DNA of 62,990 bases. It comes from Robiginitomaculum sp. (GTDB lineage Bacteria; Pseudomonadota; Alphaproteobacteria; Caulobacterales; Maricaulaceae). Positions 1 through 62,990 of this stretch are shown piece after piece. Below the pieces are notes generated by a model. That model worked only from the letters and a program-made list of their open reading frames with translations, had not been told where the DNA came from and searched no databases. A program made the position numbers and the translations under genes. Within the stretch, counting starts at the first letter, position 1; every line of letters begins with the position of its first letter. The stretch covers positions 1-62,990 of the forward strand of contig JAJFFQ010000047.1 in the NCBI GenBank assembly GCA_021776565.1, in the 5' to 3' direction.

Positions 1-183
1 GCGATCCAGCGCCTGAATTTGGGACTTCTCATCCACACACAACACGATAGCCCGGTTGGGCGGTGACATATACAGGCCAACAATGTCCCGTACCTTGTCA
101 ACAAACAAGGGATCAGTGGACAGCTTGAAGGTCTGAACGCGATGCGGCTGCAAACCAAAAGCGTTCCAGATAACTAGGACATG
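1..183 (-). pseudogene. IS630-family transposase fragment, 5'-truncated, runs off the window
   Basis: Reading the minus strand gives an open frame with [28 protein letters not shown] and [14 protein letters not shown]. This is the central part of IS630-family DDE transposases, including the first catalytic aspartate in VDEKSQ. The frame has no start codon and meets a TAA about eight codons before the recognisable part, so the 5' half is missing. The 3' part continues beyond base 1. It sits directly after the truB stop, where rpsO and pnp are often found in related genomes, so an insertion plus deletion may have reshaped the operon end. The family is clear; the exact left edge of the remnant is not. 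Confidence 0.8.
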
Positions 184-199
184 AACTTATATTTTCGAC

Positions 200-1114
200 C
201 TAGTTAAATACGCGCGACGGTTTGAAATGCGTGTCCTCTACCATGCCAATGGCAATGGGTTCGTCATTATGATGAGCATAAATTGTAGCGGGAACTTCAA
301 GACCCTTTATTTGTTGTTGTGTTAGTTGAATTTTCCGCCCATGGCGCACGTCTTGAGCCTGTTCTGCACTAATGGTTAGCGTGGGAATGCCTGCCAGAGC
401 ACTGGCAAGCGGCGCAAGCACAGTATGTGCGCGGGTTTGCGCATCCATGTTATCCAAGGCTTCAAGGCTGATAGCCTGGCTCTGGTCAAACGGCCCCACG
501 AGTGTGCGGCGCAAACGAACCACATGAGCTTCTGTGCCTAGTGTCGCGGCAATATCGCGGGCGAGGCTGCGTACATAGGTACCCTTGCCGCAATAAACCT
601 CAAAACGGGCATGATCCATGTCCGGCTGATCCAGCAAGGTTAGCGCATCAATGCGCACGGTGCGCGCTTTTAGCACCACCTGCTCACCTGCACGGGCAAG
701 ATCATAGGCACGCTTGCCATCAAGTTTGATGGCGGAAAAGGCGGGTGGTATTTGCTCTATATTGCCAGTAAACGATGGTAATATGGCCAATATGCTAGCC
801 TTGTTCGGGCGTTTGTCAGAGCGTGCAATAACCTCGCCTTCTGTATCCAGCGTCGTGGTGGACACACCCCAGCAAATCGTAAACTCATAGGTTTTACCGG
901 CGTCCATCATAAACGAAATAGTTTTGGTGGCCTCGCCAAAGGCAAGCGGTAAAACCCCGCTGGCCAACGGATCCAGGGTGCCCGCATGGCCTGCCTTTTT
1001 TGCGTCCAGCAGCCAGCGTGCCTTACCCAGGGCTTGGGTTGAGGTCATGCCCAATGGTTTGTCCAGTATCAGCCAGCCGGTGATGGCTTTACCTTTTTTG
1101 CGGTCACGGCCCAT
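200..1114 (-). CDS. truB: tRNA pseudouridine(55) synthase TruB
   Basis: Converts U55 in the T-loop of tRNAs to pseudouridine in the cytoplasm. The 304-residue protein has the TruB N-terminal block GWLILDKPLGMTSTQAL and the catalytic-aspartate motif HAGTLDPLASGVLP at about residues 42-56, followed by VYCGKGTYVRSLARDI in the core. Length is normal for the family. It is the last surviving gene of the rimP-nusA-infB-rbfA operon on the minus strand. Its likely ribosome binding site (AGAGAG, complement of 1122-1127) overlaps one arm of the inverted repeat at 1124-1206, so folding of that repeat in the mRNA could hide it. Downstream there is only the IS630 remnant. Confidence 0.95.
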   Translation of the reverse strand: MGRDRKKGKAITGWLILDKPLGMTSTQALGKARWLLDAKKAGHAGTLDPLASGVLPLAFGEATKTISFMMDAGKTYEFTICWGVSTTTLDTEGEVIARSDKRPNKASILAILPSFTGNIEQIPPAFSAIKLDGKRAYDLARAGEQVVLKARTVRIDALTLLDQPDMDHARFEVYCGKGTYVRSLARDIAATLGTEAHVVRLRRTLVGPFDQSQAISLEALDNMDAQTRAHTVLAPLASALAGIPTLTISAEQAQDVRHGRKIQLTQQQIKGLEVPATIYAHHNDEPIAIGMVEDTHFKPSRVFN

Positions 1115-1123
1115 GGCGTTACT

Positions 1124-1206
1124 CTCTACCCTTGGACAAGTTCAGGATAAGGGTTACAGGCATAAAATTTCTTTGGCCCTCATCCTGAACTTGTCCAAGG
1201 GTAGAG
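1124..1206. repeat. 83-bp near-perfect inverted repeat between rbfA and truB
   Basis: Two 30-nt arms beginning CTCTACCCTTGGACAAG on the plus strand pair with a single mismatch around a 23-nt centre. The arm sequence (TCATCCTGAACTTGTCC) resembles a palindromic repeat type that is widespread between genes in alphaproteobacteria. It is transcribed within the operon and fills almost the whole rbfA-truB gap. One arm overlaps the putative truB ribosome binding site. There is no T-run, so it is not an obvious intrinsic terminator. Confidence 0.85.
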
Positions 1207-1215
1207 GCCGACAGT

Positions 1216-1623
1216 TTAACCGCTCTCATCAGAAGACAAATCCCGGGCCACATCCGGTTGGTGTAACAAGGCACTGATGTGGCTGGCTTCATCAAAGCTG
1301 CCATCGGCCTCGAATACCAGTTTGGGTGTAAATTTCATTTCGATCTCGCGGCCCAGCCGTCCACGTAAAAAAGTCGCACAGCGATTGATGGCTTTGATGG
1401 CGGTTGGCGTATCCTTACCACCCAGCGGGATGCAATAAATGCTGGCATGGCGCAAATCCGGTGAACAACGAACCTCGGTTATGGTCAGTGACACGCCCTT
1501 TAAGTCAGGATCGCGCAAGTCCTCACGGGCCAGCACATCCACCAGGGCATGACGGACCAGTTCGCCGGCACGCAATTGGCGTTGGCTGGGGGCTTTGTTC
1601 TTTTTACTCATGGGCGTCTGCAT
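1216..1623 (-). CDS. rbfA: 30S ribosome-binding factor A
   Basis: Late 30S maturation and cold-adaptation factor with a KH-like fold. The 135-residue protein starts with a basic stretch (KNKAPSQRQLRAGELVRHAL), then has the RbfA signature VSLTITEVRCSPDLRHASIY and the NRCATFLRGRLGREIEMKFTP block ending near FEADGSFDEASHI. Size matches the family. An alternative start four codons in (1611) is possible; neither start has a convincing ribosome binding site. It lies between the trpF-like gene and truB in the same minus-strand operon. Confidence 0.93.
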   Translation of the reverse strand: MQTPMSKKNKAPSQRQLRAGELVRHALVDVLAREDLRDPDLKGVSLTITEVRCSPDLRHASIYCIPLGGKDTPTAIKAINRCATFLRGRLGREIEMKFTPKLVFEADGSFDEASHISALLHQPDVARDLSSDESG

Positions 1624-1660
1624 AATCCTGTGTCACGTATTGGACAAGCCAGGCAACGCA

Positions 1661-2311
1661 CTACGATGCAGTGGTCGCGTTAGCAAAGGCGCGCAGCTTA
1701 TCACCGTCCAGTGCAAAACCATCACCACGCAGACCAGAGCAGACATCAAGGGCGTAAGGCGATACGGTGCGCCGTGCCTTTGCCGCATTTTGCGGGTTTA
1801 GCCCTCCGGCCAGTATCACCGGAATATCGAGCTTATCGACAATCTGCGCAGAAAGGCTCCAGTCATGGGTGCGTCCGGTGCCGCCCAGTTCCTTTACCGG
1901 GCCATCGGGACGGCCACTATCCAGCAAGACATAATCGCAATATCTGGCGGCCTCCTGTGCCTGATCCAGATCGTGATCGTTTTGCACATGGATCACCTGA
2001 ACGATTTGCACATCCGGACAGAAATGGCGCAAGGCAACATAGGTGGTGTGTGGCACGGCATCGACCAGTTGCACCACATCTGTGCCGCATCTGCGCACAT
2101 GATCCACGACCGCCTCCGGCCTGGTTTGGGCGGATAGCAAAACCCGCTTTATACGTCCTTTTGTGGCTGCCGCGATGTTGGTAATTTTATTATCAGGGAT
2201 TGGTCCCGGCCCCGATGGCATGCGCGCCACCAGGCCAATAGCCCAGGCACCCGCCGTTATGGCCATTTCGGCTTCGGCTATTGAGGCTATGCAGCAAACC
2301 TTGAAGCGCAT
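1661..2311 (-). CDS. trpF: Phosphoribosylanthranilate isomerase (TrpF family)
   Basis: Predicted to isomerise N-(5'-phosphoribosyl)anthranilate in tryptophan synthesis. I place the start at 2311 (216 residues) because AAGGA lies 6 nt before that ATG; a longer frame begins at 2344. Family features seen: FKVCCIAS, where KxCGI is usual (the catalytic cysteine position is kept), a LLDSGRPDGP segment with the general-acid aspartate, GGTGRTHDWS, ILAGGLNPQNA and ALDVCSG. The usual VQLHG motif reads VQLVD. No other trp gene is nearby. Its place between infB and rbfA is unusual, and the altered motifs leave some doubt that the natural substrate is unchanged. Confidence 0.8.
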   Translation of the reverse strand: MRFKVCCIASIAEAEMAITAGAWAIGLVARMPSGPGPIPDNKITNIAAATKGRIKRVLLSAQTRPEAVVDHVRRCGTDVVQLVDAVPHTTYVALRHFCPDVQIVQVIHVQNDHDLDQAQEAARYCDYVLLDSGRPDGPVKELGGTGRTHDWSLSAQIVDKLDIPVILAGGLNPQNAAKARRTVSPYALDVCSGLRGDGFALDGDKLRAFANATTAS

Positions 2312-2359
2312 TTTGTGTCCTTGAAAGAAGATTTTCAACGGCATGTCCAGATTGTGATT

Positions 2360-4879
2360 CTAAAGCTTGCGTTCTATCTCGGTCACGTCAAAGCACTCGA
2401 TTTGGTCGCCTTTTTGCAGATCGTGGTAATTGAGAAAGCCCATGCCACATTCCTGTCCGGCATTGACCTCCTTTACCTCATCCTTGAAGCGGCGCAGGGT
2501 GCTTAATTCGCCCTCATGGATGACCACATCATCACGCAACAAGCGCACACGAGAGCCACGACGCACCACGCCTTCAAGCACCCGGCCACCAGCAATTTTG
2601 CCCAGTTTGGAAATATTGAATATCTCCAGCGCCTCGGCCTTACCCAGGAATGTTTCGCGTAGTTCGGGGGCAAGCATGCCTTCCAGCACGGCTTTTATGT
2701 CATCCAGAAGATCATAAATGATCGCGTAATAGCGAATCTCAACGCTTTCTTTTTCGGCCAGCTCACGGGCTTGTTTGCTGGCCCGGACGTTAAAACCGAT
2801 AACCGGTGAATTGGAGGAACGGGCCAGCAAAATATCAGATTCTGTAATGCCGCCAGCAGCGGAATGGATCACCCGTGCCCGCACTTCCTCATTGCCAAGT
2901 TTTTCAACCGCCTGTTTGATGGCTTCGGCTGACCCCTGCACATCCGCTTTGACCACCAGAATAACCTCGGAAATATCTTTTTCCTGCAAGCTGGCCATCA
3001 TTTGTTCAAGTGATGCCACAGCAGATGGGCCGGTACTGGCGTCACTTTGTCGGCTTTGCCGTTCGCGATATTGGGTAATTTCACGGGCGCGGGCTTCCGT
3101 TTTGACCACGGCAAACGGTTCGCCCGGTTCTGGCGCCCCATTAAGGCCAAGAATTTCAACAGGTAGTGATGGCCCGGCAGTTTTCAATTGCTGGCCACGC
3201 TCATCATTCAACGCCCGCACCTTGCCCCATGCGGTGCCGGCAACGACAATATCGCCGCGCTTCAAGGTGCCGCGTTTGACCAACAGCGTTGCTACAGGGC
3301 CGCGCCCCTTGGCAATCTGGCTTTCAACAACAACGCCGTCTGCATCGCGACCCGGGTTGGCCTTCAGCTCCAGCAGTTCGGCCTGCAAGGTTATGGCCTC
3401 AACCAGATCATCCAGCCCGGTTTTTTTCAAGGCCGACACTTCAATGGCCTGTACATCACCACCAACGGATTCGGTCAGTATTTCATATTGCAGCAGATCA
3501 TTGAGCACTTTGGTAGCGTTTGCGCCTTCCTTGTCCATTTTGTTGACAGCCACAATAATCGGTGCCTCGGCGGCCTTGGCATGGTTGATGGCCTCGATGG
3601 TTTGCGGCATGACACTGTCATCGGCGGCAACGACCAGCACGACAATATCGGTGGCTTGCGCCCCGCGTAGCCGCATGGATGAAAAGGCGGCATGGCCTGG
3701 CGTATCCAGAAAGGTGATTTTGTCACCAGATTTTAGTTGTACCTGATAAGCACCAATATGCTGGGTAATACCACCGGCTTCGCCGCCAGCAACATCGGTG
3801 GAGCGAAGAGCATCCAGAAGTGACGTTTTGCCATGATCCACATGCCCCATAATGGTCACCACGGGAGAGCGGGGCATTAAGGTATCCTCTGCATCATCCT
3901 GACCAAGAAAACCTTCTTCCACATCCGATTCGGCAACGCGGCGCACCTTGTGACCAAACTCTTCTACAATCAGCTCTGCGGTATCAGCATCCAGTACATC
4001 ATCGGGGCGTCTCATATCGCCCTCTTGCATAAGAAACTTAACCACATCGCGGGCGCGTTCAGTCATCCGGTTTGCCAGTTCCTGCACCGTTATAAATTCC
4101 GGGATAATCACTTCACGCATGACCTTGTCGCGTTCTCCGGTATCACCGGTCAGGCGCCGTTCTTTTTCACGTTCCCGTGCTCTACGCATGGAGGCGAGTG
4201 AGCGTTGGCGTTGTCCTTCATCACCATCAAGAATGTTGGCGATGGTCAGTTTACCCTGGCGCCGTTTAGGTTCGGAGCGATTGCGCGATGTCGGTTTTTG
4301 CTCAACACGTTTTTTCTTGATACGGCCACCAAACTTACCCACATCCGCATCAGGGCTGGGCGGGGTTTCTGCAACAGGTGTACGATCAACGCGCGGACGT
4401 GCTGCCTGCACATCGGCCTGTGCTGCGGCTTCAGCTGCAGCGCGTTCGGCGGTTTCAATGGTCAGGCGTTCTTCTTCTTCACGTTTTTTACGTTCGGCAA
4501 CAAGCTGATCTTTTTCTTCCTGTTCGCGCCTTGCCCGTTCATCAGCCTCTATCCGCGCACGTTCTTCCCGACTGGCGGCTTCGGCTTTGGCTTTTTCAAC
4601 GGCGGCTTCACGTGCCAGAAATTCAGCCTCTGAAAGACCAAGTGCTTTGGCCCTTGTCGCGGCATCTGATTTTATTTCAACGTCCGGTGTGGCCGCAGTT
4701 TCCGTTGTTTCGGTTGCGGCTTTGCCAAGAACGCGTTTGCGTTTTTTCTCGACCACCACAAATTTGGAGCGTCCACGCGAAAAGCTTTGCTTGACGGTTC
4801 CCGCCGCAACATTGCGTTTCAGGGTCAGTGGCTTGCGTCCACTGCTTGTCGGCTTGTCGTTATCGTTCGCGTCACTCAT
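2360..4879 (-). CDS. infB: Translation initiation factor IF-2
   Basis: GTPase that brings initiator tRNA to the 30S subunit. The 839-residue protein has a long charged N-terminal region rich in E, K, R and A (about residues 70-230), typical of alphaproteobacterial IF-2, then [14 protein letters not shown] (IF2_N). The G domain shows [15 protein letters not shown] (G1), [12 protein letters not shown] (G3) and [10 protein letters not shown] (G4), followed by the C-terminal initiator-tRNA-binding domains ending [16 protein letters not shown]. The start at 4879 is preceded by GGGAAA at good spacing. It follows the ylxR-like gene by 130 bp, a gap in which I see no clear promoter. Confidence 0.97.
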
Positions 4880-5009
4880 TCGTATTTCCCAAAGTCTGCC
4901 ATAACACCCGCACTATGCGGGCCTGTGACAGTCAGTTTTGTTTCGACCATGTCTCCAGCGCCGTAAAGATCGTCAGTTTGCCCGTAAACTAACGTTCTTC
5001 ATGAGCGAT

Positions 5010-5612
5010 TCAACTCCTCATGTCGCCCCATTCGTCAGAAAAAAGCAGACGAAAGGCGCATAACCTTTCTCCATGGAAGATAAACCTCTCGGCTAGCCCC
5101 CCTCCCAGAAGAGCCATATGTGTACTTGTCGCACGGCCTATAGGCGCGCCCATTTCAGTTTTGGTGAAACACCCGATCACAGGTATCTCTCCCCATTTGC
5201 CCCGAGCCAGCGCCAGCACTTTGCCCCGCCCGTCCGCGGCACCATCCGCAGCCTCAACCAGACATGCCGGGCGCTGCTTTTGTAACAGGGCGTGAACCTG
5301 TTCAAAACCGCATAGTAACTCACCAGATCGCTTGGCAAGGCCTAATATGTCGAGCGCGGCACGGCGCAACGCGGTTTCCGTCTGTGTCGCCAAGTCTTTG
5401 GACACTAGTAATTTTGCTTTCGCTGCACGCGAAAAACTGTTCTTCTTTATGGCCGACGCCAGCACAGCCCGATCTGCGCAGAGCCAAAGACCTCGTCCTG
5501 GCGCTCGCGCCTTGACATCCGGCACGACGGTATCATCTGGCCCAATGGCGAAACGAACCAGCCTGGCTTCGGGCAGCACCTGGCCCGTCTGGATGCATTT
5601 TCGTGTGCGCAT
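5010..5612 (-). CDS. YlxR-type (DUF448) domain fused to an L7Ae-like RNA-binding domain
   Basis: The N-terminal part (RTRKCIQTGQVLPEARLVRFA, then APGRGLWLCADRAVL) is a DUF448/YlxR domain, a small RNA-binding fold encoded next to nusA in many bacteria. The C-terminal half (ALDILGLAKRSGELLCGFEQV, then CFTKTEMGAPIGR) resembles the L7Ae/L30e RNA-binding fold. The start at 5612 gives 200 residues and is chosen because AAGGGA lies 5-6 nt upstream; longer frames would run into nusA. The two-domain form is common in alphaproteobacteria. A role in RNA or transcription-antitermination work with NusA is inferred from position only. Confidence 0.85.
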   Translation of the reverse strand: MRTRKCIQTGQVLPEARLVRFAIGPDDTVVPDVKARAPGRGLWLCADRAVLASAIKKNSFSRAAKAKLLVSKDLATQTETALRRAALDILGLAKRSGELLCGFEQVHALLQKQRPACLVEAADGAADGRGKVLALARGKWGEIPVIGCFTKTEMGAPIGRATSTHMALLGGGLAERFIFHGERLCAFRLLFSDEWGDMRS

Positions 5613-5646
5613 AATCATCCCTTTGTATACCAAAAGCCAACGCCGT

Positions 5647-7269
5647 TCAGCTCTCAGCCTCCGGTTCTTCTTGCTCATCCTCTGCGTTTTCAAGAGCCGC
5701 AGCGGCAAGTTCTTCTTCAGTGACCCATCCCGCGATAACCCGCGCCCGCATTATCAGATCGTTGGCAATTTCAACGCTAAGTTTGTCACCTTCAAAAATA
5801 CCAGGTTCGCGAACGCGCTCACCGTCTTTGGTTTCAAACCAGCCTCGCAGATCATCAGAGACCAGCCCGGCAAAATCTTCAACGGTTTTAACATCAGCTT
5901 CACCAAGTTTGACGGCCATTGCCGGTGTAATCCCCTCCATCTGTAAAAGATCATCGGCAACCTCCAGTTCCTTGCGCCGGGCATCAAGTTTTTTAGCCAA
6001 TTTTTCCAGATGTTCGCGGGCGCGGGCCTGTAATTCGACGGCAGTATCTTCGTCAAACCCTTCAATGCCGGCAACTTCCTCCATGGCCACAAAGGCCACT
6101 TCCTCAACGGTTTCAAAACCTTCAGTGGCTAGCAATTGGGCAATAACCTCATCCACATCAAGTGCGGTCATGAAGGTTTCAGTACGGGCAGTAAATTCTT
6201 TTTGGCGGCGCACCGATTCTTCTTCTTCGGTCAGAATATCAATCGTCCAGCCGGTTAGTTGTGATGCCAGACGCACATTTTGTCCGCGTCGGCCAATGGC
6301 CAGTGACAATTGCTCCTCGGGGACAACCACTTCAACGCGGCCATCATCTTCGTCCATCACCACCTTGGATACTTCTGCCGGGGCCAGGGCGTTCACCAAA
6401 AATGTTGCCGGATCCTCCGACCATTGGATAATATCAATTTTTTCGCCTTGCAGCTCGCTAACAACAGCTTGTACGCGGCTACCCCGCATACCGACGCATG
6501 CCCCAACCGGATCAATGGCACTGTCATTGGAAAGCACGGCGATTTTGGCACGGCTGCCCGGATCGCGCGCCACCGACGGGATTTCAATAATGCCCTCATA
6601 AACCTCAGGCACTTCTTGTGCAAACAACGCTGACATCAGTTTGGGATGCGCGCGGGACAGGAAAATTTGCGGCCCACGGGCCTCTTCGCGCACTTCATAA
6701 ATATAGGCTCGTGTGCGGTCACCCTGTTGCAGGTTTTCACGCGGAATACCGTCATTACGGCGGATAATGGCTTCGGCGCGGCCAAGGTCGATAATCACAT
6801 TGCCATATTCAACGCGCTTGATGATACCATTGACCACTTCGCCCACACGATCCTTGAACTCTTCATACTGGCGGGCGCGTTCGGCTTCGCGAACCTTTTG
6901 GGTAATGACCTGCTTGGCCGCCTGGCTTGCCACACGCCCAAATTCAACCGGTGGCAATTCATCGCTAAGAACGCCGCCAACCTCTATGTCTGGATCAGTT
7001 TTTTTAGCCTCTTCCAGGCCGATTTCCGTAGAATCGTTTTCCACCTCCTCGACAACAGTGATGTATCGCATTAACGCTATGCTGCCCGTTACCGGGTCAA
7101 TATGGGCACGAATGTCAAGTTCGCTGCCATAGCGAGAACGGGCGGCCCGCTGAATCGCTTCTTCAATGGCTTCAAGAACAATGGATTCCTCAATCGACTT
7201 TTCTGCCGCCACCGCTTTGGCAATCTGTAACAATTCAAGCCGATTGGCGCTCACGCCTGTCATACTCAT
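5647..7269 (-). CDS. nusA: Transcription termination/antitermination factor NusA
   Basis: Binds RNA polymerase and nascent RNA to control pausing, termination and antitermination. The 540-residue protein has the N-terminal RNAP-binding domain ([20 protein letters not shown]), an S1 domain around [22 protein letters not shown] domains with [15 protein letters not shown] and [19 protein letters not shown], and C-terminal helix-hairpin-helix repeats followed by an acidic tail. Its ATG overlaps the rimP stop (ATGA), which suggests translational coupling. Confidence 0.97.
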
Positions 7270-7790
7270 GTCTTCGTCTCCTTGGTATCCACAGTCTTGT
7301 TCAATTTTAATAATGCGTCGCTCATCACCAGATGAGCATCGCTAATCCAGGAATACGGCATCAGGGCACTTTCACGCTCGTCTTCCAGGTCAATCACAAC
7401 GTTATCGTCCTCCAACCCTGCCAAAACGCCTTTGAACCGACGGCGTCCCTCAACCAGACGATCCAGTTCCAGCTTGGCCGTATGGCCCTGCCAGCGTTCA
7501 AAGTCGGCCCGAACCGTCAAGGGTCGCTCAAGACCTGGCGATGATACTTCCAGTTCAAACGCGCCATCAATGGGGTCTTCAACGTCGATAACGGCAGAGA
7601 TTGCCCGGCTCAAACTTGTGCAGTCTTTTATACCCATCTGATGGTCAGATGCCCGTTCGGCCATAATTTGCAGGATTTTCCGTTTTTCACGGCCAAACAG
7701 CCGCACGCGCACAATCACAAGCCCAAGCTGCGTTGCCGATGGCTCAATGGCGGTGAGAACCTTTTGCTCGATTGTGGTTTTGGCGCGCAA
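7266..7790 (-). CDS. rimP: Ribosome maturation factor RimP
   Basis: Needed for early 30S subunit assembly. The 174-residue protein carries the RimP features IEPSATQLGLVIVRVRLFGREKR, CTSLSRAISAVIDVEDPI and LEVSSPGLERPLTVRADF. The start codon is TTG at 7790 with GGAAA about 7 nt upstream; no ATG fits better. It is the first gene of the operon, behind the promoter at 7905-7933 and the terminator-like hairpin at 7836-7865. Confidence 0.93.
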   Translation of the reverse strand: MRAKTTIEQKVLTAIEPSATQLGLVIVRVRLFGREKRKILQIMAERASDHQMGIKDCTSLSRAISAVIDVEDPIDGAFELEVSSPGLERPLTVRADFERWQGHTAKLELDRLVEGRRRFKGVLAGLEDDNVVIDLEDERESALMPYSWISDAHLVMSDALLKLNKTVDTKETKT

Positions 7791-7835
7791 AGCGTTTTCC
7801 TAAATTGTCCTCTGATGAAAAACGGTGCAACCATG

Positions 7836-7865
7836 AAAAAAGCGGCCTCCTGTAGGGAGCCGCTT
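7836..7865 (-). terminator. Intrinsic-terminator-like hairpin in the rimP leader (possible attenuator)
   Basis: On the minus strand AAGCGGCTCCC, a TACA loop and GGAGGCCGCTT form a strong GC-rich stem followed by a run of T. It ends about 45 bp before the rimP start. No minus-strand gene lies just upstream for it to terminate other than the restriction gene ending at 8047, which is beyond the promoter-like sequence at 7905-7933. It could therefore be that gene's terminator or a leader attenuator of the rimP operon. Confidence 0.7.
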
Positions 7866-7904
7866 GCCATGCCATACCAGCACATCAGCGATGTTATTGA
7901 CCTG

Positions 7905-7933
7905 TATATAATGGCGTTTACGGGTCAGCGCAA
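7905..7933 (-). promoter_or_regulatory. Sigma-70-like promoter for the rimP-nusA-infB operon
   Basis: Minus-strand TTGCGC (7933-7928) and TATATA (7910-7905) are separated by exactly 17 nt. Initiation would fall near 7898, upstream of the hairpin at 7836-7865 and the rimP TTG start. Seen from sequence only; the -35 is a moderate match. Confidence 0.5.
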
Positions 7934-8046
7934 TCAGCTTGCTCAGTATTTGCGGGTAAGCGAGTGATGATTAATTCATTTGAATGTATAGCCCCGCCCA
8001 AATCAGGGGCCGATTCTGCAACATGGTTATGTTTTAGATAAGGACA

Positions 8047-8763
8047 TTACCTTTGAGCGGCTGAACGTATCGCTCCGCCTAAATCACCATTTTTTAGTTC
8101 AAATTTATTGAGCATGTGTATGTTGTCGTGTTTTATGTGTAATTGCCCCTCATTTCCTTTATTTCCTCGGTGTTGCCCTCTAGAAAAAAGCGGATGGTCG
8201 GCAACCTCTTTCGAGCTTATCACCCAGATTGCAATTTGATCTCTAAATACAGCGACCCATATGAAAACATCACAGCACTGTGGTTTGAGTTGTTGAAAAT
8301 TCATTAGGAAGGGTTTGTTTGTATTCCTTGAAAGAGCCTTTACATATAAAGGTTCGGAACTTCCGCTATCCACAGCACGAGACGCTTTAACTTCTATTTT
8401 TATGCCATCTAGCCATAGATCATATTCACCAGAAAAGCCAGTATCTATTTTCTTTGTTGGTTTATAAAACTGAGAGCACATGCCATGGATGTAGGTTTGT
8501 GCGAATTTCTCTCCAAACCCTCTTGGGGCAGAGATTTCAAATATCCAAAGATTTGGATTTGCGCTTATATATTCGAATCGTATCTCCATATATTGTTCGT
8601 AGGTCATACCGCCTGATGCAATTAAATTACAAATCAGGTGCTCATATTCGTTAAACGGAAAAACACCTTGATCGACTTCGACCATTTCCAAAATCCGGGC
8701 AAGGTCTTCTGTTGATCCATTAAAGGATTCACATATCCTGTTTTTTAAGTCTGAAAGTTCCAT
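8047..8763 (-). CDS. Putative type II restriction endonuclease, PD-(D/E)xK fold
   Basis: The 238-residue protein contains EYDLWLDGIKIEVKASRA at about residues 113-130. This fits the PD-(D/E)xK nuclease core, with D115 (or D119), E124 and K126 as likely metal-binding and catalytic residues. It starts within the last codons of the upstream adenine methyltransferase (35-bp overlap), with AGGA just before its ATG, as expected of a coupled restriction-modification pair. The DNA is AT-rich relative to the flanking operons, which points to transfer. The recognition site cannot be read from sequence. Function is inferred from the motif and partner. Confidence 0.7.
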   Translation of the reverse strand: MELSDLKNRICESFNGSTEDLARILEMVEVDQGVFPFNEYEHLICNLIASGGMTYEQYMEIRFEYISANPNLWIFEISAPRGFGEKFAQTYIHGMCSQFYKPTKKIDTGFSGEYDLWLDGIKIEVKASRAVDSGSSEPLYVKALSRNTNKPFLMNFQQLKPQCCDVFIWVAVFRDQIAIWVISSKEVADHPLFSRGQHRGNKGNEGQLHIKHDNIHMLNKFELKNGDLGGAIRSAAQR

Positions 8764-10393
8764 TTTTATCCTGAATAACTCCTAGATATGCTAAATAATT
8801 TTCCTCATTAAACGCATGGCAGTTCTTGAGAAAATTGGTGTGTATGGGTAGGCATTCTAAATCTGAGCGAAGGATTTTGTGTGTCTCAAATACATTTTTA
8901 AAAAACCAATTCATAATTTTGCTGTTAAGTAAATCACACAATAATTTGCTAGAAATGGGGAGTGTATCATTTAATATCATCATATTGGCGCTATTTATAA
9001 AAAATGATTGATTTTTGTCATAATAAAAACAAAGATCAGAAGAAATAAATTTATAAATCAGCTTTTCTTTTGCTAAAAATAATTCTAGAGGCGGCACCTG
9101 TTGGTACAGCGATATATCGTTGGGAATAAAATTGCTTGGAGATTTTAGGTACCCCTTTAAGATGTCCTTGCCTTTATAAACAGGCATGTGGTCAGCGGAA
9201 ATTTTGTGCTTAATGAATTTACTATTGTTCCCGGTGACAATGCCCAACCCCCATCTGGCATGGCCAGAAAGTGTGTCATGCGGCAGTGCCATCATGTGGG
9301 CAATAACATCCGCACTTTCTGGCGGGCAGTTGAAATTTAGTATCGCTCTAGGATTATCTTGGAATGAAGATTGAGGCCTGTTATGCGACGTTGTAAGCGT
9401 TTTGCATACAGTAGAAGTAGCGTTGGAAGGTTCTGCTAATTTAACAATTATAGCTTTAGCTTTCGTGAGAAGTGTTGGAAAAGGTTTTCCAAAATCGGTA
9501 AGGGCAATAAGTGTATACTCCAAAGCTTTTTTTCTAGCATGTTGATGGGTTGCAACATTAAAAAATGATTCTGGCATTAAAAGACCAACGTAGCCTCCTT
9601 TCTTCACAACGGCGCAGGCTGCAAAGAAAAATAGAGAACATGTGTCAACGCTTTTTCCTGTTTTGAAGGTGTTGGAGAAAAACACCTTTTCGGTTTTGGA
9701 AAGTTTTTTCCCCCACGGCGGATTAGTAAAAATGACATCAATTTTTCCAATAGGAATTTCATTTTTTGCTGCAGATTCTAGGAAGTTTAAGCAAACGATA
9801 TTGTCAGACAAGAACCCTGTTTTCTCGAATATCCGCCGTCTAGATATTTCTACAGCAACTGGATCAACGTCATATCCGTAGAGGTTTTCTGGCCTTATTC
9901 CATAGCTAATGGCTGCGATTAGAAAATTGCCTGACCCACAACACGGGTCGCAAAATTTTACGTTTTCTATTTCTGTGGTAATGTGTTCAAAAAATGTACC
10001 TGCAATGGTGTTTGGTGTATAATAAATGCCTTCTTTGTTTTTATAGGAATTAGAAAGAGCTGCTTCATATTCTATTGCAATAGCTTCGTATTCTGTCGAA
10101 CTTGCAGTGGAAAGTCTCTCTATGAAAGTGGCTTGCAAAGCCTCATGATCGTGCGAATCAGCAAGTGATTTATTGGCTCTTTTTGTAAGTTTCTCATGAC
10201 CAGCAATATTGTCCCTAAAAGCTAGAAACGACTCTTCCGTGATGCGATTCACCTCTGCCTTTGAAAGATATCCTGTTTTTACCCAGTTGTGCACAGATGC
10301 TGTTGAGACATTTAGACATTGCGCAACCTCTTCTACCGACATGCTGGGTCGCCAATTATCGGAAAATAATGGTAACGTTTGTAGATCGCTCAT
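8729..10393 (-). CDS. N6-adenine DNA methyltransferase with N-terminal helix-turn-helix (type II modification)
   Basis: SAM-dependent DNA methyltransferase of 554 residues. Residues about 18-50 (MSVEEVAQCLNVSTASVHNW) read as a helix-turn-helix. The catalytic domain has motif X-like GIYYTPNTIAG, motif I FCDPCCGSGNFL (148-159) and motif IV TNPPWG (223-228), the order of gamma-class adenine methylases; the C-terminal part would recognise the target. The start at 10393 has AAGGAG 7 nt upstream. It protects host DNA from the endonuclease encoded just downstream. The HTH could let it repress its own promoter, an inference. AT-rich composition suggests horizontal transfer. Confidence 0.85.
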   Translation of the reverse strand: MSDLQTLPLFSDNWRPSMSVEEVAQCLNVSTASVHNWVKTGYLSKAEVNRITEESFLAFRDNIAGHEKLTKRANKSLADSHDHEALQATFIERLSTASSTEYEAIAIEYEAALSNSYKNKEGIYYTPNTIAGTFFEHITTEIENVKFCDPCCGSGNFLIAAISYGIRPENLYGYDVDPVAVEISRRRIFEKTGFLSDNIVCLNFLESAAKNEIPIGKIDVIFTNPPWGKKLSKTEKVFFSNTFKTGKSVDTCSLFFFAACAVVKKGGYVGLLMPESFFNVATHQHARKKALEYTLIALTDFGKPFPTLLTKAKAIIVKLAEPSNATSTVCKTLTTSHNRPQSSFQDNPRAILNFNCPPESADVIAHMMALPHDTLSGHARWGLGIVTGNNSKFIKHKISADHMPVYKGKDILKGYLKSPSNFIPNDISLYQQVPPLELFLAKEKLIYKFISSDLCFYYDKNQSFFINSANMMILNDTLPISSKLLCDLLNSKIMNWFFKNVFETHKILRSDLECLPIHTNFLKNCHAFNEENYLAYLGVIQDKNGTFRLKKQDM

Positions 10394-10448
10394 TCTCCGA
10401 CTCCTTGGAGCACCAGTAAGAAATTATCGCATTGCGCGACATGTTTCC

Positions 10449-10478
10449 ATAATATATTAAGCTTGTATCTTTAGTCAA
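10449..10478 (-). promoter_or_regulatory. Promoter-like sequence for the type II restriction-modification operon
   Basis: Minus-strand TTGACT (10478-10473) and TATTAT (10454-10449) lie 18 nt apart, 55 bp upstream of the methyltransferase ATG. A short dyad (TCGC, GCAAT, GCGA) lies between the promoter and the gene and is a possible operator for the enzyme's own HTH. Confidence 0.45.
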
Positions 10479-10484
10479 TGTTCA

Positions 10485-11192
10485 CTATTTATTCTCATCG
10501 TGTTTGCGGATAAAGTCAAGCCAGACGCAAGGGCGTCCGGCTTTTTTGGCCTTGCCTTCATAGCGTGTTGGTGCATGGTCATCGGCGGCCACGCGCCAGT
10601 CATCCGCGCGCATCGCTGTCCATTCAAAGTGCCCATCATCCAGAATATGGGCCAAGGCCCAAGCCTGATAATGCGCAATATCAGAGGCAAAGCGAAGCTG
10701 CCCACCTGGCTTAATGAGCCGCGCCAGTTCACTGACAAAGGCGCTCTGCACCAGACGGCGCTTCCAGTGTCGTTTTTTAGGCCAGGGATCCGGATGGAGG
10801 ATGAACACCCGATCCAGCGAAGCATCGGGCAGTGTAGTCAGAATTTCACGGGCGTCACCGCGTTCCAGTCGCACATTGTCCAGATTATATTCCTCAACGC
10901 CGCCAAGGGCTTTAGCCATTCCGTTCAGGTATGGCTCTATACCCAAATGACACACATGCGGGTTCTTTTGCGCCTGGGCCAGCAAATGTTCGGCACTGCC
11001 AAACCCCACTTCCAGCCATAGCGGCGTATCGTCGGGAACAATATCGGTTCGCATGGACAGCTTGTCTGGCAAGCCCAGGGTTGGTAATAAGGTTTTGACA
11101 AGGTTTGCCTGACGCGGCCTTAATCTATGCCCTTTGGCCCGGCCATAAAGGCGTAGGCTGTGTTGTTCATCCGGCGAGGGATTTAAGCTCAT
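10485..11192 (-). CDS. trmB: tRNA (guanine-N7-)-methyltransferase
   Basis: Methylates G46 of tRNAs at N7 using SAM. The 235-residue protein has the TrmB fold motifs [17 protein letters not shown] (SAM binding, about residue 55), [13 protein letters not shown] and the family signature [18 protein letters not shown]. Its start lies inside the end of metK (26-bp overlap), so the enzyme and the producer of its cofactor are co-expressed. A short frame on the same strand in another register is a shadow. Confidence 0.93.
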
Positions 11193-12336
11193 CTACCATA
11201 TCCGTTTTTTCCCAGGAAAACCCGCCATCTGCATCCGGCTCACGGCCAAAATGACCATAAGCAGCTGTGCGTGCATAAATGGGTTTGTTCAGACCAAGGC
11301 GTTCGCGAATACCACGCGGGCTAAGGTCTACCGCCTCACTCAAGACCTTTTCCAGCCGCGCTTCATCACAACGACCGGTGCCGTGGGTGTCAACATAAAT
11401 GCTCAATGGCTTTGCCACGCCAATGGCATAAGCAAGCTGTATGGTACAGCGATCAGCAAGGTCGGCGGCCACCACATTTTTGGCCAGGTAACGGCAAACA
11501 TAGGCCGCTGAACGGTCAACCTTGGTCGGGTCTTTTCCTGAAAATGCGCCGCCGCCATGAGGCGCAGCACCACCATAAGTATCGACAATGATTTTACGCC
11601 CCGTCAGGCCGCAGTCGCCATCCGGCCCGCCAATAACAAAATTACCGGTTGGATTGACGTAAAACTCTTTTTCGGGGCACATCCATCCCTCTGGCAGTAC
11701 AGCTTCTACATAAGGGCGAACAATCTCGCGCACATCGGCGGGGGTTAGCCCCTCACGGTGCTGAGTTGATACCACCACAGACGTGGCTCGTACCGGTACA
11801 CCGTTCTCATAGGCCAGTGTGACCTGGCTTTTGGCGTCTGGCTCCAGTCCCAGATCGGCATTGGCTTTGCGGGCCGCCGCCAGATCGCGCAATATATGAT
11901 GTGAATACTGTATCGGGGCTGGCATAAGTTCAGGGGTCTCTTTGGTGGCATAGCCAAACATAATGCCCTGATCGCCCGCGCCTTCATCCTTGTTACCCGT
12001 CGCATCCACGCCCATGGCAATGTCGCTGGATTGCGCGTGCAGATAATTTTCAAACACAGCATGTTTCCAGTGAAAACCATCTTGCTCATAACCAATATCG
12101 CGCACGGCAGCACGCACTGCGGTCTCAATTTCCAAACTTTCGACAGAGCCATTGCAGCGCACTTCGCCAGCCAGAACGATCCGGTTGGTGGTGGTCAGGG
12201 TTTCACAGGCAACTCGTGCTTGCGCATCATTGGCCAGATACAAATCAACAATGGTGTCGGAAATACGGTCACAAACCTTGTCGGGGTGACCCTCTGAAAC
12301 GCTTTCACTGGTAAAAATATAGGACTTGCGGCTCAC
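11167..12336 (-). CDS. metK: S-adenosylmethionine synthetase
   Basis: Makes SAM from methionine and ATP. The 389-residue protein shows [20 protein letters not shown] at the N terminus, [12 protein letters not shown] (ATP binding) in the middle and [19 protein letters not shown] near residue 260. The start codon is GTG at 12336 with AGGAG upstream. It forms a two-gene unit with trmB. The leader holds two hairpins (12357-12395) but no known SAM riboswitch that I can recognise. Confidence 0.96.
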
Positions 12337-12356
12337 ACTTGACTCCTCATATCAAC

Positions 12357-12395
12357 ATATAAAGATTTCTTTATATAATTTTGTGGCGCACAAAA
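12357..12395 (-). promoter_or_regulatory. Two perfect hairpins in the metK leader
   Basis: Hairpin A (12357-12376) has an 8-bp stem ATATAAAG/CTTTATAT with a 4-nt loop. Hairpin B (12379-12395) has a 7-bp stem TTTTGTG/CACAAAA with a 3-nt GCG loop. Both are perfect and lie 20-60 bp before the GTG start. They do not match the SAM-II or SAM/SAH consensus as I know them. Alternatively they are protein-binding dyads. Confidence 0.5.
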
Positions 12396-12473
12396 CCCCA
12401 TCCTGAGCATAAAGGCAATGGTGAGTATGCAATTCTCTTACTGATGGAGATGTTACGTACTTGTCTCAATGAC

Positions 12474-12505
12474 AAAAAAGGGCGGATCAAATGACCCGCC
12501 CTTTT
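12474..12505. terminator. Bidirectional intrinsic terminator
   Basis: AAGGGCGG and CCGCCCTT form a perfect 8-bp stem flanked by A-runs on the left and T-runs on the right, so it can work on either strand. It lies just after the stop of the TonB-dependent receptor (12534) and is most likely its terminator on the minus strand. It also separates the receptor from the metK leader. Confidence 0.85.
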
Positions 12506-12533
12506 ATCTGTATTGGTTTATACGTAGCCCGGT

Positions 12534-15500
12534 TTAGAACCGTGCTGTTGCATTGAGGAAGAAAGTACGGCCAAACAGATCATACCCGGCAGAGGTCACT
12601 GCGTTATTACGCTGGCTGCCAAAGCCGCCATCAATAACCGGCGGGGCTTTGTCCAGCAAATTGTTAACACCAAAGGTGAACGAGTATGTATCTTTCAACC
12701 AGGTCAGCGACACGTCATTATAGAGACGGCTGCCAGCATTGGCCTTGCGGATGGTTTGTTCGGTGGTGTTAAAGGTAACACTGGTTGCAAACGCAGTTGG
12801 TGAGGAACTGTCACGCGTTGACGGTGCCTGCTGCGAGCCAACGGTTGTACCATCGATATAACTGGCTTCCCAGATAAGCTGGAGATCCTGCCAGTTAAAA
12901 CCAACGGTGGAGCGAGATTGCCATCTCGGGCTACCGATCTCACCAACATTGTCATCGCCCGGTACGGCCGCAAGAATCTGAACAAAATTACGGATCAGAT
13001 ATGTTGTTGCTGTTGACCAGGTGACATCCAAAGGATGACCCATAAAGTCACCGGCATCAAATTGCAGACGGGAATTGAAATCAAGACCGCGTGCTTTTTC
13101 CTGACCAACATTGACGAAAGAAATATTGATCTTGTCAATGACATTCAAGGCCGGGTTGCCGGTATTCTTGCGGGTAATCAGCGAGCAGAACGGGCTGGAG
13201 AGATTATCAAATCCGGCACTAAAGCACTGGCTGACAATGGTACCGGCATCAAACTCGTTGACCGAGTTTTTCAAATCAATGTCATAATAACTGATGGCAA
13301 AATCAAAATCAAAGCCATCATACCAGGGCTGGCTAAGGGCCAGTGTGGCGGTGATGGTTTCTGATGTTTCTGCCTTCAGATTAACATTACCACCAGCTAC
13401 GGTCTGAATGGATGTAACACCGGTATTACCCAGGATGTTCACATCCGCACCAGAAAGGGCGCAGTTGTTGAGCAGAATTGGATCTACAGGTGGGGTCAGG
13501 GCTGCGATGTTCACAGCCAAACAAGGATCGTTAAACCCTGAGATTGAACCGCCCTGGTCAGCAAGGAATTGTTCACGCAGATTTGGCGCACGAAAGGATG
13601 TACCAAACGAGCCGCTTAGCCTTGCCCAGTCATTGGCAACATAGGTGGCACGACCACGATAGGTAATTTCGCTACCGAAGTTTTCTTCTTCGGTATAACG
13701 AACCGCGCCATCAACCGTAACAGCCTTGGCCCACGGTGCATCAATAATCAGGGGAATATTTGTTTCAGCGTAAATATCCCAGATATAACGATCACCAATG
13801 GTTTCGCCTTCTTGGGATGGATCTTCCGCCGCATTCAAACCCTTCACCCCAACAATGGAGTTTTGTGAATGAATTTGGTCAAGACGGTAGGAGCCACCAA
13901 AAGCTGCTGCCACAGTGCCGCCGCCGCGAATGTCAAACAGATCGCCGGTGAAGTTACCTTCAAGGACATATTGTTCAACCACGGTGCGGTTGGTGCGGTT
14001 GCCCAGGAAATAATCCCGCTCGGCATCTGTTGCAAAGGCGCCATCCCCGGTTGGCCCACCAGTGAAAATGCTAGTGGCAAATGGCTGGAAGGGCACACAG
14101 CCTGGCGAGGTGTTAAACACGGTTTCATTAGCCGCGCCACAAATGACATTGCCGCCATTGTCTAGCCGAACAGTACCGATGGCCTGATCGAAATGTGGTT
14201 CAAACAGGATAACCTGAGACTGGAAACCAACGCCGCGATCATAAGACCCGAAAATATCGTAGGTCCAGTTGTTTTCGGCAAACCAGCCCGAATTACCCAT
14301 ATCGCCACGCATGCCTGTTACAGCACGAAACTGCGTCAGATTAACGTCACGTTCCTGGGGGATATCATCCAGCGTGTAAATTGGAATCACCGGATCGTCA
14401 AACGGGCTAAGCGGATTATCCACCAGGTTAAGGGAGCCATCCGGATTCAATACCAGATTGCCCTGCGCATTTTCATGGGGAATCAATGCCGGAATGAGTG
14501 GGAAAATTTGCTCAACCGCAGCAATGTTAAAAAGTTCACGATTGAGGAAATAGGTTTCAAAATAGGCCTCGCCACTACCCCAGAAGTTTGTGTCAAACTG
14601 ACCATTTGAAACCACCGAGAAACGCTCGATCGGTTGAATAAGATCAGCCGCACGGCGTTCATCCTGGTCATTAAAGAAATCCAGGAATGGGAAACGGTTT
14701 CGAGAACGTGTCGGGTCATTGACCAAACCGGAAATCATGTCTGCCGACAAGGGCAACCCATCACCGGAACTGAAATTGGGGACACCCAGGTCTGTTGAAC
14801 CAGGGGTGTAGAAAAACCGCCCGTCTGGTGACTGACCACCAAGGTCAATAAGGACATTATCAAAGAAACCGGAGCGATCTGTGCGTAAAATCGTGCCATT
14901 TTGGGTGATTTCAATACGTTCCAGTGAGCGGGAGAATGAACGATCACCGGTTGAAACACGGCTGCGGCGGAAATACTCACCGGCAACCATAACGCTGGCC
15001 TTGTCACCAACAGCACCCATAATACCGGACACCTGTTGAATACTGCCACCACTGGCTTCTGGAATTTCGTAATTGGCCGAAATTTCCATACCCTCAAAAT
15101 CTTTCTTGAGGATCACGTTGACCACACCGGCCACCGCATCAGCACCATAAATCGATGATGCGCCTTCGGTAATGACCTCGACACGGTCAACAATAGAGAA
15201 AGGCAGCAAGCTGATATCAGGTTGTGCAGGGGCACCGCGTACACCGGCTGAACCAAGGCGTTTGCCATTGACCAGAACCAGTGTGCGTTCTGGCCCAAGG
15301 CCACGCAGATCAACGCTGGATGAACCCACCCCGCCGGTTGGCGGGTTTTCGGTTGCGTTGGCGCCGCCAGCATTGGTGTTTATCGTGGCATCAATACGGG
15401 CGCCACTGACCACGGTGGAGCGTTGCAATAATTCAGTAATGGAGGAAACACCGATCTGACGGGCAGCTTCCACATCCATCACCTGGATGGGTGTCGGGCT

Positions 15501-15689
15501 GGAGAATGTATCCTGACGAATACGCGAACCGGTAACGGTCACCATATCCTCCTTTTTCACTTCTCCATCATCTGATGTTGTTGTGTCGGCCTGCTGTGCA
15601 CTGGCGGGCATGGCTGCCAGTAACGCAGTTGCAAAGCCAGCAACCATTGTTGAGCGGAACAAGCCGCGTCTGAAATCTGAGTGAGTCAA
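12534..15689 (-). CDS. TonB-dependent outer-membrane receptor
   Basis: Large outer-membrane gated channel, 1051 residues from a TTG start at 15689. That start is chosen for the strong AGGGGG site 7 nt upstream; the open frame extends 30 codons further without one. The N terminus has a signal peptide (TMVAGFATALLAAMPASAQ), a TonB-box-like stretch (EDMVTVTGSRI), and a plug domain with VDLRGLGPERTLVLVNGKRL and VEVITEGASSIYGADAVAGV. The rest is the beta-barrel, ending GYDLFGRTFFLNATARF with terminal phenylalanine. The substrate is unknown. The gene is paired divergently with a second receptor across a small secreted protein gene and has its own terminator. Confidence 0.93.
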   Translation of the reverse strand: MTHSDFRRGLFRSTMVAGFATALLAAMPASAQQADTTTSDDGEVKKEDMVTVTGSRIRQDTFSSPTPIQVMDVEAARQIGVSSITELLQRSTVVSGARIDATINTNAGGANATENPPTGGVGSSSVDLRGLGPERTLVLVNGKRLGSAGVRGAPAQPDISLLPFSIVDRVEVITEGASSIYGADAVAGVVNVILKKDFEGMEISANYEIPEASGGSIQQVSGIMGAVGDKASVMVAGEYFRRSRVSTGDRSFSRSLERIEITQNGTILRTDRSGFFDNVLIDLGGQSPDGRFFYTPGSTDLGVPNFSSGDGLPLSADMISGLVNDPTRSRNRFPFLDFFNDQDERRAADLIQPIERFSVVSNGQFDTNFWGSGEAYFETYFLNRELFNIAAVEQIFPLIPALIPHENAQGNLVLNPDGSLNLVDNPLSPFDDPVIPIYTLDDIPQERDVNLTQFRAVTGMRGDMGNSGWFAENNWTYDIFGSYDRGVGFQSQVILFEPHFDQAIGTVRLDNGGNVICGAANETVFNTSPGCVPFQPFATSIFTGGPTGDGAFATDAERDYFLGNRTNRTVVEQYVLEGNFTGDLFDIRGGGTVAAAFGGSYRLDQIHSQNSIVGVKGLNAAEDPSQEGETIGDRYIWDIYAETNIPLIIDAPWAKAVTVDGAVRYTEEENFGSEITYRGRATYVANDWARLSGSFGTSFRAPNLREQFLADQGGSISGFNDPCLAVNIAALTPPVDPILLNNCALSGADVNILGNTGVTSIQTVAGGNVNLKAETSETITATLALSQPWYDGFDFDFAISYYDIDLKNSVNEFDAGTIVSQCFSAGFDNLSSPFCSLITRKNTGNPALNVIDKINISFVNVGQEKARGLDFNSRLQFDAGDFMGHPLDVTWSTATTYLIRNFVQILAAVPGDDNVGEIGSPRWQSRSTVGFNWQDLQLIWEASYIDGTTVGSQQAPSTRDSSSPTAFATSVTFNTTEQTIRKANAGSRLYNDVSLTWLKDTYSFTFGVNNLLDKAPPVIDGGFGSQRNNAVTSAGYDLFGRTFFLNATARF

Positions 15690-15729
15690 GAAACTACCCC
15701 CTGAATGAGCGCCGGTATTGACGCGATTT

Positions 15730-15748
15730 ATCGCATTGATAATGCGAT
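15730..15748. promoter_or_regulatory. Perfect 8-bp dyad upstream of the TonB-dependent receptor
   Basis: ATCGCATT, GAT, AATGCGAT forms a 19-bp perfect palindrome 41 bp before the TTG start. It may be an operator or an mRNA leader hairpin. No regulator gene is adjacent. Confidence 0.45.
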
Positions 15749-16080
15749 GGATGCAGCGGCCACCTGAACTGGGTATCAAGAGGCAGCCGGGTTACAAGAA
15801 ATGTCTTGAATTTCACCCCACAAACAGACGAAAAATCAAGACGTATGAGTAAAGATTAGTGCTGAATAGGATGGGACGTCAATAAAACATGACAAAAAAG
15901 TAATCATTTGCGATGATGCGTTGTAAAAATGTCGCAAAATTTGTGTTGTTTTACGAAAATCAGACGAGCCGTACACCATTTAGCCTTCAGGATTGTTTTG
16001 AGCAATCAAGGATAATGGCCTGCTCGGGTTTGGGCAGGCAGATTCGGGCCTTGGAGAGAGTGTAAATTACGGCAATGGGT
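15749..16080. other. Intergenic region upstream of the first TonB-dependent receptor
   Basis: No gene seen. It holds a stretch GTCGCAAAATTTGTG (15931-15945) that is nearly repeated upstream of the second receptor (16987-17000), and a 6-bp stem GCCTGC/GCAGGC near 16020-16040 without a T-run. It should carry the receptor promoter, which I cannot place with confidence. Confidence 0.4.
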
Positions 16081-16722
16081 TTACTGACTTACCCTGATAA
16101 GGCGCACCCTGATGCGCGGGCTTTTATTGGCAAATTTCATGAACCATGCGCCCGCTATCCCCGGTTTTATACGTATGCCTGCACCCGGTTTGGGCATGCG
16201 TGGTCTGCCGGGGTCTGCATGCTTCCACACTTCGCCGTTGTCCAGGGCAACATAAAGGTCGCCAGCGCCATTGCGCCAGGCCCTGAGTACTTTGGCATCA
16301 TAGGCAACACGCTCAACGGGTTTGGGGGCACGCCCGCGCCGCGCCGGGGGTTCTTCACCCGGTTTGACGAAAACATACTTCTGGGTTGATTTTTTCAATC
16401 GGTTAAACGGGAATATCCCGCCGCGTTTTTTCTTTGTTTTAATCTCAAGCCCGGCTACAGTTTCGCCTGTTGCGGTTTTTTGTTCCTGTGCGTCTGTCAC
16501 AGATGTAGTTTTGCTTTCTTTGGTACGATTTTGCTCGATTTTGGCGGTTTCCTTGGGCGCTGCCGCCCTGGCCAATGCTTCAAAGCATTCAAGACGCTCT
16601 CCGGCATTACCTACTTTCATGCAAAGCCCTAGTGCCTGTTCAACTGAAAGTTCCTGAGCAAAGAGGGCGGGTGCAGACAATATGGCCCATGCCGCAATGC
16701 TCGTTACCATCAAAAAACGCAT
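16081..16722 (-). CDS. Secreted hypothetical protein with VasI-like N-terminal motif
   Basis: 213 residues. The signal peptide MRFLMVTSIAAWAILSAPALFA is followed by VEQALGLCMKVGNAGERLECFEALA, a two-cysteine pattern seen in many short periplasmic proteins. A lysine-rich linker leads to a C-terminal beta-rich module (DLYVALDNGEVWKHADPG, then PGIAGAWFMKF) of a kind common in alphaproteobacterial proteins of unknown function. I do not recognise a specific role. It lies between the two divergent receptor genes, but nothing shows that it acts with them. Confidence 0.75.
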   Translation of the reverse strand: MRFLMVTSIAAWAILSAPALFAQELSVEQALGLCMKVGNAGERLECFEALARAAAPKETAKIEQNRTKESKTTSVTDAQEQKTATGETVAGLEIKTKKKRGGIFPFNRLKKSTQKYVFVKPGEEPPARRGRAPKPVERVAYDAKVLRAWRNGAGDLYVALDNGEVWKHADPGRPRMPKPGAGIRIKPGIAGAWFMKFANKSPRIRVRLIRVSQ

Positions 16723-17162
16723 AAAACACTCCTGTGTATGACTCTGAATTGCGCAAAACGCCTACTGAATTTTTTACATTGTGCCGCACCCGCGCCTACC
16801 TGTCGAGTTGCCTGTGAGGCATTATCTGGAATCAAAATTTCTGGCGCTTAAAATTACACCACAAAACAAGCGCATCATGATAAACGCCCATAAATTCACG
16901 ATGAGTGATGCAAAAACGTCACATTGGCCTGTTTAAGTGACTGTTTGTCCCTCAAAAGTGGGTGAGATCGATTGACACAGCCGTCTGTCGCATATTTGTG
17001 TAGCAAAGACGCAAACCGCCGGGTGTTGGTGGTGAGTTAGTCTGGGGTTTGGGTGCCATTGACCGGCGCTTTGTTTATCGGGTGCGAGCAAGTTTGCACA
17101 GATAAGCCATGGTCGGTGTGGTTCAGGCCCTTTGCTTGATTTTGAAACAAGGGGCATCTTTG
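16723..17162. other. Intergenic region upstream of the second TonB-dependent receptor
   Basis: No gene seen apart from an in-frame extension of the receptor that lacks a ribosome binding site. TTGACA occurs at 16972-16977, but no good -10 follows at normal spacing. GTCGCATATTTGTG at 16987-17000 nearly repeats 15931-15945. Confidence 0.4.
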
Positions 17163-20100
17163 ATGACTGATAATAATGAATTGGAACGCCGGGCAACAGG
17201 TTTTCGCCTAATGCTGGCAACAGGCGTGTCCGCCATGGCCTTGGGCCTTGGCGCACCTGCATTTGCACAAGAAACAACAGACCAGACAGCAGATGATGCT
17301 GCTGAAGCAGAAGAACTTATCACCGTTACCGGCTCGCGGATTAAACGCGCCGGTCTGGATACGGTTCGTCCGGCGATCACGATTGATACCGAATCGCTCG
17401 ACAAACGCGCCTTTACCAATATTGCCGATGCTCTTAACGAAGTGCCGGCGTTTGGCGGCGGGCTGACACCTGATGGTGCGCAAAACACGTTCACCGTTGG
17501 CCAAAACTTCGTCAACCTGTTTAACCTTGGTACCCAGCGTACTTTGGTTCTGGTTGATGGCAAACGCTTTGTCTCATCAAACGTCCCGGTGACCTTTGGT
17601 TCCGCCGGTGGTTTGCAGGTTGACTTGAACTCGGTTCCGGTTGCCTTGATTGACCGTGTTGAAGTTGTGCCGCTGGCCGGTGCTGCTACCTATGGCTCAG
17701 ATGCCATTGCCGGTACGGTTAACGTCATCCTTCGTGATGACTATGAAGGTTTTGAAGCCAGTGGTCAGTATGGCGTTGCCGAACAAGGTGACTTCCAGAC
17801 TTATCAGGCACAGGTTGTCTTTGGTGCCAACACTGCCGATGGCCGTGGTAATACCACCTTGTCTGTTGAGTATGCAGATCAGCAGGGCGGTTTCCTGAAC
17901 AAGCGTGACCGTTTCTTTGCCAATGACCCCAATTTGGTGAACTTTGGCGCGCTGGATCTTGATGGCGACGGCAATCTGGATGATGTTGATGGTGACGGTG
18001 ATACCGATACCTTCCGCCGTATTTTCTTCGATCAGACCGTTCAATTATTTGGCCCTGGTGGTTCGGTGTCTCCGGGTACACTAACCATTCCGTCGATTGG
18101 TCTGGGTACTTTGGCTGATGGCAATTTCTATCAGTTTAATCCTGATAGCACGCTTAGCACCTGCACAGCCGGTACATCACCGGGCAGATCTTCGCTGTTC
18201 TTTGCCCAGGGCGGTACTTGCGGTATCGACTTCTTTGACAGTGTTGCGCAAATTCGCTCACCACTGGAGCGGATCGTTATCTCGTCAACATCCCATTATG
18301 ACCTGACACCGGATATTCGTTTTAACCTGCAATCAACCTTTGCTAATGCCAAGGCCAATGAGCTGGTCAACCAGGGCGGTTTCCAAACCTTTGCTTTTGG
18401 TGGCACATCGGGTGCCTTGACCTTTAACACCAACAACCCGTTCCTGACGTCTCAGGCGCGTGGTATTCTTGAAGGCAATGGCCTGACCTCATTTGGTCTG
18501 AACCGTTTTAACAATGACATTGTTAATTCCGGTGCCAACTCTACCGAGAACTTCACATGGCGTCTGGCCGGTGGTTTTGAAGGTGACTTTGAAATGGCTG
18601 ATCGCAATTTCAACTGGGCCATTGATGCTGTCTTTGGTCAATCCGACGTTGAAACCCGCCAGTTTGGTATTGTTGATGGTCGTTTCCTTAACGCCATTGA
18701 TGCGGTACTGGTTGATGATGCGCTTCTGCAACAACTGGTTGCTTCAGGCGCAGCAGCAAATCTTGATGATGCGCTTGTTCAATTGAACAGAGGCGGTCGT
18801 TCCGGTGTTACCGGCATTGATCGTGGTGACATTATTTGTCAGATCAATGCTGATATTGCCGCCGGTACGGTTACCGGCTTTAATTCACAAGCTTCTGGTA
18901 ATGGTGTCTCAACTGGCATTTTCTCTTTTGCCGAAGGTTGTGTGCCTCTGAACCTGTTTGGTGAAGGTGCCGGTAGCCCCGAAGCTATCTCCTTTATCAA
19001 TGGTTCACCTCGGATCACTTCATCCGACATTGCCCAGCGCGTGTTTACCGCCAGCTTTGGTGGCGATGCGATTGAGCTTCCGGCCGGCTGGATGGCGTTT
19101 AACGTTGGTTTTGAGCAACGCCGTGAACGTGCCGTATTCACTCCGGGTCTGGGTACCGCCCTTGATATTACGCGTTCTTCACCGTTTATTGAAACCGGTG
19201 GCCAAAACAAGACCTATGAAGTGTTCGGCGAAGTTCTGATCCCATTGGTCAGTGCTGACATGAACATTCCAGGCTTTGAGCTACTCGAAGCAACAGGTTC
19301 ATTTCGCCGGGTGAATAACCGGGTGGCCAATGTGGATCGTGTTAAAGCCAATTCTGAAACGGTTAATGCCTATGAATTTGGTGGCCGCTGGTCTCCGGTC
19401 AGTGATATTATCGTTCGTGGCTCCTATGCTTCGGCTATCCGGGCACCTTCACTGGTGGAACTGTTCTCACCACGGGTTCAGGCCTTCCTGTTTGCCTCTG
19501 ACCCTTGTGATGAACGCTTCATCACCGGTGGCCCTAATCCGGCGGTACGTGCAGCCAACTGTGCGGCGATCGGTATTACCCAGCCCTTTACCTCCAATGT
19601 GGTCAACGCCACGATTATCGGGGCCAATGAGGGTAACCCGGCTCTGTCGCCAGAACGCTCCAAGTCCTATAACATTGGCGGCGTTATTCGTCCGCGCTGG
19701 ATACCAAACCTGAACATTCAGCTTGATTATTTCAATATCAAGATCACTAACCGGATTGTGGGTCTCTCTTTGACGCAGATCATGCAATCTTGCTTTGATG
19801 CGGCTGACTTCCCGAACAACCCATTCTGTAGCCCGGATCTGTTTACCCGGGATGGTGCTGGTCAGGTTAATTTTGGTAAAACAACCAGCCTGAATGCCAG
19901 TTCTTCAAACTTTGAATCATTCCAGGTACAGGCATCTTATAACTTTGATGTTGCCGATGCCCTTAATGCCAGCAAGTTGATGAAAACAGAAGGTGATCTG
20001 GGTGAACTTGCCTTTAACCTGAATGTATTCAAGGTCTTTGGCAATAACCTGCAAACCTTGCAGACTGTTCCTTCTGAATCCAAGGGTACGTTTGGTGATC

Positions 20101-20426
20101 CACAATACTCCGGTACTCTGGATACTACCTACAGTTATGGCCCATGGCGTGCATTCTGGCGGGTTGTTTATCAGGACGGCCCAGTGTTTAGCGCCCTGAG
20201 CAACTCCTTTGTTCTTGATGACAATGACCAGATTGTCGATTTTGGTGCCCGGGTGATCCACAATGCCTCACTGTCCTATACGGTTAGTGACGGCACGACG
20301 GTACAACTTGGTGTCAATAACGTTCTCAAGCGTACGCCGAATGTGTTTGAGCAAGCCGCTGGTTTCTTTGGCACAACAGAGCAATTGGGCCGGACGTACA
20401 CCTTCCGTGTTAGGTCCCAATTCTAG
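17163..20426 (+). CDS. TonB-dependent outer-membrane receptor
   Basis: 1087 residues from the ATG at 17163, chosen because AAGGGG sits 9 nt upstream and the signal peptide (RLMLATGVSAMALGLGAPAFAQ) then falls at the N terminus. The mature part has ELITVTGSRIKRAG (TonB-box region), a plug with GTQRTLVLVDGKRFV and VEVVPLAGAATYGSDAIAG, and a long barrel ending LGRTYTFRVRSQF. A repetitive DLDGDGNLDDVDGDGDTD segment near residue 280 looks like a calcium-binding acidic loop. The substrate is not known. It is followed at once by a strong terminator. Confidence 0.93.
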   Translation: MTDNNELERRATGFRLMLATGVSAMALGLGAPAFAQETTDQTADDAAEAEELITVTGSRIKRAGLDTVRPAITIDTESLDKRAFTNIADALNEVPAFGGGLTPDGAQNTFTVGQNFVNLFNLGTQRTLVLVDGKRFVSSNVPVTFGSAGGLQVDLNSVPVALIDRVEVVPLAGAATYGSDAIAGTVNVILRDDYEGFEASGQYGVAEQGDFQTYQAQVVFGANTADGRGNTTLSVEYADQQGGFLNKRDRFFANDPNLVNFGALDLDGDGNLDDVDGDGDTDTFRRIFFDQTVQLFGPGGSVSPGTLTIPSIGLGTLADGNFYQFNPDSTLSTCTAGTSPGRSSLFFAQGGTCGIDFFDSVAQIRSPLERIVISSTSHYDLTPDIRFNLQSTFANAKANELVNQGGFQTFAFGGTSGALTFNTNNPFLTSQARGILEGNGLTSFGLNRFNNDIVNSGANSTENFTWRLAGGFEGDFEMADRNFNWAIDAVFGQSDVETRQFGIVDGRFLNAIDAVLVDDALLQQLVASGAAANLDDALVQLNRGGRSGVTGIDRGDIICQINADIAAGTVTGFNSQASGNGVSTGIFSFAEGCVPLNLFGEGAGSPEAISFINGSPRITSSDIAQRVFTASFGGDAIELPAGWMAFNVGFEQRRERAVFTPGLGTALDITRSSPFIETGGQNKTYEVFGEVLIPLVSADMNIPGFELLEATGSFRRVNNRVANVDRVKANSETVNAYEFGGRWSPVSDIIVRGSYASAIRAPSLVELFSPRVQAFLFASDPCDERFITGGPNPAVRAANCAAIGITQPFTSNVVNATIIGANEGNPALSPERSKSYNIGGVIRPRWIPNLNIQLDYFNIKITNRIVGLSLTQIMQSCFDAADFPNNPFCSPDLFTRDGAGQVNFGKTTSLNASSSNFESFQVQASYNFDVADALNASKLMKTEGDLGELAFNLNVFKVFGNNLQTLQTVPSESKGTFGDPQYSGTLDTTYSYGPWRAFWRVVYQDGPVFSALSNSFVLDDNDQIVDFGARVIHNASLSYTVSDGTTVQLGVNNVLKRTPNVFEQAAGFFGTTEQLGRTYTFRVRSQF

Positions 20427-20460
20427 GCACAGTTCTAAAGCTTAATAAAACCAATACGGA

Positions 20461-20490
20461 AAAGGCCGGGGAATTCCCCGGCCTTTTTTT
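20461..20490 (+). terminator. Intrinsic terminator of the second TonB-dependent receptor
   Basis: A perfect 20-nt palindrome, GGCCGGGGAATTCCCCGGCC, is flanked by AAA and seven T residues, 35 bp after the receptor stop. It is a textbook rho-independent terminator. Confidence 0.92.
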
Positions 20491-20528
20491 GTTTTGTATT
20501 GCGGAATCCATAAAGACAAACTCTATAT

Positions 20529-20605
20529 TGTCATTGCCGGTCTTGTACCGGCAATCCAGAACAGTATAAAAAGGCTGGATTACCCGAACGAGTCGGGTAA
20601 TGACA
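20529..20605. repeat. 77-bp nested palindromic repeat, copy 1
   Basis: Bounded by TGTCATT and AATGACA. It contains TGCCGGT/ACCGGCA, AATCCAG/CTGGATT and TTACCCGA/TCGGGTAA pairs, so the whole unit can fold as a cruciform or multi-hairpin. A second copy follows after 30 bp. The layout resembles dispersed alphaproteobacterial palindromic elements found between genes. Confidence 0.9.
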
Positions 20606-20635
20606 GGTTGGTTTTGAATTTATGCCCCTCTTTGG

Positions 20636-20712
20636 TGTCATTGCCGGTCTTGTACCGGCAATCCAGAACAGCATAAAAAGACTGGATTACCCGAACGAGT
20701 CGGGTAATGACA
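20636..20712. repeat. 77-bp nested palindromic repeat, copy 2
   Basis: Same length and boundaries as the copy at 20529, in direct orientation, differing at only a few central positions (AGCATAAAAAGACT against AGTATAAAAAGGCT). It ends 15 bp before the stop codon of the formaldehyde dehydrogenase gene, so transcripts from that gene read into it. Confidence 0.9.
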
Positions 20713-20726
20713 CAAGGGTCTTTGCT

Positions 20727-21836
20727 TTAATAAATAACCACACTACGGATACTTTTTCCCGCGTGCATGAGGTCAAATCCGGTGTTGATTTCATCCAGGC
20801 GTAAAGTATGGGTGACCAGATCATCAATGTTTATCCGCCCCTCCATATACATATCAACAATTTTGGGAACGTCCGTGCGCCCTCTGGCTCCGCCAAAAGC
20901 TGTGCCGCGCCACGAACGACCCGTCACAAGCTGAAATGGTCGCGTGGAAATTTCCTGCCCGGCCCCGGCAACGCCAATGATATAGCTTTCTCCCCAGCCT
21001 TTATGGCAACACTCTAGTGCAGCGCGCATGACCTCAACATTGCCGATACATTCAAAGGTATAATCTGCACCGCCATGGGTCAGTTCAACCAGATGACCCA
21101 CCAGATCGCCTTTAATATCGTCTGGGTTTACAAAGCCGGTCATGCCGAATTTTGTCGCAAGCTCGCGCTTTGACGAATTGGTATCCACGCCGATGATTTG
21201 GCGGGCACCGACCAGCCTGGCCCCCTGTATGACATTCAGGCCAATACCGCCAAGACCAAACACGATCACTGTTGAGCCGGGTTCTACTTTGGCTGAAAAT
21301 ATTACCGCACCCAGACCGGTGGTAACCCCGCAACCAATGGTGCAAATTTTATCAAAAGGTGCGTCTTTGCGAACTTTTGCCAGGGCAATTTCCGGCATCA
21401 CCGCATGATTGGCAAAGGTGGAACAGCCCATATAATGAAACAAGGGTTTGCCCTGAAAAGATAATCTTGATGTGCCATCGGGCATCAGCCCCGCGCCCTG
21501 GGTTTGACGTATGGCCTGACAGAGATTGGTTTTGGGGTTCAGACAATACTCACATGTCTGACATTCTGGGGTGTAAAGCGGGATCACATGATCGCCGGGT
21601 GCAAGCGAGGTAACACCCGGCCCACATTCAAGAACAATACCTGCCCCCTCATGACCAAGCACTGAGGGAAATAAACCTTCCGGGTCACCGCCCGAGAGGG
21701 TGAAGGCATCGGTATGGCATATCCCTGTGGCCTTGACCTCGATCAGAACCTCACCGGCTTTGGGGCCATCCAGATCAATCTCGTCTATGAGCAGTGGTTG
21801 CCCGGCTTTAAGGGCGATCGCGGCGCGTGTTTTCAT
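20727..21836 (-). CDS. frmA: S-(hydroxymethyl)glutathione dehydrogenase / class III alcohol dehydrogenase
   Basis: Oxidises the glutathione-formaldehyde adduct with NAD+ and also acts on S-nitrosoglutathione. The 369-residue zinc enzyme shows [17 protein letters not shown] (catalytic Cys), GHEGAGIV (catalytic His), the four structural-zinc cysteines in [26 protein letters not shown], and the Rossmann motif [15 protein letters not shown]. The segment [17 protein letters not shown] is typical of class III. It stands alone, without frmR or an adjacent esterase; its 3' end abuts the palindromic repeats. Confidence 0.95.
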
Positions 21837-21895
21837 TTGTTTTCTTTCACAATTGATCCGCCGCGATTCTTATGGACAGGTTAACCTGAGCGGCT

Positions 21896-22225
21896 TCAGT
21901 CCTTATTTCGATTTTTGTCTTGCCTGACAATGTGTGTCAGTTCATGAGCGACCAAACAGGCCTCATAGTTTTGCTCAGTAAAGCTTTTTACATAAACCGC
22001 AATGGCATCTAGATGAACAAAAGCTTCGGCGTTTATGGTTTTTGCTGCCGCCATTGCTTCGGTGCCTTGCAATACGCGCACATCTGAAAAACCCCGACAA
22101 AAATGGGCTTCCAGTTCAGCCGTTAGAACCGGCGGCTTTTCACTTTCTTTTTTCTCTACCTTGGCAAAGGCAGGACTGGCAGTAAATATCAAAGCAGTAG
22201 CCAACAGAGCTAATTTTCTACGCAT
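21896..22225 (-). CDS. Small secreted protein with HExxH motif
   Basis: 109 residues from the ATG at 22225, picked for the AAAGGAGAG site 6 nt upstream. It has a cleavable signal peptide (RRKLALLATALIFTASPAFA). The C-terminal end carries CLVAHELTHIVRQDKN, a zinc-metallopeptidase-like HELTH motif. Only about 12 residues follow, so the third metal ligand expected downstream in most such peptidases is missing unless it comes from elsewhere. I do not recognise the family. It sits upstream of frmA on the same strand with no obvious link. Confidence 0.7.
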   Translation of the reverse strand: MRRKLALLATALIFTASPAFAKVEKKESEKPPVLTAELEAHFCRGFSDVRVLQGTEAMAAAKTINAEAFVHLDAIAVYVKSFTEQNYEACLVAHELTHIVRQDKNRNKD

Positions 22226-22268
22226 AATGAACTCTCCTTTTGTAAGCATTTTATATCAATAGCACAAT

Positions 22269-22889
22269 TTAGGCTCTACCAACCACGCGCATGGTCAGGT
22301 TTATCCGCCCACTTTTGGGCAGCAATGTGGATGTATCGGGATAAATGCGGTCTATGCCATGATAACAACGCCGGGCATCACCGCCCAAAACCACCACATC
22401 ACCCGATGACAAGCGCAAGGATCGCGTTGGATTGTCACGTGCGTGCCCACCAAGACGATAAAGCGCCGTTGCGCCAAGGGACACCGACACAATGGGTGCA
22501 TGTTTGGCATTTTCATCGGCATCAACATGCAGACCCAGACGGGCCTTGGCATCATAATAATTTATCAGGCAGGCCTCGGGTGGTTCAGGCCAGCCAGAAA
22601 CAGCGTTCCAAAGTTCAAGTAATATATCTGGCAGAACTGGCCATGGTTTATTGGTTACAGGATGGCTTGGGCTATATCGATAACCGGCTTTTTCGCTAAT
22701 CCAGCCCAGCGGGCCAAAATTACTACCGCGTACACTTAAGGGTTGACCGGTGCGAGGCATAACAGCGCGATAGAGGGGCGCAATGCCAACACCATGGCGC
22801 ACATTTTCCAGTAATTTTTCCTGGGCGGCGCGAGAAAAGTATTCAGGTAATAGCCGAAAACCGTCTGGAAATTCAAATTTAGAGGTCAT
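22269..22889 (-). CDS. alkB: Alpha-ketoglutarate-dependent DNA dealkylase AlkB
   Basis: Oxidative repair of N1-methyladenine and N3-methylcytosine in DNA or RNA. In the 206-residue protein H121 and D123 (LGLHVDADE) and H177 (CYHGIDRI) form the iron triad. R195 and R201 in RINLTMR match the 2-oxoglutarate-binding arginines of E. coli AlkB (RxNxTxR). CLINYYDAKARLG precedes the triad as in the family. AAAGG precedes the ATG. It is not next to ada, so regulation by the adaptive response is not evident. Confidence 0.94.
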   Translation of the reverse strand: MTSKFEFPDGFRLLPEYFSRAAQEKLLENVRHGVGIAPLYRAVMPRTGQPLSVRGSNFGPLGWISEKAGYRYSPSHPVTNKPWPVLPDILLELWNAVSGWPEPPEACLINYYDAKARLGLHVDADENAKHAPIVSVSLGATALYRLGGHARDNPTRSLRLSSGDVVVLGGDARRCYHGIDRIYPDTSTLLPKSGRINLTMRVVGRA

Positions 22890-22910
22890 GGCTGCCTTTA
22901 TGAGCCAGTT

Positions 22911-23588
22911 TTATTGATGCGCCAATGCCTGGCTTAACTCGGTTTTGAAATCACTTATGCCCGGCGCATAAAAGTCACGCAGGTTTTTATGAATGGCCTT
23001 TGGTGCATTGTGCGGTGTTCCACATGTAAAGGGTGGCTCCGGGTTATATTCCAACGCCAGCTGGATGGTTTTTGCGGCCTCCTTTCCGGCCAGTTCTGCT
23101 GCCAGGGTCAAGGCAAAATCAATTCCGGCGGTAACGCCGCCACCGGTAATTATACGACCATCGCGGACGATACGACCTTGCGTTGGGATCGCCCCGACAC
23201 GGGATAACAGATCGTGATAGGCCCAGTGGGTGGTTGCCTTTTTTCCTTGTAAAAATCCGGCAATACCCAGCACAAACGCACCGGTGCAAACAGATGTTAT
23301 ATATCTGGATTGCGCGCCCTGACGTTTTACAAACTCTATGAGTTCCTGATCTTTGATGGCCTCACTGACGCCAAAGCCACCCGGAATACACAGCACATCA
23401 AGATCAGGGCAATCCTCAATCCGTGTGGTGGGAACAAGGCCCAGGGCGCAATCACTCATCACCGGCTTCAGGGTTTTGGCAGCAATATGAATATGCGCGC
23501 CCGGCACCCGGTTGAGCACTTGCAACGGCCCGGTAAAGTCCAGTTGGGTGAGGTTGTCAAAAATAACAAAGCCAATATGAATGGTCAT
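22911..23588 (-). CDS. inhA: DJ-1/PfpI family protein, isonitrile hydratase-like
   Basis: 225 residues of the DJ-1/PfpI superfamily. The nucleophile elbow VCTGAFVLGIAG places a cysteine at residue 101 with Thr102, and Asp17 lies in TQLDFTG. These positions equal the catalytic Asp17, Cys101 and Thr102 described for isonitrile hydratase of Pseudomonas putida. ATTHWAYHDLL is also typical. That enzyme hydrates isonitriles to N-substituted formamides. The wider family also includes transcription regulators, but no DNA-binding domain is present. The specific substrate is inferred, not proven. Confidence 0.82.
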   Translation of the reverse strand: MTIHIGFVIFDNLTQLDFTGPLQVLNRVPGAHIHIAAKTLKPVMSDCALGLVPTTRIEDCPDLDVLCIPGGFGVSEAIKDQELIEFVKRQGAQSRYITSVCTGAFVLGIAGFLQGKKATTHWAYHDLLSRVGAIPTQGRIVRDGRIITGGGVTAGIDFALTLAAELAGKEAAKTIQLALEYNPEPPFTCGTPHNAPKAIHKNLRDFYAPGISDFKTELSQALAHQ

Positions 23589-23612
23589 GACTTTCGCTTC
23601 AACAAAATAACT

Positions 23613-24074
23613 TTATTGGCCCGCGCGCGGAAACGCACAAAACATATCAACATATCCATCGCCATCATTATCACGATTGCCAAAGGTATTGGGGTTGCAA
23701 TCCTCGTCATGGCCCATGGCATCACAAACTTCAAAATTACCTGGATAACGGTTCGGGTCGCCATCATCGCAATCATCGCCGCCACATGCTAATGCCGTAG
23801 AGCCATCACCATCGGCGTCCATTGCCACGTCACATTGTGCATTACATTGATTGGTGGCTTCATTGCAGGTCAGTCCGCTCGATACACAGGTTGGTAATGA
23901 GCCACGCATGCAGCCTCGGGCATCGGCCCCTGATGAAGCCGGGCTACAGATTTCACGTCCATTGCACCAGACACCATCTGAACAATCTGCATCGGTAGAG
24001 CATACCTGGGCCATTGCCGGGCCGACAAAAAATATAGCGAATACAATCAAAATCAATATGCGCATGGGTTTCAT
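23613..24074 (-). CDS. Secreted protein with MopE-type metal-binding motif
   Basis: 153 residues from the ATG at 24074 (alternatives at 24065 and upstream). Signal peptide MRILILIVFAIFFVGPAMAQ, then a cysteine-rich part (CSTDADCSDGVWCNGREIC) and the MopE-like repeat GGDDCDDGDPNRYPGNFEVC with aspartates suited to calcium or copper binding. NRDNDGDGYVD near the end looks like a calcium loop. It overlaps the end of the preceding gene region closely (the next stop is at 24076), so the two secreted proteins are co-transcribed. Function is unknown. Confidence 0.8.
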   Translation of the reverse strand: MKPMRILILIVFAIFFVGPAMAQVCSTDADCSDGVWCNGREICSPASSGADARGCMRGSLPTCVSSGLTCNEATNQCNAQCDVAMDADGDGSTALACGGDDCDDGDPNRYPGNFEVCDAMGHDEDCNPNTFGNRDNDGDGYVDMFCAFPRAGQ

Positions 24075-24075
24075 C

Positions 24076-24984
24076 CTATCCACAGGTTCCTGTTGCCGGA
24101 TTGCGTCGGGCATCGGTATCATCACAATCCGTGGCGTTCAGCGACATACCCGCCAGCCCGCTGCCGGCGGCGCAGGCCTGAACCTGCTGTGCCGGGTCAC
24201 CAAATCCATCGCCGTCCGCATCCCGATAAACCGTCAGGGTCACGCCTTCATCAACGATACCATCACAATTATCGTCCTTAAAATTACATACCTCGTTCTG
24301 GTTTGGGTGAACACCGGGATCATTGTCATCACAGTCAAGTTTGATAAACTGGCTGGGATCATTGGCGCTGGCTCGGCGGCGCATTTCGGCAAGTGCATCC
24401 TGACGCTCCCTGGCCTGCGCGGCTGCTTCGCGGATTGCCGCGTTTCTTTTGGCTGATAATTGCTCAAACATACCCGCCACAGCCGGATTGATGCTGGTCT
24501 TTGGGACAATAACCGCCAAGCCTGAATTTGGTTTTGCCAATGATCGTGTTGCAGGGGTGTTGGCCCTGCGAACTGGCGCTTTTGGTTGTCGGGGCTTTAC
24601 AATTTTGGCTGTGGGTGCCGTCAATACAGGTTTGATAACGCCTCTACCAATAATCACGTTTTTATTTGGTACATAGACAACGTTCTTTACGCCTGACACA
24701 CAACATTGGCTGCGCACAGCCTTGGGAACGCTGTCTTTAAGTAAGCATTGAGGTTTATAACCCTGAAGGCGTGTGCCTCTTTTCTTGAACGTCCAAGCCT
24801 TGCACTTTTTGTCAGCCATGCAGGCTTTGCGACATACCTCCGGGTCAGAGAAAAACAGGGTGCTGGTCTTATACGTTGCGCCTGGTCTGTTGGTGTTTGG
24901 TATGCTGGCCGGTTCGGCGGCTATTGACCATGTGGTTATGGCAAGTAACCAAAAGCCCATGAAAAATCCAAATATCAGTTTCAT
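24076..24984 (-). CDS. Secreted PAN/apple-like domain protein with MopE-type repeats
   Basis: 302 residues from the ATG at 24984, which has GGGGA upstream; the open frame extends 17 codons more. The signal peptide is followed by an apple/PAN-like segment (FSDPEVCRKACMADKKCKAW and QCLLKDSVPKAVRSQCC). A proline- and lysine-rich linker, a helical stretch (about residues 180-210) and two MopE-type motifs follow: DCDDNDPGVHPNQNEVC with DNCDGIVDEG, and NATDCDDTDARRNP. It is probably an adhesion or carbohydrate/protein-binding surface or periplasmic protein. The partner and ligand are unknown. Confidence 0.78.
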   Translation of the reverse strand: MKLIFGFFMGFWLLAITTWSIAAEPASIPNTNRPGATYKTSTLFFSDPEVCRKACMADKKCKAWTFKKRGTRLQGYKPQCLLKDSVPKAVRSQCCVSGVKNVVYVPNKNVIIGRGVIKPVLTAPTAKIVKPRQPKAPVRRANTPATRSLAKPNSGLAVIVPKTSINPAVAGMFEQLSAKRNAAIREAAAQARERQDALAEMRRRASANDPSQFIKLDCDDNDPGVHPNQNEVCNFKDDNCDGIVDEGVTLTVYRDADGDGFGDPAQQVQACAAGSGLAGMSLNATDCDDTDARRNPATGTCG

Positions 24985-25182
24985 CTTGAAAATCCCCAAT
25001 GCCGTGAATTTTACACCAAAATACACAAAAAACAAATGTAGCCCGCCCTAATGCGTCAATAGCACGCAGGTAAAATTCTGGCGAAAACTCTGGTAAAATA
25101 GTGGATACTTAGTTTTTGGCAGTGTTTTGAGCCATAATTGACAAAAAAACCTCTCTACCTGCGACAGAACAACCTTAAAGCC

Positions 25183-25211
25183 CTTGCGGTTTAGCATATG
25201 TTTTCCCATAT
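25183..25211 (+). promoter_or_regulatory. Sigma-32-like heat-shock promoter of dnaK
   Basis: CTTGCG (25183-25188) and CCCATAT (25205-25211) are 16 nt apart, close to the RpoH consensus. The site lies about 110 bp before dnaK. The rest of 24985-25320 holds no gene; it must also contain the promoter of the PAN-domain gene on the minus strand, which I cannot place. Confidence 0.65.
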
Positions 25212-25320
25212 CCGAGACGAACGGCCAACAGGCTTTAAGATTGATATGAAATCAAGGGGATCACACCGGCGCAGTGCCAATACGGGCTGCCCATCATGAT
25301 CTGCCGCAAAGGAGAACAAC

Positions 25321-27228
25321 ATGAGCAAAGTTATAGGTATTGACCTTGGCACGACCAATTCGTGCGTGTCCGTTATGGACGGTAAAACCCCTAAAGTTAT
25401 TGAAAATGCAGAAGGCATACGCACGACCCCCTCTGTGGTCGCTTTTACCGAAGATGGAGAGCGCCTGATCGGCCAGACGGCCCGGCGCCAGGCGGTAACC
25501 AACCCGGAACAAACATTTTTTGCCATCAAGCGCCTGATCGGGCGCAATATGGATGATCCCATGGTCAAAAAAGATGCGGCCATGGTGCCGTACAAGATCG
25601 TGCCCGGTGCTAACGGCGATGCCTGGGTTCAGGGTCGCGACAAGAAGTTTTCTCCATCGGAAATTTCGGCTTTTATCCTGCAAAAGATGAAAGAAACCGC
25701 CGAAAGCTATCTGGGTATGCCAGTTACACAGGCGGTTATTACCGTACCGGCCTATTTTAATGACGCCCAGCGTCAGGCCACCAAGGATGCGGGCAAGGTT
25801 GCCGGCCTTGAAGTTCTGCGCATTATTAACGAGCCAACGGCAGCGGCGCTGGCTTACGGGTTTGACAAGGAAGATGGCAAGACAATCGCCGTTTATGACC
25901 TTGGCGGCGGTACTTTTGATGTCTCCATCCTTGAGATCGGTGATGGCGTGTTTGAGGTAAAATCTACCAATGGGGACACGTTCCTGGGTGGTGAAGACTT
26001 TGACATGCGCATTGTTGATTATCTTGCCGATGAGTTCAAAAAAGAACACGGCGTTGATCTGCGTAAAGACAAGCTGGCGATCCAGCGTCTGCGTGAAGAA
26101 GCGGAAAAGGCCAAGAAAGAGCTGTCTTCGGCCAGTCAGTATGAGGTCAATTTGCCCTTCATTACCGCCGATGCGTCAGGCCCGAAACACCTGACCATGA
26201 AAATCACTCGCGCCAAGCTGGAAACCTTGGTCGCTGATCTTATCAAACGCACCATAGAGCCATGCAAGAAGGCACTAAAAGATGCCGGATTGACGGCCAA
26301 GGACATCGACGAAGTAATTCTGGTCGGTGGGCAAACCCGCATGCCCAAAGTGCAGGCCGAAGTTCAAAAGTTTTTTGAACGTGAACCACACAAGGGCGTC
26401 AACCCCGATGAAGTGGTGGCCATGGGTGCCGCCATTCAGGGCGGGGTGCTGCAAGGTGATGTCAAGGATGTACTGCTTTTGGATGTCACACCGTTGTCAT
26501 TGGGTATTGAAACCCTTGGCGGCGTATTCACCCGCCTGATTGACCGTAATACCACCATTCCGACCAAGAAAAGCCAGACCTTTTCCACCGCTGAAGACAA
26601 TCAGTCTGCGGTGACCATCCGGGTGTTTCAGGGTGAACGCGAAATGGCGGCGGATAATAAAATTCTGGGTCAGTTTGATCTGGTGGGTATCCCGCCCAGT
26701 CCGCGCGGCGTACCGCAGATCGAAGTAACGTTTGATATTGATGCCAATGGCATTGTCTCGGTTGCGGCCAAGGACAAGGCTACCGGCAAGGAGCAAACCA
26801 TCCGTATTGAAGCCTCGGGTGGTTTGACCGATGCTGACATCGAAAAAATGGTGAACGAGGCCGAAACACACGCTGAAGAAGACAAGAAGAGACGCGAGAC
26901 GGTTGAGGCGAAAAATCAGGCCGAAGCCTTGTTGCATCAAACGACAAGCCAGCTTGCCGAGCACGGCGACAAGGTTAATGATGAGGACAAGGCCACCATC
27001 GAAGCGGCGCTGGAAGACCTCAAATCGGCGTTAGAGGGCGATGATGCTGCGGATATTTCGGCCAAGGCACAGGCGCTGGCACAAGCAGCGATGAAACTTG
27101 GCGAGGCCATTTACTCTGCCGAGCAAGCCGATGAAGAAACAGAGGCACAAGACGCAGAAACGGCTGGTGATGATGATGTTGTTGACGCCGAATTTGAAGA
27201 AGTTGACGACGATCAGAAAAGCGCCTGA
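25321..27228 (+). CDS. dnaK: Molecular chaperone DnaK (Hsp70)
   Basis: ATP-dependent protein-folding chaperone of 635 residues. The nucleotide-binding domain opens with [18 protein letters not shown] and has [49 protein letters not shown] and [13 protein letters not shown]. The substrate-binding domain starts at about residue 390 ([17 protein letters not shown]), and the tail is acidic ([17 protein letters not shown]). GGAG lies 6 nt before the ATG. It is followed after 74 bp by dnaJ, the usual heat-shock pair. No grpE is in the window. Confidence 0.98.
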
Positions 27229-27302
27229 TCCAAAAGTTAAGTGAGTTGTTCGGGGCTGTCATGATTTTAATCAGCAGCCCCGACAATAAATGGTAAGGCA
27301 GT

Positions 27303-28469
27303 ATGAGCACCACCAAAACCTGTTATTATGAATCACTTGGCGTTGAGCGCAGCGTTGATGGCAAAGGCCTGAAAAGTGCCTATCGCAAACTGGCGATGAA
27401 ATTTCATCCTGACCAAAACCCGGACAACCCCCAAGCCGAGGTGAAATTCAAGGAAATCAGCGAAGCCTACGGTATTCTCTCTGACCAGCAAAAGCGGTCG
27501 GCCTATGACCGCTTCGGCCATCGTGCGTTTGACGGCCAGGGCGGCAATGGTGCCGGCCAGGCGGACTTTTCTGATATTTTCGGTCAGGTTTTCGGTGATG
27601 CGTTTGGTGATATATTTGGCGCACGCGGCGGCGCTCAGGCTGGGCCGGGCCGTGGCTCGGATTTGCGCTACCCGCTTGAAATTGACCTTGAAGAAGCATT
27701 TTCTGGCCGTGAAGCAAACATTGATGTTCCGACCAGCAAAACCTGTGATAATTGCCACGGTAATGGTGCTGAACCTGGAACGGATATTGAAACCTGCCCC
27801 TCCTGTCAGGGCGCGGGGCGTATCCGTATGCGTCAAGGCCTGTTCACCATGGAACAGACGTGTCGTACCTGCGGCGGTCAGGGCAAAACCGTCAAAACCC
27901 CCTGTCGCTCATGTGACGGGGTGGGCAATGTCGCCACTCGGCGCGAATTGTCGGTGAACATACCCGCCGGTGTAGAAGATGGCATGCGTATCCGCCTTGC
28001 CGGCGAAGGCGAGGCCGGTGCCAGAGGCGGCCCGCCGGGCGATCTGTATATTTTTGTCTCTGTGCGTTCTCATGAATTGTTTGAGCGTGACGGTGCAGAC
28101 CTTTATTGCCGTGCGCCGGCCCCCATGTGTGTTGCGGCGCTGGGCGGTGATATTGAAATGCCAACCATTGATGGCGGGCATAAATCAGTGAACATTTCTC
28201 AAGGGGCACAAACCGGCAAGCGTTTGCGCCTTCGTGGGCTTGGGATGCCGCATTTGCGTGGGCGTGGTCGTGGTGACATGATTGTCGAGCTGTTTGTAGA
28301 AACCCCGCGCAATCTCAATGCGCGACAAAAAGAACTTCTTGGTGCCTTTTCTGACGAATGTTGCCCAAAATCCAGTCCCGGCTGTCATCCTGAGCATGAA
28401 AACTTCTTTGAAAAAGCTCGTGGGTTTTGGGACAGGGTCGCCAACAAGGATACTCAAACAGAAGCCTGA
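27303..28469 (+). CDS. dnaJ: Co-chaperone DnaJ (Hsp40, type I)
   Basis: 388 residues. The J-domain has HPD at 35-37 (KFHPDQNPD) and KFKEISEAYGILSD. A G/F-rich stretch follows at about 75-115. Four CxxCxGxG zinc repeats are present: CDNCHGNG, CPSCQGAG, CRTCGGQG and CRSCDGVG. The C-terminal substrate domain includes IPAGVEDGMRIRLAGEGEAG. It stimulates DnaK ATPase and delivers substrates. It is convergent with the next gene with 13 bp between stops. Confidence 0.97.
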   Translation: MSTTKTCYYESLGVERSVDGKGLKSAYRKLAMKFHPDQNPDNPQAEVKFKEISEAYGILSDQQKRSAYDRFGHRAFDGQGGNGAGQADFSDIFGQVFGDAFGDIFGARGGAQAGPGRGSDLRYPLEIDLEEAFSGREANIDVPTSKTCDNCHGNGAEPGTDIETCPSCQGAGRIRMRQGLFTMEQTCRTCGGQGKTVKTPCRSCDGVGNVATRRELSVNIPAGVEDGMRIRLAGEGEAGARGGPPGDLYIFVSVRSHELFERDGADLYCRAPAPMCVAALGGDIEMPTIDGGHKSVNISQGAQTGKRLRLRGLGMPHLRGRGRGDMIVELFVETPRNLNARQKELLGAFSDECCPKSSPGCHPEHENFFEKARGFWDRVANKDTQTEA

Positions 28470-28482
28470 TTTTACCAATTTG

Positions 28483-29136
28483 TTATTCCCACTTGCTAAG
28501 TGCGCTTTGTGCCGCTTCATTGCCCGGGCGGATGATAAGCCCGTTCTGGGTAGCAAAAATTTCAAATTTTGCTCCATCCATCATCGGCGCATAGACCGAA
28601 TTGCCATAATACGCGTCCAGTGCCTTTAGCCGGGCGAAGCGTTTGTTTTGTGCCAGTTTCCAGATATCCAGTCCCGGATTATCGCTTAAAGCATAAACCG
28701 AGCGGGTCTCGTTGATTTCCTGGTCGGTATCGGCAAAGCGCCCGGTTATGCGATCCAGGCGATAATGGGCATCCAGCCCGCCAATATTAGCCATCGGGTG
28801 CCATTTGATGAACCGTGCATCAAGACGCCATTCATCGCCATTTATACCAACAATACGTGGATCAGTTTCGGGAATTTCAAGCGTGGCGGTAAAATCCTGA
28901 TCGGCGTTTTGCGCAAAACTGATAATGGCGGCCGGGCGTTCATTGGTCAGACGCTGATAGGTAACAAAATTGAACCCCAATAGAGCCGAACCAGCACCCA
29001 ACGAAGCAATTAGCGCCCCGCCAAGGGTGCGTGCACTGCCCGAAATTGCTTTGAGCCGAACAAAGCGGCCAAGCCCTGACAGCGTCAGCCAACCACCCAG
29101 AAAACCTAAGACCAGTGCTGGAAGCGCAAAACTCAT
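28483..29136 (-). CDS. Conserved membrane-anchored hypothetical protein
   Basis: 217 residues. Two hydrophobic segments near the N terminus (FALPALVLGFLGGWLTL and TLGGALIASLGAGSALLG) are followed by a soluble part with WRLDARFIKWHPMANIGGLDAHYRLDRITGR and ALSDNPGLDIWKLAQNKRFARLKALDAYYGNS. Similar proteins occur in many alphaproteobacteria without an established function; some are labelled multidrug-transporter-like, which the sequence does not support. It is convergent with dnaJ and divergent from the DUF2339 gene. Confidence 0.75.
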   Translation of the reverse strand: MSFALPALVLGFLGGWLTLSGLGRFVRLKAISGSARTLGGALIASLGAGSALLGFNFVTYQRLTNERPAAIISFAQNADQDFTATLEIPETDPRIVGINGDEWRLDARFIKWHPMANIGGLDAHYRLDRITGRFADTDQEINETRSVYALSDNPGLDIWKLAQNKRFARLKALDAYYGNSVYAPMMDGAKFEIFATQNGLIIRPGNEAAQSALSKWE

Positions 29137-29253
29137 ACCCGGATCATAGCGCGCTTTTAGCCTAAAAACAATTCCAGGATTGCTGGCGGCTTGGCTGTAG
29201 CGAACATCGGGGTTAAAAGGTGTATCAGTGTCCTGTTGGAATTGGGAGCGACC

Positions 29254-31902
29254 ATGCCAGACACCAGTTTATTCTCCCTTGGGCTGATCCTCGTCATTTT
29301 TTTTCTGGGCGGTACGGTTTTAAGCTGGATCACGTTTTTCAAAGTGCAAGGTTTGCAGAAAAAAATTGCTAAACTGGCGAAACTCGTTGCTACCAAACCA
29401 GCTTCACAATCACCTGCACCAGCAAAAGCGAAAACGAAGCCAGCAACATCAGCACAAAAGAAAATCGCCACTGCGGCTTCTTCGAAAACAGCCCAACCAA
29501 AACCGGAAGGGTTTTTTAGCGCATTGGAACGCAGTCTTTCAGGTAATTGGCTGGTCTGGGTGGGGGCATTGGTGTTGGCCCTTGGCGGGGTGCTGATGGT
29601 AAAATATACCATAGAGGTAATAAATTTCGGGCCATGGTTGCGCCTTGGCACCGGTGTCTTTGCCGGTATTGCGATGCTGGCCAGTGGTCACTGGCTTAAG
29701 CAAAATACCTCTTTATCGGCCCAAAAGGTGCGCTCTGCTGCGCCATTGGCATTAAGCGCGGCTGGTTTGATAACGCTATACGGCGCTGTTTATGCCAGTT
29801 ATGGGCTTTATCATCTTGTTCCGGCACCATTTGCGTTTGTCGTGCTGGCAATGATTGCCCTGGCGGGTTTGGTGCTTGCGCTCATTCATGGACAGGTATT
29901 GGCGCTGATCGGCATTGGCGGCGGCACGGTTGTTCCCATGCTGGTGCAAACCGATACGCCTTCTGCGCTGGCACTGTTTGGGTATATTTTTATTGTTGCC
30001 GGTGCGGGTCTGGTTCTCGCCAAAATACGCAATTGGCGGGCAAGTGGTCTTGCCGCCCTTGCCAGTGCCTTTTTGTGGCCCATGCTATGGCTTGATGCAG
30101 TATCGGCAGATAATTTGGCTGGTTCGGACGCGATCATACTGTCGGTGTTTTTACTCATGCTTATGGTGCTGGCCCTTGCGCTGGCCTGGCACCAGCCAAA
30201 TGATCGCTATCTTTCAATACCAACGATGCGAAAATGGCCCGCTGCATACCTTGTTGCTGTTGGCGCAGCAATAATCACCTCTATCGTGTTTTTCTTTTTG
30301 GCCCGGCAAAGCGATCATGCCCCCGTAATGCTGATTGCTTTTGGGGTGCTGTGCGTCGGCACACTTTTCGCTGCGGGGCAGCACGAAGGCCTTGCCTGGG
30401 TGCCGGTGTTTCCGGCGCTGGCGTCGTTTTTCATTCTTCTTTATTGGCCAACAGACCAAAGCGGGATCATTACCGATACCATCAGGCTTAATCGCTTTTT
30501 AGGTGTCCCGGGTGCTGGCCCCGATGGTCCACCATTTGTCTCCACTCTGATCGCTTTTGCTGCACTTTATGGGTTTGGCGGTTATGCGGCGCAAACCCGT
30601 CTGCGCGTACGGGGCATTATGGCGGCGGTATCAGCGTTTGTGCCGCTTGCCTTGCTTTTTGTCGCCTATTGGCGGGTGAGCGGTTTGCAACATGACTGGC
30701 AAATGTCGACGTTGGCGCTTGTTCTCAGCCTTGCGCAGGTCATGGTTTTGGAGAGAATTATCCACCATCAGGGCGGCATTGCTGCCCGCCCTGGCCCGGC
30801 GGCTGCTTATGCGCTGGGCTGTAATGGTGCACTGGCGCTGGCCCTGGCCATGAGCATAGGCCAGGTTTGGCTTAGTGTTGGCCTGGCTTTGCAAATACCG
30901 CTTATGGCTTTTTTGTGGGGGCGCTTGAAAGTGCCGGTATTAAAACTTGCCGCGTTGATTCTGGCCATTGTGGTGGTGCTGCGCCTGACCATTTTTGGTG
31001 AGGCGTTCGAACAGACAATTGGTGATGTGCCGATCTTCAATTGGTTGTTATGGGGGTATGGCGTGCCTGCGCTGGCGCTAATGGCGGGCGCACAAATTTT
31101 TGTCCGGGCCGGTGCGCCGCGCAATGCGGCAGTTGTTCAAGGGCTGGAAAGTGCCGCCATAATAAGTGCAATTTCGTTATTCATGCTTGAGATACATCAC
31201 TTTATGAGTGGGGGGCAGATGGATGCAATTCCCGAATTTGCCGAAAGGGGTCTGTATGTAACGGCCTGGCTGGCCATTGCCGTTGCGTTGCAATGGCGTA
31301 TGGGGCCGAAATTACGCTTTGCGCAACGCTGGGGGCGGCGGATAATGCTCGTGCTTGCCGGGACACTTCTGGTTTTTCAAATAAGTTTCAATCCGTGGAG
31401 TGGTTTTGCTTCGGGCATTGGGAAAATCCCTATCTTCAACCCACTGGCACTGGCTTATCTGTTTCCGGGTATTATGTTAGTGGTTCAAGCTGTGCTTTAT
31501 CGTTCTACAGGGCGTATCCAGTCCTCGGTGGTTTCCGCCTTATGCGGGCTGTCTGTCCTGCTTATGTGGCTGATTATGGAGGTGCGCCGCGCCTTTCACG
31601 CACCCGATTTGCATCTCGGGGCGGTCAGCAATGGTGAAAGTTACACCTATTCAGCCATTGTGCTGGGTTTTGCGCTCATCATTCTGGGTGCAGGGTTCTG
31701 GCGCCGCCAACCCTATTTGCGCTATACGGCGCTGGCCCTGGTGGTCGCGGTCACATTCAAAATCTTTGTTTATGATTTATCGGAACTGCGTGGCTTGTTG
31801 CGCGGTCTGTCCTTTTTGGGCCTTGGAGCCGTGTTAATGGGCATTGCCCTGTTTTATCAAAAAACAGTATTACCTGCCCAAGCACGAGAGCGGGAAAAAT
31901 GA
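29254..31902 (+). CDS. DUF2339 polytopic membrane protein
   Basis: 882 residues from the ATG at 29254, which has GGGAG 6 nt upstream; the frame extends earlier to 29191. One N-terminal membrane helix (LGLILVIFFLGGTVLSWITFF), a lysine/alanine/proline-rich linker (about 45-90), then LSGNWLVWVGALVLALGGVLMVKY, the typical DUF2339 opening, and more than twenty further hydrophobic segments. The family is widespread and its function is unsettled. The stop overlaps the dapB start (ATGA), so the two are translated together; a role in cell-envelope biology is only a guess from that. Confidence 0.85.
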   Translation: MPDTSLFSLGLILVIFFLGGTVLSWITFFKVQGLQKKIAKLAKLVATKPASQSPAPAKAKTKPATSAQKKIATAASSKTAQPKPEGFFSALERSLSGNWLVWVGALVLALGGVLMVKYTIEVINFGPWLRLGTGVFAGIAMLASGHWLKQNTSLSAQKVRSAAPLALSAAGLITLYGAVYASYGLYHLVPAPFAFVVLAMIALAGLVLALIHGQVLALIGIGGGTVVPMLVQTDTPSALALFGYIFIVAGAGLVLAKIRNWRASGLAALASAFLWPMLWLDAVSADNLAGSDAIILSVFLLMLMVLALALAWHQPNDRYLSIPTMRKWPAAYLVAVGAAIITSIVFFFLARQSDHAPVMLIAFGVLCVGTLFAAGQHEGLAWVPVFPALASFFILLYWPTDQSGIITDTIRLNRFLGVPGAGPDGPPFVSTLIAFAALYGFGGYAAQTRLRVRGIMAAVSAFVPLALLFVAYWRVSGLQHDWQMSTLALVLSLAQVMVLERIIHHQGGIAARPGPAAAYALGCNGALALALAMSIGQVWLSVGLALQIPLMAFLWGRLKVPVLKLAALILAIVVVLRLTIFGEAFEQTIGDVPIFNWLLWGYGVPALALMAGAQIFVRAGAPRNAAVVQGLESAAIISAISLFMLEIHHFMSGGQMDAIPEFAERGLYVTAWLAIAVALQWRMGPKLRFAQRWGRRIMLVLAGTLLVFQISFNPWSGFASGIGKIPIFNPLALAYLFPGIMLVVQAVLYRSTGRIQSSVVSALCGLSVLLMWLIMEVRRAFHAPDLHLGAVSNGESYTYSAIVLGFALIILGAGFWRRQPYLRYTALALVVAVTFKIFVYDLSELRGLLRGLSFLGLGAVLMGIALFYQKTVLPAQAREREK

Positions 31903-32702
31903 GCACCATCACACTGGGCATACACGGCGGCAATGGGCGTTTGGGGCGGCGTATATTGGCGCTTGCCATTGATGACTCACGTTTTGCACTAAAAGCCGTT
32001 GTGGTGCGCCCGGGTAGTTCGGCGGATGGGCAGGATGCTGGGGTGATTGCTGGCGGCGCGGCTGTGGGTCTTGTGGCGCAGGTCGATAGGGCCGCATTAC
32101 TAACCTGTGATGTGGTCGTGGATGTCTCCAGCCCAACTGCAAGTGCGGCACTGGCGCAATATCTTGCAAAGCATAAGGAGTTAAAACTGGTCATCGGAAC
32201 AACCGGCTGGAGTACCAATGAGGACGAAATAATAACTCAGGCAACCAGGCAGATTGCGCTGCTTCGTTCGGGTAATTTTTCGCTTGGGCTAACGACGCTT
32301 TTGCACAATGTGCGACAAACCGCGACGCGTCTGGGCACGCACTGGGGCGTGCATATTCATGACAGTCATCATGGTGCCAAAAAAGATGCACCCTCTGGCA
32401 CCGCCTTGATGCTGGCAAGGGCGGTCAATGCGGGTTGGGGGCATGACGTGAAGCCGCAGGTATTAGCCGTTGGCGAAGCCCTTAATACCATACCGGGTTC
32501 AGGCGAGATTATAATCAGCGTTACGCGGCAGAATGATGTTGTTGGCACCCATAGCGTGGCATTTATTGGCGCCGGTGAAACCGTGCAACTTGGTCATGAA
32601 GCCAAATCCCGTGATATTTTTGCCCATGGCGCATTGCAAGCCGCACACTGGATCGCCGACAAGCCCGCCGGGCTTTATGGTATGGATGATGTGTTGGGTT
32701 AA
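31899..32702 (+). CDS. dapB: 4-hydroxy-tetrahydrodipicolinate reductase
   Basis: Lysine and diaminopimelate pathway reductase, 267 residues. The nucleotide-binding loop is GIHGGNGRLGRRI; VIGTTGWS and the catalytic/substrate segment HDSHHGAKKDAPSGTAL match the DapB signature (HHxxKxDAPSGTA). The C-terminal part has RQNDVVGTHSVAF. It overlaps the DUF2339 gene by 4 bp upstream and is convergent with xth, overlapping its 3' end by 4 bp (32699-32702). Confidence 0.95.
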   Translation: MSTITLGIHGGNGRLGRRILALAIDDSRFALKAVVVRPGSSADGQDAGVIAGGAAVGLVAQVDRAALLTCDVVVDVSSPTASAALAQYLAKHKELKLVIGTTGWSTNEDEIITQATRQIALLRSGNFSLGLTTLLHNVRQTATRLGTHWGVHIHDSHHGAKKDAPSGTALMLARAVNAGWGHDVKPQVLAVGEALNTIPGSGEIIISVTRQNDVVGTHSVAFIGAGETVQLGHEAKSRDIFAHGALQAAHWIADKPAGLYGMDDVLG

Positions 32703-33517
32703 AGCCTTAGCATTTGTGTGATCGGGATATGATCTGACGGGCGTTCCCATGAGCGACAGTCAGTGTGTGCTACAAACCCACCAGAGCCATGATGCAACGC
32801 CGCATTTTTAAGTGCTGGGCTAACCCAGATATGATCTAGCCGCCGCCCGCGATTATGCTTTGTCCAGTCCTTGGAACGATAGCTCCACCAGGTAAAAACC
32901 CGTTCTGGTTCGGGGATCAGTTCCCGGGCAATATCGGCAAACCCACCAGATTTTTGCAAGACAGATAGTGCCTCAACTTCTATTGGTGTATGGCTGACTA
33001 CTTTGAGTAATTGTTTGTGCGACCAGACATCACATTCAAGTGGCGCAATGTTCAAATCTCCGGTCAGGATCATTTTATCATCGGGTTTAGCTTTGCTTCG
33101 CGCGCTAAAAAATCTTGTCATTCGATCCAGAAAATCAAGTTTGTGGGCAAATTTCGGATTGATGTTAGGGTCAGGTTCGTCGCCGCCAGCCGGGATATAT
33201 ACATTGCAAATGCTCATACCCATTACGTCTGCCAGCGCCACGCGAGCATCATTTTGCAAACAAAAATCCGGGTCTGTTTGTTCGCTCAGAGGGTGGCGCG
33301 AAACAATAGCTACGCCGTGCAGCCCTTTTTGACCACGCACCATTTGATGCCCATAGCCAGCATCGGTAAAAACCTGCGCCGGGAACTCGCCATTGCGGCA
33401 TTTAATTTCCTGAATACACAAAACATCCGGCGCAGAAATTTTAAGAAAATCAATGACCTGCGGCGCTCGCAGCCGCACTGAATTCACATTCCAGCTGGCA
33501 ATTTTGAAATCTGTCAC
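32699..33517 (-). CDS. xthA: Exodeoxyribonuclease III (AP endonuclease)
   Basis: Acts at abasic sites and as a 3'-5' exonuclease in base-excision repair. The 272-residue protein has SWNVNSVRLRAP, CIQEIKC with the metal-binding E37, LTGDLNIAPLECDVW, RRLDHIWVS and the C-terminal SDHIPI catalytic histidine. Size is normal. It lies in the alphaproteobacterial ftsK-lolA-xth order on the minus strand, but a 349-bp structured gap separates it from lolA. Confidence 0.95.
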   Translation of the reverse strand: MTDFKIASWNVNSVRLRAPQVIDFLKISAPDVLCIQEIKCRNGEFPAQVFTDAGYGHQMVRGQKGLHGVAIVSRHPLSEQTDPDFCLQNDARVALADVMGMSICNVYIPAGGDEPDPNINPKFAHKLDFLDRMTRFFSARSKAKPDDKMILTGDLNIAPLECDVWSHKQLLKVVSHTPIEVEALSVLQKSGGFADIARELIPEPERVFTWWSYRSKDWTKHNRGRRLDHIWVSPALKNAALHHGSGGFVAHTDCRSWERPSDHIPITQMLRL

Positions 33518-33866
33518 AGGCTTCCCCTTTGGTTGCTTTGTTTATGGTTTGCCAAGACAGATTGTCAACAACATCCTGTTCAATTTACCCCGATATGAAG
33601 ACGCCCGGTCGAGAGGGGGCGACCGGGCGTCAATATATGCGCGTATAAGCGCGCAAAAAGGCCGAGAGGGTGTGTGTCCGGCCAGATTGTCAGTTGAACT
33701 TGTCGCGGGGGACGGAACAAAGTTCTCATTGACAACCAATATTGGCATTAAAGACACAATTTATGAAAAATGCAAATGAATTTTACGTTATCGATTGCCT
33801 GTGTTATATTTATCACTGATTTGTTGCGCAATTGCTTTGAAAACGCATAAGGGATTGCTGCACGAC
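33518..33866. other. Gene-free region between xth and lolA with two hairpins
   Basis: No coding sequence seen. At 33601-33630 an 11-bp perfect stem ACGCCCGGTCG/CGACCGGGCGT closes an 8-nt loop. At 33638-33655 TGCGCG/CGCGCA forms a second stem, followed on the plus strand by an A-run. On the minus strand neither stem is followed by a clear T-run. It could be a leader of xth, a rho-linked end of the lolA transcript, or an uncharacterised structured RNA. Confidence 0.45.
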
Positions 33867-34538
33867 TTAACGTCGGCGTCCTCCACGTCGGCGCTCTTCT
33901 TCACGAATAACAAACAGTGCAGAGTTCAGCTTACTGCCTTCCTCCACGTCATTGAGGATAAAGCTGACCTTGCCGTCAAAAGTATTTTCCCAAGTCCAGC
34001 CCAACAATTTCAGTTCCGGTTCCGCAAAAATGAGCGTGAAGTCGCCATCCAGATCGCCATCCTTGTCACGTACAGTGACAAAACTGGCGCTTTCGCTATG
34101 CTCAAGTCTTACAAGGTCGGCCCCCTTGTTCAGATCAAATTTTCGCGCCAACAAAAATTTATAAGGTGTCCAGGAAATCCGGATCTGATCGATGGTTTCC
34201 AGCTCCTTGTCAATTTGCGCAATGTTGGAACCATCGGCCACGATCAGCAATGGATTAGTGTCATATTCAATGCGAAGTTTGTCCGGGCGCTTCCAGAAGA
34301 AAGTTCCGGTCTGTTCACTGCCATTACTGGCGCTTTGCACAAAGCGGCCACGAATGGTGCGAATTGAGCGCACATATGCATTCAAACGCTCCACCTGGGC
34401 ATGAACATCAATCTCTTGCTCTAAGGGGGTGGGCGTTGTTTCCGATGCGGGGATCGCTTGTGTGTTTTGTGCCAAGGCTGGTTCCATGCCGACAATGGCA
34501 AAGGCAAGAAGGGCAGGTAGATAAGGGGTGAACTTCAT
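33867..34538 (-). CDS. lolA: Outer-membrane lipoprotein carrier protein LolA
   Basis: Periplasmic chaperone that ferries lipoproteins to the outer membrane. 223 residues with a signal peptide (MKFTPYLPALLAFAIVGMEPALA). Then come ERLNAYVRSIRTIRGRFVQ, GTFFWKRPDKLRIEYDTN and LLIVADGSNIAQIDKELE, the LolA N-terminal beta pattern. The C terminus is unusually arginine-rich (EEERRRGGRRR). It lies directly downstream of ftsK, the usual alphaproteobacterial order. Confidence 0.92.
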   Translation of the reverse strand: MKFTPYLPALLAFAIVGMEPALAQNTQAIPASETTPTPLEQEIDVHAQVERLNAYVRSIRTIRGRFVQSASNGSEQTGTFFWKRPDKLRIEYDTNPLLIVADGSNIAQIDKELETIDQIRISWTPYKFLLARKFDLNKGADLVRLEHSESASFVTVRDKDGDLDGDFTLIFAEPELKLLGWTWENTFDGKVSFILNDVEEGSKLNSALFVIREEERRRGGRRR

Positions 34539-34643
34539 AACTGGGTGTATCCGTTTGTTTCATTCATAACATAGGAAGACACTCGGGCAATTTCAGGGCA
34601 GCGGTGTTCAGCGGGTGTTCATACTGGCGGGTTAACGAGCGGC

Positions 34644-36962
34644 TTAATATTCATGATTTTCTGGCAATAATATCTCGCGTTTACCGGCATGATTTGCGGT
34701 GCTGATAATGCCCTCATCTTCAAGACGTTCAATCAGGGTCGCGGCCCGATTATAGCCGATTTGCAACCGACGTTGCAGATAACTGGTCGAGGCCTTGCGA
34801 TCCCGGGCAATAATAGCCACCGCCTTGTCAAACATGCTGTCACCGGTCGAGGCATAGCCATTACCATCTTCTGCGCTTTCTTCGTCGGTTTCTATGGTGA
34901 TGTCTTCGACGTAGACAGGATTGCCTTGCTTTTTAAGGAAGGCCGCAATGTTTTCCACGTCATCATCAGAGACAAACGGGCCATGTAAACGCCGCACACG
35001 GCCACCACCGGCCATAAACAGCATATCGCCCTGCCCCAGTAATTGTTCTGCGCCCTGTTCGCCCAGAATAGTTCGGCTATCAATTTTGGATGTCACCTGA
35101 AAACTGATCCGGGTGGGAAAGTTGGCTTTAATGGTGCCGGTGATGACATCAACAGAGGGGCGCTGGGTGGCCATGACAACATGAATACCGGCGGCCCGTG
35201 CCATTTGTGCCAGGCGTTGCACGGTGCCTTCAATATCCTTGCCGGCAACCATCATCAGGTCAGCCATTTCATCGATAACTACAACAATGAACGGCAAGGG
35301 TTCCATGTTCATGTCCTGGCTCTCATAAATCGGCTGGCCGGTTTTTTTGTCATAACCGGTCTGCACGGTTCGTGTCAGGGTTTCACCTTTGGCAATGGCA
35401 TCACTGACACGGGCATTAAAGCCGGCAAGGTTACGCACACCAAGTTTAGACATTTTCTGGTACCGCGATTCCATCTCGCGTACCGTCCAGCGCAAGGCTG
35501 TCACCGCCTTTTTAGGGTCGGTAACCACAGGAGAGAGCAAATGCGGAATACCGTCATAGATGGACAGTTCCAGCATTTTGGGATCGATCATGATAAATTT
35601 GCACTCATCCGGGCCGTAACGATACAGCAGTGACAAGATCATCGAATTGATGCCGACTGATTTGCCTGCACCCGTGGTTCCGGCCACAAGCAGGTGTGGC
35701 ATACGGGCCAGATCGGCAATAAAAGGCTCGCCGCCAATGGTTTCTCCAAGCGCCAGCGGCAGTTCCGCCTTGGAGCGTTCAAATAAACCGGACGCAAGGA
35801 GAGTTCGCAAAAACACGGTTTCGCGGCGTGAATTGGGCAACTCGATACCAATGACATTGCGCCCCGGAATAACCGCAACGCGACAGGCTATGGCGCTCAT
35901 GGATCGGGCAATGTCATCAGAGAGACTAACCACACGAGACGATTTTAACCCCGGTGCTGGCTCCAGCTCATAAAGCGCAACAACCGGCCCGGGTTGCACA
36001 TGAGTGATCTGGCCCTTAATGCCAAAATCGGCCAGAACCGTCTCCAGCAATTCAGCATTTTGCCGCAATGCTGCTTCATCAATACCGGCAATACGCCCCG
36101 TAGGGCGAGTTAGTAAATCCAGGCGTGGTAGCTCAAAATTTTGGGTGCCGCTAAAGGGCATGCTTAGCTGTTTTTCGCGGGCTTCGCGGCGACTGGTCTT
36201 TGCCTTTCTTGGTTTTTTGACCCGTGTTCTGGTGTTGCGTTTGATCGGAGCTGATCGCGCTCTTGTTCGGCGAGTACTGGTGCGGACGGTAGAAGTTTTT
36301 CCCGCACGCAGATACGCAATTACATTGCCAACACGGTCAAGCCCGACACGAAAAACAGCCCAGGCCAGTCCGGCAGCATCCATTAACGCACTGCCATCGC
36401 GAAAGCGTAGGCTAAAGGTAAACCCAAATGCAAAAAAGGCCAGGATAAACGCAATAATTGCGCTAGCTCCACCTACCCATGAGGGCACATTTTGCCCTGT
36501 CAGAGGAAGATAAAGTGTGTCTGCCAAAATACCACCAAGGCCAGTGGCGAAGGGCCATTTTGCCGGAATGGGCAAGGCGGCGCTGGCAAAGCTCAACAAC
36601 AGTGCCCCCACGATCAGGCTGGTGATTTTGGGCCAGGTCAAAAAACTATGTCGGTCAGGGCGGCCAATCAACATCACCCCCCAGATAATCAGACCCAGCG
36701 CCAGTCCATACGCGCCCCAACCAATGCCTTGCATCAGCACATCGGACACATAGGCACCTGCCAAACCCGCAGCATTGTGTGCCGGGCCGCTACCCACGCT
36801 GTTCAAACTGGGATCAAGTGGAGCATGGGTCAGCACTGAAAGAAACAAAAATACCCCGACGGCCAGCAAAAACAGTCCGCTCAACCGACCAAGGCTGGCC
36901 TGTAAAAAGCGGCGAAATGGCCCGTGTATAACCGCTCTGTCATCAAATGTTTGGTCGCTCAT
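34644..36962 (-). CDS. ftsK: DNA translocase FtsK
   Basis: Septum-anchored DNA pump that clears chromosome termini during division. The 772-residue protein has four to five N-terminal membrane segments (to about residue 180), a short basic linker (TSTRRTRARSAPIKR), then the motor with Walker A VAGTTGAGKSVGINS, Walker B PFIVVVIDEMADLM and QRPSVDVITG. The C-terminal winged-helix gamma domain (STSYLQRRLQIGYNRAA) reads KOPS orientation sites. The linker is short compared with E. coli, normal for this class. Confidence 0.96.
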   Translation of the reverse strand: MSDQTFDDRAVIHGPFRRFLQASLGRLSGLFLLAVGVFLFLSVLTHAPLDPSLNSVGSGPAHNAAGLAGAYVSDVLMQGIGWGAYGLALGLIIWGVMLIGRPDRHSFLTWPKITSLIVGALLLSFASAALPIPAKWPFATGLGGILADTLYLPLTGQNVPSWVGGASAIIAFILAFFAFGFTFSLRFRDGSALMDAAGLAWAVFRVGLDRVGNVIAYLRAGKTSTVRTSTRRTRARSAPIKRNTRTRVKKPRKAKTSRREAREKQLSMPFSGTQNFELPRLDLLTRPTGRIAGIDEAALRQNAELLETVLADFGIKGQITHVQPGPVVALYELEPAPGLKSSRVVSLSDDIARSMSAIACRVAVIPGRNVIGIELPNSRRETVFLRTLLASGLFERSKAELPLALGETIGGEPFIADLARMPHLLVAGTTGAGKSVGINSMILSLLYRYGPDECKFIMIDPKMLELSIYDGIPHLLSPVVTDPKKAVTALRWTVREMESRYQKMSKLGVRNLAGFNARVSDAIAKGETLTRTVQTGYDKKTGQPIYESQDMNMEPLPFIVVVIDEMADLMMVAGKDIEGTVQRLAQMARAAGIHVVMATQRPSVDVITGTIKANFPTRISFQVTSKIDSRTILGEQGAEQLLGQGDMLFMAGGGRVRRLHGPFVSDDDVENIAAFLKKQGNPVYVEDITIETDEESAEDGNGYASTGDSMFDKAVAIIARDRKASTSYLQRRLQIGYNRAATLIERLEDEGIISTANHAGKREILLPENHEY

Positions 36963-37232
36963 TGTCTTGCTGCCCGCCTTTCACGTTTTTACGCAAAATC
37001 CGGCGCTTATTATGGCGATAAAATACAAGCAAGGGGTTAACGCTGATTAACGCTCTGGGCTTTGTAATAATTTACTTATGCTTTAGCCGGGCAACATTAA
37101 CCCTAGAATACCCGTAAAACCTGTAAGAACGCGGCTTATTTTCTATTTGAATACGTCAAAGGGACTTGAAAGCGTGTCATATTTTCTGCATCCCTACGTC
37201 TATCAAACAATAAATTCGTACGCACAAAATGG

Positions 37233-37520
37233 ATGGTATTGATGAGTCCTGACACCAGCGCCGAAGCAGTGATCGTCAATGCCCGAGGTTTACATGCGCG
37301 AGCCTCGGCACGGTTTGTCAAATGCGCCAACAATTTTGATGCGAACGTTGAGATCAGCACAGCAACGAAAAGTGTGTCTGCCGATTCGATTATGGAAATT
37401 CTGATGCTGGCCGCGGGCCGCGGGACTGTGCTAACGATTAGCGCCACGGGCAAACAAGCCGCCCAAGCCGTTGCGGCGCTGCGCGCCCTGGTTGAGGATG
37501 GGTTTGGAGAAAATGGCTAG
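37233..37520 (+). CDS. ptsH: HPr phosphocarrier protein
   Basis: Small phosphocarrier of the PEP phosphotransferase system, 95 residues (92 if the ATG at 37242 is used; neither start has a strong ribosome binding site). NARGLHARASARF holds the phosphorylated histidine, and SADSIMEILMLAAG holds the serine equivalent to Ser46, the HPr-kinase target, so both sites are present. No EI, EIIA or hprK gene is in the window, so it is an isolated copy here; in many alphaproteobacteria such HPr proteins serve the regulatory nitrogen-type PTS. Convergent with the next gene (4 bp between stops). Confidence 0.9.
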   Translation: MVLMSPDTSAEAVIVNARGLHARASARFVKCANNFDANVEISTATKSVSADSIMEILMLAAGRGTVLTISATGKQAAQAVAALRALVEDGFGENG

Positions 37521-37524
37521 AGGG

Positions 37525-38619
37525 TTAACACGAGCCATACATGTCGCGTAACTCTTCAAGGTGAATATCAATCGGTTTAAGCTCAAATCTGGCGCGACGC
37601 TTGTCCACATCTCCCGGCTCCAGAGTATAAATTTCCCGGACACCATTATTGCACATATCTTGCGTTCCATATCGTTGCGGTCGACCTTCGATTTCAGCCA
37701 ACCGGTCAAACATCAATGCATAACGTTGGCCATCAAACTTCCCCGTCAGTGCCAACGGCTCGATCTGGCTGAGCAAGCTGCGCCGCGCCTCGTTGTCATT
37801 GCCATGGTGGACGATAGCAATGCCAAGTTCGGCCAAAGATGGGGCATTTTCATGAATATGGGAAAACCCTCCGACTTGCTCAAAAACCGCTAACACACGC
37901 GCCGTGTTATGGTCATCAAGTGCATTGACGACCGGGTCGATGCCTTCAAGAAATTTTTCTCGCATTGCCGTTTCCATATCTTGAGAAATCACAGCAATCA
38001 ATAACCAGCGTATATATTGTTCGCGCCCGCGCATGTCGCCAAGCTCTTCGGCGATAGAGGCATATACGGCATAACGTTCAACCATTTCCGCCGGAGGGTT
38101 TTTGGAAAATGAAATTGCCTTACTGCCTCCATCATCTTTATTGGATGCTTCAGCGTTGGTGACCCCTACCTCAAGTGAAGAAAAATATTCCCTGGGAAAT
38201 GATCCGCTCTCTGCAATTGGTTTGATAAGGTCAACCAGTTTACGCTTGAGTGCAACATCATGAATTTTGCGCAAAAATAATGCGATGAGGCCCGCCGCAC
38301 CGGGCGTGCGTTGCAAAAGTGCCGGAAAATCTATATCGTGCGCCAATGTTTCGGCGCGGCGTGTATTTGCCCGCACTAGCGATTTTTGCCAGTTGGCAAA
38401 GGCAATTTTATCTGTGGCCTGATCTTGCCAGTCCAGCAATAATTTGCGGCTGGCTTCTTGTGCGCCCAAAACGCCTGCGGCATCTGCGTGGGCGTGATAA
38501 GAGGCCTTAACAAGACAAGAAAGACATTCTTTGTCCTGTGCCATGCCTGGTGTCGTTGTGCCTAAAACTGCGATGCTGGTCGCCAGGATCATCTGAATTT
38601 TTATGACGCGCATCAACAT
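37525..38619 (-). CDS. Secreted hypothetical protein with DUF6624-like C terminus
   Basis: 364 residues from the ATG at 38619, which has AGGAG 7 nt upstream; the frame extends 12 codons earlier. Signal peptide KIQMILATSIAVLGTTTPGMA, then CLSCL. The body is helical and alanine/leucine-rich. The end (RYALMFDRLAEIEGRPQRYGTQ followed by VDKRRARFELKPI) resembles the DUF6624 pattern with its YGTQ motif. Function is unknown. It is followed closely by the thiE-like gene upstream on the same strand (39 bp). Confidence 0.72.
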   Translation of the reverse strand: MLMRVIKIQMILATSIAVLGTTTPGMAQDKECLSCLVKASYHAHADAAGVLGAQEASRKLLLDWQDQATDKIAFANWQKSLVRANTRRAETLAHDIDFPALLQRTPGAAGLIALFLRKIHDVALKRKLVDLIKPIAESGSFPREYFSSLEVGVTNAEASNKDDGGSKAISFSKNPPAEMVERYAVYASIAEELGDMRGREQYIRWLLIAVISQDMETAMREKFLEGIDPVVNALDDHNTARVLAVFEQVGGFSHIHENAPSLAELGIAIVHHGNDNEARRSLLSQIEPLALTGKFDGQRYALMFDRLAEIEGRPQRYGTQDMCNNGVREIYTLEPGDVDKRRARFELKPIDIHLEELRDMYGSC

Positions 38620-38658
38620 AGTGCTTCTCCTAAAAATCCTCCCTTTCCCTGACAAACC

Positions 38659-39285
38659 CTACGCGCTCAGCACACCGCTTACAACCGCCAGACCGGCGGC
38701 GTAACCTTGCAAGGTTTTTGCATTTTGCGCTGTAATCCCGCCAAGAGCATAGACCGGGCCGTTAATATTTCCCACAATTTGCTTAAACGTCTCTGCGCCT
38801 AATGCTAAACCGGCACTGGGGCTTTCACTGTCAAAAACCGGGGACAGCAATACGGCATTAGCGCCAAGCCCTAAGGCGCGCCGGGCAGATTGTGCACTGT
38901 TTGCGGCAGCGGTAAATATCTGTTTCGGATAGCTTTTACGCCAGTCAGGAATGGCATCGTGCAATCGCTCTGAAAAATGTACGCCGGTATCTGTGCCCGG
39001 TGGCACGCCAGAATCGCATGAAACCAGAAACACAAGCCCACGTGCCTTGCAAATGGTGCTGGCTTCCTTGCTGATCTGTCGGGCATTCGGATTGCCAAAG
39101 TGACGGTATATAATCGCACAGCCCTCTGGCAAGTGCATGGCCAGAGACACCGGATCAGGCAGACGCCTTGGGTCAGTCAGAACAATGAGCGCAGGGATTC
39201 CGGGTGCCGGGTTTGGCGTATTTTGGGCAATTAACGTCGCTTCTCTTGCGAGGGTCACCGCGCCGGTATAGGGGGAGGTCGTCAT
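38659..39285 (-). CDS. Thiamine phosphate synthase / TenI-family protein
   Basis: About 208 residues, a TIM-barrel of the ThiE/TenI type. IPALIVLTDPRRLPDP begins the barrel, TDTGVHFSERL takes the place of the usual ADGVHLG, and ANAVLLSPVFDSES with VYALGGITAQNAKTLQGYAAGLAVVSG gives the phosphate-binding end. A longer frame continues to 39753 but runs antisense through yggS and is spurious. The ATG at 39285 interlocks with the yggS ATG (CATG) and lacks its own ribosome binding site, so the true start may be internal. Catalysis is not certain because several ThiE residues differ. Confidence 0.72.
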   Translation of the reverse strand: MTTSPYTGAVTLAREATLIAQNTPNPAPGIPALIVLTDPRRLPDPVSLAMHLPEGCAIIYRHFGNPNARQISKEASTICKARGLVFLVSCDSGVPPGTDTGVHFSERLHDAIPDWRKSYPKQIFTAAANSAQSARRALGLGANAVLLSPVFDSESPSAGLALGAETFKQIVGNINGPVYALGGITAQNAKTLQGYAAGLAVVSGVLSA

Positions 39286-39967
39286 GACACAATCATCATC
39301 CAGTATTGCACAGAACCGCGCCGAAGTTTTGGCACGTATCACCGTCGCTGCCAAAGTGGGCGAGCGTGATCCACAGGCTATCACGCTGATCGCTGTCTCC
39401 AAACAGCAAACCGACCAGCGTATCAATGCCATGCTGGCCGCCGGGCAGTTGGTGTTTGGTGAAAACAAGGTGCAGGAGGCCCAGGCGCACTGGCAAGGCC
39501 ATCTGGAGCGTGTTGAGGGCTTGCGTCTGCACCTCATCGGCCCGTTGCAGACCAACAAGGCGCTGGATGCGGTAAAACTGTTTGATGTGATCGAAACGCT
39601 GGATCGGCCCAAACTGGCCCTTGCACTGGCCAAAGCCATGGACAAGAGCGGGCGACAACCGGACATTTTTGTGCAGGTTAATACCGGCGAGGAAGCACAA
39701 AAGGCCGGTATTGCTCCTGTGGATGTGGATGTCTTTATCGCCGATTTGCGCAAAAATTATGAAATTGATCCAAAAGGCCTGATGTGCCTCCCCCCCGTCG
39801 CAGAGGAACCGGCCATGCACTTCGCGCTCTTGCGAAAAATCGCGCAACGTAATGGTATTGAGCAGTTATCCATGGGCATGAGCGATGATTTTGAAACCGC
39901 CATTGCCTTTGGCGCAACCCATGTGCGTGTCGGCACGGCGCTTTTTGGTGCGCGTGGTGAAGGATAA
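39284..39967 (+). CDS. yggS: YggS/PROSC family pyridoxal phosphate-binding protein
   Basis: PLP homeostasis protein of 227 residues, a single-domain TIM-barrel related to alanine racemase. The PLP lysine is in LIAVSKQQ; NKVQEAQAHW, LHLIGPLQTNKALDAV, IFVQVNTGEEAQKAGI, LMCLPP and LSMGMSDDFETAIAFGATHVRVGTALFG are all family signatures. GGGGGAGG lies 5 nt before the ATG. That site is also the start of the opposing thiE-like gene, so the two genes have no intergenic space. Confidence 0.95.
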   Translation: MTQSSSSIAQNRAEVLARITVAAKVGERDPQAITLIAVSKQQTDQRINAMLAAGQLVFGENKVQEAQAHWQGHLERVEGLRLHLIGPLQTNKALDAVKLFDVIETLDRPKLALALAKAMDKSGRQPDIFVQVNTGEEAQKAGIAPVDVDVFIADLRKNYEIDPKGLMCLPPVAEEPAMHFALLRKIAQRNGIEQLSMGMSDDFETAIAFGATHVRVGTALFGARGEG

Positions 39968-40044
39968 TCAGGTTGGGGAATTTGTTGATGCACCAATCTT
40001 GGAAGAAGACTCTGACTAGCTTCACAAACATATTCCGGTAATGG

Positions 40045-40260
40045 TTATTCTATTCCTGATAGCAAACTAGGGGCCGGAATCTTAAGGCACCTTGCTATTG
40101 TTACAATCACATCCAGCGAGGGGTTACGTAACCCACGCTCTATTCCTGAAATGTAGGTGCGATCTATCCCGGCATCCAGGGCAAGAACTTCTTGAGAGAT
40201 GCCCAGCTTCTTTCTAGCCCTACGCACATTTTCTCCCAGTGCTCTTCGATGATTCCGCAT
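40045..40260 (-). CDS. XRE-family regulator resembling restriction-controller (C) proteins
   Basis: 71 residues, almost all helix-turn-helix: NVRRARKKLGISQEVLALDA, then GIDRTYISGIERGLRNPSLD. The TYISGIERGxRNxSL string is characteristic of C proteins that time expression of restriction-modification operons, such as C.AhdI. Two dyads resembling C-boxes lie in its divergent promoter region (40281-40296 and 40335-40352). No restriction gene is adjacent; instead two lipoprotein genes face it. It therefore probably controls itself and those genes. It could also be an ordinary small XRE repressor. Confidence 0.8.
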   Translation of the reverse strand: MRNHRRALGENVRRARKKLGISQEVLALDAGIDRTYISGIERGLRNPSLDVIVTIARCLKIPAPSLLSGIE

Positions 40261-40280
40261 AGGGCCATGTGACCCAATTT

Positions 40281-40296
40281 GCAGACCTCGCGTCTA
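40281..40296. promoter_or_regulatory. C-box-like dyad proximal to the XRE regulator gene
   Basis: GCAGAC, 5-nt spacer, GTCTAC: an inverted repeat with one mismatch, 20 bp upstream of the regulator start. The GTCTAC half-site recurs in the dyad at 40335-40352. Confidence 0.45.
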
Positions 40297-40316
40297 CGGA
40301 CTCAGATACACATTTG

Positions 40317-40352
40317 TTGACAAAATTATATTTGTGTAGTCTATAGTCTACA
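40317..40352 (+). promoter_or_regulatory. Promoter with C-box-like operator for the lipoprotein genes
   Basis: TTGACA (40317-40322) is followed by possible -10 elements TCTATA (17-nt spacer) or TATAGT (19-nt spacer). The 18-bp dyad TGTAGTCTATAGTCTACA (40335-40352; 8 of 9 pairs match) covers the -10, so a bound repressor would block the promoter. TATAGTC is also the core seen in known C-protein operators. Confidence 0.6.
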
Positions 40353-40419
40353 ATTATATCGCATGCTGACGTTCAGCACGAAAAGTTTATATCAGGAAAA
40401 CCTCAGTAGGAGGATCACC

Positions 40420-40815
40420 ATGAGAGCCGGTTTAATCGTCATCATATGCACTTTTGTAATGTCAGGTTGCGTAGCAACACCTCAACCGCTGACAGACCGT
40501 AATTCACAATTGACACAAGGCAATGTGCAAATGAATTTGGAGGTTGGGGAGACTACAAAAACGCAAGTATTAGAAGCCTTTGGCGCACCAAACATCACAA
40601 CAAGGGATGGGGCAGGTCGAGAGGTTTGGACTTATCAGCGTGCGGCCCAGGTGGCACAATCATCAACTAAAGAACAATACTGGACTATTATTTTAGCAGG
40701 ACAGTCAAATTCTGCATCTGGTTTTGAAAGTAATTCCAGAATGATAACGTTGATAATTAAATTTGATAATCATGATGTTGTTTCTGATTTTAGAAGCAGA
40801 ACGTCAAATTTTTAG
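40420..40815 (+). CDS. Lipoprotein with SmpA/OmlA (BamE)-like domain
   Basis: 131 residues from the ATG at 40420, which has a perfect AGGAGG 6 nt upstream. The signal peptide ends in a lipobox (FVMSGC). The mature part has NLEVGETTKTQVLEAFGAPN and EVWTYQ, the pattern of the SmpA/OmlA fold, though it is too diverged and too accessory in context to be the core BamE. A second lipoprotein follows after 9 bp, so both are one unit under the C-box-like promoter. Role unknown. Confidence 0.78.
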   Translation: MRAGLIVIICTFVMSGCVATPQPLTDRNSQLTQGNVQMNLEVGETTKTQVLEAFGAPNITTRDGAGREVWTYQRAAQVAQSSTKEQYWTIILAGQSNSASGFESNSRMITLIIKFDNHDVVSDFRSRTSNF

Positions 40816-40824
40816 GGGATAACT

Positions 40825-41301
40825 ATGAATAAGTTTTTGGTGGTAGTGATTGGAGCTTTTATTTTGGGGCTGACAGGGTGTGCAACAAGAACAGGGCCGA
40901 CAATGACACCTCTTGAAATACAAAGTCTACAAACCAGAGAGTTTGAACAGGGCAAAGAGATTGTATTTCCCAGTGTTATTTCTGTTTTTCAGGATTTGGG
41001 CTACACGATTAAAAGTGCCGATAAAGATACGGGACTCATAACTGCAGAAAGCCAGGCGTCTAGCAATAAATGGTCATTAATACTGACTGGAATATCGCAA
41101 GTTAAACAAACCTCCGTAACCGCATTTGTTGAAGAAATTGGGGTAATAACCAAAGTGCGTTTGAATTTTGTGAACGTGAATACGTCATCCAGTGCCTATG
41201 GCCGAACGGATAGAAATGACAACGCTATTCTCGCCGTAGACCCTTATCAAAATGCGTTTGAGAGAATAGAAAATGCAATATTTATAAGGTCAGCAGATTA
41301 A
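40825..41301 (+). CDS. Lipoprotein, unknown function
   Basis: 158 residues. MNKFLVVVIGAFILGLTGC is a lipoprotein signal with a clear lipobox. The mature part includes VISVFQDLGYTIKSADKDTGLITAESQ, a fold pattern shared by many bacterial lipoproteins of unknown role (a strand-helix segment followed by a mixed beta domain). It is co-transcribed with the upstream lipoprotein. GGGG lies before the ATG. The DNA is more AT-rich than the nearby housekeeping genes. Confidence 0.75.
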   Translation: MNKFLVVVIGAFILGLTGCATRTGPTMTPLEIQSLQTREFEQGKEIVFPSVISVFQDLGYTIKSADKDTGLITAESQASSNKWSLILTGISQVKQTSVTAFVEEIGVITKVRLNFVNVNTSSSAYGRTDRNDNAILAVDPYQNAFERIENAIFIRSAD

Positions 41302-41324
41302 GGAAGCTGATCCCTTTATTGCTC

Positions 41325-41621
41325 CTATTCGTAAAGAGAAAGCCAGTTCGAGCGCGCCGTGCGCACACGGATAATTTCTACAATGCCGTTTTCCTGTATC
41401 CTGTAAATGATGACATGCGCCTCATAAGGGCAGATGCGCACGGCAGGGGAGAAGCGATCAAGCTGACGATATATTTCAGGGCTTGAGGCAATAAATTCGA
41501 TCTGGGTTATCAAGCCGTCATACTATTTTCTTGCTTGCACTAACCCGAATTGTGCGACTGAATACTCATATATTTTATCAATCTCTTTTGCGGCTTTTTT
41601 TGATAATCTATATTTTCCCAT
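41325..41621 (-). pseudogene. parE: ParE-family toxin gene broken by an amber codon
   Basis: The frame from the ATG at 41621 reads MGKYRLSKKAAKEIDKIYEY and on to VQARK. It then meets TAG at codon 33 (41525-41523) and continues in the same frame with YDGLITQIEF, RQLDRFSP and HVIIYRIQENGIVEIIRVRTARSNW. The whole 98-codon span matches a ParE toxin in order and length, and the amber stands where ParE proteins usually have a tyrosine. The gene overlaps the end of the antitoxin gene by 14 bp. A TTG at 41513 might restart the C-terminal part. Probably an inactivated toxin. Confidence 0.85.
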
Positions 41622-41865
41622 CAGCTCTTAATCTTGCCTCTACGTCGCCACGTATATCTTCAAGCGTGCGGTTGCTATGACCGCTGGCTATGCCCTCGGT
41701 GATGAGTTTTTGCAAATGCGCAAATTCATCTTCACTAGCCTGATCCTTGCGGATCAAATGGCGCATATATTCGCTATCGCTGGTAAAGCTGCCACTGGCG
41801 ATGCGTGACTTGACCCAGGCGTCTTGCTGGTCGGTAATCGCAATGGTTTTTCTTGTAATGGCCAC
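41608..41865 (-). CDS. parD: ParD-family antitoxin
   Basis: 85 residues. The N-terminal ribbon-helix-helix (TRKTIAITDQQDAWVKSRIA, then SDSEYMRHLIRKDQ) binds DNA and represses the operon. The C-terminal part (TEGIASGHSNRTLEDI) wraps the toxin. It is intact, while the toxin gene downstream carries a stop. It is similar in pattern to the antitoxin at 62593. Confidence 0.9.
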   Translation of the reverse strand: MAITRKTIAITDQQDAWVKSRIASGSFTSDSEYMRHLIRKDQASEDEFAHLQKLITEGIASGHSNRTLEDIRGDVEARLRADGKI

Positions 41866-41946
41866 AATGTCAGCCTTTCAATAAAGTATTACGTTTAGCA
41901 TACTATACCATATTTATATTTTTGCCAAACCTGTTTCACGCCCACA

Positions 41947-42450
41947 TTAACCAATCCTGATCTGTGTACTGGTGCTGGCAAAGGTCAGCAGCGCCCGTAA
42001 ATCCGGCTCAGCAAGGGCCACACAACCCCGCGTGGGTGAATAATCCGGGCGGGCCAGATGGATGAAAACTGCACTGCCCAACTCTCGCACAGGCGGATTG
42101 TCATTATGCGATATGACACCGATGAGGTCATAGACATGATCGATCCGCCAAAGCGGCTCATGACGGGCGGCATAGGGCAAGGCAATGGGTCTGTTATAGG
42201 CCGGATCGCCCGGATCATCGCACCAGCCATCGTTCTGGTGCACGGCGCGCACGGGCAGCACGGTTTGCGGCGCGTCAATGCGGTCTGCACGGTAGAGCAC
42301 GCGGCGTAAATGATATTCGCCTTTTGGGGTTTTGCCGTCACCTTCGCGTTTGTTTTGCGCGGCACACATGCCATTAGCACCCAGTGCGCACTTCGCCTGA
42401 ACCGCCTCCCATGAGATCACGCCGCCTGAACTTATTGTGATAACTGGCAT
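41947..42450 (-). CDS. L,D-transpeptidase (YkuD) family protein
   Basis: 167 residues from the ATG at 42450 (AAAGGA upstream; a longer frame exists). The catalytic motif is GSAVFIHLARPDYSPTRGCV, with the His and Cys expected of YkuD domains (HxnxxxSxGC). No signal peptide is visible, unlike most cell-wall L,D-transpeptidases. PKGEYHLRRVLYRADR and ISHNDNPP are typical of the short alphaproteobacterial subgroup. It may form or edit peptidoglycan cross-links, though its export is unexplained. Confidence 0.85.
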   Translation of the reverse strand: MPVITISSGGVISWEAVQAKCALGANGMCAAQNKREGDGKTPKGEYHLRRVLYRADRIDAPQTVLPVRAVHQNDGWCDDPGDPAYNRPIALPYAARHEPLWRIDHVYDLIGVISHNDNPPVRELGSAVFIHLARPDYSPTRGCVALAEPDLRALLTFASTSTQIRIG

Positions 42451-42536
42451 TTTTGCTTGTTTCCTTTGGCTTGGGTCACTAGCTGCAGGGCGCAAACACC
42501 CTTGCACGAAAGCAGAAGAAGGCCCATCATTACATT

Positions 42537-43223
42537 ATGGCAGCTAAAAAAACGATATTGATCGTCGATGATGACGAAGATTTACGCGACACCCTTGGCG
42601 AACAGTTTGAGCTTTACGAAGAGTTCCAGACGGTATTATGCGCCAATGCAACAACAGGCCTGAATACCGCCAAAGATATCCGGGCTGACATCATCCTGCT
42701 GGATGTGGACATGCCCGATATGGACGGACGTGAAGCCTGCCGCTTGATGCGTAAAGCAGGCGTGACCGCGCCAGTTATCATGCTGACCGGTGCCGACACA
42801 GATGCCGACCAGATACTGGGCCTTGAATCCGGTGCCAATGATTATGTCTGCAAGCCGTTCAAATTCGCGGTGCTGCTGGCCCGTATTCGCGCGCATTTGC
42901 GCTCTCACGAACAAAGCGAAGATGCGGTGTTTGAGGTTGGCCCCTATGAATTTCGCCCGGCGCACAAGCTGTTGTTGACCAGTGATGAAAAGAAAATCCG
43001 CCTGACCGAGAAAGAAACCAACATCCTGAAATATCTCTATAGGGCCAGCCCCAAACCAGTGTCTCGCGATGAGTTATTGCACGAGGTTTGGGGGTATAAT
43101 GCCAACGTCACCACCCATACGTTGGAGACGCACGTCTATCGTCTGCGGCAAAAAATTGAGATTGATCCGGCGCAAGCGCGGCTACTCCTGACCGAATCAG
43201 GTGGGTATCGCCTGGGCCATTAA
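42537..43223 (+). CDS. OmpR/PhoB-type response regulator
   Basis: 228 residues. The receiver domain has VDDDEDLRD, the phospho-acceptor Asp56 in LLDVDMPDMDG, Thr84 and Lys106 (YVCKPF). The C-terminal winged helix has LTEKETNILKYLYR, SRDELLHEVWGYNANVTTHT and ETHVYRLRQKIE. No sensor kinase is adjacent, so it is an orphan in this window. The acidic DNA-target set is unknown. Confidence 0.92.
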   Translation: MAAKKTILIVDDDEDLRDTLGEQFELYEEFQTVLCANATTGLNTAKDIRADIILLDVDMPDMDGREACRLMRKAGVTAPVIMLTGADTDADQILGLESGANDYVCKPFKFAVLLARIRAHLRSHEQSEDAVFEVGPYEFRPAHKLLLTSDEKKIRLTEKETNILKYLYRASPKPVSRDELLHEVWGYNANVTTHTLETHVYRLRQKIEIDPAQARLLLTESGGYRLGH

Positions 43224-43256
43224 ACCAGACCCTGTTTATGAGTGTATGACCTGGGT

Positions 43257-45869
43257 TTATGTTAGGTATCGCGGGAGTTTTCCCCACAACTCATCCATAA
43301 GAATTAGAGCGCATTCCACTATTTCACCTTTCGCCGTTACCACCTCCAGTGAGCCTGCCGGGATGCTTTCATCCCACGCAAAGCTATTGGACAGGACATT
43401 CAAAAGCTCACGTTTATATGCGGTATCGAGATTGTCGAGTTGATTGCCCTTGGTTTCAAGAACGGTGATTTTCTTGCGCCCATGCTTGCTGTTTGCTGCA
43501 AAAATAAAGTCTGGATAAACTTTACCACGCCGCCAACCGGGTAGGCCATACTGGGCCTTGGCGACGTTTCGGTGCCACCAGTTGAGCGCCGTATCTTTAT
43601 CAAGATATACGGCAACATCGCGCTCTTCTGAATTCAGTTCACTTTCATAGACCGGCGCAAAAAGGCTTTTTTGCAAAGGAGTGCCATCTTTGCGGGCAAG
43701 TTGTCTTGCATTTTCTGGTTCGTTAGTGAGCATTTCACTGGGCATGGGCCAATTAAGCCCGTCCACACGCAAGCGGAACTGAATATCGCCCCTGGTTACT
43801 TGAGCCTTGAACAAGGCTTCTGCGCGCATGGTGCGCTCAACCTCCAGGCCTTTTCTCAGTGCATCTATTATTAAACTGCCCAGCCCGTTTATTCGTGCCT
43901 CGTCAAAGCCGCGCTCTCGTAACGCCGTCAATAACGTCTCTACGATCATCCGGCCAACAAAGGGATTGGGGACAAGATCAGAAATCATGCGCACGGCGCA
44001 GGATGGGTCAAAATCAGTAACCGCTACTCCTGCCCCTGTCTCTTCACCAATAATCGCTGCATCACCTTCATCGGTTAAGCGGATACGCTGGAGTTGTGAT
44101 GCAACGGCTTGCGCATTTTCAGGGATACCAGCGGCAATCCCGGTCGGGTCAAAGTCGCGCCAGTCAATGGATGACAACAGATCGGTTTCATAATCAAAAT
44201 CCCTCAGGCCTTCTCCATCAATTTGCAAAACCCGTGGCAAATATATTTTTATTGAATTGAATTCTGCGCGGCGTGGGATTTTCCGCGCACTTTGTGTTGA
44301 TGCATCACCATCGCCAGCATTGATCGACAACACCAGATCGCCAAGGCCATCTTTCTCAAGGCCATTTTTAATCGCCGTCACCACTTCGCCTGTGCTGGCA
44401 TGGTGGGTAATGACATAGCACTCATCAAGAGCCTCTATGCCGGTCTTGCGCGCCCCCGGTTGGCGCAAGATGCGACCCACAAGCTGTGTCATGGCATTTT
44501 GATTGGAGCGCGCAGCCAGCGAGCAAAGCACATAGGCAAAGGGGCAATCCCATCCTTCTTGCAAGGCCTGCATGGTAATGATGACCCGCACCCGGTTTAC
44601 TGGTGCCAGCAAGTCAAGATTTTCAGGTTGATTGAGATCGTTCTTTTCAGAGGTTTTAATGGCAATTTCGGCTTCGTCATACCCGGCGGTGAGAAGCCAT
44701 TCTTTGGCATCTTCAGCATGAATTTTGCCACTGCCCCGTTGATCTGCCCCGGTTGCCTCAACCTGAACCAGCATAATGGGGCGTATGTATCGCCCGGTAT
44801 TACTTTGCAAGGCGGACGCTACGCCTTGCAACACCTTTAATCTTTCAACACCTGCATTCAAGCTGGCTTTCCAGTCTGTGCCTTGCCTGGGGTCCAGGTT
44901 CAGCGGCATTTTTATCATGCCTTCCTGGTCCAGCTCCCGGCCCGTCACCTCGACCAGAAGGTTTGCATATTTTGCCGGGCGCGGGTTAGCCCCGGAACGG
45001 GCCTTCACATCTTTTGGCGTTGCCGACAATTCCAGCACAAACACCGGGTTGAACCCGTAAAGCGTATCATAAGCCAGATCAGAAACCGCCTTTTGTCCTT
45101 CATCCATGACCACGATGGGGCGAATAATACGAAGGGCATTGCCCAGCGAATCCTTGACCATCGGCCATGACACGGTGCCTTCGGCAAGGTCATATATTTC
45201 AAGATTGTGTGAAGTGTTCAGAAGCGCCGCATGGGCCGCCTGTTCACCCTCATCTGGTGTGAAGCCATGTACATCGCCCCGATCCTGAAACATTTTCAGT
45301 GTTTCCCTGGTTTGCCGGTTGGCCGATTGCAGCATCAACACCATGATGCACAGATTGGCCTCCACATCCCGCGCATCCAGACGATCGGTCTTTTCCAAAA
45401 TGCGCACGCGCCCCGCCGCCGCCCGGTCCAGCGTCTGGCGGTACGGGTGCTGGCGGTCTTTCAGGGTTTTCAGGGTTTGGGTATAGATCGCCTCATTGGG
45501 GACAATCCACAATACAAAGCCCCGGTCTTTGGACAAATACCGGCCCATAATGCGCGAGACAGCATTGGCGGCAAGATAGGTCTTGCCGCCGCCGGTGGGG
45601 ACTTTCAGTGTGATATTGGGCACGGTGCGCCCACACCCGTCATGGCGCGGCGAAAAGGGTGTGCTGGCCCGTGATTTGGGCAGTTTTCCCGCCCTCTTCA
45701 TTGCTTCCCAGGCATTGGCCGCGAAGTCTGGCACTTCAATAGGCAAGGCAGGGTTTTTCACCTTCAACGCTGCAACTTCATCCGCTCCCGCTTTCTCACC
45801 TGTCAGCAAACCAAGATACAAATCCAGTGTTTCCAGCACCCGCGCCTGATAATCGAGGCTCCGCATCAT
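43257..45869 (-). CDS. res: Type III restriction enzyme Res-like helicase-nuclease
   Basis: 870 residues. SF2 helicase motifs: Walker A LKVPTGGGKTYLAANAVS (about residue 88), Walker B read as VVMDEGQKAV (DEGQ in place of DEAH), SATPKDV, and QLVGRILRQPGA (motif VI). A C-terminal PD-(D/E)xK nuclease is suggested by VYPDFIFAA followed by TVLETKGNQL. It starts 6 bp after the methyltransferase stop, forming a mod-res operon. Cleavage needs two head-to-head sites in studied type III enzymes. Ordinary Res proteins are similar in size. The DEGQ variant is the main oddity. Confidence 0.85.
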   Translation of the reverse strand: MMRSLDYQARVLETLDLYLGLLTGEKAGADEVAALKVKNPALPIEVPDFAANAWEAMKRAGKLPKSRASTPFSPRHDGCGRTVPNITLKVPTGGGKTYLAANAVSRIMGRYLSKDRGFVLWIVPNEAIYTQTLKTLKDRQHPYRQTLDRAAAGRVRILEKTDRLDARDVEANLCIMVLMLQSANRQTRETLKMFQDRGDVHGFTPDEGEQAAHAALLNTSHNLEIYDLAEGTVSWPMVKDSLGNALRIIRPIVVMDEGQKAVSDLAYDTLYGFNPVFVLELSATPKDVKARSGANPRPAKYANLLVEVTGRELDQEGMIKMPLNLDPRQGTDWKASLNAGVERLKVLQGVASALQSNTGRYIRPIMLVQVEATGADQRGSGKIHAEDAKEWLLTAGYDEAEIAIKTSEKNDLNQPENLDLLAPVNRVRVIITMQALQEGWDCPFAYVLCSLAARSNQNAMTQLVGRILRQPGARKTGIEALDECYVITHHASTGEVVTAIKNGLEKDGLGDLVLSINAGDGDASTQSARKIPRRAEFNSIKIYLPRVLQIDGEGLRDFDYETDLLSSIDWRDFDPTGIAAGIPENAQAVASQLQRIRLTDEGDAAIIGEETGAGVAVTDFDPSCAVRMISDLVPNPFVGRMIVETLLTALRERGFDEARINGLGSLIIDALRKGLEVERTMRAEALFKAQVTRGDIQFRLRVDGLNWPMPSEMLTNEPENARQLARKDGTPLQKSLFAPVYESELNSEERDVAVYLDKDTALNWWHRNVAKAQYGLPGWRRGKVYPDFIFAANSKHGRKKITVLETKGNQLDNLDTAYKRELLNVLSNSFAWDESIPAGSLEVVTAKGEIVECALILMDELWGKLPRYLT

Positions 45870-45875
45870 GGCTGG

Positions 45876-47672
45876 TTAACCCCGTTCAATGCGATAAAGC
45901 GCAAAGGGAAGCGGCGCGAACTCGACAGCCAGGTTTTCTGCATCCAGCATTTTGCCACTGACAAAGCGCGAGGGGGCAAAAACCAGATGCCGTTTATCGG
46001 GGTGTGCAGCCGCGATTTTGCGGGCAAAAGACAGGGTGAATGCCGCATCCGGAGATTTCAGCCAATCCAGATCGGGCTTGTAGATCAACCAGACTACCGG
46101 CCCGCCACTATCGCCCAGATAAAAGTCCGGTTCGCGAATGTTCGCCAAATCCAGTGGCATATTGGTCGCCATGTGGAACAACACTGCGCCCAGGCCGGCA
46201 TAAGTGGGCAATGTCTCGCCGGTGAGGATTTTATCCAGCTCCACCGGCGGCCCCAGCGTGCACCAGGTAAATTCCCCGCCCAGGCCTTCGGTGCGGCCTT
46301 TGACTTTCTTTTCGCCGGTGACGACAAAAACGCCATTCTTGACCGTCTTTTTGATAGCGTCGTATTCATGACCGTGCAGATTTTCGATTACATCCACGGA
46401 TTTAACCAAAGCGTCGGCCTTTTTAAGCTGTGTCCAGCCTAGTTTCTGGCGCAGTAATTCGGTTTTTTGGGTGCCTTGATAGTCATAGCCGTTGATGACC
46501 CGGCGCACCCGCTCGGCGGTTAGATTATCGGCATAATCCTCCATCTCAACCATGATGAATTTGCGCTTGCCACCGTCCTTTTTGTTGGCCTCAAGCACCG
46601 CATGGGCCGTGGTGCCGGAACCGGCGAAAGAGTCGAGGATGAGGGAGTTTGCTTTAGTAGCAAGATTTAATATTTTCCCAACCAAAGGAACGGATTTAGG
46701 GGTATCAAATATATCTTCACTAGTTCCAAAAATTTCCTTCAATTTCTGCTTAGCTGATTGAGTATGCCCAACTTCATCATATGTCCAAATTGTCATACTT
46801 GTTGTGCCATCTTTGACTTCAGAAAGAAATGTTTTCAATGAAGGAACGTTTCCTCCATCTTGACCAAACCATATCCGATTGTCAGAAACTAATTCTTCAA
46901 AACGTGATCTTGATACAGACCAACACCTACTTGTCGGCGGATTAGTCACGCGACCATTTGGTGTTGTTATTGGATAATCATTCCCCGCTGCATAAGTTTT
47001 GACGGATAAATCTACTGTCTTCCATCTTCCACGTGGATCGTTATCGGGGTTTTGATAACGGGCATTCATGCTTACAGTTCTAGCCAATGAATTTGGGCGC
47101 CAGTTTGATTTTTCCTTAGCATAAACAATGATGTGGTCATGGTTATCACTTAACCATTTTGCATCATTTTGCGGGCTGTATTTTTTTTGCCAAATAACGT
47201 TTGCTACAAAGTTTTCTTCACCAAATACCTCATCCAGAATTAACTTTCCACGATGTACTTCATTATCATCCAGCGTCATCCAGAAACTGCCATCTTCCGC
47301 CAGCAATTCATGCAACAGCCGCAGCCTCGGCCACATCATGGCGCACCATTTATCGTGGCGCAGGCCATCCTCAATGCCGATGGGGTTGTCTTGCAGCCAC
47401 GCCTTAATCATTGGCGCATTGACATTGTCATTATAGCACCAGCCCTCATTGCCGGTGTTGTATGGCGGGTCGATAAAAATGCAGTCCACCTTGCCCGCAT
47501 ACATCGGCAACAGCGCCTTTAAGGCGTGCAGATTATCGCCCTGAAGTATCAGATTACCGTCCAGGCGCGGATCGCCAATGCCTTTGCCCCTGTGCATTTC
47601 CAGTGGGCGAAATGGCACAGAGAGATGATGATTATAGACAAATTCCTTGCCCTTGAAACTTATCTCCGTCAC
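45876..47672 (-). CDS. mod: Type III-like DNA adenine methyltransferase (Mod)
   Basis: 598 residues from a GTG start at 47672 with GGGG upstream. Beta-class order: motif IV FIDPPYNTGNEGW (DPPY at 68-71) comes before motif I LDSFAGSGTTAHAVLEAN (about 345). Between them lies the target-recognition region, encoded by DNA visibly more AT-rich (about 46640-47240) than the flanks, as if exchanged. SFWMTLDDNEVHRGK and HIIVYAKEK are usual for Mod proteins. With the res gene it makes a restriction-modification pair; the recognition sequence is unknown. Confidence 0.88.
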   Translation of the reverse strand: MTEISFKGKEFVYNHHLSVPFRPLEMHRGKGIGDPRLDGNLILQGDNLHALKALLPMYAGKVDCIFIDPPYNTGNEGWCYNDNVNAPMIKAWLQDNPIGIEDGLRHDKWCAMMWPRLRLLHELLAEDGSFWMTLDDNEVHRGKLILDEVFGEENFVANVIWQKKYSPQNDAKWLSDNHDHIIVYAKEKSNWRPNSLARTVSMNARYQNPDNDPRGRWKTVDLSVKTYAAGNDYPITTPNGRVTNPPTSRCWSVSRSRFEELVSDNRIWFGQDGGNVPSLKTFLSEVKDGTTSMTIWTYDEVGHTQSAKQKLKEIFGTSEDIFDTPKSVPLVGKILNLATKANSLILDSFAGSGTTAHAVLEANKKDGGKRKFIMVEMEDYADNLTAERVRRVINGYDYQGTQKTELLRQKLGWTQLKKADALVKSVDVIENLHGHEYDAIKKTVKNGVFVVTGEKKVKGRTEGLGGEFTWCTLGPPVELDKILTGETLPTYAGLGAVLFHMATNMPLDLANIREPDFYLGDSGGPVVWLIYKPDLDWLKSPDAAFTLSFARKIAAAHPDKRHLVFAPSRFVSGKMLDAENLAVEFAPLPFALYRIERG

Positions 47673-47794
47673 GCGAAATGCCCCTGTTTTGTAATTTTAT
47701 TTACGCATACAATGGGAAGCCGCCCCCAATGGCAAGTCTATAAGCCAGAAGCATAATGACCTGCCTGCATACCTTGCGTTACCGGAGCAAAATT

Positions 47795-48763
47795 TCAGGC
47801 CGAAAATTCAGTATTGAACTGACCATGATGACGATAGCGTTCGAGATAGCCGGGGATAATGGCTTCGGTGGTTTCCAGATCGGTTATACCCAGTTCATCA
47901 AAGCCGGGCAGTGTACCATCGGGCACATTATCCTGGCGTAAAAGAATGACCTGATCGCGGGTCAGGAAAGGTTCAACAAAGGGAATATACCCCAGGGCTT
48001 CGCCGATAAACCCTAGAAAATTGGCGGCAAAAAACGGCACAGGAACCAGCATTTTTTTGCGCCTGGTAACGTGCAATACGGTGCGCATGATGTCTGCAAG
48101 GCTCATTACTTCAGGCCCGCCAAGCTCAAACGTCTTGCCTTTGGTGTCGTGGTCATCAAGGGCATTGACCAATGCACGGGCCAGATCCGCAACGTAGACC
48201 GGCGCGAATTTGCTCTGTCCACCGCCAATCAATGGCAAAGCAGGGCTGATGACAGCCATGGCGGCAAAGCGTTCAAACAAGCCATCTGCCGGGCCAAAAA
48301 CCACCGAAGGGCGTAAAATTATCGCGCCCGGAATGGCCTCGCGCACCAGCCGTTCGCCTTCGCCCTTGGTCTGCGCATAATGCGATGGTGATTGTTCGCT
48401 GGCTCCCAGTGCAGACATATGCACAAACGTTTCTATACCGTGGGCGGCGGCTCGTGTCGCCACCAGGCCAGCGCCGCGCGCGTGCAGGCTGGAAAATTTC
48501 TGCCGCCCCTGTTCAAACAAGACGCCGACCAGATTAATCACCGCATCAGCCCCCACTAGCGCCCTGTCTATGGAGGCAGGCATACGGATATTGGCCTGCA
48601 CCAGTTGCACCTGACCAACCTTGCCGCAAACCGGTAAATTCTGGGCGTGATGGGGACGGCGGCAAGCCACACGAACCCGCCATCCGGCTTTGCATAAAGC
48701 ACGCACAATATGGGTTCCGGCAAAACCTGAACCGCCAAAAACAACAATTAGCCTATTTTTCAT
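47795..48763 (-). CDS. Complex I NDUFA9-type NAD(P)-binding protein
   Basis: 322 residues from the ATG at 48763 (AGAGA upstream; the open frame extends to 48856). An atypical short-chain dehydrogenase: VVFGGSGFAGTHIVRALCKAGWRV is the nucleotide loop, with INLVGVLFEQG, HMSALGA, SHYAQTKGEGE and LRPSVVFGP as in NDUFA9-like proteins of alphaproteobacteria and mitochondria. It is expected at the membrane, associated with NADH dehydrogenase or lipid/quinone metabolism. It lies next to tRNA-Leu. Confidence 0.88.
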   Translation of the reverse strand: MKNRLIVVFGGSGFAGTHIVRALCKAGWRVRVACRRPHHAQNLPVCGKVGQVQLVQANIRMPASIDRALVGADAVINLVGVLFEQGRQKFSSLHARGAGLVATRAAAHGIETFVHMSALGASEQSPSHYAQTKGEGERLVREAIPGAIILRPSVVFGPADGLFERFAAMAVISPALPLIGGGQSKFAPVYVADLARALVNALDDHDTKGKTFELGGPEVMSLADIMRTVLHVTRRKKMLVPVPFFAANFLGFIGEALGYIPFVEPFLTRDQVILLRQDNVPDGTLPGFDELGITDLETTEAIIPGYLERYRHHGQFNTEFSA

Positions 48764-48933
48764 GTCGTCTCTCTTGTGCATATACAATATCACCAGACGT
48801 ATCGCCATTGTGCAACCCTGTCTATGGCGTGATCCACGGGCATTTGGCCGCATCATATGTATAGAAGCTGATAAAGCCAGGGTGCGGGAATTGACCCGGC
48901 GACAGCTTTCGCTTATCCCGCTCTATCGCACCA

Positions 48934-49020
<87 letters not shown>

Positions 49021-49111
49021 AACTGCAATTTCATATTGTCCTATATTATCCAAAAACTCTTGATTTTTCAGGAATTTATTGGTATTCGTTGTCCAGCCCT
49101 GTCCGATACGG

Positions 49112-49167
49112 TGGGGGTATATCCTGATCAATTGGGGGTATTTTTGGGGGTATAATTCAAATACCCC
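49112..49167. repeat. Integrase arm-type repeats, left cluster
   Basis: Three direct copies of TGGGGGTAT (49112, 49133, 49145) and one shorter inverted copy (ATACCCC at 49161) lie between tRNA-Leu and the integrase start. Two more copies lie at the other end of the island (62242, 62254). The placement fits arm-type binding sites of the integrase or a directionality factor. Confidence 0.6.
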
Positions 49168-50388
49168 TTGGACGAGGAACATGCTATCGCGCTGACAGAT
49201 GCCAAATTACGGGCGTTAAAGCCTCGAAACAAACCCTATAAGCTCGCGGATTTTGATGGTCTTTATATTCACGTCACGGTCAAGGGCGGGAAGCTTTGGC
49301 GATTTAAGTTTCGATTTGCCGGGGTAGAACGGCTTCTTTCCTTTGGCCCCTATCCGGTAATCAGTTTGAAACAGGCGCGCAACTTGCGCGACGATGCCCG
49401 TGTCAACCTTACCAATGGTGTTGATCCGGCGAGCCTTAAACGAGAAGAGAAGCTGGGCGCGCAGGAAAATGCCAAGAATACCTTTGCCACTGCGGCTGAA
49501 GGTTATCTATCCAAAAAGACCAAAGAAGGCCGCGCTCCTGCCACGTTGCGTAAAATTGAATGGCTCTTGGGGCTAGCGAATACCGAATTTGGGAATTTTC
49601 CACTTTCTGAAGTATCGCCACGCACGGTCTTGGGGGTTCTTAAAAAACGCGAAAAACTGGGGCATTATGAAACCGCCAAAAAGATGCGCTCTACCATCGG
49701 CGGCGTGTTTCGTTTTGCCATCGCCAGCGGACTGGCAGACAATGACCCGACCTTTGCGCTGAAAGATGCCTTGATCAGCCCAACGGTTACCCACCGCGCA
49801 GCCATTACCGATAAAGCGGCATTGAGCGGTCTATTGCGCGCGATTGATGCGTATCACGGGCAAGCCACCACTCGAATTGCTCTTCGCCTGCTAATGCTTA
49901 CTGCTGCGCGACCCGGCGAGCTACGCGTCGCGCAATGGGACGAGTTTGATATTGAGCAGTGCGTCTGGAATGTGCCTGCCATTCGGATGAAAATGCGCAA
50001 AGCCCATAACGTCCCATTGTCCAAACCCACGCTGGGTTTGCTCGATGAACTGCGCGCCCAGACGGGTTGGGGTAAATTCCTGTTTCCGTCCAACGGCTCT
50101 TGCAAAAAACAGATCAGCGAAAATACGTTCAATCAAGCCTTGCGCCGAATGGGGTATGGCCCGGATCAGGTAACAGCACACGGCTTTCGCGCTACCTTCT
50201 CGACCTTGGCCAATGAAAGCGGCCTCTGGCACCCTGATGCAATTGAGCGGGCTATAGCGCATGTAGAAAAGAACGAAATCCGCCGAGCCTATGATCGCGG
50301 CCAACATTGGGATGAGCGGGTAAGGCTAGCGGATTGGTGGGGGGAGGTGCTGGAAACACTGGCGATGGAAATTATCAACCCAATCTGA
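49168..50388 (+). CDS. int: Tyrosine integrase (P4-type, tRNA-targeting)
   Basis: About 406 residues. The N-terminal ALTDAKLRALKPRNKPYKLADFDGLYIHV is the DUF4102-type arm-binding domain of P4-like integrases. The catalytic domain shows AARPGELRVAQW (first Arg), HGFRATFSTL (His-x-x-Arg), AIAHVEKNEIRRAYDRG (His and the Tyr nucleophile). It would integrate and excise the island at tRNA-Leu. The start is unclear: TTG at 49168 lacks a ribosome binding site, while GAGGA just inside would favour a start near ALTDAK. Confidence 0.93.
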   Translation: MDEEHAIALTDAKLRALKPRNKPYKLADFDGLYIHVTVKGGKLWRFKFRFAGVERLLSFGPYPVISLKQARNLRDDARVNLTNGVDPASLKREEKLGAQENAKNTFATAAEGYLSKKTKEGRAPATLRKIEWLLGLANTEFGNFPLSEVSPRTVLGVLKKREKLGHYETAKKMRSTIGGVFRFAIASGLADNDPTFALKDALISPTVTHRAAITDKAALSGLLRAIDAYHGQATTRIALRLLMLTAARPGELRVAQWDEFDIEQCVWNVPAIRMKMRKAHNVPLSKPTLGLLDELRAQTGWGKFLFPSNGSCKKQISENTFNQALRRMGYGPDQVTAHGFRATFSTLANESGLWHPDAIERAIAHVEKNEIRRAYDRGQHWDERVRLADWWGEVLETLAMEIINPI

Positions 50389-50431
50389 TAATACCGCTTG
50401 AGTGTGCTCGGAAGGCAAGCAAGGAAAAGCT

Positions 50432-50848
50432 GTGGAAGATATAGATTTTTGGAGGCTGTGTGATGACTTGTCTGTGGTGCAGGCCGCCTTACTTTTACTT
50501 GGCCATGACCCCTCCCCTTATGAAGCAGGTGTAGAAAATTGGGCGAACAAGAAACAGCCCAGAGGGTACAATGCAGCAAAGACTGCGATTCTGGGCGCGG
50601 TGAAAAATAAGCTGATTGATGGCGAATTAGGATATGAAGAATACGACCATCATCATGATCCATATCTCTCTCCGCAATTATCAACTGTAAAAGTTGAAAG
50701 CTTCAAGAATTGGATGCGTAGCCGAGGGTTTGAGAGTCACGTTTTCTTTTTTCCCGAAGGTGAAGATGGTGAGCTTTTGAACGAAACCCACCCTCGTTAT
50801 TCGCCAAAGCTGGCCGCTGCTATAAAGGCTTGGAAAGCACTTGATTAA
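50432..50848 (+). CDS. Hypothetical protein between two recombinases
   Basis: 138 residues from a GTG at 50432 with AAGGA 6 nt upstream; an ATG-less frame extends earlier. It reads VEDIDFWRLCDDLSVVQAAL, then LLLGHDPSPYEAG, suggesting a helical N terminus. AAKTAILGAVKNKLIDGEL is a second helical stretch, and FKNWMRSRGFESHVFF follows an acidic histidine segment (YDHHHDPY). I do not recognise a named family. Position suggests an accessory or directionality factor of the island, which is inference. Confidence 0.6.
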   Translation: MEDIDFWRLCDDLSVVQAALLLLGHDPSPYEAGVENWANKKQPRGYNAAKTAILGAVKNKLIDGELGYEEYDHHHDPYLSPQLSTVKVESFKNWMRSRGFESHVFFFPEGEDGELLNETHPRYSPKLAAAIKAWKALD

Positions 50849-50899
50849 TGGAACCTTTCAATCCCCACCTGAAACATAACTTACGTCACGGAGGCTAAC

Positions 50900-51922
50900 A
50901 TGGCTAAAATCATAGAAGAAAACGAGCGGATAAAACGCCGATACATGGCCTATCTGAAAGGACCAAAGGGGCGGGATGAAAAAACCATAAACAAAGTGGC
51001 GGCGGCAATACGAAAGTTTGAAGACAGCACGGGCTATAAACCATTCAAGAAGTTCCATATTGACCAGGGCGGCAAGTTTAGAGCTTACCTTGAAAACGCC
51101 AAAAACCCGAGTACCAAGCGCCCGCTCAGCCATGCCACAATTGACGCCACACTGCGCTTGGTCAAAGCATTCTTTCTCTGGCTCTCTGAACAGCCCGGTT
51201 ATAAATCACGTATCAGTTATATTGATGCGGAATATTTCAATAACAATCGCAAAAACGCTCGCATTGCCCACACTCAACGCCCCATTGCCTATCCATCCCT
51301 GGAGCAATGCAAGCGGGCGTTTGAGGCTATGCCAGAGGCCGATGAGACACAAATGCGGGACAAGGCTGTGTTTGCTCTTACTTTGCTCACAGGGGCGCGC
51401 ATAAAGGCTGCATCTACATTGCGACTCAAGCATGTTGATCTGGAAGAGGGTTATATTTTGCAAGATGCCCGTGATGTAATCACCAAAAATGCCAAAACCA
51501 TTCCCTCCTGGTTTTTCCCGGTGGATCAAGTGTATTTTGATTACTTTAAGCGCTGGGTGCAATATTTGCGCGAAGACAAATTATTCGGCCCCGAAGATGC
51601 CCTGTTACCGAAACCCAAAATGGGGTTGGGGCCAAATGGCGGCTTTGCCAATTTAGGGCTGTCGCGAGACTGCTACCGAAGCGCGGCAAAATTCAACACT
51701 GTATTGAAAACGGCATTCAGCATGGTGCAAATGCCCGCCTATACACACCATAGTTTGCGTAAAACACTTGGGATATTGCTCAATGATAAATGCAATACTC
51801 CCGAAGAGGTGAAAGCTTGGTCAATGAATATGGGGCATGAGCATGTCGCCACAACAATCAAGGCCTATATGCCAGTCAGCGTGCAGCGCCAGGGCGAATT
51901 GATTAAGGCGATGCGAGGATAA
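50900..51922 (+). CDS. Second tyrosine recombinase / integrase family protein
   Basis: 340 residues with GGAGG 6 nt before the ATG. The N-terminal SAM-like DNA-binding domain (KFEDSTGYKPFKKFH through ATLRLVKAFFLWLSEQPG) is followed by catalytic motifs TGARIKAASTLRLKHVDL (Arg), HHSLRKTLGILL (His-x-x-Arg), MGHEHVATTIKAYM (His and Tyr). It resembles site-specific recombinases found on islands next to a main integrase. It could act with the upstream integrase or be the remnant of a second element. Confidence 0.87.
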   Translation: MAKIIEENERIKRRYMAYLKGPKGRDEKTINKVAAAIRKFEDSTGYKPFKKFHIDQGGKFRAYLENAKNPSTKRPLSHATIDATLRLVKAFFLWLSEQPGYKSRISYIDAEYFNNNRKNARIAHTQRPIAYPSLEQCKRAFEAMPEADETQMRDKAVFALTLLTGARIKAASTLRLKHVDLEEGYILQDARDVITKNAKTIPSWFFPVDQVYFDYFKRWVQYLREDKLFGPEDALLPKPKMGLGPNGGFANLGLSRDCYRSAAKFNTVLKTAFSMVQMPAYTHHSLRKTLGILLNDKCNTPEEVKAWSMNMGHEHVATTIKAYMPVSVQRQGELIKAMRG

Positions 51923-52000
51923 GAATAAAGTAATTTTTTTTGTACCAAAATGTTTTATGCGGAGGCCTAATTATTTGATTCCCTGCTAAAGTGATTTCAC

Positions 52001-54073
52001 TCAAACCAGATCAGCCAAAAAATCTGATTCCGGCTTGACCCCTGTGACCAGCAAATTTTCTCTCGCTCTTGTACATGCAACATACAATAAATGGCGTTCA
52101 GTGGTGTAGACCTCATCCAAATCTTCTTCGGTGACAATACTTTCGATCCGGCTCTGCAAGGGAAGCTGGTCATCATCACAGGCCATTACGACTACGGAGC
52201 GAAATTCGAGGCCTTTAGCAAGTTGCATAGTCCCAATGGGTAGCACCTTTTCTTTGATTGCCAGTTTCTCGTTCAAAGTTTGTGCATGGACACCCAACAT
52301 ATCTGCAACTGCACGGGCCCGTGTTAGCGCGGCCTCAGACCGCACAAAAATGCCTATTTCTGAAAGTGGTGTTTCATCATTGATGGCGGTTTGTATCCAG
52401 CTGGCCACCATTTTAATTTCGGCTTCCTGGCTCTCAAAAGTCCTAATATCGGGAGCTGGTCCATTAAAGACGGATATGGTTCCCCCCCGATCCTCTTCCA
52501 GCCCGTCCATGTCGCGAATGACCTCTGGCAGCAGCTTGTCAGCCACCATACGAACTTGATGTGATGTGCGGTAATTGACCTTAAGCGTAGCCGAGCGCCC
52601 CCGTACATCCACACCCAAAGACTTCCAGGAGAATGGTAGTTTGAAAATACGTTGACCCAAATCCCCTGCAAAGAAGAGTGCGTTATCGGTATCAGGCGTT
52701 ATAGCCGCCAGGAATTTTAATTCAGCAACATCTAAATCCTGCGCCTCATCAACAATGGTGTGGGTGTAGGGCTTCTCAGGCTTATCTAAATAACTGGCTT
52801 CTACCAGTCCGAACAACATCGGCTCCGTGAGTTTGTCAGATGAGATGATTGCTTGTCTTACAGCGGCAAAAACGGGCCACATTCTGGCGCGTTGTCCCCT
52901 GGGTACTCTGCTGCGCCTGCCAATGCGGGCAATATCAAGATAATCCTCTTCGCTTGCTACCTGCCAGGCATCAATCACAGATTGCCACTCGGACCACAAA
53001 AAGGTCTGGTCTTCATCAGGTCCGTGTTTCAGCAATAAAGCCTTAATCCGGGCATCATTCACAAGATATGGCTTGTGGCCGCTCATCAGCTCATACAAAT
53101 CACTGGCAGCGTCTACAAATGAGGCAACATGGATGTTAGGTGCCAGTGTATCTTCATTGCCATCCAGTATCCCGACTTTTCGGGACAATGCTGAAGCCAG
53201 TGGGCGGGAAAACGTGGTCAGCAAAATCTTTGTACCGGGTTCTTTTGAAAGCCTGTGTGCACGGTGCAAGGCTACAACGGTTTTGCCCGTTCCCGCCGAT
53301 CCGGCGATGCGGGCCGGACCTTGAAAGTCTCGATCAACAAATTCGCGCTGGCTGGGGTGCAGAAAAACCGACCATTGATCGCGCGGGTAATCCAGTGCCT
53401 GTTCCAGCTCTTCCTTGCCTTCAATAACGCGAAAGCGTCGTTGCTCGTCTGGATGAACAAAGGAATCGGGGATTTGAGCGCCGCGATATTCTTTTCCACG
53501 GATGGGCTTTTCGCCGACAGCCAGCGCTAACACAGCTTCACTGGCCTCATCAGGCAGGTGCGCTGCCAGCTCTAGCAGCCGCTCCTCACCCGCCCTTAGC
53601 AAGGCATCAACCCATTGTTTGGGCACGCCATAGGACATCAATTCAGCGGGGCCAACATTCAATACAGACGTTGGCGGTCGCATTGTCTGTGGGATATGCG
53701 TAAGAAGTTCCAGAGTAGTAGCTTGTACAGGCGCTTCTGCAACGCGCTCAACCATCTCTACAATTTGTAGTGCACCTGTAACCGGATGGCGTTCAAACAC
53801 CCGCCGTTCTGCCCAGGCATAGGCATCATCATGATGGCCTACATAGCATAATGTCGTGCGGTCACCGGTTTTATGAATAATCAGGCGTATGTCGCGGCCA
53901 GCGCGAACAGACCAGAAATTTTTCTCCTTGGCCTTGTCAATACGGTGAACCTGCTTGCCTTTTCCCGTAGGGTCCATCTGTAACTCGAAAGCGCAGGTCT
54001 TCGCCGACTTCTGCGAGATGTTGTCCAGTTTGCCGAGAGCGGTCAGGAAGGTATTGGCGATGAAGAATTGCAA
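52001..54073 (-). CDS. UvrD-type helicase with RelE-like N-terminal domain
   Basis: 690 residues from a TTG at 54073, 2 bp after the upstream stop, with GAGGTGA inside the end of that gene. Residues about 1-92 (KNFWSVRAGRDIRLIIH, then TTLCYVGHHDDAYAWAERR) look like a RelE/YafQ-type mRNA-interferase fold. The SF1 helicase has Walker A GSAGTGKTVVALH (258-270), Walker B TIVDEAQDLD (439-448), GDLGQRIF, QLAKGLEFRSVVVM and YVACTRARENLLV (motif VI). It is the last gene of the six-gene cluster. Whether the RelE-like part still cleaves RNA, or only binds, cannot be told. Confidence 0.82.
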   Translation of the reverse strand: MQFFIANTFLTALGKLDNISQKSAKTCAFELQMDPTGKGKQVHRIDKAKEKNFWSVRAGRDIRLIIHKTGDRTTLCYVGHHDDAYAWAERRVFERHPVTGALQIVEMVERVAEAPVQATTLELLTHIPQTMRPPTSVLNVGPAELMSYGVPKQWVDALLRAGEERLLELAAHLPDEASEAVLALAVGEKPIRGKEYRGAQIPDSFVHPDEQRRFRVIEGKEELEQALDYPRDQWSVFLHPSQREFVDRDFQGPARIAGSAGTGKTVVALHRAHRLSKEPGTKILLTTFSRPLASALSRKVGILDGNEDTLAPNIHVASFVDAASDLYELMSGHKPYLVNDARIKALLLKHGPDEDQTFLWSEWQSVIDAWQVASEEDYLDIARIGRRSRVPRGQRARMWPVFAAVRQAIISSDKLTEPMLFGLVEASYLDKPEKPYTHTIVDEAQDLDVAELKFLAAITPDTDNALFFAGDLGQRIFKLPFSWKSLGVDVRGRSATLKVNYRTSHQVRMVADKLLPEVIRDMDGLEEDRGGTISVFNGPAPDIRTFESQEAEIKMVASWIQTAINDETPLSEIGIFVRSEAALTRARAVADMLGVHAQTLNEKLAIKEKVLPIGTMQLAKGLEFRSVVVMACDDDQLPLQSRIESIVTEEDLDEVYTTERHLLYVACTRARENLLVTGVKPESDFLADLV

Positions 54074-54075
54074 AG

Positions 54076-54294
54076 TCAGATCACCTCAACATATTTTGCG
54101 AGGTTAATACCTTTGCGAATTTCCGTTCCGTATGACCTAGGAATACCAGCCAGATCGGCTAGTTCATGTGAAGGTAAACTTCGTATCTGAGCAGCATATT
54201 TAATGCCGAAGAGGTGGACACTAGTGGCCGTTTCACCCTCAGGTGCTTGGGAATATATAGTAGCAAGTATTTTTGCCGCTTTTTCAATTTTCAC
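54076..54294 (-). CDS. Small HTH-like protein upstream of the RelE-UvrD helicase
   Basis: 72 residues from a GTG at 54294. KIEKAAKILATIYSQA precedes VHLFGIKYAAQIRSL and LADLAGIPRSYGTEIRKGIN, a helix-turn-helix-like end. It lies 2 bp before the helicase gene and 27 bp after the GIY-YIG gene, on the same strand. It may be a DNA-binding or antitoxin-like partner of the RelE-like domain, which is inference from position and size. Confidence 0.68.
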   Translation of the reverse strand: MKIEKAAKILATIYSQAPEGETATSVHLFGIKYAAQIRSLPSHELADLAGIPRSYGTEIRKGINLAKYVEVI

Positions 54295-54321
54295 TTTTCA
54301 CCTACGATGCTAGAGCTAAAA

Positions 54322-54933
54322 TTATAACTTAGTAAATTCCCAATGCTTTGTTGGTTCAAGCACCCATTGAGGACGCATTCCCTGCCCACTGAATGGTCTG
54401 TCCCACCCCGTCCCACATGGAACACCAATATTTGTTCCTTTATTTTTGTTCAAAAGTGGGTATTCGCCATCACCTAATTTTTCAGCAAATTTTTCAAGCA
54501 AATCGTGCTCAACTTGTTTGTAATAATCAGCTCTGTTTTTACGTCTTGGTTCACATATCCAAAAATCAAAGTTTGCACCATTTAGGCTTTGCATGAAATC
54601 AAAGATGGTTGTTTTATAATGTGCTTTCAATCGCACGATGATGTCTCCACGACCAATATATATTATATTTGAACAGCCACCGCCGTATCTTACAGTAAAA
54701 GGATTTGAAATCCTGATTACGTAAACTCCTCGTTTTAATTTTTTTAATTCAGTGTTGTGTGCTCTCTCGTAATCTTCTTCGAGATTCCAAATTACATGTT
54801 TAATTGCACTTTTTCTAAGTTCGTCTTGAACCGACTTAGGATATTCAGCATACATGGTTAGATCAAACCCGGCATCACGCGCCGCTATAGCAAGGTTTTG
54901 TTCATTCACTCTCATCCACGTGATGTCGCTCAT
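54322..54933 (-). CDS. GIY-YIG-like nuclease domain protein
   Basis: 203 residues from the ATG at 54933; AGGAG 7 nt upstream overlaps the stop codon of the methyltransferase gene, so translation is coupled. The motif elements are GVYVIRI (G70, Y72), IIYIGRG (Y93 to G95, R96), RLKAH (R102, H106), a glutamate at 143 (QVEHDLLEKF) and PLLNKNKG (N163), in the GIY-YIG order. An N-terminal region of about 65 residues has no known fold to me. The coding DNA is AT-rich. Confidence 0.78.
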   Translation of the reverse strand: MSDITWMRVNEQNLAIAARDAGFDLTMYAEYPKSVQDELRKSAIKHVIWNLEEDYERAHNTELKKLKRGVYVIRISNPFTVRYGGGCSNIIYIGRGDIIVRLKAHYKTTIFDFMQSLNGANFDFWICEPRRKNRADYYKQVEHDLLEKFAEKLGDGEYPLLNKNKGTNIGVPCGTGWDRPFSGQGMRPQWVLEPTKHWEFTKL

Positions 54934-54943
54934 CAAATTTCTC

Positions 54944-57943
54944 CTAAACCGTAAATACCTTCATCACTTCATCACCAAAGTGGTTTATTACTTTAACCGC
55001 GATGCGGCCTGTGGTTGGTCGTTTGAATGGCCTGGAAATATCGCGGTTGAGGCTGTCCCAGGCCTCGCGGTTGATCTCGGCCTTCAAACTCGTTTTCAGG
55101 GATTTATACGGGTCATTACCGCCCAGAAAATAGGCGTGGCGGACAAAGAAACTTTCTTCGTTATAAGCGGTGTCAATGAACCAGGCGGCAATGTCGTCAA
55201 GTTCGCCAGAGCGTATTTCGCCAGTGGCCGGTACGAACACGTCCATGCCGTGCAGTTTCACCTCCAGCTTGCCATCGGCCAACTCGTTGACGTCAACATC
55301 CGGCTCACCAATGACCATGAAGAGATTGCCCTTGCCGGTATTTTTCAGATCATCCGCCATGTGCAAATCGGGGTTCATTTTGGCCTTGATGATGTTCATC
55401 GGGCCAAGGCGGTTAAGCCCAGTGGTATGGGCATCAAAAGCAAAACCAACGGCGATCAGCACATCAAAGCGCGCATCCGTTGCCTCGCGGGCGGCGGCGG
55501 TTATGTCGGTGCGCTGCAAACTGCCATATTCCGGGCCAAGCAAAATGGCGGCGCGACGAGTCTTGTCTCCCTCGTTAAAATGCCCTTCGGCAGCGACCAG
55601 CTCACCCGGCCAGGGAGCAAGGTGGGTGAATTCCAGCCGGTCTTCTTTGGCCCCTTGTTGCACGCCGTGGGTGCGCAAATTGTCAAGAATGACCGTGGCA
55701 AAATCGGTTTCCGGGGCAAGGGACGAGCGCTTTAGCCTGCCCTCGGCGGCGTGGGTATCATCCAGAATGTCATCGCGATCATCCATGGCCACCACCCGGT
55801 GCGGCGACAGGCTCTCCACCGTAAATGGCCCGGCCACGCGAACGCGGGACTTGTCCTCATAGGGACGATCATAGAGCAGCTCCACATCGGCCTTTTGTGC
55901 GATGCTAGCATCGATTTCTTTTTGCCGGGCGATGCGTAGTTTCCACCAGTTTTCATGTAGGCGTTGCGGCTCGGTCACGTCCTCCCCCGCTAGCGGGGGA
56001 GGTGTCTGCGCAGCAGACGGAGGGGGTGATCCATTCTTGCCCCCCTCACCGCCTTTGGCGGCACTCCCCCCGCCATCGGGGGGAGAAAAGGTAAATTCGC
56101 GCGGGATTTCCCATTCTTCATACGCTGTGCCTAGCGCGGCGTTGAGTTTGGCCCGCAAGTCTTCAAGGTCCGGCTGGTATTTGTCCCAGATCACATCAAT
56201 TTCGGCATTGTTGGCGATGGATTTAAGGGTAATGTGCGGTGCACGTTCATAAACAAAGCCCTGTTTAAGATCGCCCAGGGTCGGGCTTTCGGGCGGAATT
56301 TTGCCCGAAACCTCGGCTTCCTTGCGCCGCCCTTCCGGGCTGTCTGTCAAAAGGTAATAGGGGTAACGCGCCGACATGATACGGGTGCGGGCCAGCGCCA
56401 ACGCCACGCGAGAGGTATCAATGGTAATCCATTTACGCCCCCATTGCTCGGCTACAGTGGCCGTGGTGCCAGAGCCGCAGGTCGGGTCAAGAACGATGTC
56501 GCCAGGGTCTGTGGCCATCAGGATGCAGCGTTGAATTATTTTTTCATTAGTTTGGACAACATAACTTTTATTTATTTCAGGCCCAGTATCAGTCCACGTT
56601 TCACTATACTCTGACAAAGAAAAATCGTAATGATAATATCGACTACTAAGCGCAGACTTGTCGGGTTGAATGCGAGCTGCCTTTATCAACCTATAAAAAC
56701 CAGCTAGCGAATGCCTCCAACTCCTATTTGCGGGAATAGACCAAGTTTTCCCAAAACAAGACCTCGTAGAATGGTCACCTGCATTCATTGAATGCAATGG
56801 TAACTTCCGAAATGGCCTCGCACCTTCGGGCAATGTGGCTGTATCAGATTTTTCTGCACGCGTCATTGTTCGAACAGTATTATTCGTTAAAAACAATTGA
56901 CTATACATAGTCGTTTCTATTTTTCTTTCCTTCAATATTCTCCTAAATTTAATATTATTGGAATTTTTTGAATACCATATTATATAGTCAGTTGTTCCTT
57001 TAAGAGAATTTGATCTAGTTGTGCCACTATTTGTTCGGCAATTTATTAGGTTAACAAAATTGTCTTCTCCAAATAATTCATCCATTACAGCTCTAACCCG
57101 GTGCATGTTTTCATCGGAAATTTGCACAAAAATGCTACCCGACTCGGTGAGTAAATCCCGCATCACCGTCATGCGGTCACGCAAATAGGTCAGGTAGGAA
57201 TGGATGCCGTCTTTCCAGGTGTCGCGAAAGGCTTTGACTTGCTCCGGTTCGCGGGTCAGGCTCTCCAGCTTGCCATCCTTGACGTCGCGATTGCGGGTGC
57301 TGACCTGCCAGTTGGAATTAAACTTGATGCCATAGGGTGGATCGAAATAAATGCACTGCACCTTGCCGCGCAGAGCCTCTCTCTCGGCAAGGCTGGCCAT
57401 CACCTGCAAGCTATCGCCCAAGATCATGCGGTTGGTCCAATGGATGTCATGGGCGTAAAACTCTGTGCGGGCCTCTAGGTCTATCCCGTTAAAGTCTGCG
57501 AACAAATCAACCATGGGCGCGCCCATCGCGGCGTCTTTGTCAGACATTCTTTTCAGCTCATCAATTAGCACACGCGGATGGATTTTTTCCTGCACATAGA
57601 TGGGCGGCACATTGACCACCAGATCAGACCAGTCCTGGGTGTCCTTGCCTGTCCACACCAATTGCGCCTCGCCCAATTGCAGTGTGCCAGTTTCGGCCAA
57701 CTGCTTTTGCTGTTCCCGCGTGATGGTGATTTTCACGCCTTTCCACAGCAATTGCGGGTCCAAACCTTCATTGCGCTCCCGGTGCTCGCCCTCAGCCAAT
57801 GGCGTCGCCCGTGGGTAGGATACCGGCTGGACCGGATTAACCTCCTCCGCCCGCTCTGCCAGCGATTGCAATTCCGCCGTAGGAATATTCTTCCGCCCAC
57901 CATCATGGGCATATGAGTCCAGCTTTTTGGGTTTCTTGGCCAT
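54944..57943 (-). CDS. Type III-like DNA adenine methyltransferase (Mod), large form
   Basis: 999 residues, larger than usual Mod proteins. Beta-class order: motif IV YFDPPYGIKFNS (201-212), then motif I LDPTCGSGTTATVAEQWG (about 485-502). Between them (residues 300-475, DNA 56518-57043) the sequence is AT-rich, as expected of an exchangeable target-recognition domain. Residues about 617-652 (SPPDGGGSAAKGGEGG and PPPSAAQTPPPLAGED) come from a palindromic repeat inserted in frame at 55981-56087. The C-terminal third, with VDVNELADGKLEVKLHG, is not typical Mod sequence. AGGA lies 12 nt before the ATG. Confidence 0.85.
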   Translation of the reverse strand: MAKKPKKLDSYAHDGGRKNIPTAELQSLAERAEEVNPVQPVSYPRATPLAEGEHRERNEGLDPQLLWKGVKITITREQQKQLAETGTLQLGEAQLVWTGKDTQDWSDLVVNVPPIYVQEKIHPRVLIDELKRMSDKDAAMGAPMVDLFADFNGIDLEARTEFYAHDIHWTNRMILGDSLQVMASLAEREALRGKVQCIYFDPPYGIKFNSNWQVSTRNRDVKDGKLESLTREPEQVKAFRDTWKDGIHSYLTYLRDRMTVMRDLLTESGSIFVQISDENMHRVRAVMDELFGEDNFVNLINCRTNSGTTRSNSLKGTTDYIIWYSKNSNNIKFRRILKERKIETTMYSQLFLTNNTVRTMTRAEKSDTATLPEGARPFRKLPLHSMNAGDHSTRSCFGKTWSIPANRSWRHSLAGFYRLIKAARIQPDKSALSSRYYHYDFSLSEYSETWTDTGPEINKSYVVQTNEKIIQRCILMATDPGDIVLDPTCGSGTTATVAEQWGRKWITIDTSRVALALARTRIMSARYPYYLLTDSPEGRRKEAEVSGKIPPESPTLGDLKQGFVYERAPHITLKSIANNAEIDVIWDKYQPDLEDLRAKLNAALGTAYEEWEIPREFTFSPPDGGGSAAKGGEGGKNGSPPPSAAQTPPPLAGEDVTEPQRLHENWWKLRIARQKEIDASIAQKADVELLYDRPYEDKSRVRVAGPFTVESLSPHRVVAMDDRDDILDDTHAAEGRLKRSSLAPETDFATVILDNLRTHGVQQGAKEDRLEFTHLAPWPGELVAAEGHFNEGDKTRRAAILLGPEYGSLQRTDITAAAREATDARFDVLIAVGFAFDAHTTGLNRLGPMNIIKAKMNPDLHMADDLKNTGKGNLFMVIGEPDVDVNELADGKLEVKLHGMDVFVPATGEIRSGELDDIAAWFIDTAYNEESFFVRHAYFLGGNDPYKSLKTSLKAEINREAWDSLNRDISRPFKRPTTGRIAVKVINHFGDEVMKVFTV
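55981..56087. repeat. Palindromic element inserted in frame in the mod coding sequence
   Basis: Three or more nested palindromes: a perfect 22-nt one (CCTCCCCCGC, TA, GCGGGGGAGG), GTCTGC/GCAGAC, and ACCGCC/GGCGGC with CTCCCC...GGGGAG. It is very GC-rich inside a more balanced gene. The frame stays open across it (about 35 codons). Similar GC-rich palindromes are common between genes in alphaproteobacteria and resemble in-gene palindromic elements known from Rickettsia. Confidence 0.8.
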
Positions 57944-58090
57944 TATCGACTTAATTCCTCGCTCTGAACATTTTTATTGAATATTAAACCCATACAACCT
58001 ATGTTGTCTGTGGAGGTTCGGCCTGCGGACGGTCCCCAAGGCGCTTGTCTTGATGGATGGTTGCACAGTGCATTACCTCCTTTTTTGTTT

Positions 58091-58981
58091 CTATGGCTCA
58101 TTATTTCTCCCGGTAAACGGGTCGGGAACATAGACAATGCCATAGAGATAGTGGGTGTTACCACCCTGATAGCTATCGCCCTTGAACTGTAAGGCATTCA
58201 AGCGCCCGCCGAATTTTTGGGCAATTTCCTCGCGGCGCGGACCTGTAAATTGCCAGGACTCCATTCTGAAACCCCAGTTTATACAATAGAGGCATAAATC
58301 GGCAGCCTGTACGCCTATGGACATTTCTGAATCAACAAACAAAGGGGAGGGGATAATCCATTGGGTGCGCGACCGACCGGTATGGGTTTTTGTATAATAA
58401 TTCTGCAATTGTTTGACGAACCGCTTGTCCTGCTGTTTTTCAGTTTGGTCCATTACAAACAGGCCATGTTCGGCCTTGTGCTCAAGAAAACAAAAAAAAC
58501 GTTCCTGCAAAAAGACGTGATCCTTGCGCAGATAATGGTTGAACTGAAAATCTCTGGGAGGTTTCACTCCTTTAGGAATTAGGCTGGCAAACAAAACGGC
58601 TTCATGCCGGGACAGCATATCAAAAATTCGTTCTGCCATCATAAGGCTTGCCTGACCATAGGCGGTAAAATCCCGCCTTGTAGGTGCTTCCTTTTGCTGT
58701 TTTTGGGTGAGAAAGCGATTTATAGCTTTATGCCTTGCTTCCTTGCTTAACGGATGCATTTGATCGGCCCACTCAATACGCTTACGCTCTAATAGCTTTG
58801 AGCCTTTAATTTCACCGCCCAATTCAATAAAGTTTGCGCCAAAGATTTCAGCGCGCGCTTTGTCCCAGTCCTGAATGAATGGCCAGATTTTACTGCTGTG
58901 GATCGCAATGCCACCACGCACCTCCATTGGCATATTTCTGTGGTCATGACCACTTTCGTCCATGAACAATAGCCAGCTCAT
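58091..58981 (-). CDS. DUF3800 protein, putative RNase H-like nuclease
   Basis: 296 residues. LLFMDESGHDHR at the N terminus, VMDQTEKQ, PLFVDSEMSIGVQAADLCLYC give the pattern of acidic residues of DUF3800 proteins, which look like RNase H-fold nucleases. Its ATG overlaps the Res gene stop by one base (TAATG), a strong sign of coupled translation. It is followed by a 147-bp gap before the methyltransferase gene, which may hold a second promoter. DUF3800 genes occur near several defence systems, but the biochemical role is not established. Confidence 0.82.
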   Translation of the reverse strand: MSWLLFMDESGHDHRNMPMEVRGGIAIHSSKIWPFIQDWDKARAEIFGANFIELGGEIKGSKLLERKRIEWADQMHPLSKEARHKAINRFLTQKQQKEAPTRRDFTAYGQASLMMAERIFDMLSRHEAVLFASLIPKGVKPPRDFQFNHYLRKDHVFLQERFFCFLEHKAEHGLFVMDQTEKQQDKRFVKQLQNYYTKTHTGRSRTQWIIPSPLFVDSEMSIGVQAADLCLYCINWGFRMESWQFTGPRREEIAQKFGGRLNALQFKGDSYQGGNTHYLYGIVYVPDPFTGRNNEP

Positions 58982-61974
58982 TATGCAGACAACACCTCCG
59001 CAACCATCTTCCCAAACGCGTCTTCGATTTCAAACACATCCAGGAACTCTGCAAAGGCCCATTTGCCAAATCGTTCGGCATTATTGACGCCGGGAATCCA
59101 CAGGGTTTTCATGGTGTCGGCTTTGATGATGGCATTGGTGTCGCGATAGCCCTTGATCTCAATAATCAGGTGCAGTAGTTCGCCGCCAGTATCCAGCTTG
59201 ACGATAAAGTCTGGCACATAGCGATGAACGCTGGAGCCTTTACGATATGGCACCTCCAGGCCTAACCCCTGATTTTTCACATAAGCAATAACTTTGGGAT
59301 GGGCCTCAGCCACGCGGGCCATTTCTGCTTCCCAGGTGCTGTCTTCCACAACATGGCTGACATGGGATTTATTCGGGTCTGTGGCAAACACTGGTTTGGA
59401 GGTGATAAAGCCTACATGGCGGGTACTACCCTCTGGGTTGTAGGGATCAATGATCGCCTTGATACGTTTGGTTGCATTGGCCTGTTCTTGCTTGTCAGCC
59501 CAGCGATTATACGCCAGAAATATTTTGTCCGCCGCCATATCGGCCAATTCCTGATAGGCTAACATTCCCGGCACCGTATTACCGGTGCATTTGAGGTGTC
59601 CCTCATCAAGCCATGGTTTAACGATCCGCTTTACAGGCCCAAACAAATTCATATTTGGCCCGGTTTGTTCGTCACGAAAGCGGGTGTTTAGAAGACGCTT
59701 TGTTACATGGTAGGCCAATGAAGACGGGCGTTTCAATTTCTCAAACGCATCGTTTGGCTCCATCGTTTCAGTTTCACCAACAATGCCTGACATGATGGTT
59801 TTACAGGGGCCGACAAGCTCTGGCGTGAGGCTAAGGACGGAATCTTCGTTAAACTCAGCACCGATCCTTTTATCCGGTAACTCGATTCTGTATCCATCAA
59901 CGCGGGGGAACCTGATCTCAAGATGAGCCCGTTCTTTAACAGCAGCAACACGAGTTGTCGGTTTTGGTGCCGAAGGCGGGGCAATGGTCGGCTTGGCCGT
60001 AAAGTCAAAGGGAATGCCCATAATATCGGCATATTCGACATCAAACAGGCCATCTTTGTTCAGCTCATAGGATTTACGACGCAGCGCACGCCCAACCACC
60101 TGTTCACATAAAAGCTGTGTACCAAAAGCCCGGATGCCCAAAATATGGGTAACCGTATTGGCATCCCAGCCTTCAGTCAGCATGGAGACGGACACCACAC
60201 AACGAATGTTTTCGCCCAGACGACCTTTCTCACCAACTGTATTCATGACTTCGCGCAAAAGCTGCTCATCATCAATCTTGGTGTTTGGATATTGACGTTG
60301 AAACAACTCAATTTCACTAGCCATAGCTTTTTTGAATTGAGCGGTCATGCCTTCGCCAGATTCAATCTGGGCGCTATCAATCAAGAATGTATTCGGTTTG
60401 GCCATACGCTGCCCGTGCTCATCAAAATTGCTGAACATTTTTAGATTTGCAGGCATCCACTTTGCCGGTTCAGTGTCTGTCTCAGGCGTTTCGTACCCCG
60501 CCACCCAATCATGCACGATTTGTGAGGTTGATGTGTTATTGCATACGATAATGAAAACCGGTGGAACCTGGTGTCCGTTTGCCCGCCATTCTGCATCGGT
60601 TTTCTCATAATGGCTGTAAAGGGAGTTTAGCGCAGTCTGCAAAGGAAGAGGTAATTCTTCAACTGGTCCACCCCCCCCTTTTGAACGTCCCTTTTTTGGC
60701 ATTTTCTTGCCAATATGGTCCCACAGGTTTCGATATACTGGCTTACCATCCACTGTTGGCATATTGTCAAGAATGGGCACGCGGGGGAGTTTTACGATAC
60801 CGCACTCAATGGCATCCATGAGAGAGAAATCTGAAATGGTCCAGGGGAATAAAGTACCTTCCCTGTAGCCTGAACCTGACAGAAAGAACGGCGTTGCGGA
60901 AAGGTCATAAACCCCTGCAAGACCAAGATTACGCTTTACCGCTTCGATCCCGTTGATCCACAACCGTGCGGTTTCTGCATTTTCCTTACCCTCAACGGTT
61001 TTCTTTTCCTGTGACTCCGGGTTTTCACGGTAACAATGATGCGCCTCGTCATTAATGACCAAAATATTCTTTGTGCCCATCAAATCGCCAAGGGCACGGC
61101 GCAACATCTCTCCTTCTGTTTCAAGGGTTTTAACGTCTTCGCCACGCCAACCAGTTAGCGCGCTACGGGTGCCTTTGGATAACTTTACTTTTTCGCGTTT
61201 TTGAAAGGCATGGTAATTGGTAATGACCACTTTAGCTCTGGAAAGGTCGCCTACCATGTCAGAGGGTATGAGCTCACGGTCGGTATAATAGCTATCAGCG
61301 CTTCCCGGTTGTAGCACACGCAAGCGGTCTTTGATGGTGATACCCGGTGCAATAATAAGGAAGCCTTTTGTAAAAAGCTTGCTGCCTGGACTTCTGACCG
61401 CATTAAGCGTTTGCCAGGCAATGAGCATTGCCATGACAGTGGTTTTACCCGCTCCGGTAGCCATTTTGAGGGCTAGCCGCATGAGTTCTGGATTGGCTTC
61501 TGCGTTGCCGCCTTCTATGTGGTGCCAGATGTTGGCGTATTTCTTTTGCTTTCGGGCCACTTCCGTGAGCCAAATAATCGTTTCCGCCGCTTCGCGTTGG
61601 CAAAAAAATGGGCGTATCGTTTCAAAATTCGCTTCGTCTCGCCAATACTGCAATAAACGTTGCGTTGTTGGGGTTACGCCCCAGTCCGATGGAGATGGTA
61701 TTTCTCGCCATGTTTTTACGTGAGAACGTATCTCGTTAATGAGGTTGTGCGGATTATACTTATCAAGCACACCTTCAAGCATATCTGGTTGTTCAGACGC
61801 TTTTTCTGATCGCTTGGCCTTAGGGACTGGCGAGTAAAGGCTGGACCTGCGCCTGCCCATTTTTGGCAATGCGTTTGTTGGCTGGCCACTTTCATCTAAA
61901 TCATGGTGCTGGCTTGGCTCCTCATAGGGAGAGTTCAATATAGGGTTTGCAAAAAAATCGTGTGTATCGCTCAT
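58981..61974 (-). CDS. Restriction Res-type helicase-nuclease (BPTD_3080-like)
   Basis: 997 residues from the ATG at 61974 (TTG at 61977 also possible). Helicase motifs: Walker A LKMATGAGKTTVMAMLIA (about 170-187), Walker B VINDEAHHCYRE, LSATPFFLSG, GWDANTVTHI and QVVGRALRRKSYE. The C-terminal end has YVPDFIVKL, then LIIEIKGYRD, a PD-(D/E)xK nuclease. The N-terminal SPYEEPSQH region is specific to this subfamily. The gene starts the six-gene cluster; its stop overlaps the DUF3800 start. It probably pairs with the methyltransferase at 54944. Confidence 0.88.
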   Translation of the reverse strand: MSDTHDFFANPILNSPYEEPSQHHDLDESGQPTNALPKMGRRRSSLYSPVPKAKRSEKASEQPDMLEGVLDKYNPHNLINEIRSHVKTWREIPSPSDWGVTPTTQRLLQYWRDEANFETIRPFFCQREAAETIIWLTEVARKQKKYANIWHHIEGGNAEANPELMRLALKMATGAGKTTVMAMLIAWQTLNAVRSPGSKLFTKGFLIIAPGITIKDRLRVLQPGSADSYYTDRELIPSDMVGDLSRAKVVITNYHAFQKREKVKLSKGTRSALTGWRGEDVKTLETEGEMLRRALGDLMGTKNILVINDEAHHCYRENPESQEKKTVEGKENAETARLWINGIEAVKRNLGLAGVYDLSATPFFLSGSGYREGTLFPWTISDFSLMDAIECGIVKLPRVPILDNMPTVDGKPVYRNLWDHIGKKMPKKGRSKGGGGPVEELPLPLQTALNSLYSHYEKTDAEWRANGHQVPPVFIIVCNNTSTSQIVHDWVAGYETPETDTEPAKWMPANLKMFSNFDEHGQRMAKPNTFLIDSAQIESGEGMTAQFKKAMASEIELFQRQYPNTKIDDEQLLREVMNTVGEKGRLGENIRCVVSVSMLTEGWDANTVTHILGIRAFGTQLLCEQVVGRALRRKSYELNKDGLFDVEYADIMGIPFDFTAKPTIAPPSAPKPTTRVAAVKERAHLEIRFPRVDGYRIELPDKRIGAEFNEDSVLSLTPELVGPCKTIMSGIVGETETMEPNDAFEKLKRPSSLAYHVTKRLLNTRFRDEQTGPNMNLFGPVKRIVKPWLDEGHLKCTGNTVPGMLAYQELADMAADKIFLAYNRWADKQEQANATKRIKAIIDPYNPEGSTRHVGFITSKPVFATDPNKSHVSHVVEDSTWEAEMARVAEAHPKVIAYVKNQGLGLEVPYRKGSSVHRYVPDFIVKLDTGGELLHLIIEIKGYRDTNAIIKADTMKTLWIPGVNNAERFGKWAFAEFLDVFEIEDAFGKMVAEVLSA

Positions 61975-62241
61975 CAATCCTTTCTAATACCCATAATAGT
62001 AAATGCAAACATGTTCTTAAATTATACCGATTATGTGAGATGCTATATAGCCATAAAAAAGGAATAAATATTCAAATCTACAATTTTTGTGACTACCTCG
62101 TGATATGATATTATTTTAGTGGTGTCGGTTTCTAGGCAAATGCAACATAATTTCGGGCTCTTATTTCATTAGAGGCAGAGGTGCGTAGAAAATTTTTCCG
62201 GTGTCTCTAGGTTGGGTGTTTTGAAGTGATTTTATCCGATT

Positions 62242-62262
62242 TGGGGGTATAATTGGGGGTAT
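62242..62262. repeat. Integrase arm-type repeats, right cluster
   Basis: Two direct copies of TGGGGGTAT (62242 and 62254), preceded by TCCGAT (62235), as at the left cluster (TCCGAT at 49102). The shared string GGGGGTATAATT also occurs on both sides. Confidence 0.6.
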
Positions 62263-62324
62263 GTTTAAAATAGAATTATTTTTAAGATAAAATAATCAAT
62301 AAGTTAATACCAAAATGCGATGCC

Positions 62325-62351
62325 TCTCCAGCACCATACTTATGCAATTCA
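62325..62351. other. Candidate attR, diverged copy of the tRNA-Leu 3' end
   Basis: TCTCCAGCACCATACT, then GCAATTCA, aligns with TCTCCAGGGCACCAAACT and GCAATTTCA at 49007-49033 if gaps of 2, 3 and 1 nt are allowed. It lies 63 bp beyond the right arm repeats, comparable to 92 bp on the left. The match is imperfect and might be chance. Confidence 0.3.
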
Positions 62352-62592
62352 CCTTAACGCACTGATATTCAATCAAGTTTTGTGTTTGATATTTTTAGAA
62401 AAATGTTCATAAAACTCAGGGCAAAGCATAATTAATTGGAATATATACATTATTTGGTTCGATTTTTCTTTGGCATCATTGTTTTGATCAATTATCTTAA
62501 TTAAATGGAACATAAAGACTCATTTTCTTCCATAAGTATGGAAATAGTGGTATGATAGACGTATAATTGTATTTATTATAGGAGATGTAAAC

Positions 62593-62850
62593 ATGGCAAC
62601 GATTAAAACCACATTGAGTTTAACAAACTTAGACCGAAATTGGATGAGTAGCATTATTGCTAGTGGAGAATTTGTAAGCAGCAGTGAATATGTGCGCGCT
62701 CTTATTCGCAACGATAAAGAAAAGCGTAGTGAAATTGATCAAATTCGTGCCAAGCTCATAAAAGCAGAAAAAAGTGGATATACGTCCCTTTCACGCGAGG
62801 AAATTTTGTCAGAGCTAAAAGAAGAATTGAGGAGCAATGGCGAATTATAA
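62593..62850 (+). CDS. parD: ParD-family antitoxin
   Basis: 85 residues with GGAG 7 nt before the ATG. The ribbon-helix-helix ATIKTTLSLTNLDRNWMSSI, then SSSEYVRALIRNDKE, matches ParD. The C-terminal part differs from the copy at 41608, but the arrangement (antitoxin first, toxin overlapping by 14 bp) is the same. The toxin gene is cut by an IS element. Located just outside the island's likely right edge, in AT-rich DNA. Confidence 0.88.
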   Translation: MATIKTTLSLTNLDRNWMSSIIASGEFVSSSEYVRALIRNDKEKRSEIDQIRAKLIKAEKSGYTSLSREEILSELKEELRSNGEL

Positions 62851-62875
62851 GCTAGAGCACTTCCGGCCAGTTTAG
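62837..62875 (+). pseudogene. parE: ParE toxin gene truncated by IS630 insertion
   Basis: The frame starting in the end of parD reads MANYKLEHFRPV, then TAG. MANYKL is the usual ParE start, but the next codons already belong to the IS630-type end (from 62855), which begins right after a TA dinucleotide at 62853-62854, the typical IS630 target. Only about six toxin codons remain here. The rest may lie beyond the IS, outside the window. Confidence 0.78.
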
Positions 62876-62990
62876 AGTCAAAAACAGGTTTACGAAGCGA
62901 TCTTCTTCTGATTCAAGGAATCAGGAGGAATTTTCATGGCTTTATCTCGAGATTTACGACTTCGTATTGTTGACCTGGTTGCGACGGGGG
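62855..62990 (+). mobile_element. IS630-family element, left end, truncated by the window
   Basis: The element starts after the TA target at 62853-62854, with terminal sequence GAGCACTTCCGGCCAG. Its transposase gene begins at 62936. The right end lies outside the window. The IS630 fragment at 1-183 is from the same family, but whether it is the same element type cannot be tested here because the sequenced parts do not overlap. Confidence 0.75.
62936..62990 (+). CDS. IS630-family transposase N terminus (partial)
   Basis: ATG at 62936 with AGGAGG 7 nt upstream. The visible residues MALSRDLRLRIVDLVATG match the N-terminal helix-turn-helix start of IS630-family transposases. The frame continues past the window end, so the catalytic residues cannot be seen. 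Confidence 0.82.
   Translation, partial: MALSRDLRLRIVDLVATG

Follow-up and report, generated by a model that had tools for sequence, protein, structure and literature searches.

The window, which is the whole stretch of 62,990 nucleotides analyzed here, contains six reading frames that encode a helicase-nuclease (Res), a DUF3800 protein, a type III-like DNA methyltransferase (Mod), a GIY-YIG-like protein, a small helix-turn-helix (HTH) protein, and a UvrD helicase with a RelE-like N-terminus (Table 1). All six frames lie on the minus strand, and their coordinates bear out the gaps of -1, 147, 10, 27, and 2 bp given in a first-pass annotation, which had described a six-gene restriction-like cluster. 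The family assignments of that annotation also hold for Res, DUF3800, Mod, HTH, and UvrD, whereas its call of a GIY-YIG nuclease is weak and comes from motif residues alone. Neither promoter-like sites (17, versus 13.0 with sd 3.9 in shuffled sequences) nor terminator-like sites (14, versus 11.8 with sd 3.5) are in clear excess, so the case for co-expression of the genes is made from their spacing; a promoter could lie within the 147-bp gap before Mod. Two integrase genes and a tRNA-Leu(CAG) gene adjoin the cluster, which may therefore sit in a mobile island, with this region as its possible edge. An ungapped scan found no second copy of the tRNA-Leu end in the window, whose contig ends at position 62990.

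Table 1. Features of the restriction-like cluster and of its flank in the window
Feature	Position	Strand	Basis
Res, core gene 1, BPTD_3080-family helicase-nuclease	58981..61977 (ATG at 61974)	-	NF046055
DUF3800 protein, slot 1 cargo	58091..58981	-	PF12686; overlaps Res stop by 1 bp
Slot 1 (Res-Mod interval), content differs among relatives	57944..58980	-	Res-tree label changes
Mod, core gene 2, type III-like N6/N4 methyltransferase	54944..57943	-	PDLC03632
Variable segment of Mod (residues ~300-455), presumed target-recognition domain	56579..57046	-	Identity, alignment break, GC
Slot 2 (Mod-helicase interval), content differs among relatives	54074..54943	-	Res-tree label changes
GIY-YIG-like protein, slot 2 cargo	54322..54936 (ATG at 54933)	-	Nuclease by motif only
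HTH_73 small HTH protein, slot 2 cargo	54076..54294	-	PF24718
RelE-UvrD SF1 helicase, ArmD-like, core gene 3	52001..54073	-	UvrD by Pfam and fold
RelE/HigB-superfamily N-terminal domain of helicase (putative), about residues 1-106	53756..54073	-	Toxin-family matches
tRNA-Leu(CAG) and two integrase genes, flanking context	48934..51922	+	ARAGORN, Pfam
Tyrosine integrase	49168-50388	+	Pfam
Second integrase-like gene	50900-51922	+	Pfam

Three genes of the cluster, lying in the intervals that we term slot 1 and slot 2, are regarded here as cargo. The DUF3800 protein matches its Pfam family with 54.6 bits, and the small HTH protein matches HTH_73 with 90.9 bits. The GIY-YIG-like protein has no Pfam match and no support from a PDB profile search, and a fold search with its poor model (pLDDT 65) returned no supporting match. 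However weak the call, the motif residues VY, YIG, R, E, and N, including R101, E142, and N162, are invariant in all four homologues, counting the window protein; the other three are encoded in slot 2 of the related loci L060, L109, and L132 and are 48, 41, and 41% identical to it.

The three core proteins

Res matches the NCBIfam model NF046055 over residues 10-990 of 998 with 1244.5 bits, the curated cut-off being 800. Each of the motifs GAGKT (175), DEAH (310), PD (922), and ExK (940-942) is conserved in 95% or more of the 99 sequences aligned. The Pfam model ResIII matches above its cut-off (39.6 versus 22.5 bits), and the endonuclease domain RE_endonuc falls below its own (20 versus 23.4 bits). 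On these motifs and Pfam matches, Res is a predicted SF2 helicase with a PD-(D/E)xK nuclease, as type III restriction-modification (R-M) requires. No PDB sequence matches it at E 0.01, and its matches to the PADLOC type III models are weak (6.8e-5 at best). The NF046055 entry names the Res protein only; the helicase, the slots, and the exchangeable recognition domain described below are not part of it. Plasmid relatives of Res are named in RefSeq as BPTD_3080 family restriction endonucleases, a family name that was not found in the open-licence literature searched.

Mod is matched by the PADLOC type III methyltransferase model PDLC03632 with 1112 bits; its best PADLOC matches are type III and type II methylases, and its best PDB sequence matches (6k0w, 4zcf) are Mod proteins including EcoP15I Mod. 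Motif IV (DPPY, 201) precedes motif I (DPTCGSG, 486), and both motifs are kept in at least 95% of 78 aligned sequences. The region between them, at about residues 300-455, is hypervariable: mean identity to the window protein is 15-29% in the six 25-residue blocks of 301-450, versus 86 and 66% in the blocks before and 53 and 87% in the blocks after, all among the matches listed. Mod thus has the composition of a type III methyltransferase: it is an N6/N4 methylase in which a variable segment, presumed to be the target-recognition domain, separates motif IV from the motif I that follows.

The third core gene encodes a UvrD helicase by Pfam, and its predicted structure (pLDDT 85) has the PDB entry 4c30 as its best fold match (E 4e-21). 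Among the PADLOC models, it is matched by a NERD+UvrD candidate model with 88.4 bits and then by GajB models, the best of them with 69.7 bits. Sixty-two full-length homologues from related loci were aligned with the window protein, and the columns of the N-terminal domain have an occupancy of at least 90% in the 63 sequences. In the window, the N-terminus matches ParE_like below threshold (E 0.013); all 10 N-termini scanned, the window included, match HigB- or ParE-type toxin models with E of at most 0.013, mostly below cut-off, and the one from L122 is the only one above a curated toxin-model cut-off. A sequence-profile search with the RelE-like N-terminus gave no meaningful PDB hit. The order of strands and helices in the model agrees with that of the RelE fold. 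On the evidence of sequence and model, the N-terminus is predicted to belong to the RelE superfamily, with putative catalysis.

A profile of the RelE-like domain and the linker matched 29 of 398 genomes of the phylum. Seventeen of the 19 strong matches (above 260 bits) lie on the same contig beside a BPTD_3080-type Res; of the other two, one (G018) lies on a different contig from Res, the Res contig of this genome breaking off within Mod, and one (G004) starts at the edge of its contig, the genome having no Res match. A weaker group of six matches with 64 to 156 bits (G006, G097, G002, G140, G075, and G214) has another setting, since all six adjoin a long frame of 2,104-2,155 amino acids (1,281 in L172, where it is cut by the contig end). 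The three of these long proteins that were scanned are DruE-like, and in two of the loci a type IIG-like methylase adjoins the long frame. One further match, a fragment with 170 bits (G116), has no long-frame neighbor in the 6 kb examined, and the three others score below 30 bits.

Conservation of the core and turnover of the cargo

Res proteins over the family cut-off were found in 27 of the 398 genomes of the phylum, the window included. For the comparison of gene order we used 109 related loci (L031-L139; L035 and L083 are the same contig), comprising 29 longer stretches and the best 80 of at least 585 relatives from named genomes, so that the conservation counts describe the near clade. 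Res is followed by Mod on the same strand in 82 of the 86 loci in which 4 kb or more remain beyond Res. The exceptions are L050, L051, L053, and L084, of which L050 and L051 are diverged, with Mod before Res and without the helicase. Mod, in turn, is followed on the same strand by the RelE-fused UvrD helicase in 58 of the 67 loci with at least 5 kb beyond Mod, the helicase being absent from the other nine. Given this frequency and the location of its strong relatives beside Res, the UvrD gene is not the chance neighbor that the first-pass annotation had considered it might prove to be.

By record title, the three-gene loci include members of Alpha-, Beta-, Gamma-, and Deltaproteobacteria, Planctomycetota (L082, L127), Nitrospira (L123), Nitrospinae (L132), and a Fermentithermobacillaceae metagenome-assembled genome (MAG; L120); MAG species names are those of the record titles, and the classes are those of the named genera. 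In six loci (L031, L040, L064, L122, L125, and L136), no gene was called in slot 1 or in slot 2; L125 is from Xenophilus sp. AP218F. Plasmids carry the family as well, Res being found by tblastn in 40 plasmid records. Three of the four plasmid regions examined contain all three core genes by homology: a conjugative plasmid of Pseudomonas avellanae has the bare core triplet by RefSeq annotation, with the homology of all three genes confirmed, and plasmids of Rhizobium leguminosarum and Sphingomonas aliaeris have the core with filled slots, Mod being in two frames in the latter. On a Methylibium plasmid, Res is followed by a Tn3 transposase, with no Mod or helicase within the stretch examined. 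In a viral collection, the helicase was seen in 13 of 31 Res relatives. Four other relatives with Res of 47-49% identity (L200, L201, L208, and L213) have Mod and 4-5 kb beyond it without a helicase, and another with Res of 54% (L207) has none within about 5 kb, hence Res and Mod can exist without the helicase; for the remaining relatives in this collection, the sequence available is shorter or does not include Mod. The three-gene core thus characterizes a large clade, and some members of the Res family lack it.

When the 109 other loci were searched with the window proteins, none proved to have these six families in this order, and the fixed six-gene unit implied by the first-pass annotation was rejected. 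Homologues of the DUF3800 protein are present in none of these loci (phmmer with the window protein), and the only Pfam DUF3800 match among 81 slot-1 proteins is the window's own; DUF3800 was accordingly rejected as a core gene. A homologue of the HTH_73 protein lies directly before the helicase in one locus (L101), and the GIY-YIG-like gene recurs in the three loci named above. Both genes therefore do occur elsewhere, but as optional rather than fixed members. HTH_73 was also rejected as a fixed partner of the helicase, as eight of the nine genomes with HTH_73, of 398, lack Res over the cut-off, the ninth being that of the window; by sequence reading, HTH_73 is found in at least three loci (L178, L180, and L184) beside an HsdM-like, a C5-methylase-like, or a DUF262-like gene. 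Even L060, the nearest relative found in the 109-locus set with its best 80 of at least 585 named relatives (Res 83%), differs from the window in slot 1, and in its slot 2 the GIY-YIG-like gene is followed by one that matches Lactamase_B. These observations support a three-gene core with exchangeable extra genes.

Slot genes were called by a longest-frame rule that misses small genes; frames shorter than 100 amino acids and those on the other strand were excluded from the Pfam scans and from the labeling of the tree, and a slot labeled empty is one with no such frame. The Pfam counts given here may overlap and refer to the 25 commonest families, many slot proteins being in none of these. Among the families listed, the 81 slot-1 proteins of at least 100 amino acids include Bro-N (12), NYN (8), GmrSD_N (7), Fic (6), PIN (6), and REase-ARP (3), and the 98 slot-2 proteins include AAA_15 (7), HNH_2 (4), SIR2_2 (4), HerA DUF87 (3), ThsB TIR (2), and subtilase (2). 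The PADLOC models for AriA (PARIS), PtuA (Septu), and GajA (Gabija) match six slot-2 proteins each, in overlapping sets of ATPases, and HEC-01A matches four of the 98. The cargo is thus rich in toxin and defense families; four of 20 slot proteins scanned singly had no Pfam match. In L112 and L120, SIR2 and HerA genes form pairs that look like whole systems.

The content of the slots was compared on a tree of 90 Res proteins, built with FastTree only, in which 23 of 86 inner forks, those with support below 80, are drawn open. Slot 1 requires at least 51 content changes (34 states, 88 rows), versus 56.7 (sd 1.1) for shuffled labels, and slot 2 at least 54 (49 states, 68 rows), versus 56.6 (sd 0.6). 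Since the observed changes are only slightly below the shuffled ones, the cargo keeps a weak trace of descent. Mean column identity in the alignments of the two slots is 8% and 5%. The first slot-1 gene overlaps the Res stop by exactly 4 bp in 25 of 61 cases, as would be expected for translational coupling; the overlap in the window is 1 bp.

Seven close pairs of loci, picked by hand from the tree and including L076 twice, differ mostly at three places: (i) slot 1, (ii) the recognition domain of Mod, and (iii) slot 2. In the pair L062/L063, from Sphingobium terrigena EO9 and Rhizorhapis suberifaciens DSM 7465, the Res proteins are 98% identical. The DNA identity of this pair is 91% across Res, 87-88% on either side of the break in Mod, and 92% in the helicase and beyond, whereas slot 1, a stretch of about 475 bp inside Mod, and slot 2 remain unaligned; in the Mod proteins of this pair, the recognition segment is 36% identical versus 94% for the remainder. 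The nucleotide alignment breaks inside Mod in all seven pairs, as well as between the window and L060. The breaks at the slots are not universal: L075 and L076 have slot 2 in common, and slot 1 begins with the same gene in L110 and L086. The anatomy of the locus, comprising the content, order, and conservation of its genes, their motifs, and the turnover of both the cargo and the recognition domain, is well supported by these comparisons.

Relation to known systems

In type III R-M systems, Mod usually precedes Res, and the Mod-Res complex searches for sites that lack methylation and, once ATP-driven communication along the DNA has taken place, cuts. The locus resembles systems of the EcoP15I kind in the succession of motif IV, variable segment, and motif I in Mod, and in the SF2 helicase and PD-ExK nuclease of Res. 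It differs from them in its order of Res then Mod, in its third core gene, and in its cargo slots.

The helicase connects the locus to two further systems. ARMADA type II contains a RelE-UvrD protein named ArmD, and either deletion of ArmD or its K266A substitution abolishes defense (Bell et al. 2025; PMC12458937). Core gene 3, a RelE-UvrD GajB-like helicase, is called ArmD-like here, the published ArmD being likened to it by description; judged from sequence, the loci with weaker RelE-UvrD matches beside DruE-like giant helicases also appear to resemble ARMADA type II. However, no YprA-like (ArmC), BrxHII-like (ArmA), or PglX-like (ArmB) protein is among the PADLOC matches listed for the six window proteins (the best 25 of 50 for Mod and the best 25 of 35 for the helicase), the type III-like Res and Mod being present instead, and membership in ARMADA was rejected. 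In Gabija, GajB is reported to sense DNA termini and to promote its partner nuclease (PMC10952713). GajB models match the window helicase, which differs by its RelE-like N-terminus and its fixed partnership with Res and Mod; no GajA is among the PADLOC matches listed for the six proteins, and membership in Gabija was rejected as well.

Effectors embedded in modification-based defense operons are already known. PrrC, within a type I restriction locus, is activated upon inhibition of that system (PMC3710099), BREX loci contain auxiliary nucleases (PMC12839542), and a review places PrrC together with PARIS among the "RM guardian systems", which sense that R-M is being inhibited (PMC12707154). The locus is similar to these operons in having effector genes within a modification-based defense operon (PMC3710099, PMC12839542, PMC12707154) and differs from PrrC-type embedding by its two fixed slots in one three-gene core, with turnover between near-identical cores. 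A published counter-example to the restraint of such cargo is BrxU, a GmrSD homologue beside BREX that acts independently of BREX (PMC12707154). A core that joins a BPTD_3080-type Res to Mod and an ArmD-like helicase, the two fixed slots within it, and the turnover of these slots appear to be new, no description having been found in open-licence titles and abstracts, which is weak evidence of absence.

Proposed function and alternative explanations

We interpret the six genes as, most likely, one case of a modular operon directed against viruses. Specifically, we propose a type III-like restriction operon with an ArmD-like third core gene and two cargo slots for exchangeable effectors, and assign to this reading a probability of about 0.6. 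From the gene content we infer the following steps. Mod would mark self DNA and, together with Res, would detect and cut unmarked DNA. A swap of the recognition domain in Mod would change the target of both enzymes together; as such a change alters both protection and attack, it would explain why this segment can be swapped alone. The ArmD-like helicase would act with Res and Mod on the attacked DNA, most likely in end sensing, translocation, or unwinding, and its RelE-like part may cut RNA. Its fixed third place suggests a DNA step after recognition, and the result for ArmD in ARMADA shows that such a helicase can be essential. The slot genes, here DUF3800 in slot 1 and the GIY-YIG-like gene with HTH_73 in slot 2, would be separate effectors within the shared operon, probably acting as a back-up defense that the core may restrain, much as PrrC is kept inactive by the restriction system around it. 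The presence of AriA-like (PARIS) proteins among the slot-2 cargo is in line with this analogy, PARIS being an R-M guardian according to the review (PMC12707154). The multi-step anti-phage response suggested by the first-pass annotation is plausible.

The proposed operon extends the name of one protein, BPTD_3080, to a defined and widespread three-gene core, and type III-like restriction becomes tied to ARMADA via a shared kind of helicase. As the two positions are fixed, unknown genes found there can be read as likely defense effectors, and the slots can serve as a discovery list. The guarding of embedded effectors by a restriction core also becomes testable. More tentatively, Res, Mod, and the ArmD-like helicase could make up a general-purpose immune chassis, in which engagement or failure of the core activates the effectors in two coupled slots; we regard this extension as possible, though well short of probable. 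If it holds, a lineage could alter its target without its weapon, or the reverse, through three exchange points, namely the recognition domain and the two slots.

An alternative explanation is a plain two-gene type III-like system situated in a defense hot spot, with the cargo and the helicase as independent passengers. Such passengers would benefit from easy homologous exchange and from shared transcription inside a conserved operon, without working with Res and Mod. The almost random distribution of the cargo on the Res tree (51 versus 56.7 and 54 versus 56.6 changes) fits this explanation, as do the existence of Res and Mod without the helicase, the SIR2 and HerA pairs that look like whole systems in two loci, the HEC-01A matches among the slot-2 proteins, and the independence of BrxU from BREX (PMC12707154). 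For the helicase, however, retention in 58 of 67 loci and the presence of 17 of 19 strong relatives beside Res are unlike the behavior of a free passenger. We consider this explanation rather unlikely overall, although for the cargo it may hold.

The core might also act as a common trigger: on meeting foreign DNA, or on being inhibited itself, it would activate the effectors present in the slots, of whatever kind they are. Families as unlike as nucleases, NYN and PIN RNases, Fic, SIR2, and TIR share the same two positions, and the cargo often begins directly at the stop of the upstream gene in loci with near-identical cores; the publication of PrrC and PARIS as guardians of restriction systems points the same way (PMC12707154). 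Against a trigger of this kind, the cargo proteins show no interaction part in common, the slot alignments having the low column identities given above; we consider it unlikely. A dedicated six-part machine for recognition, unwinding, and cleavage by several nucleases, to which the single strand, the tight spacing, and the recurrence of the GIY-YIG-like gene in the same slot of L060, L109, and L132 might point, is very improbable and, as a conserved unit, largely refuted by the absence of the set from the 109 other loci (DUF3800 in 0, HTH in 1, and the GIY-YIG-like gene in 3) and by the different cargo of L060.

In the window, the recognition segment of Mod has a GC content of 0.381, versus 0.537 and 0.558 elsewhere in the same gene, and the GIY-YIG-like gene has 0.385, the helicase gene having 0.511. 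The AT-rich recognition segment and GIY-YIG-like gene are in keeping with a separate origin.

Relatives of the helicase and of the Res-Mod pair

Comparison with loci from other genomes showed that diverged relatives of the RelE-UvrD helicase (L169-L174) adjoin long proteins, which were DruE-like in the three scanned cases, and that a type IIG-like methylase is also present in two of these loci. They are probably loci resembling ARMADA type II, the published defence system whose RelE-UvrD helicase is ArmD. On contigs from the viral collection (L200-L206, L208, L213, and L218), Res is 46-49% identical to that of the window and Mod is present; the helicase was not found in the stretches read, which extended 4-5 kb beyond Mod in only L200, L201, L208, and L213. 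These Res-Mod contigs without the helicase possibly represent a two-gene sister clade.

Components of the main cluster

In three other loci (L178, L180, and L184), the HTH_73 gene adjoins HsdM-like, C5-methylase-like, and DUF262-like genes, as read by eye, and these neighbours suggest that HTH_73 is a small regulator found with restriction genes generally. The proline/glycine-rich stretch of the window Mod has a mean identity to homologues of about 1% (25-residue block) and looks like an inserted linker.

Surroundings of the main cluster

Features of the window in and around the main cluster
Feature	Position	Strand	Details
Second type III pair, Mod then Res	43257-47672	-	MTase_III 705 bits, REase_III 629 bits
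Reading frame of 148 aa, flanked by the two integrase genes	50402-50848	+	no match in Pfam and NCBIfam scans
Proline/glycine-rich stretch of Mod	about 55990-56070		Mod residues about 626-652
ParD-like antitoxin gene	62593-62850	+	after the main cluster

The second type III pair lies just across the tRNA-Leu gene from the integrases, and thus two type III-like systems occur within 19 kb. Past the main cluster, towards the right contig end, the GC content falls to 0.345, and the start of an apparent insertion-sequence transposase was recognized by eye.
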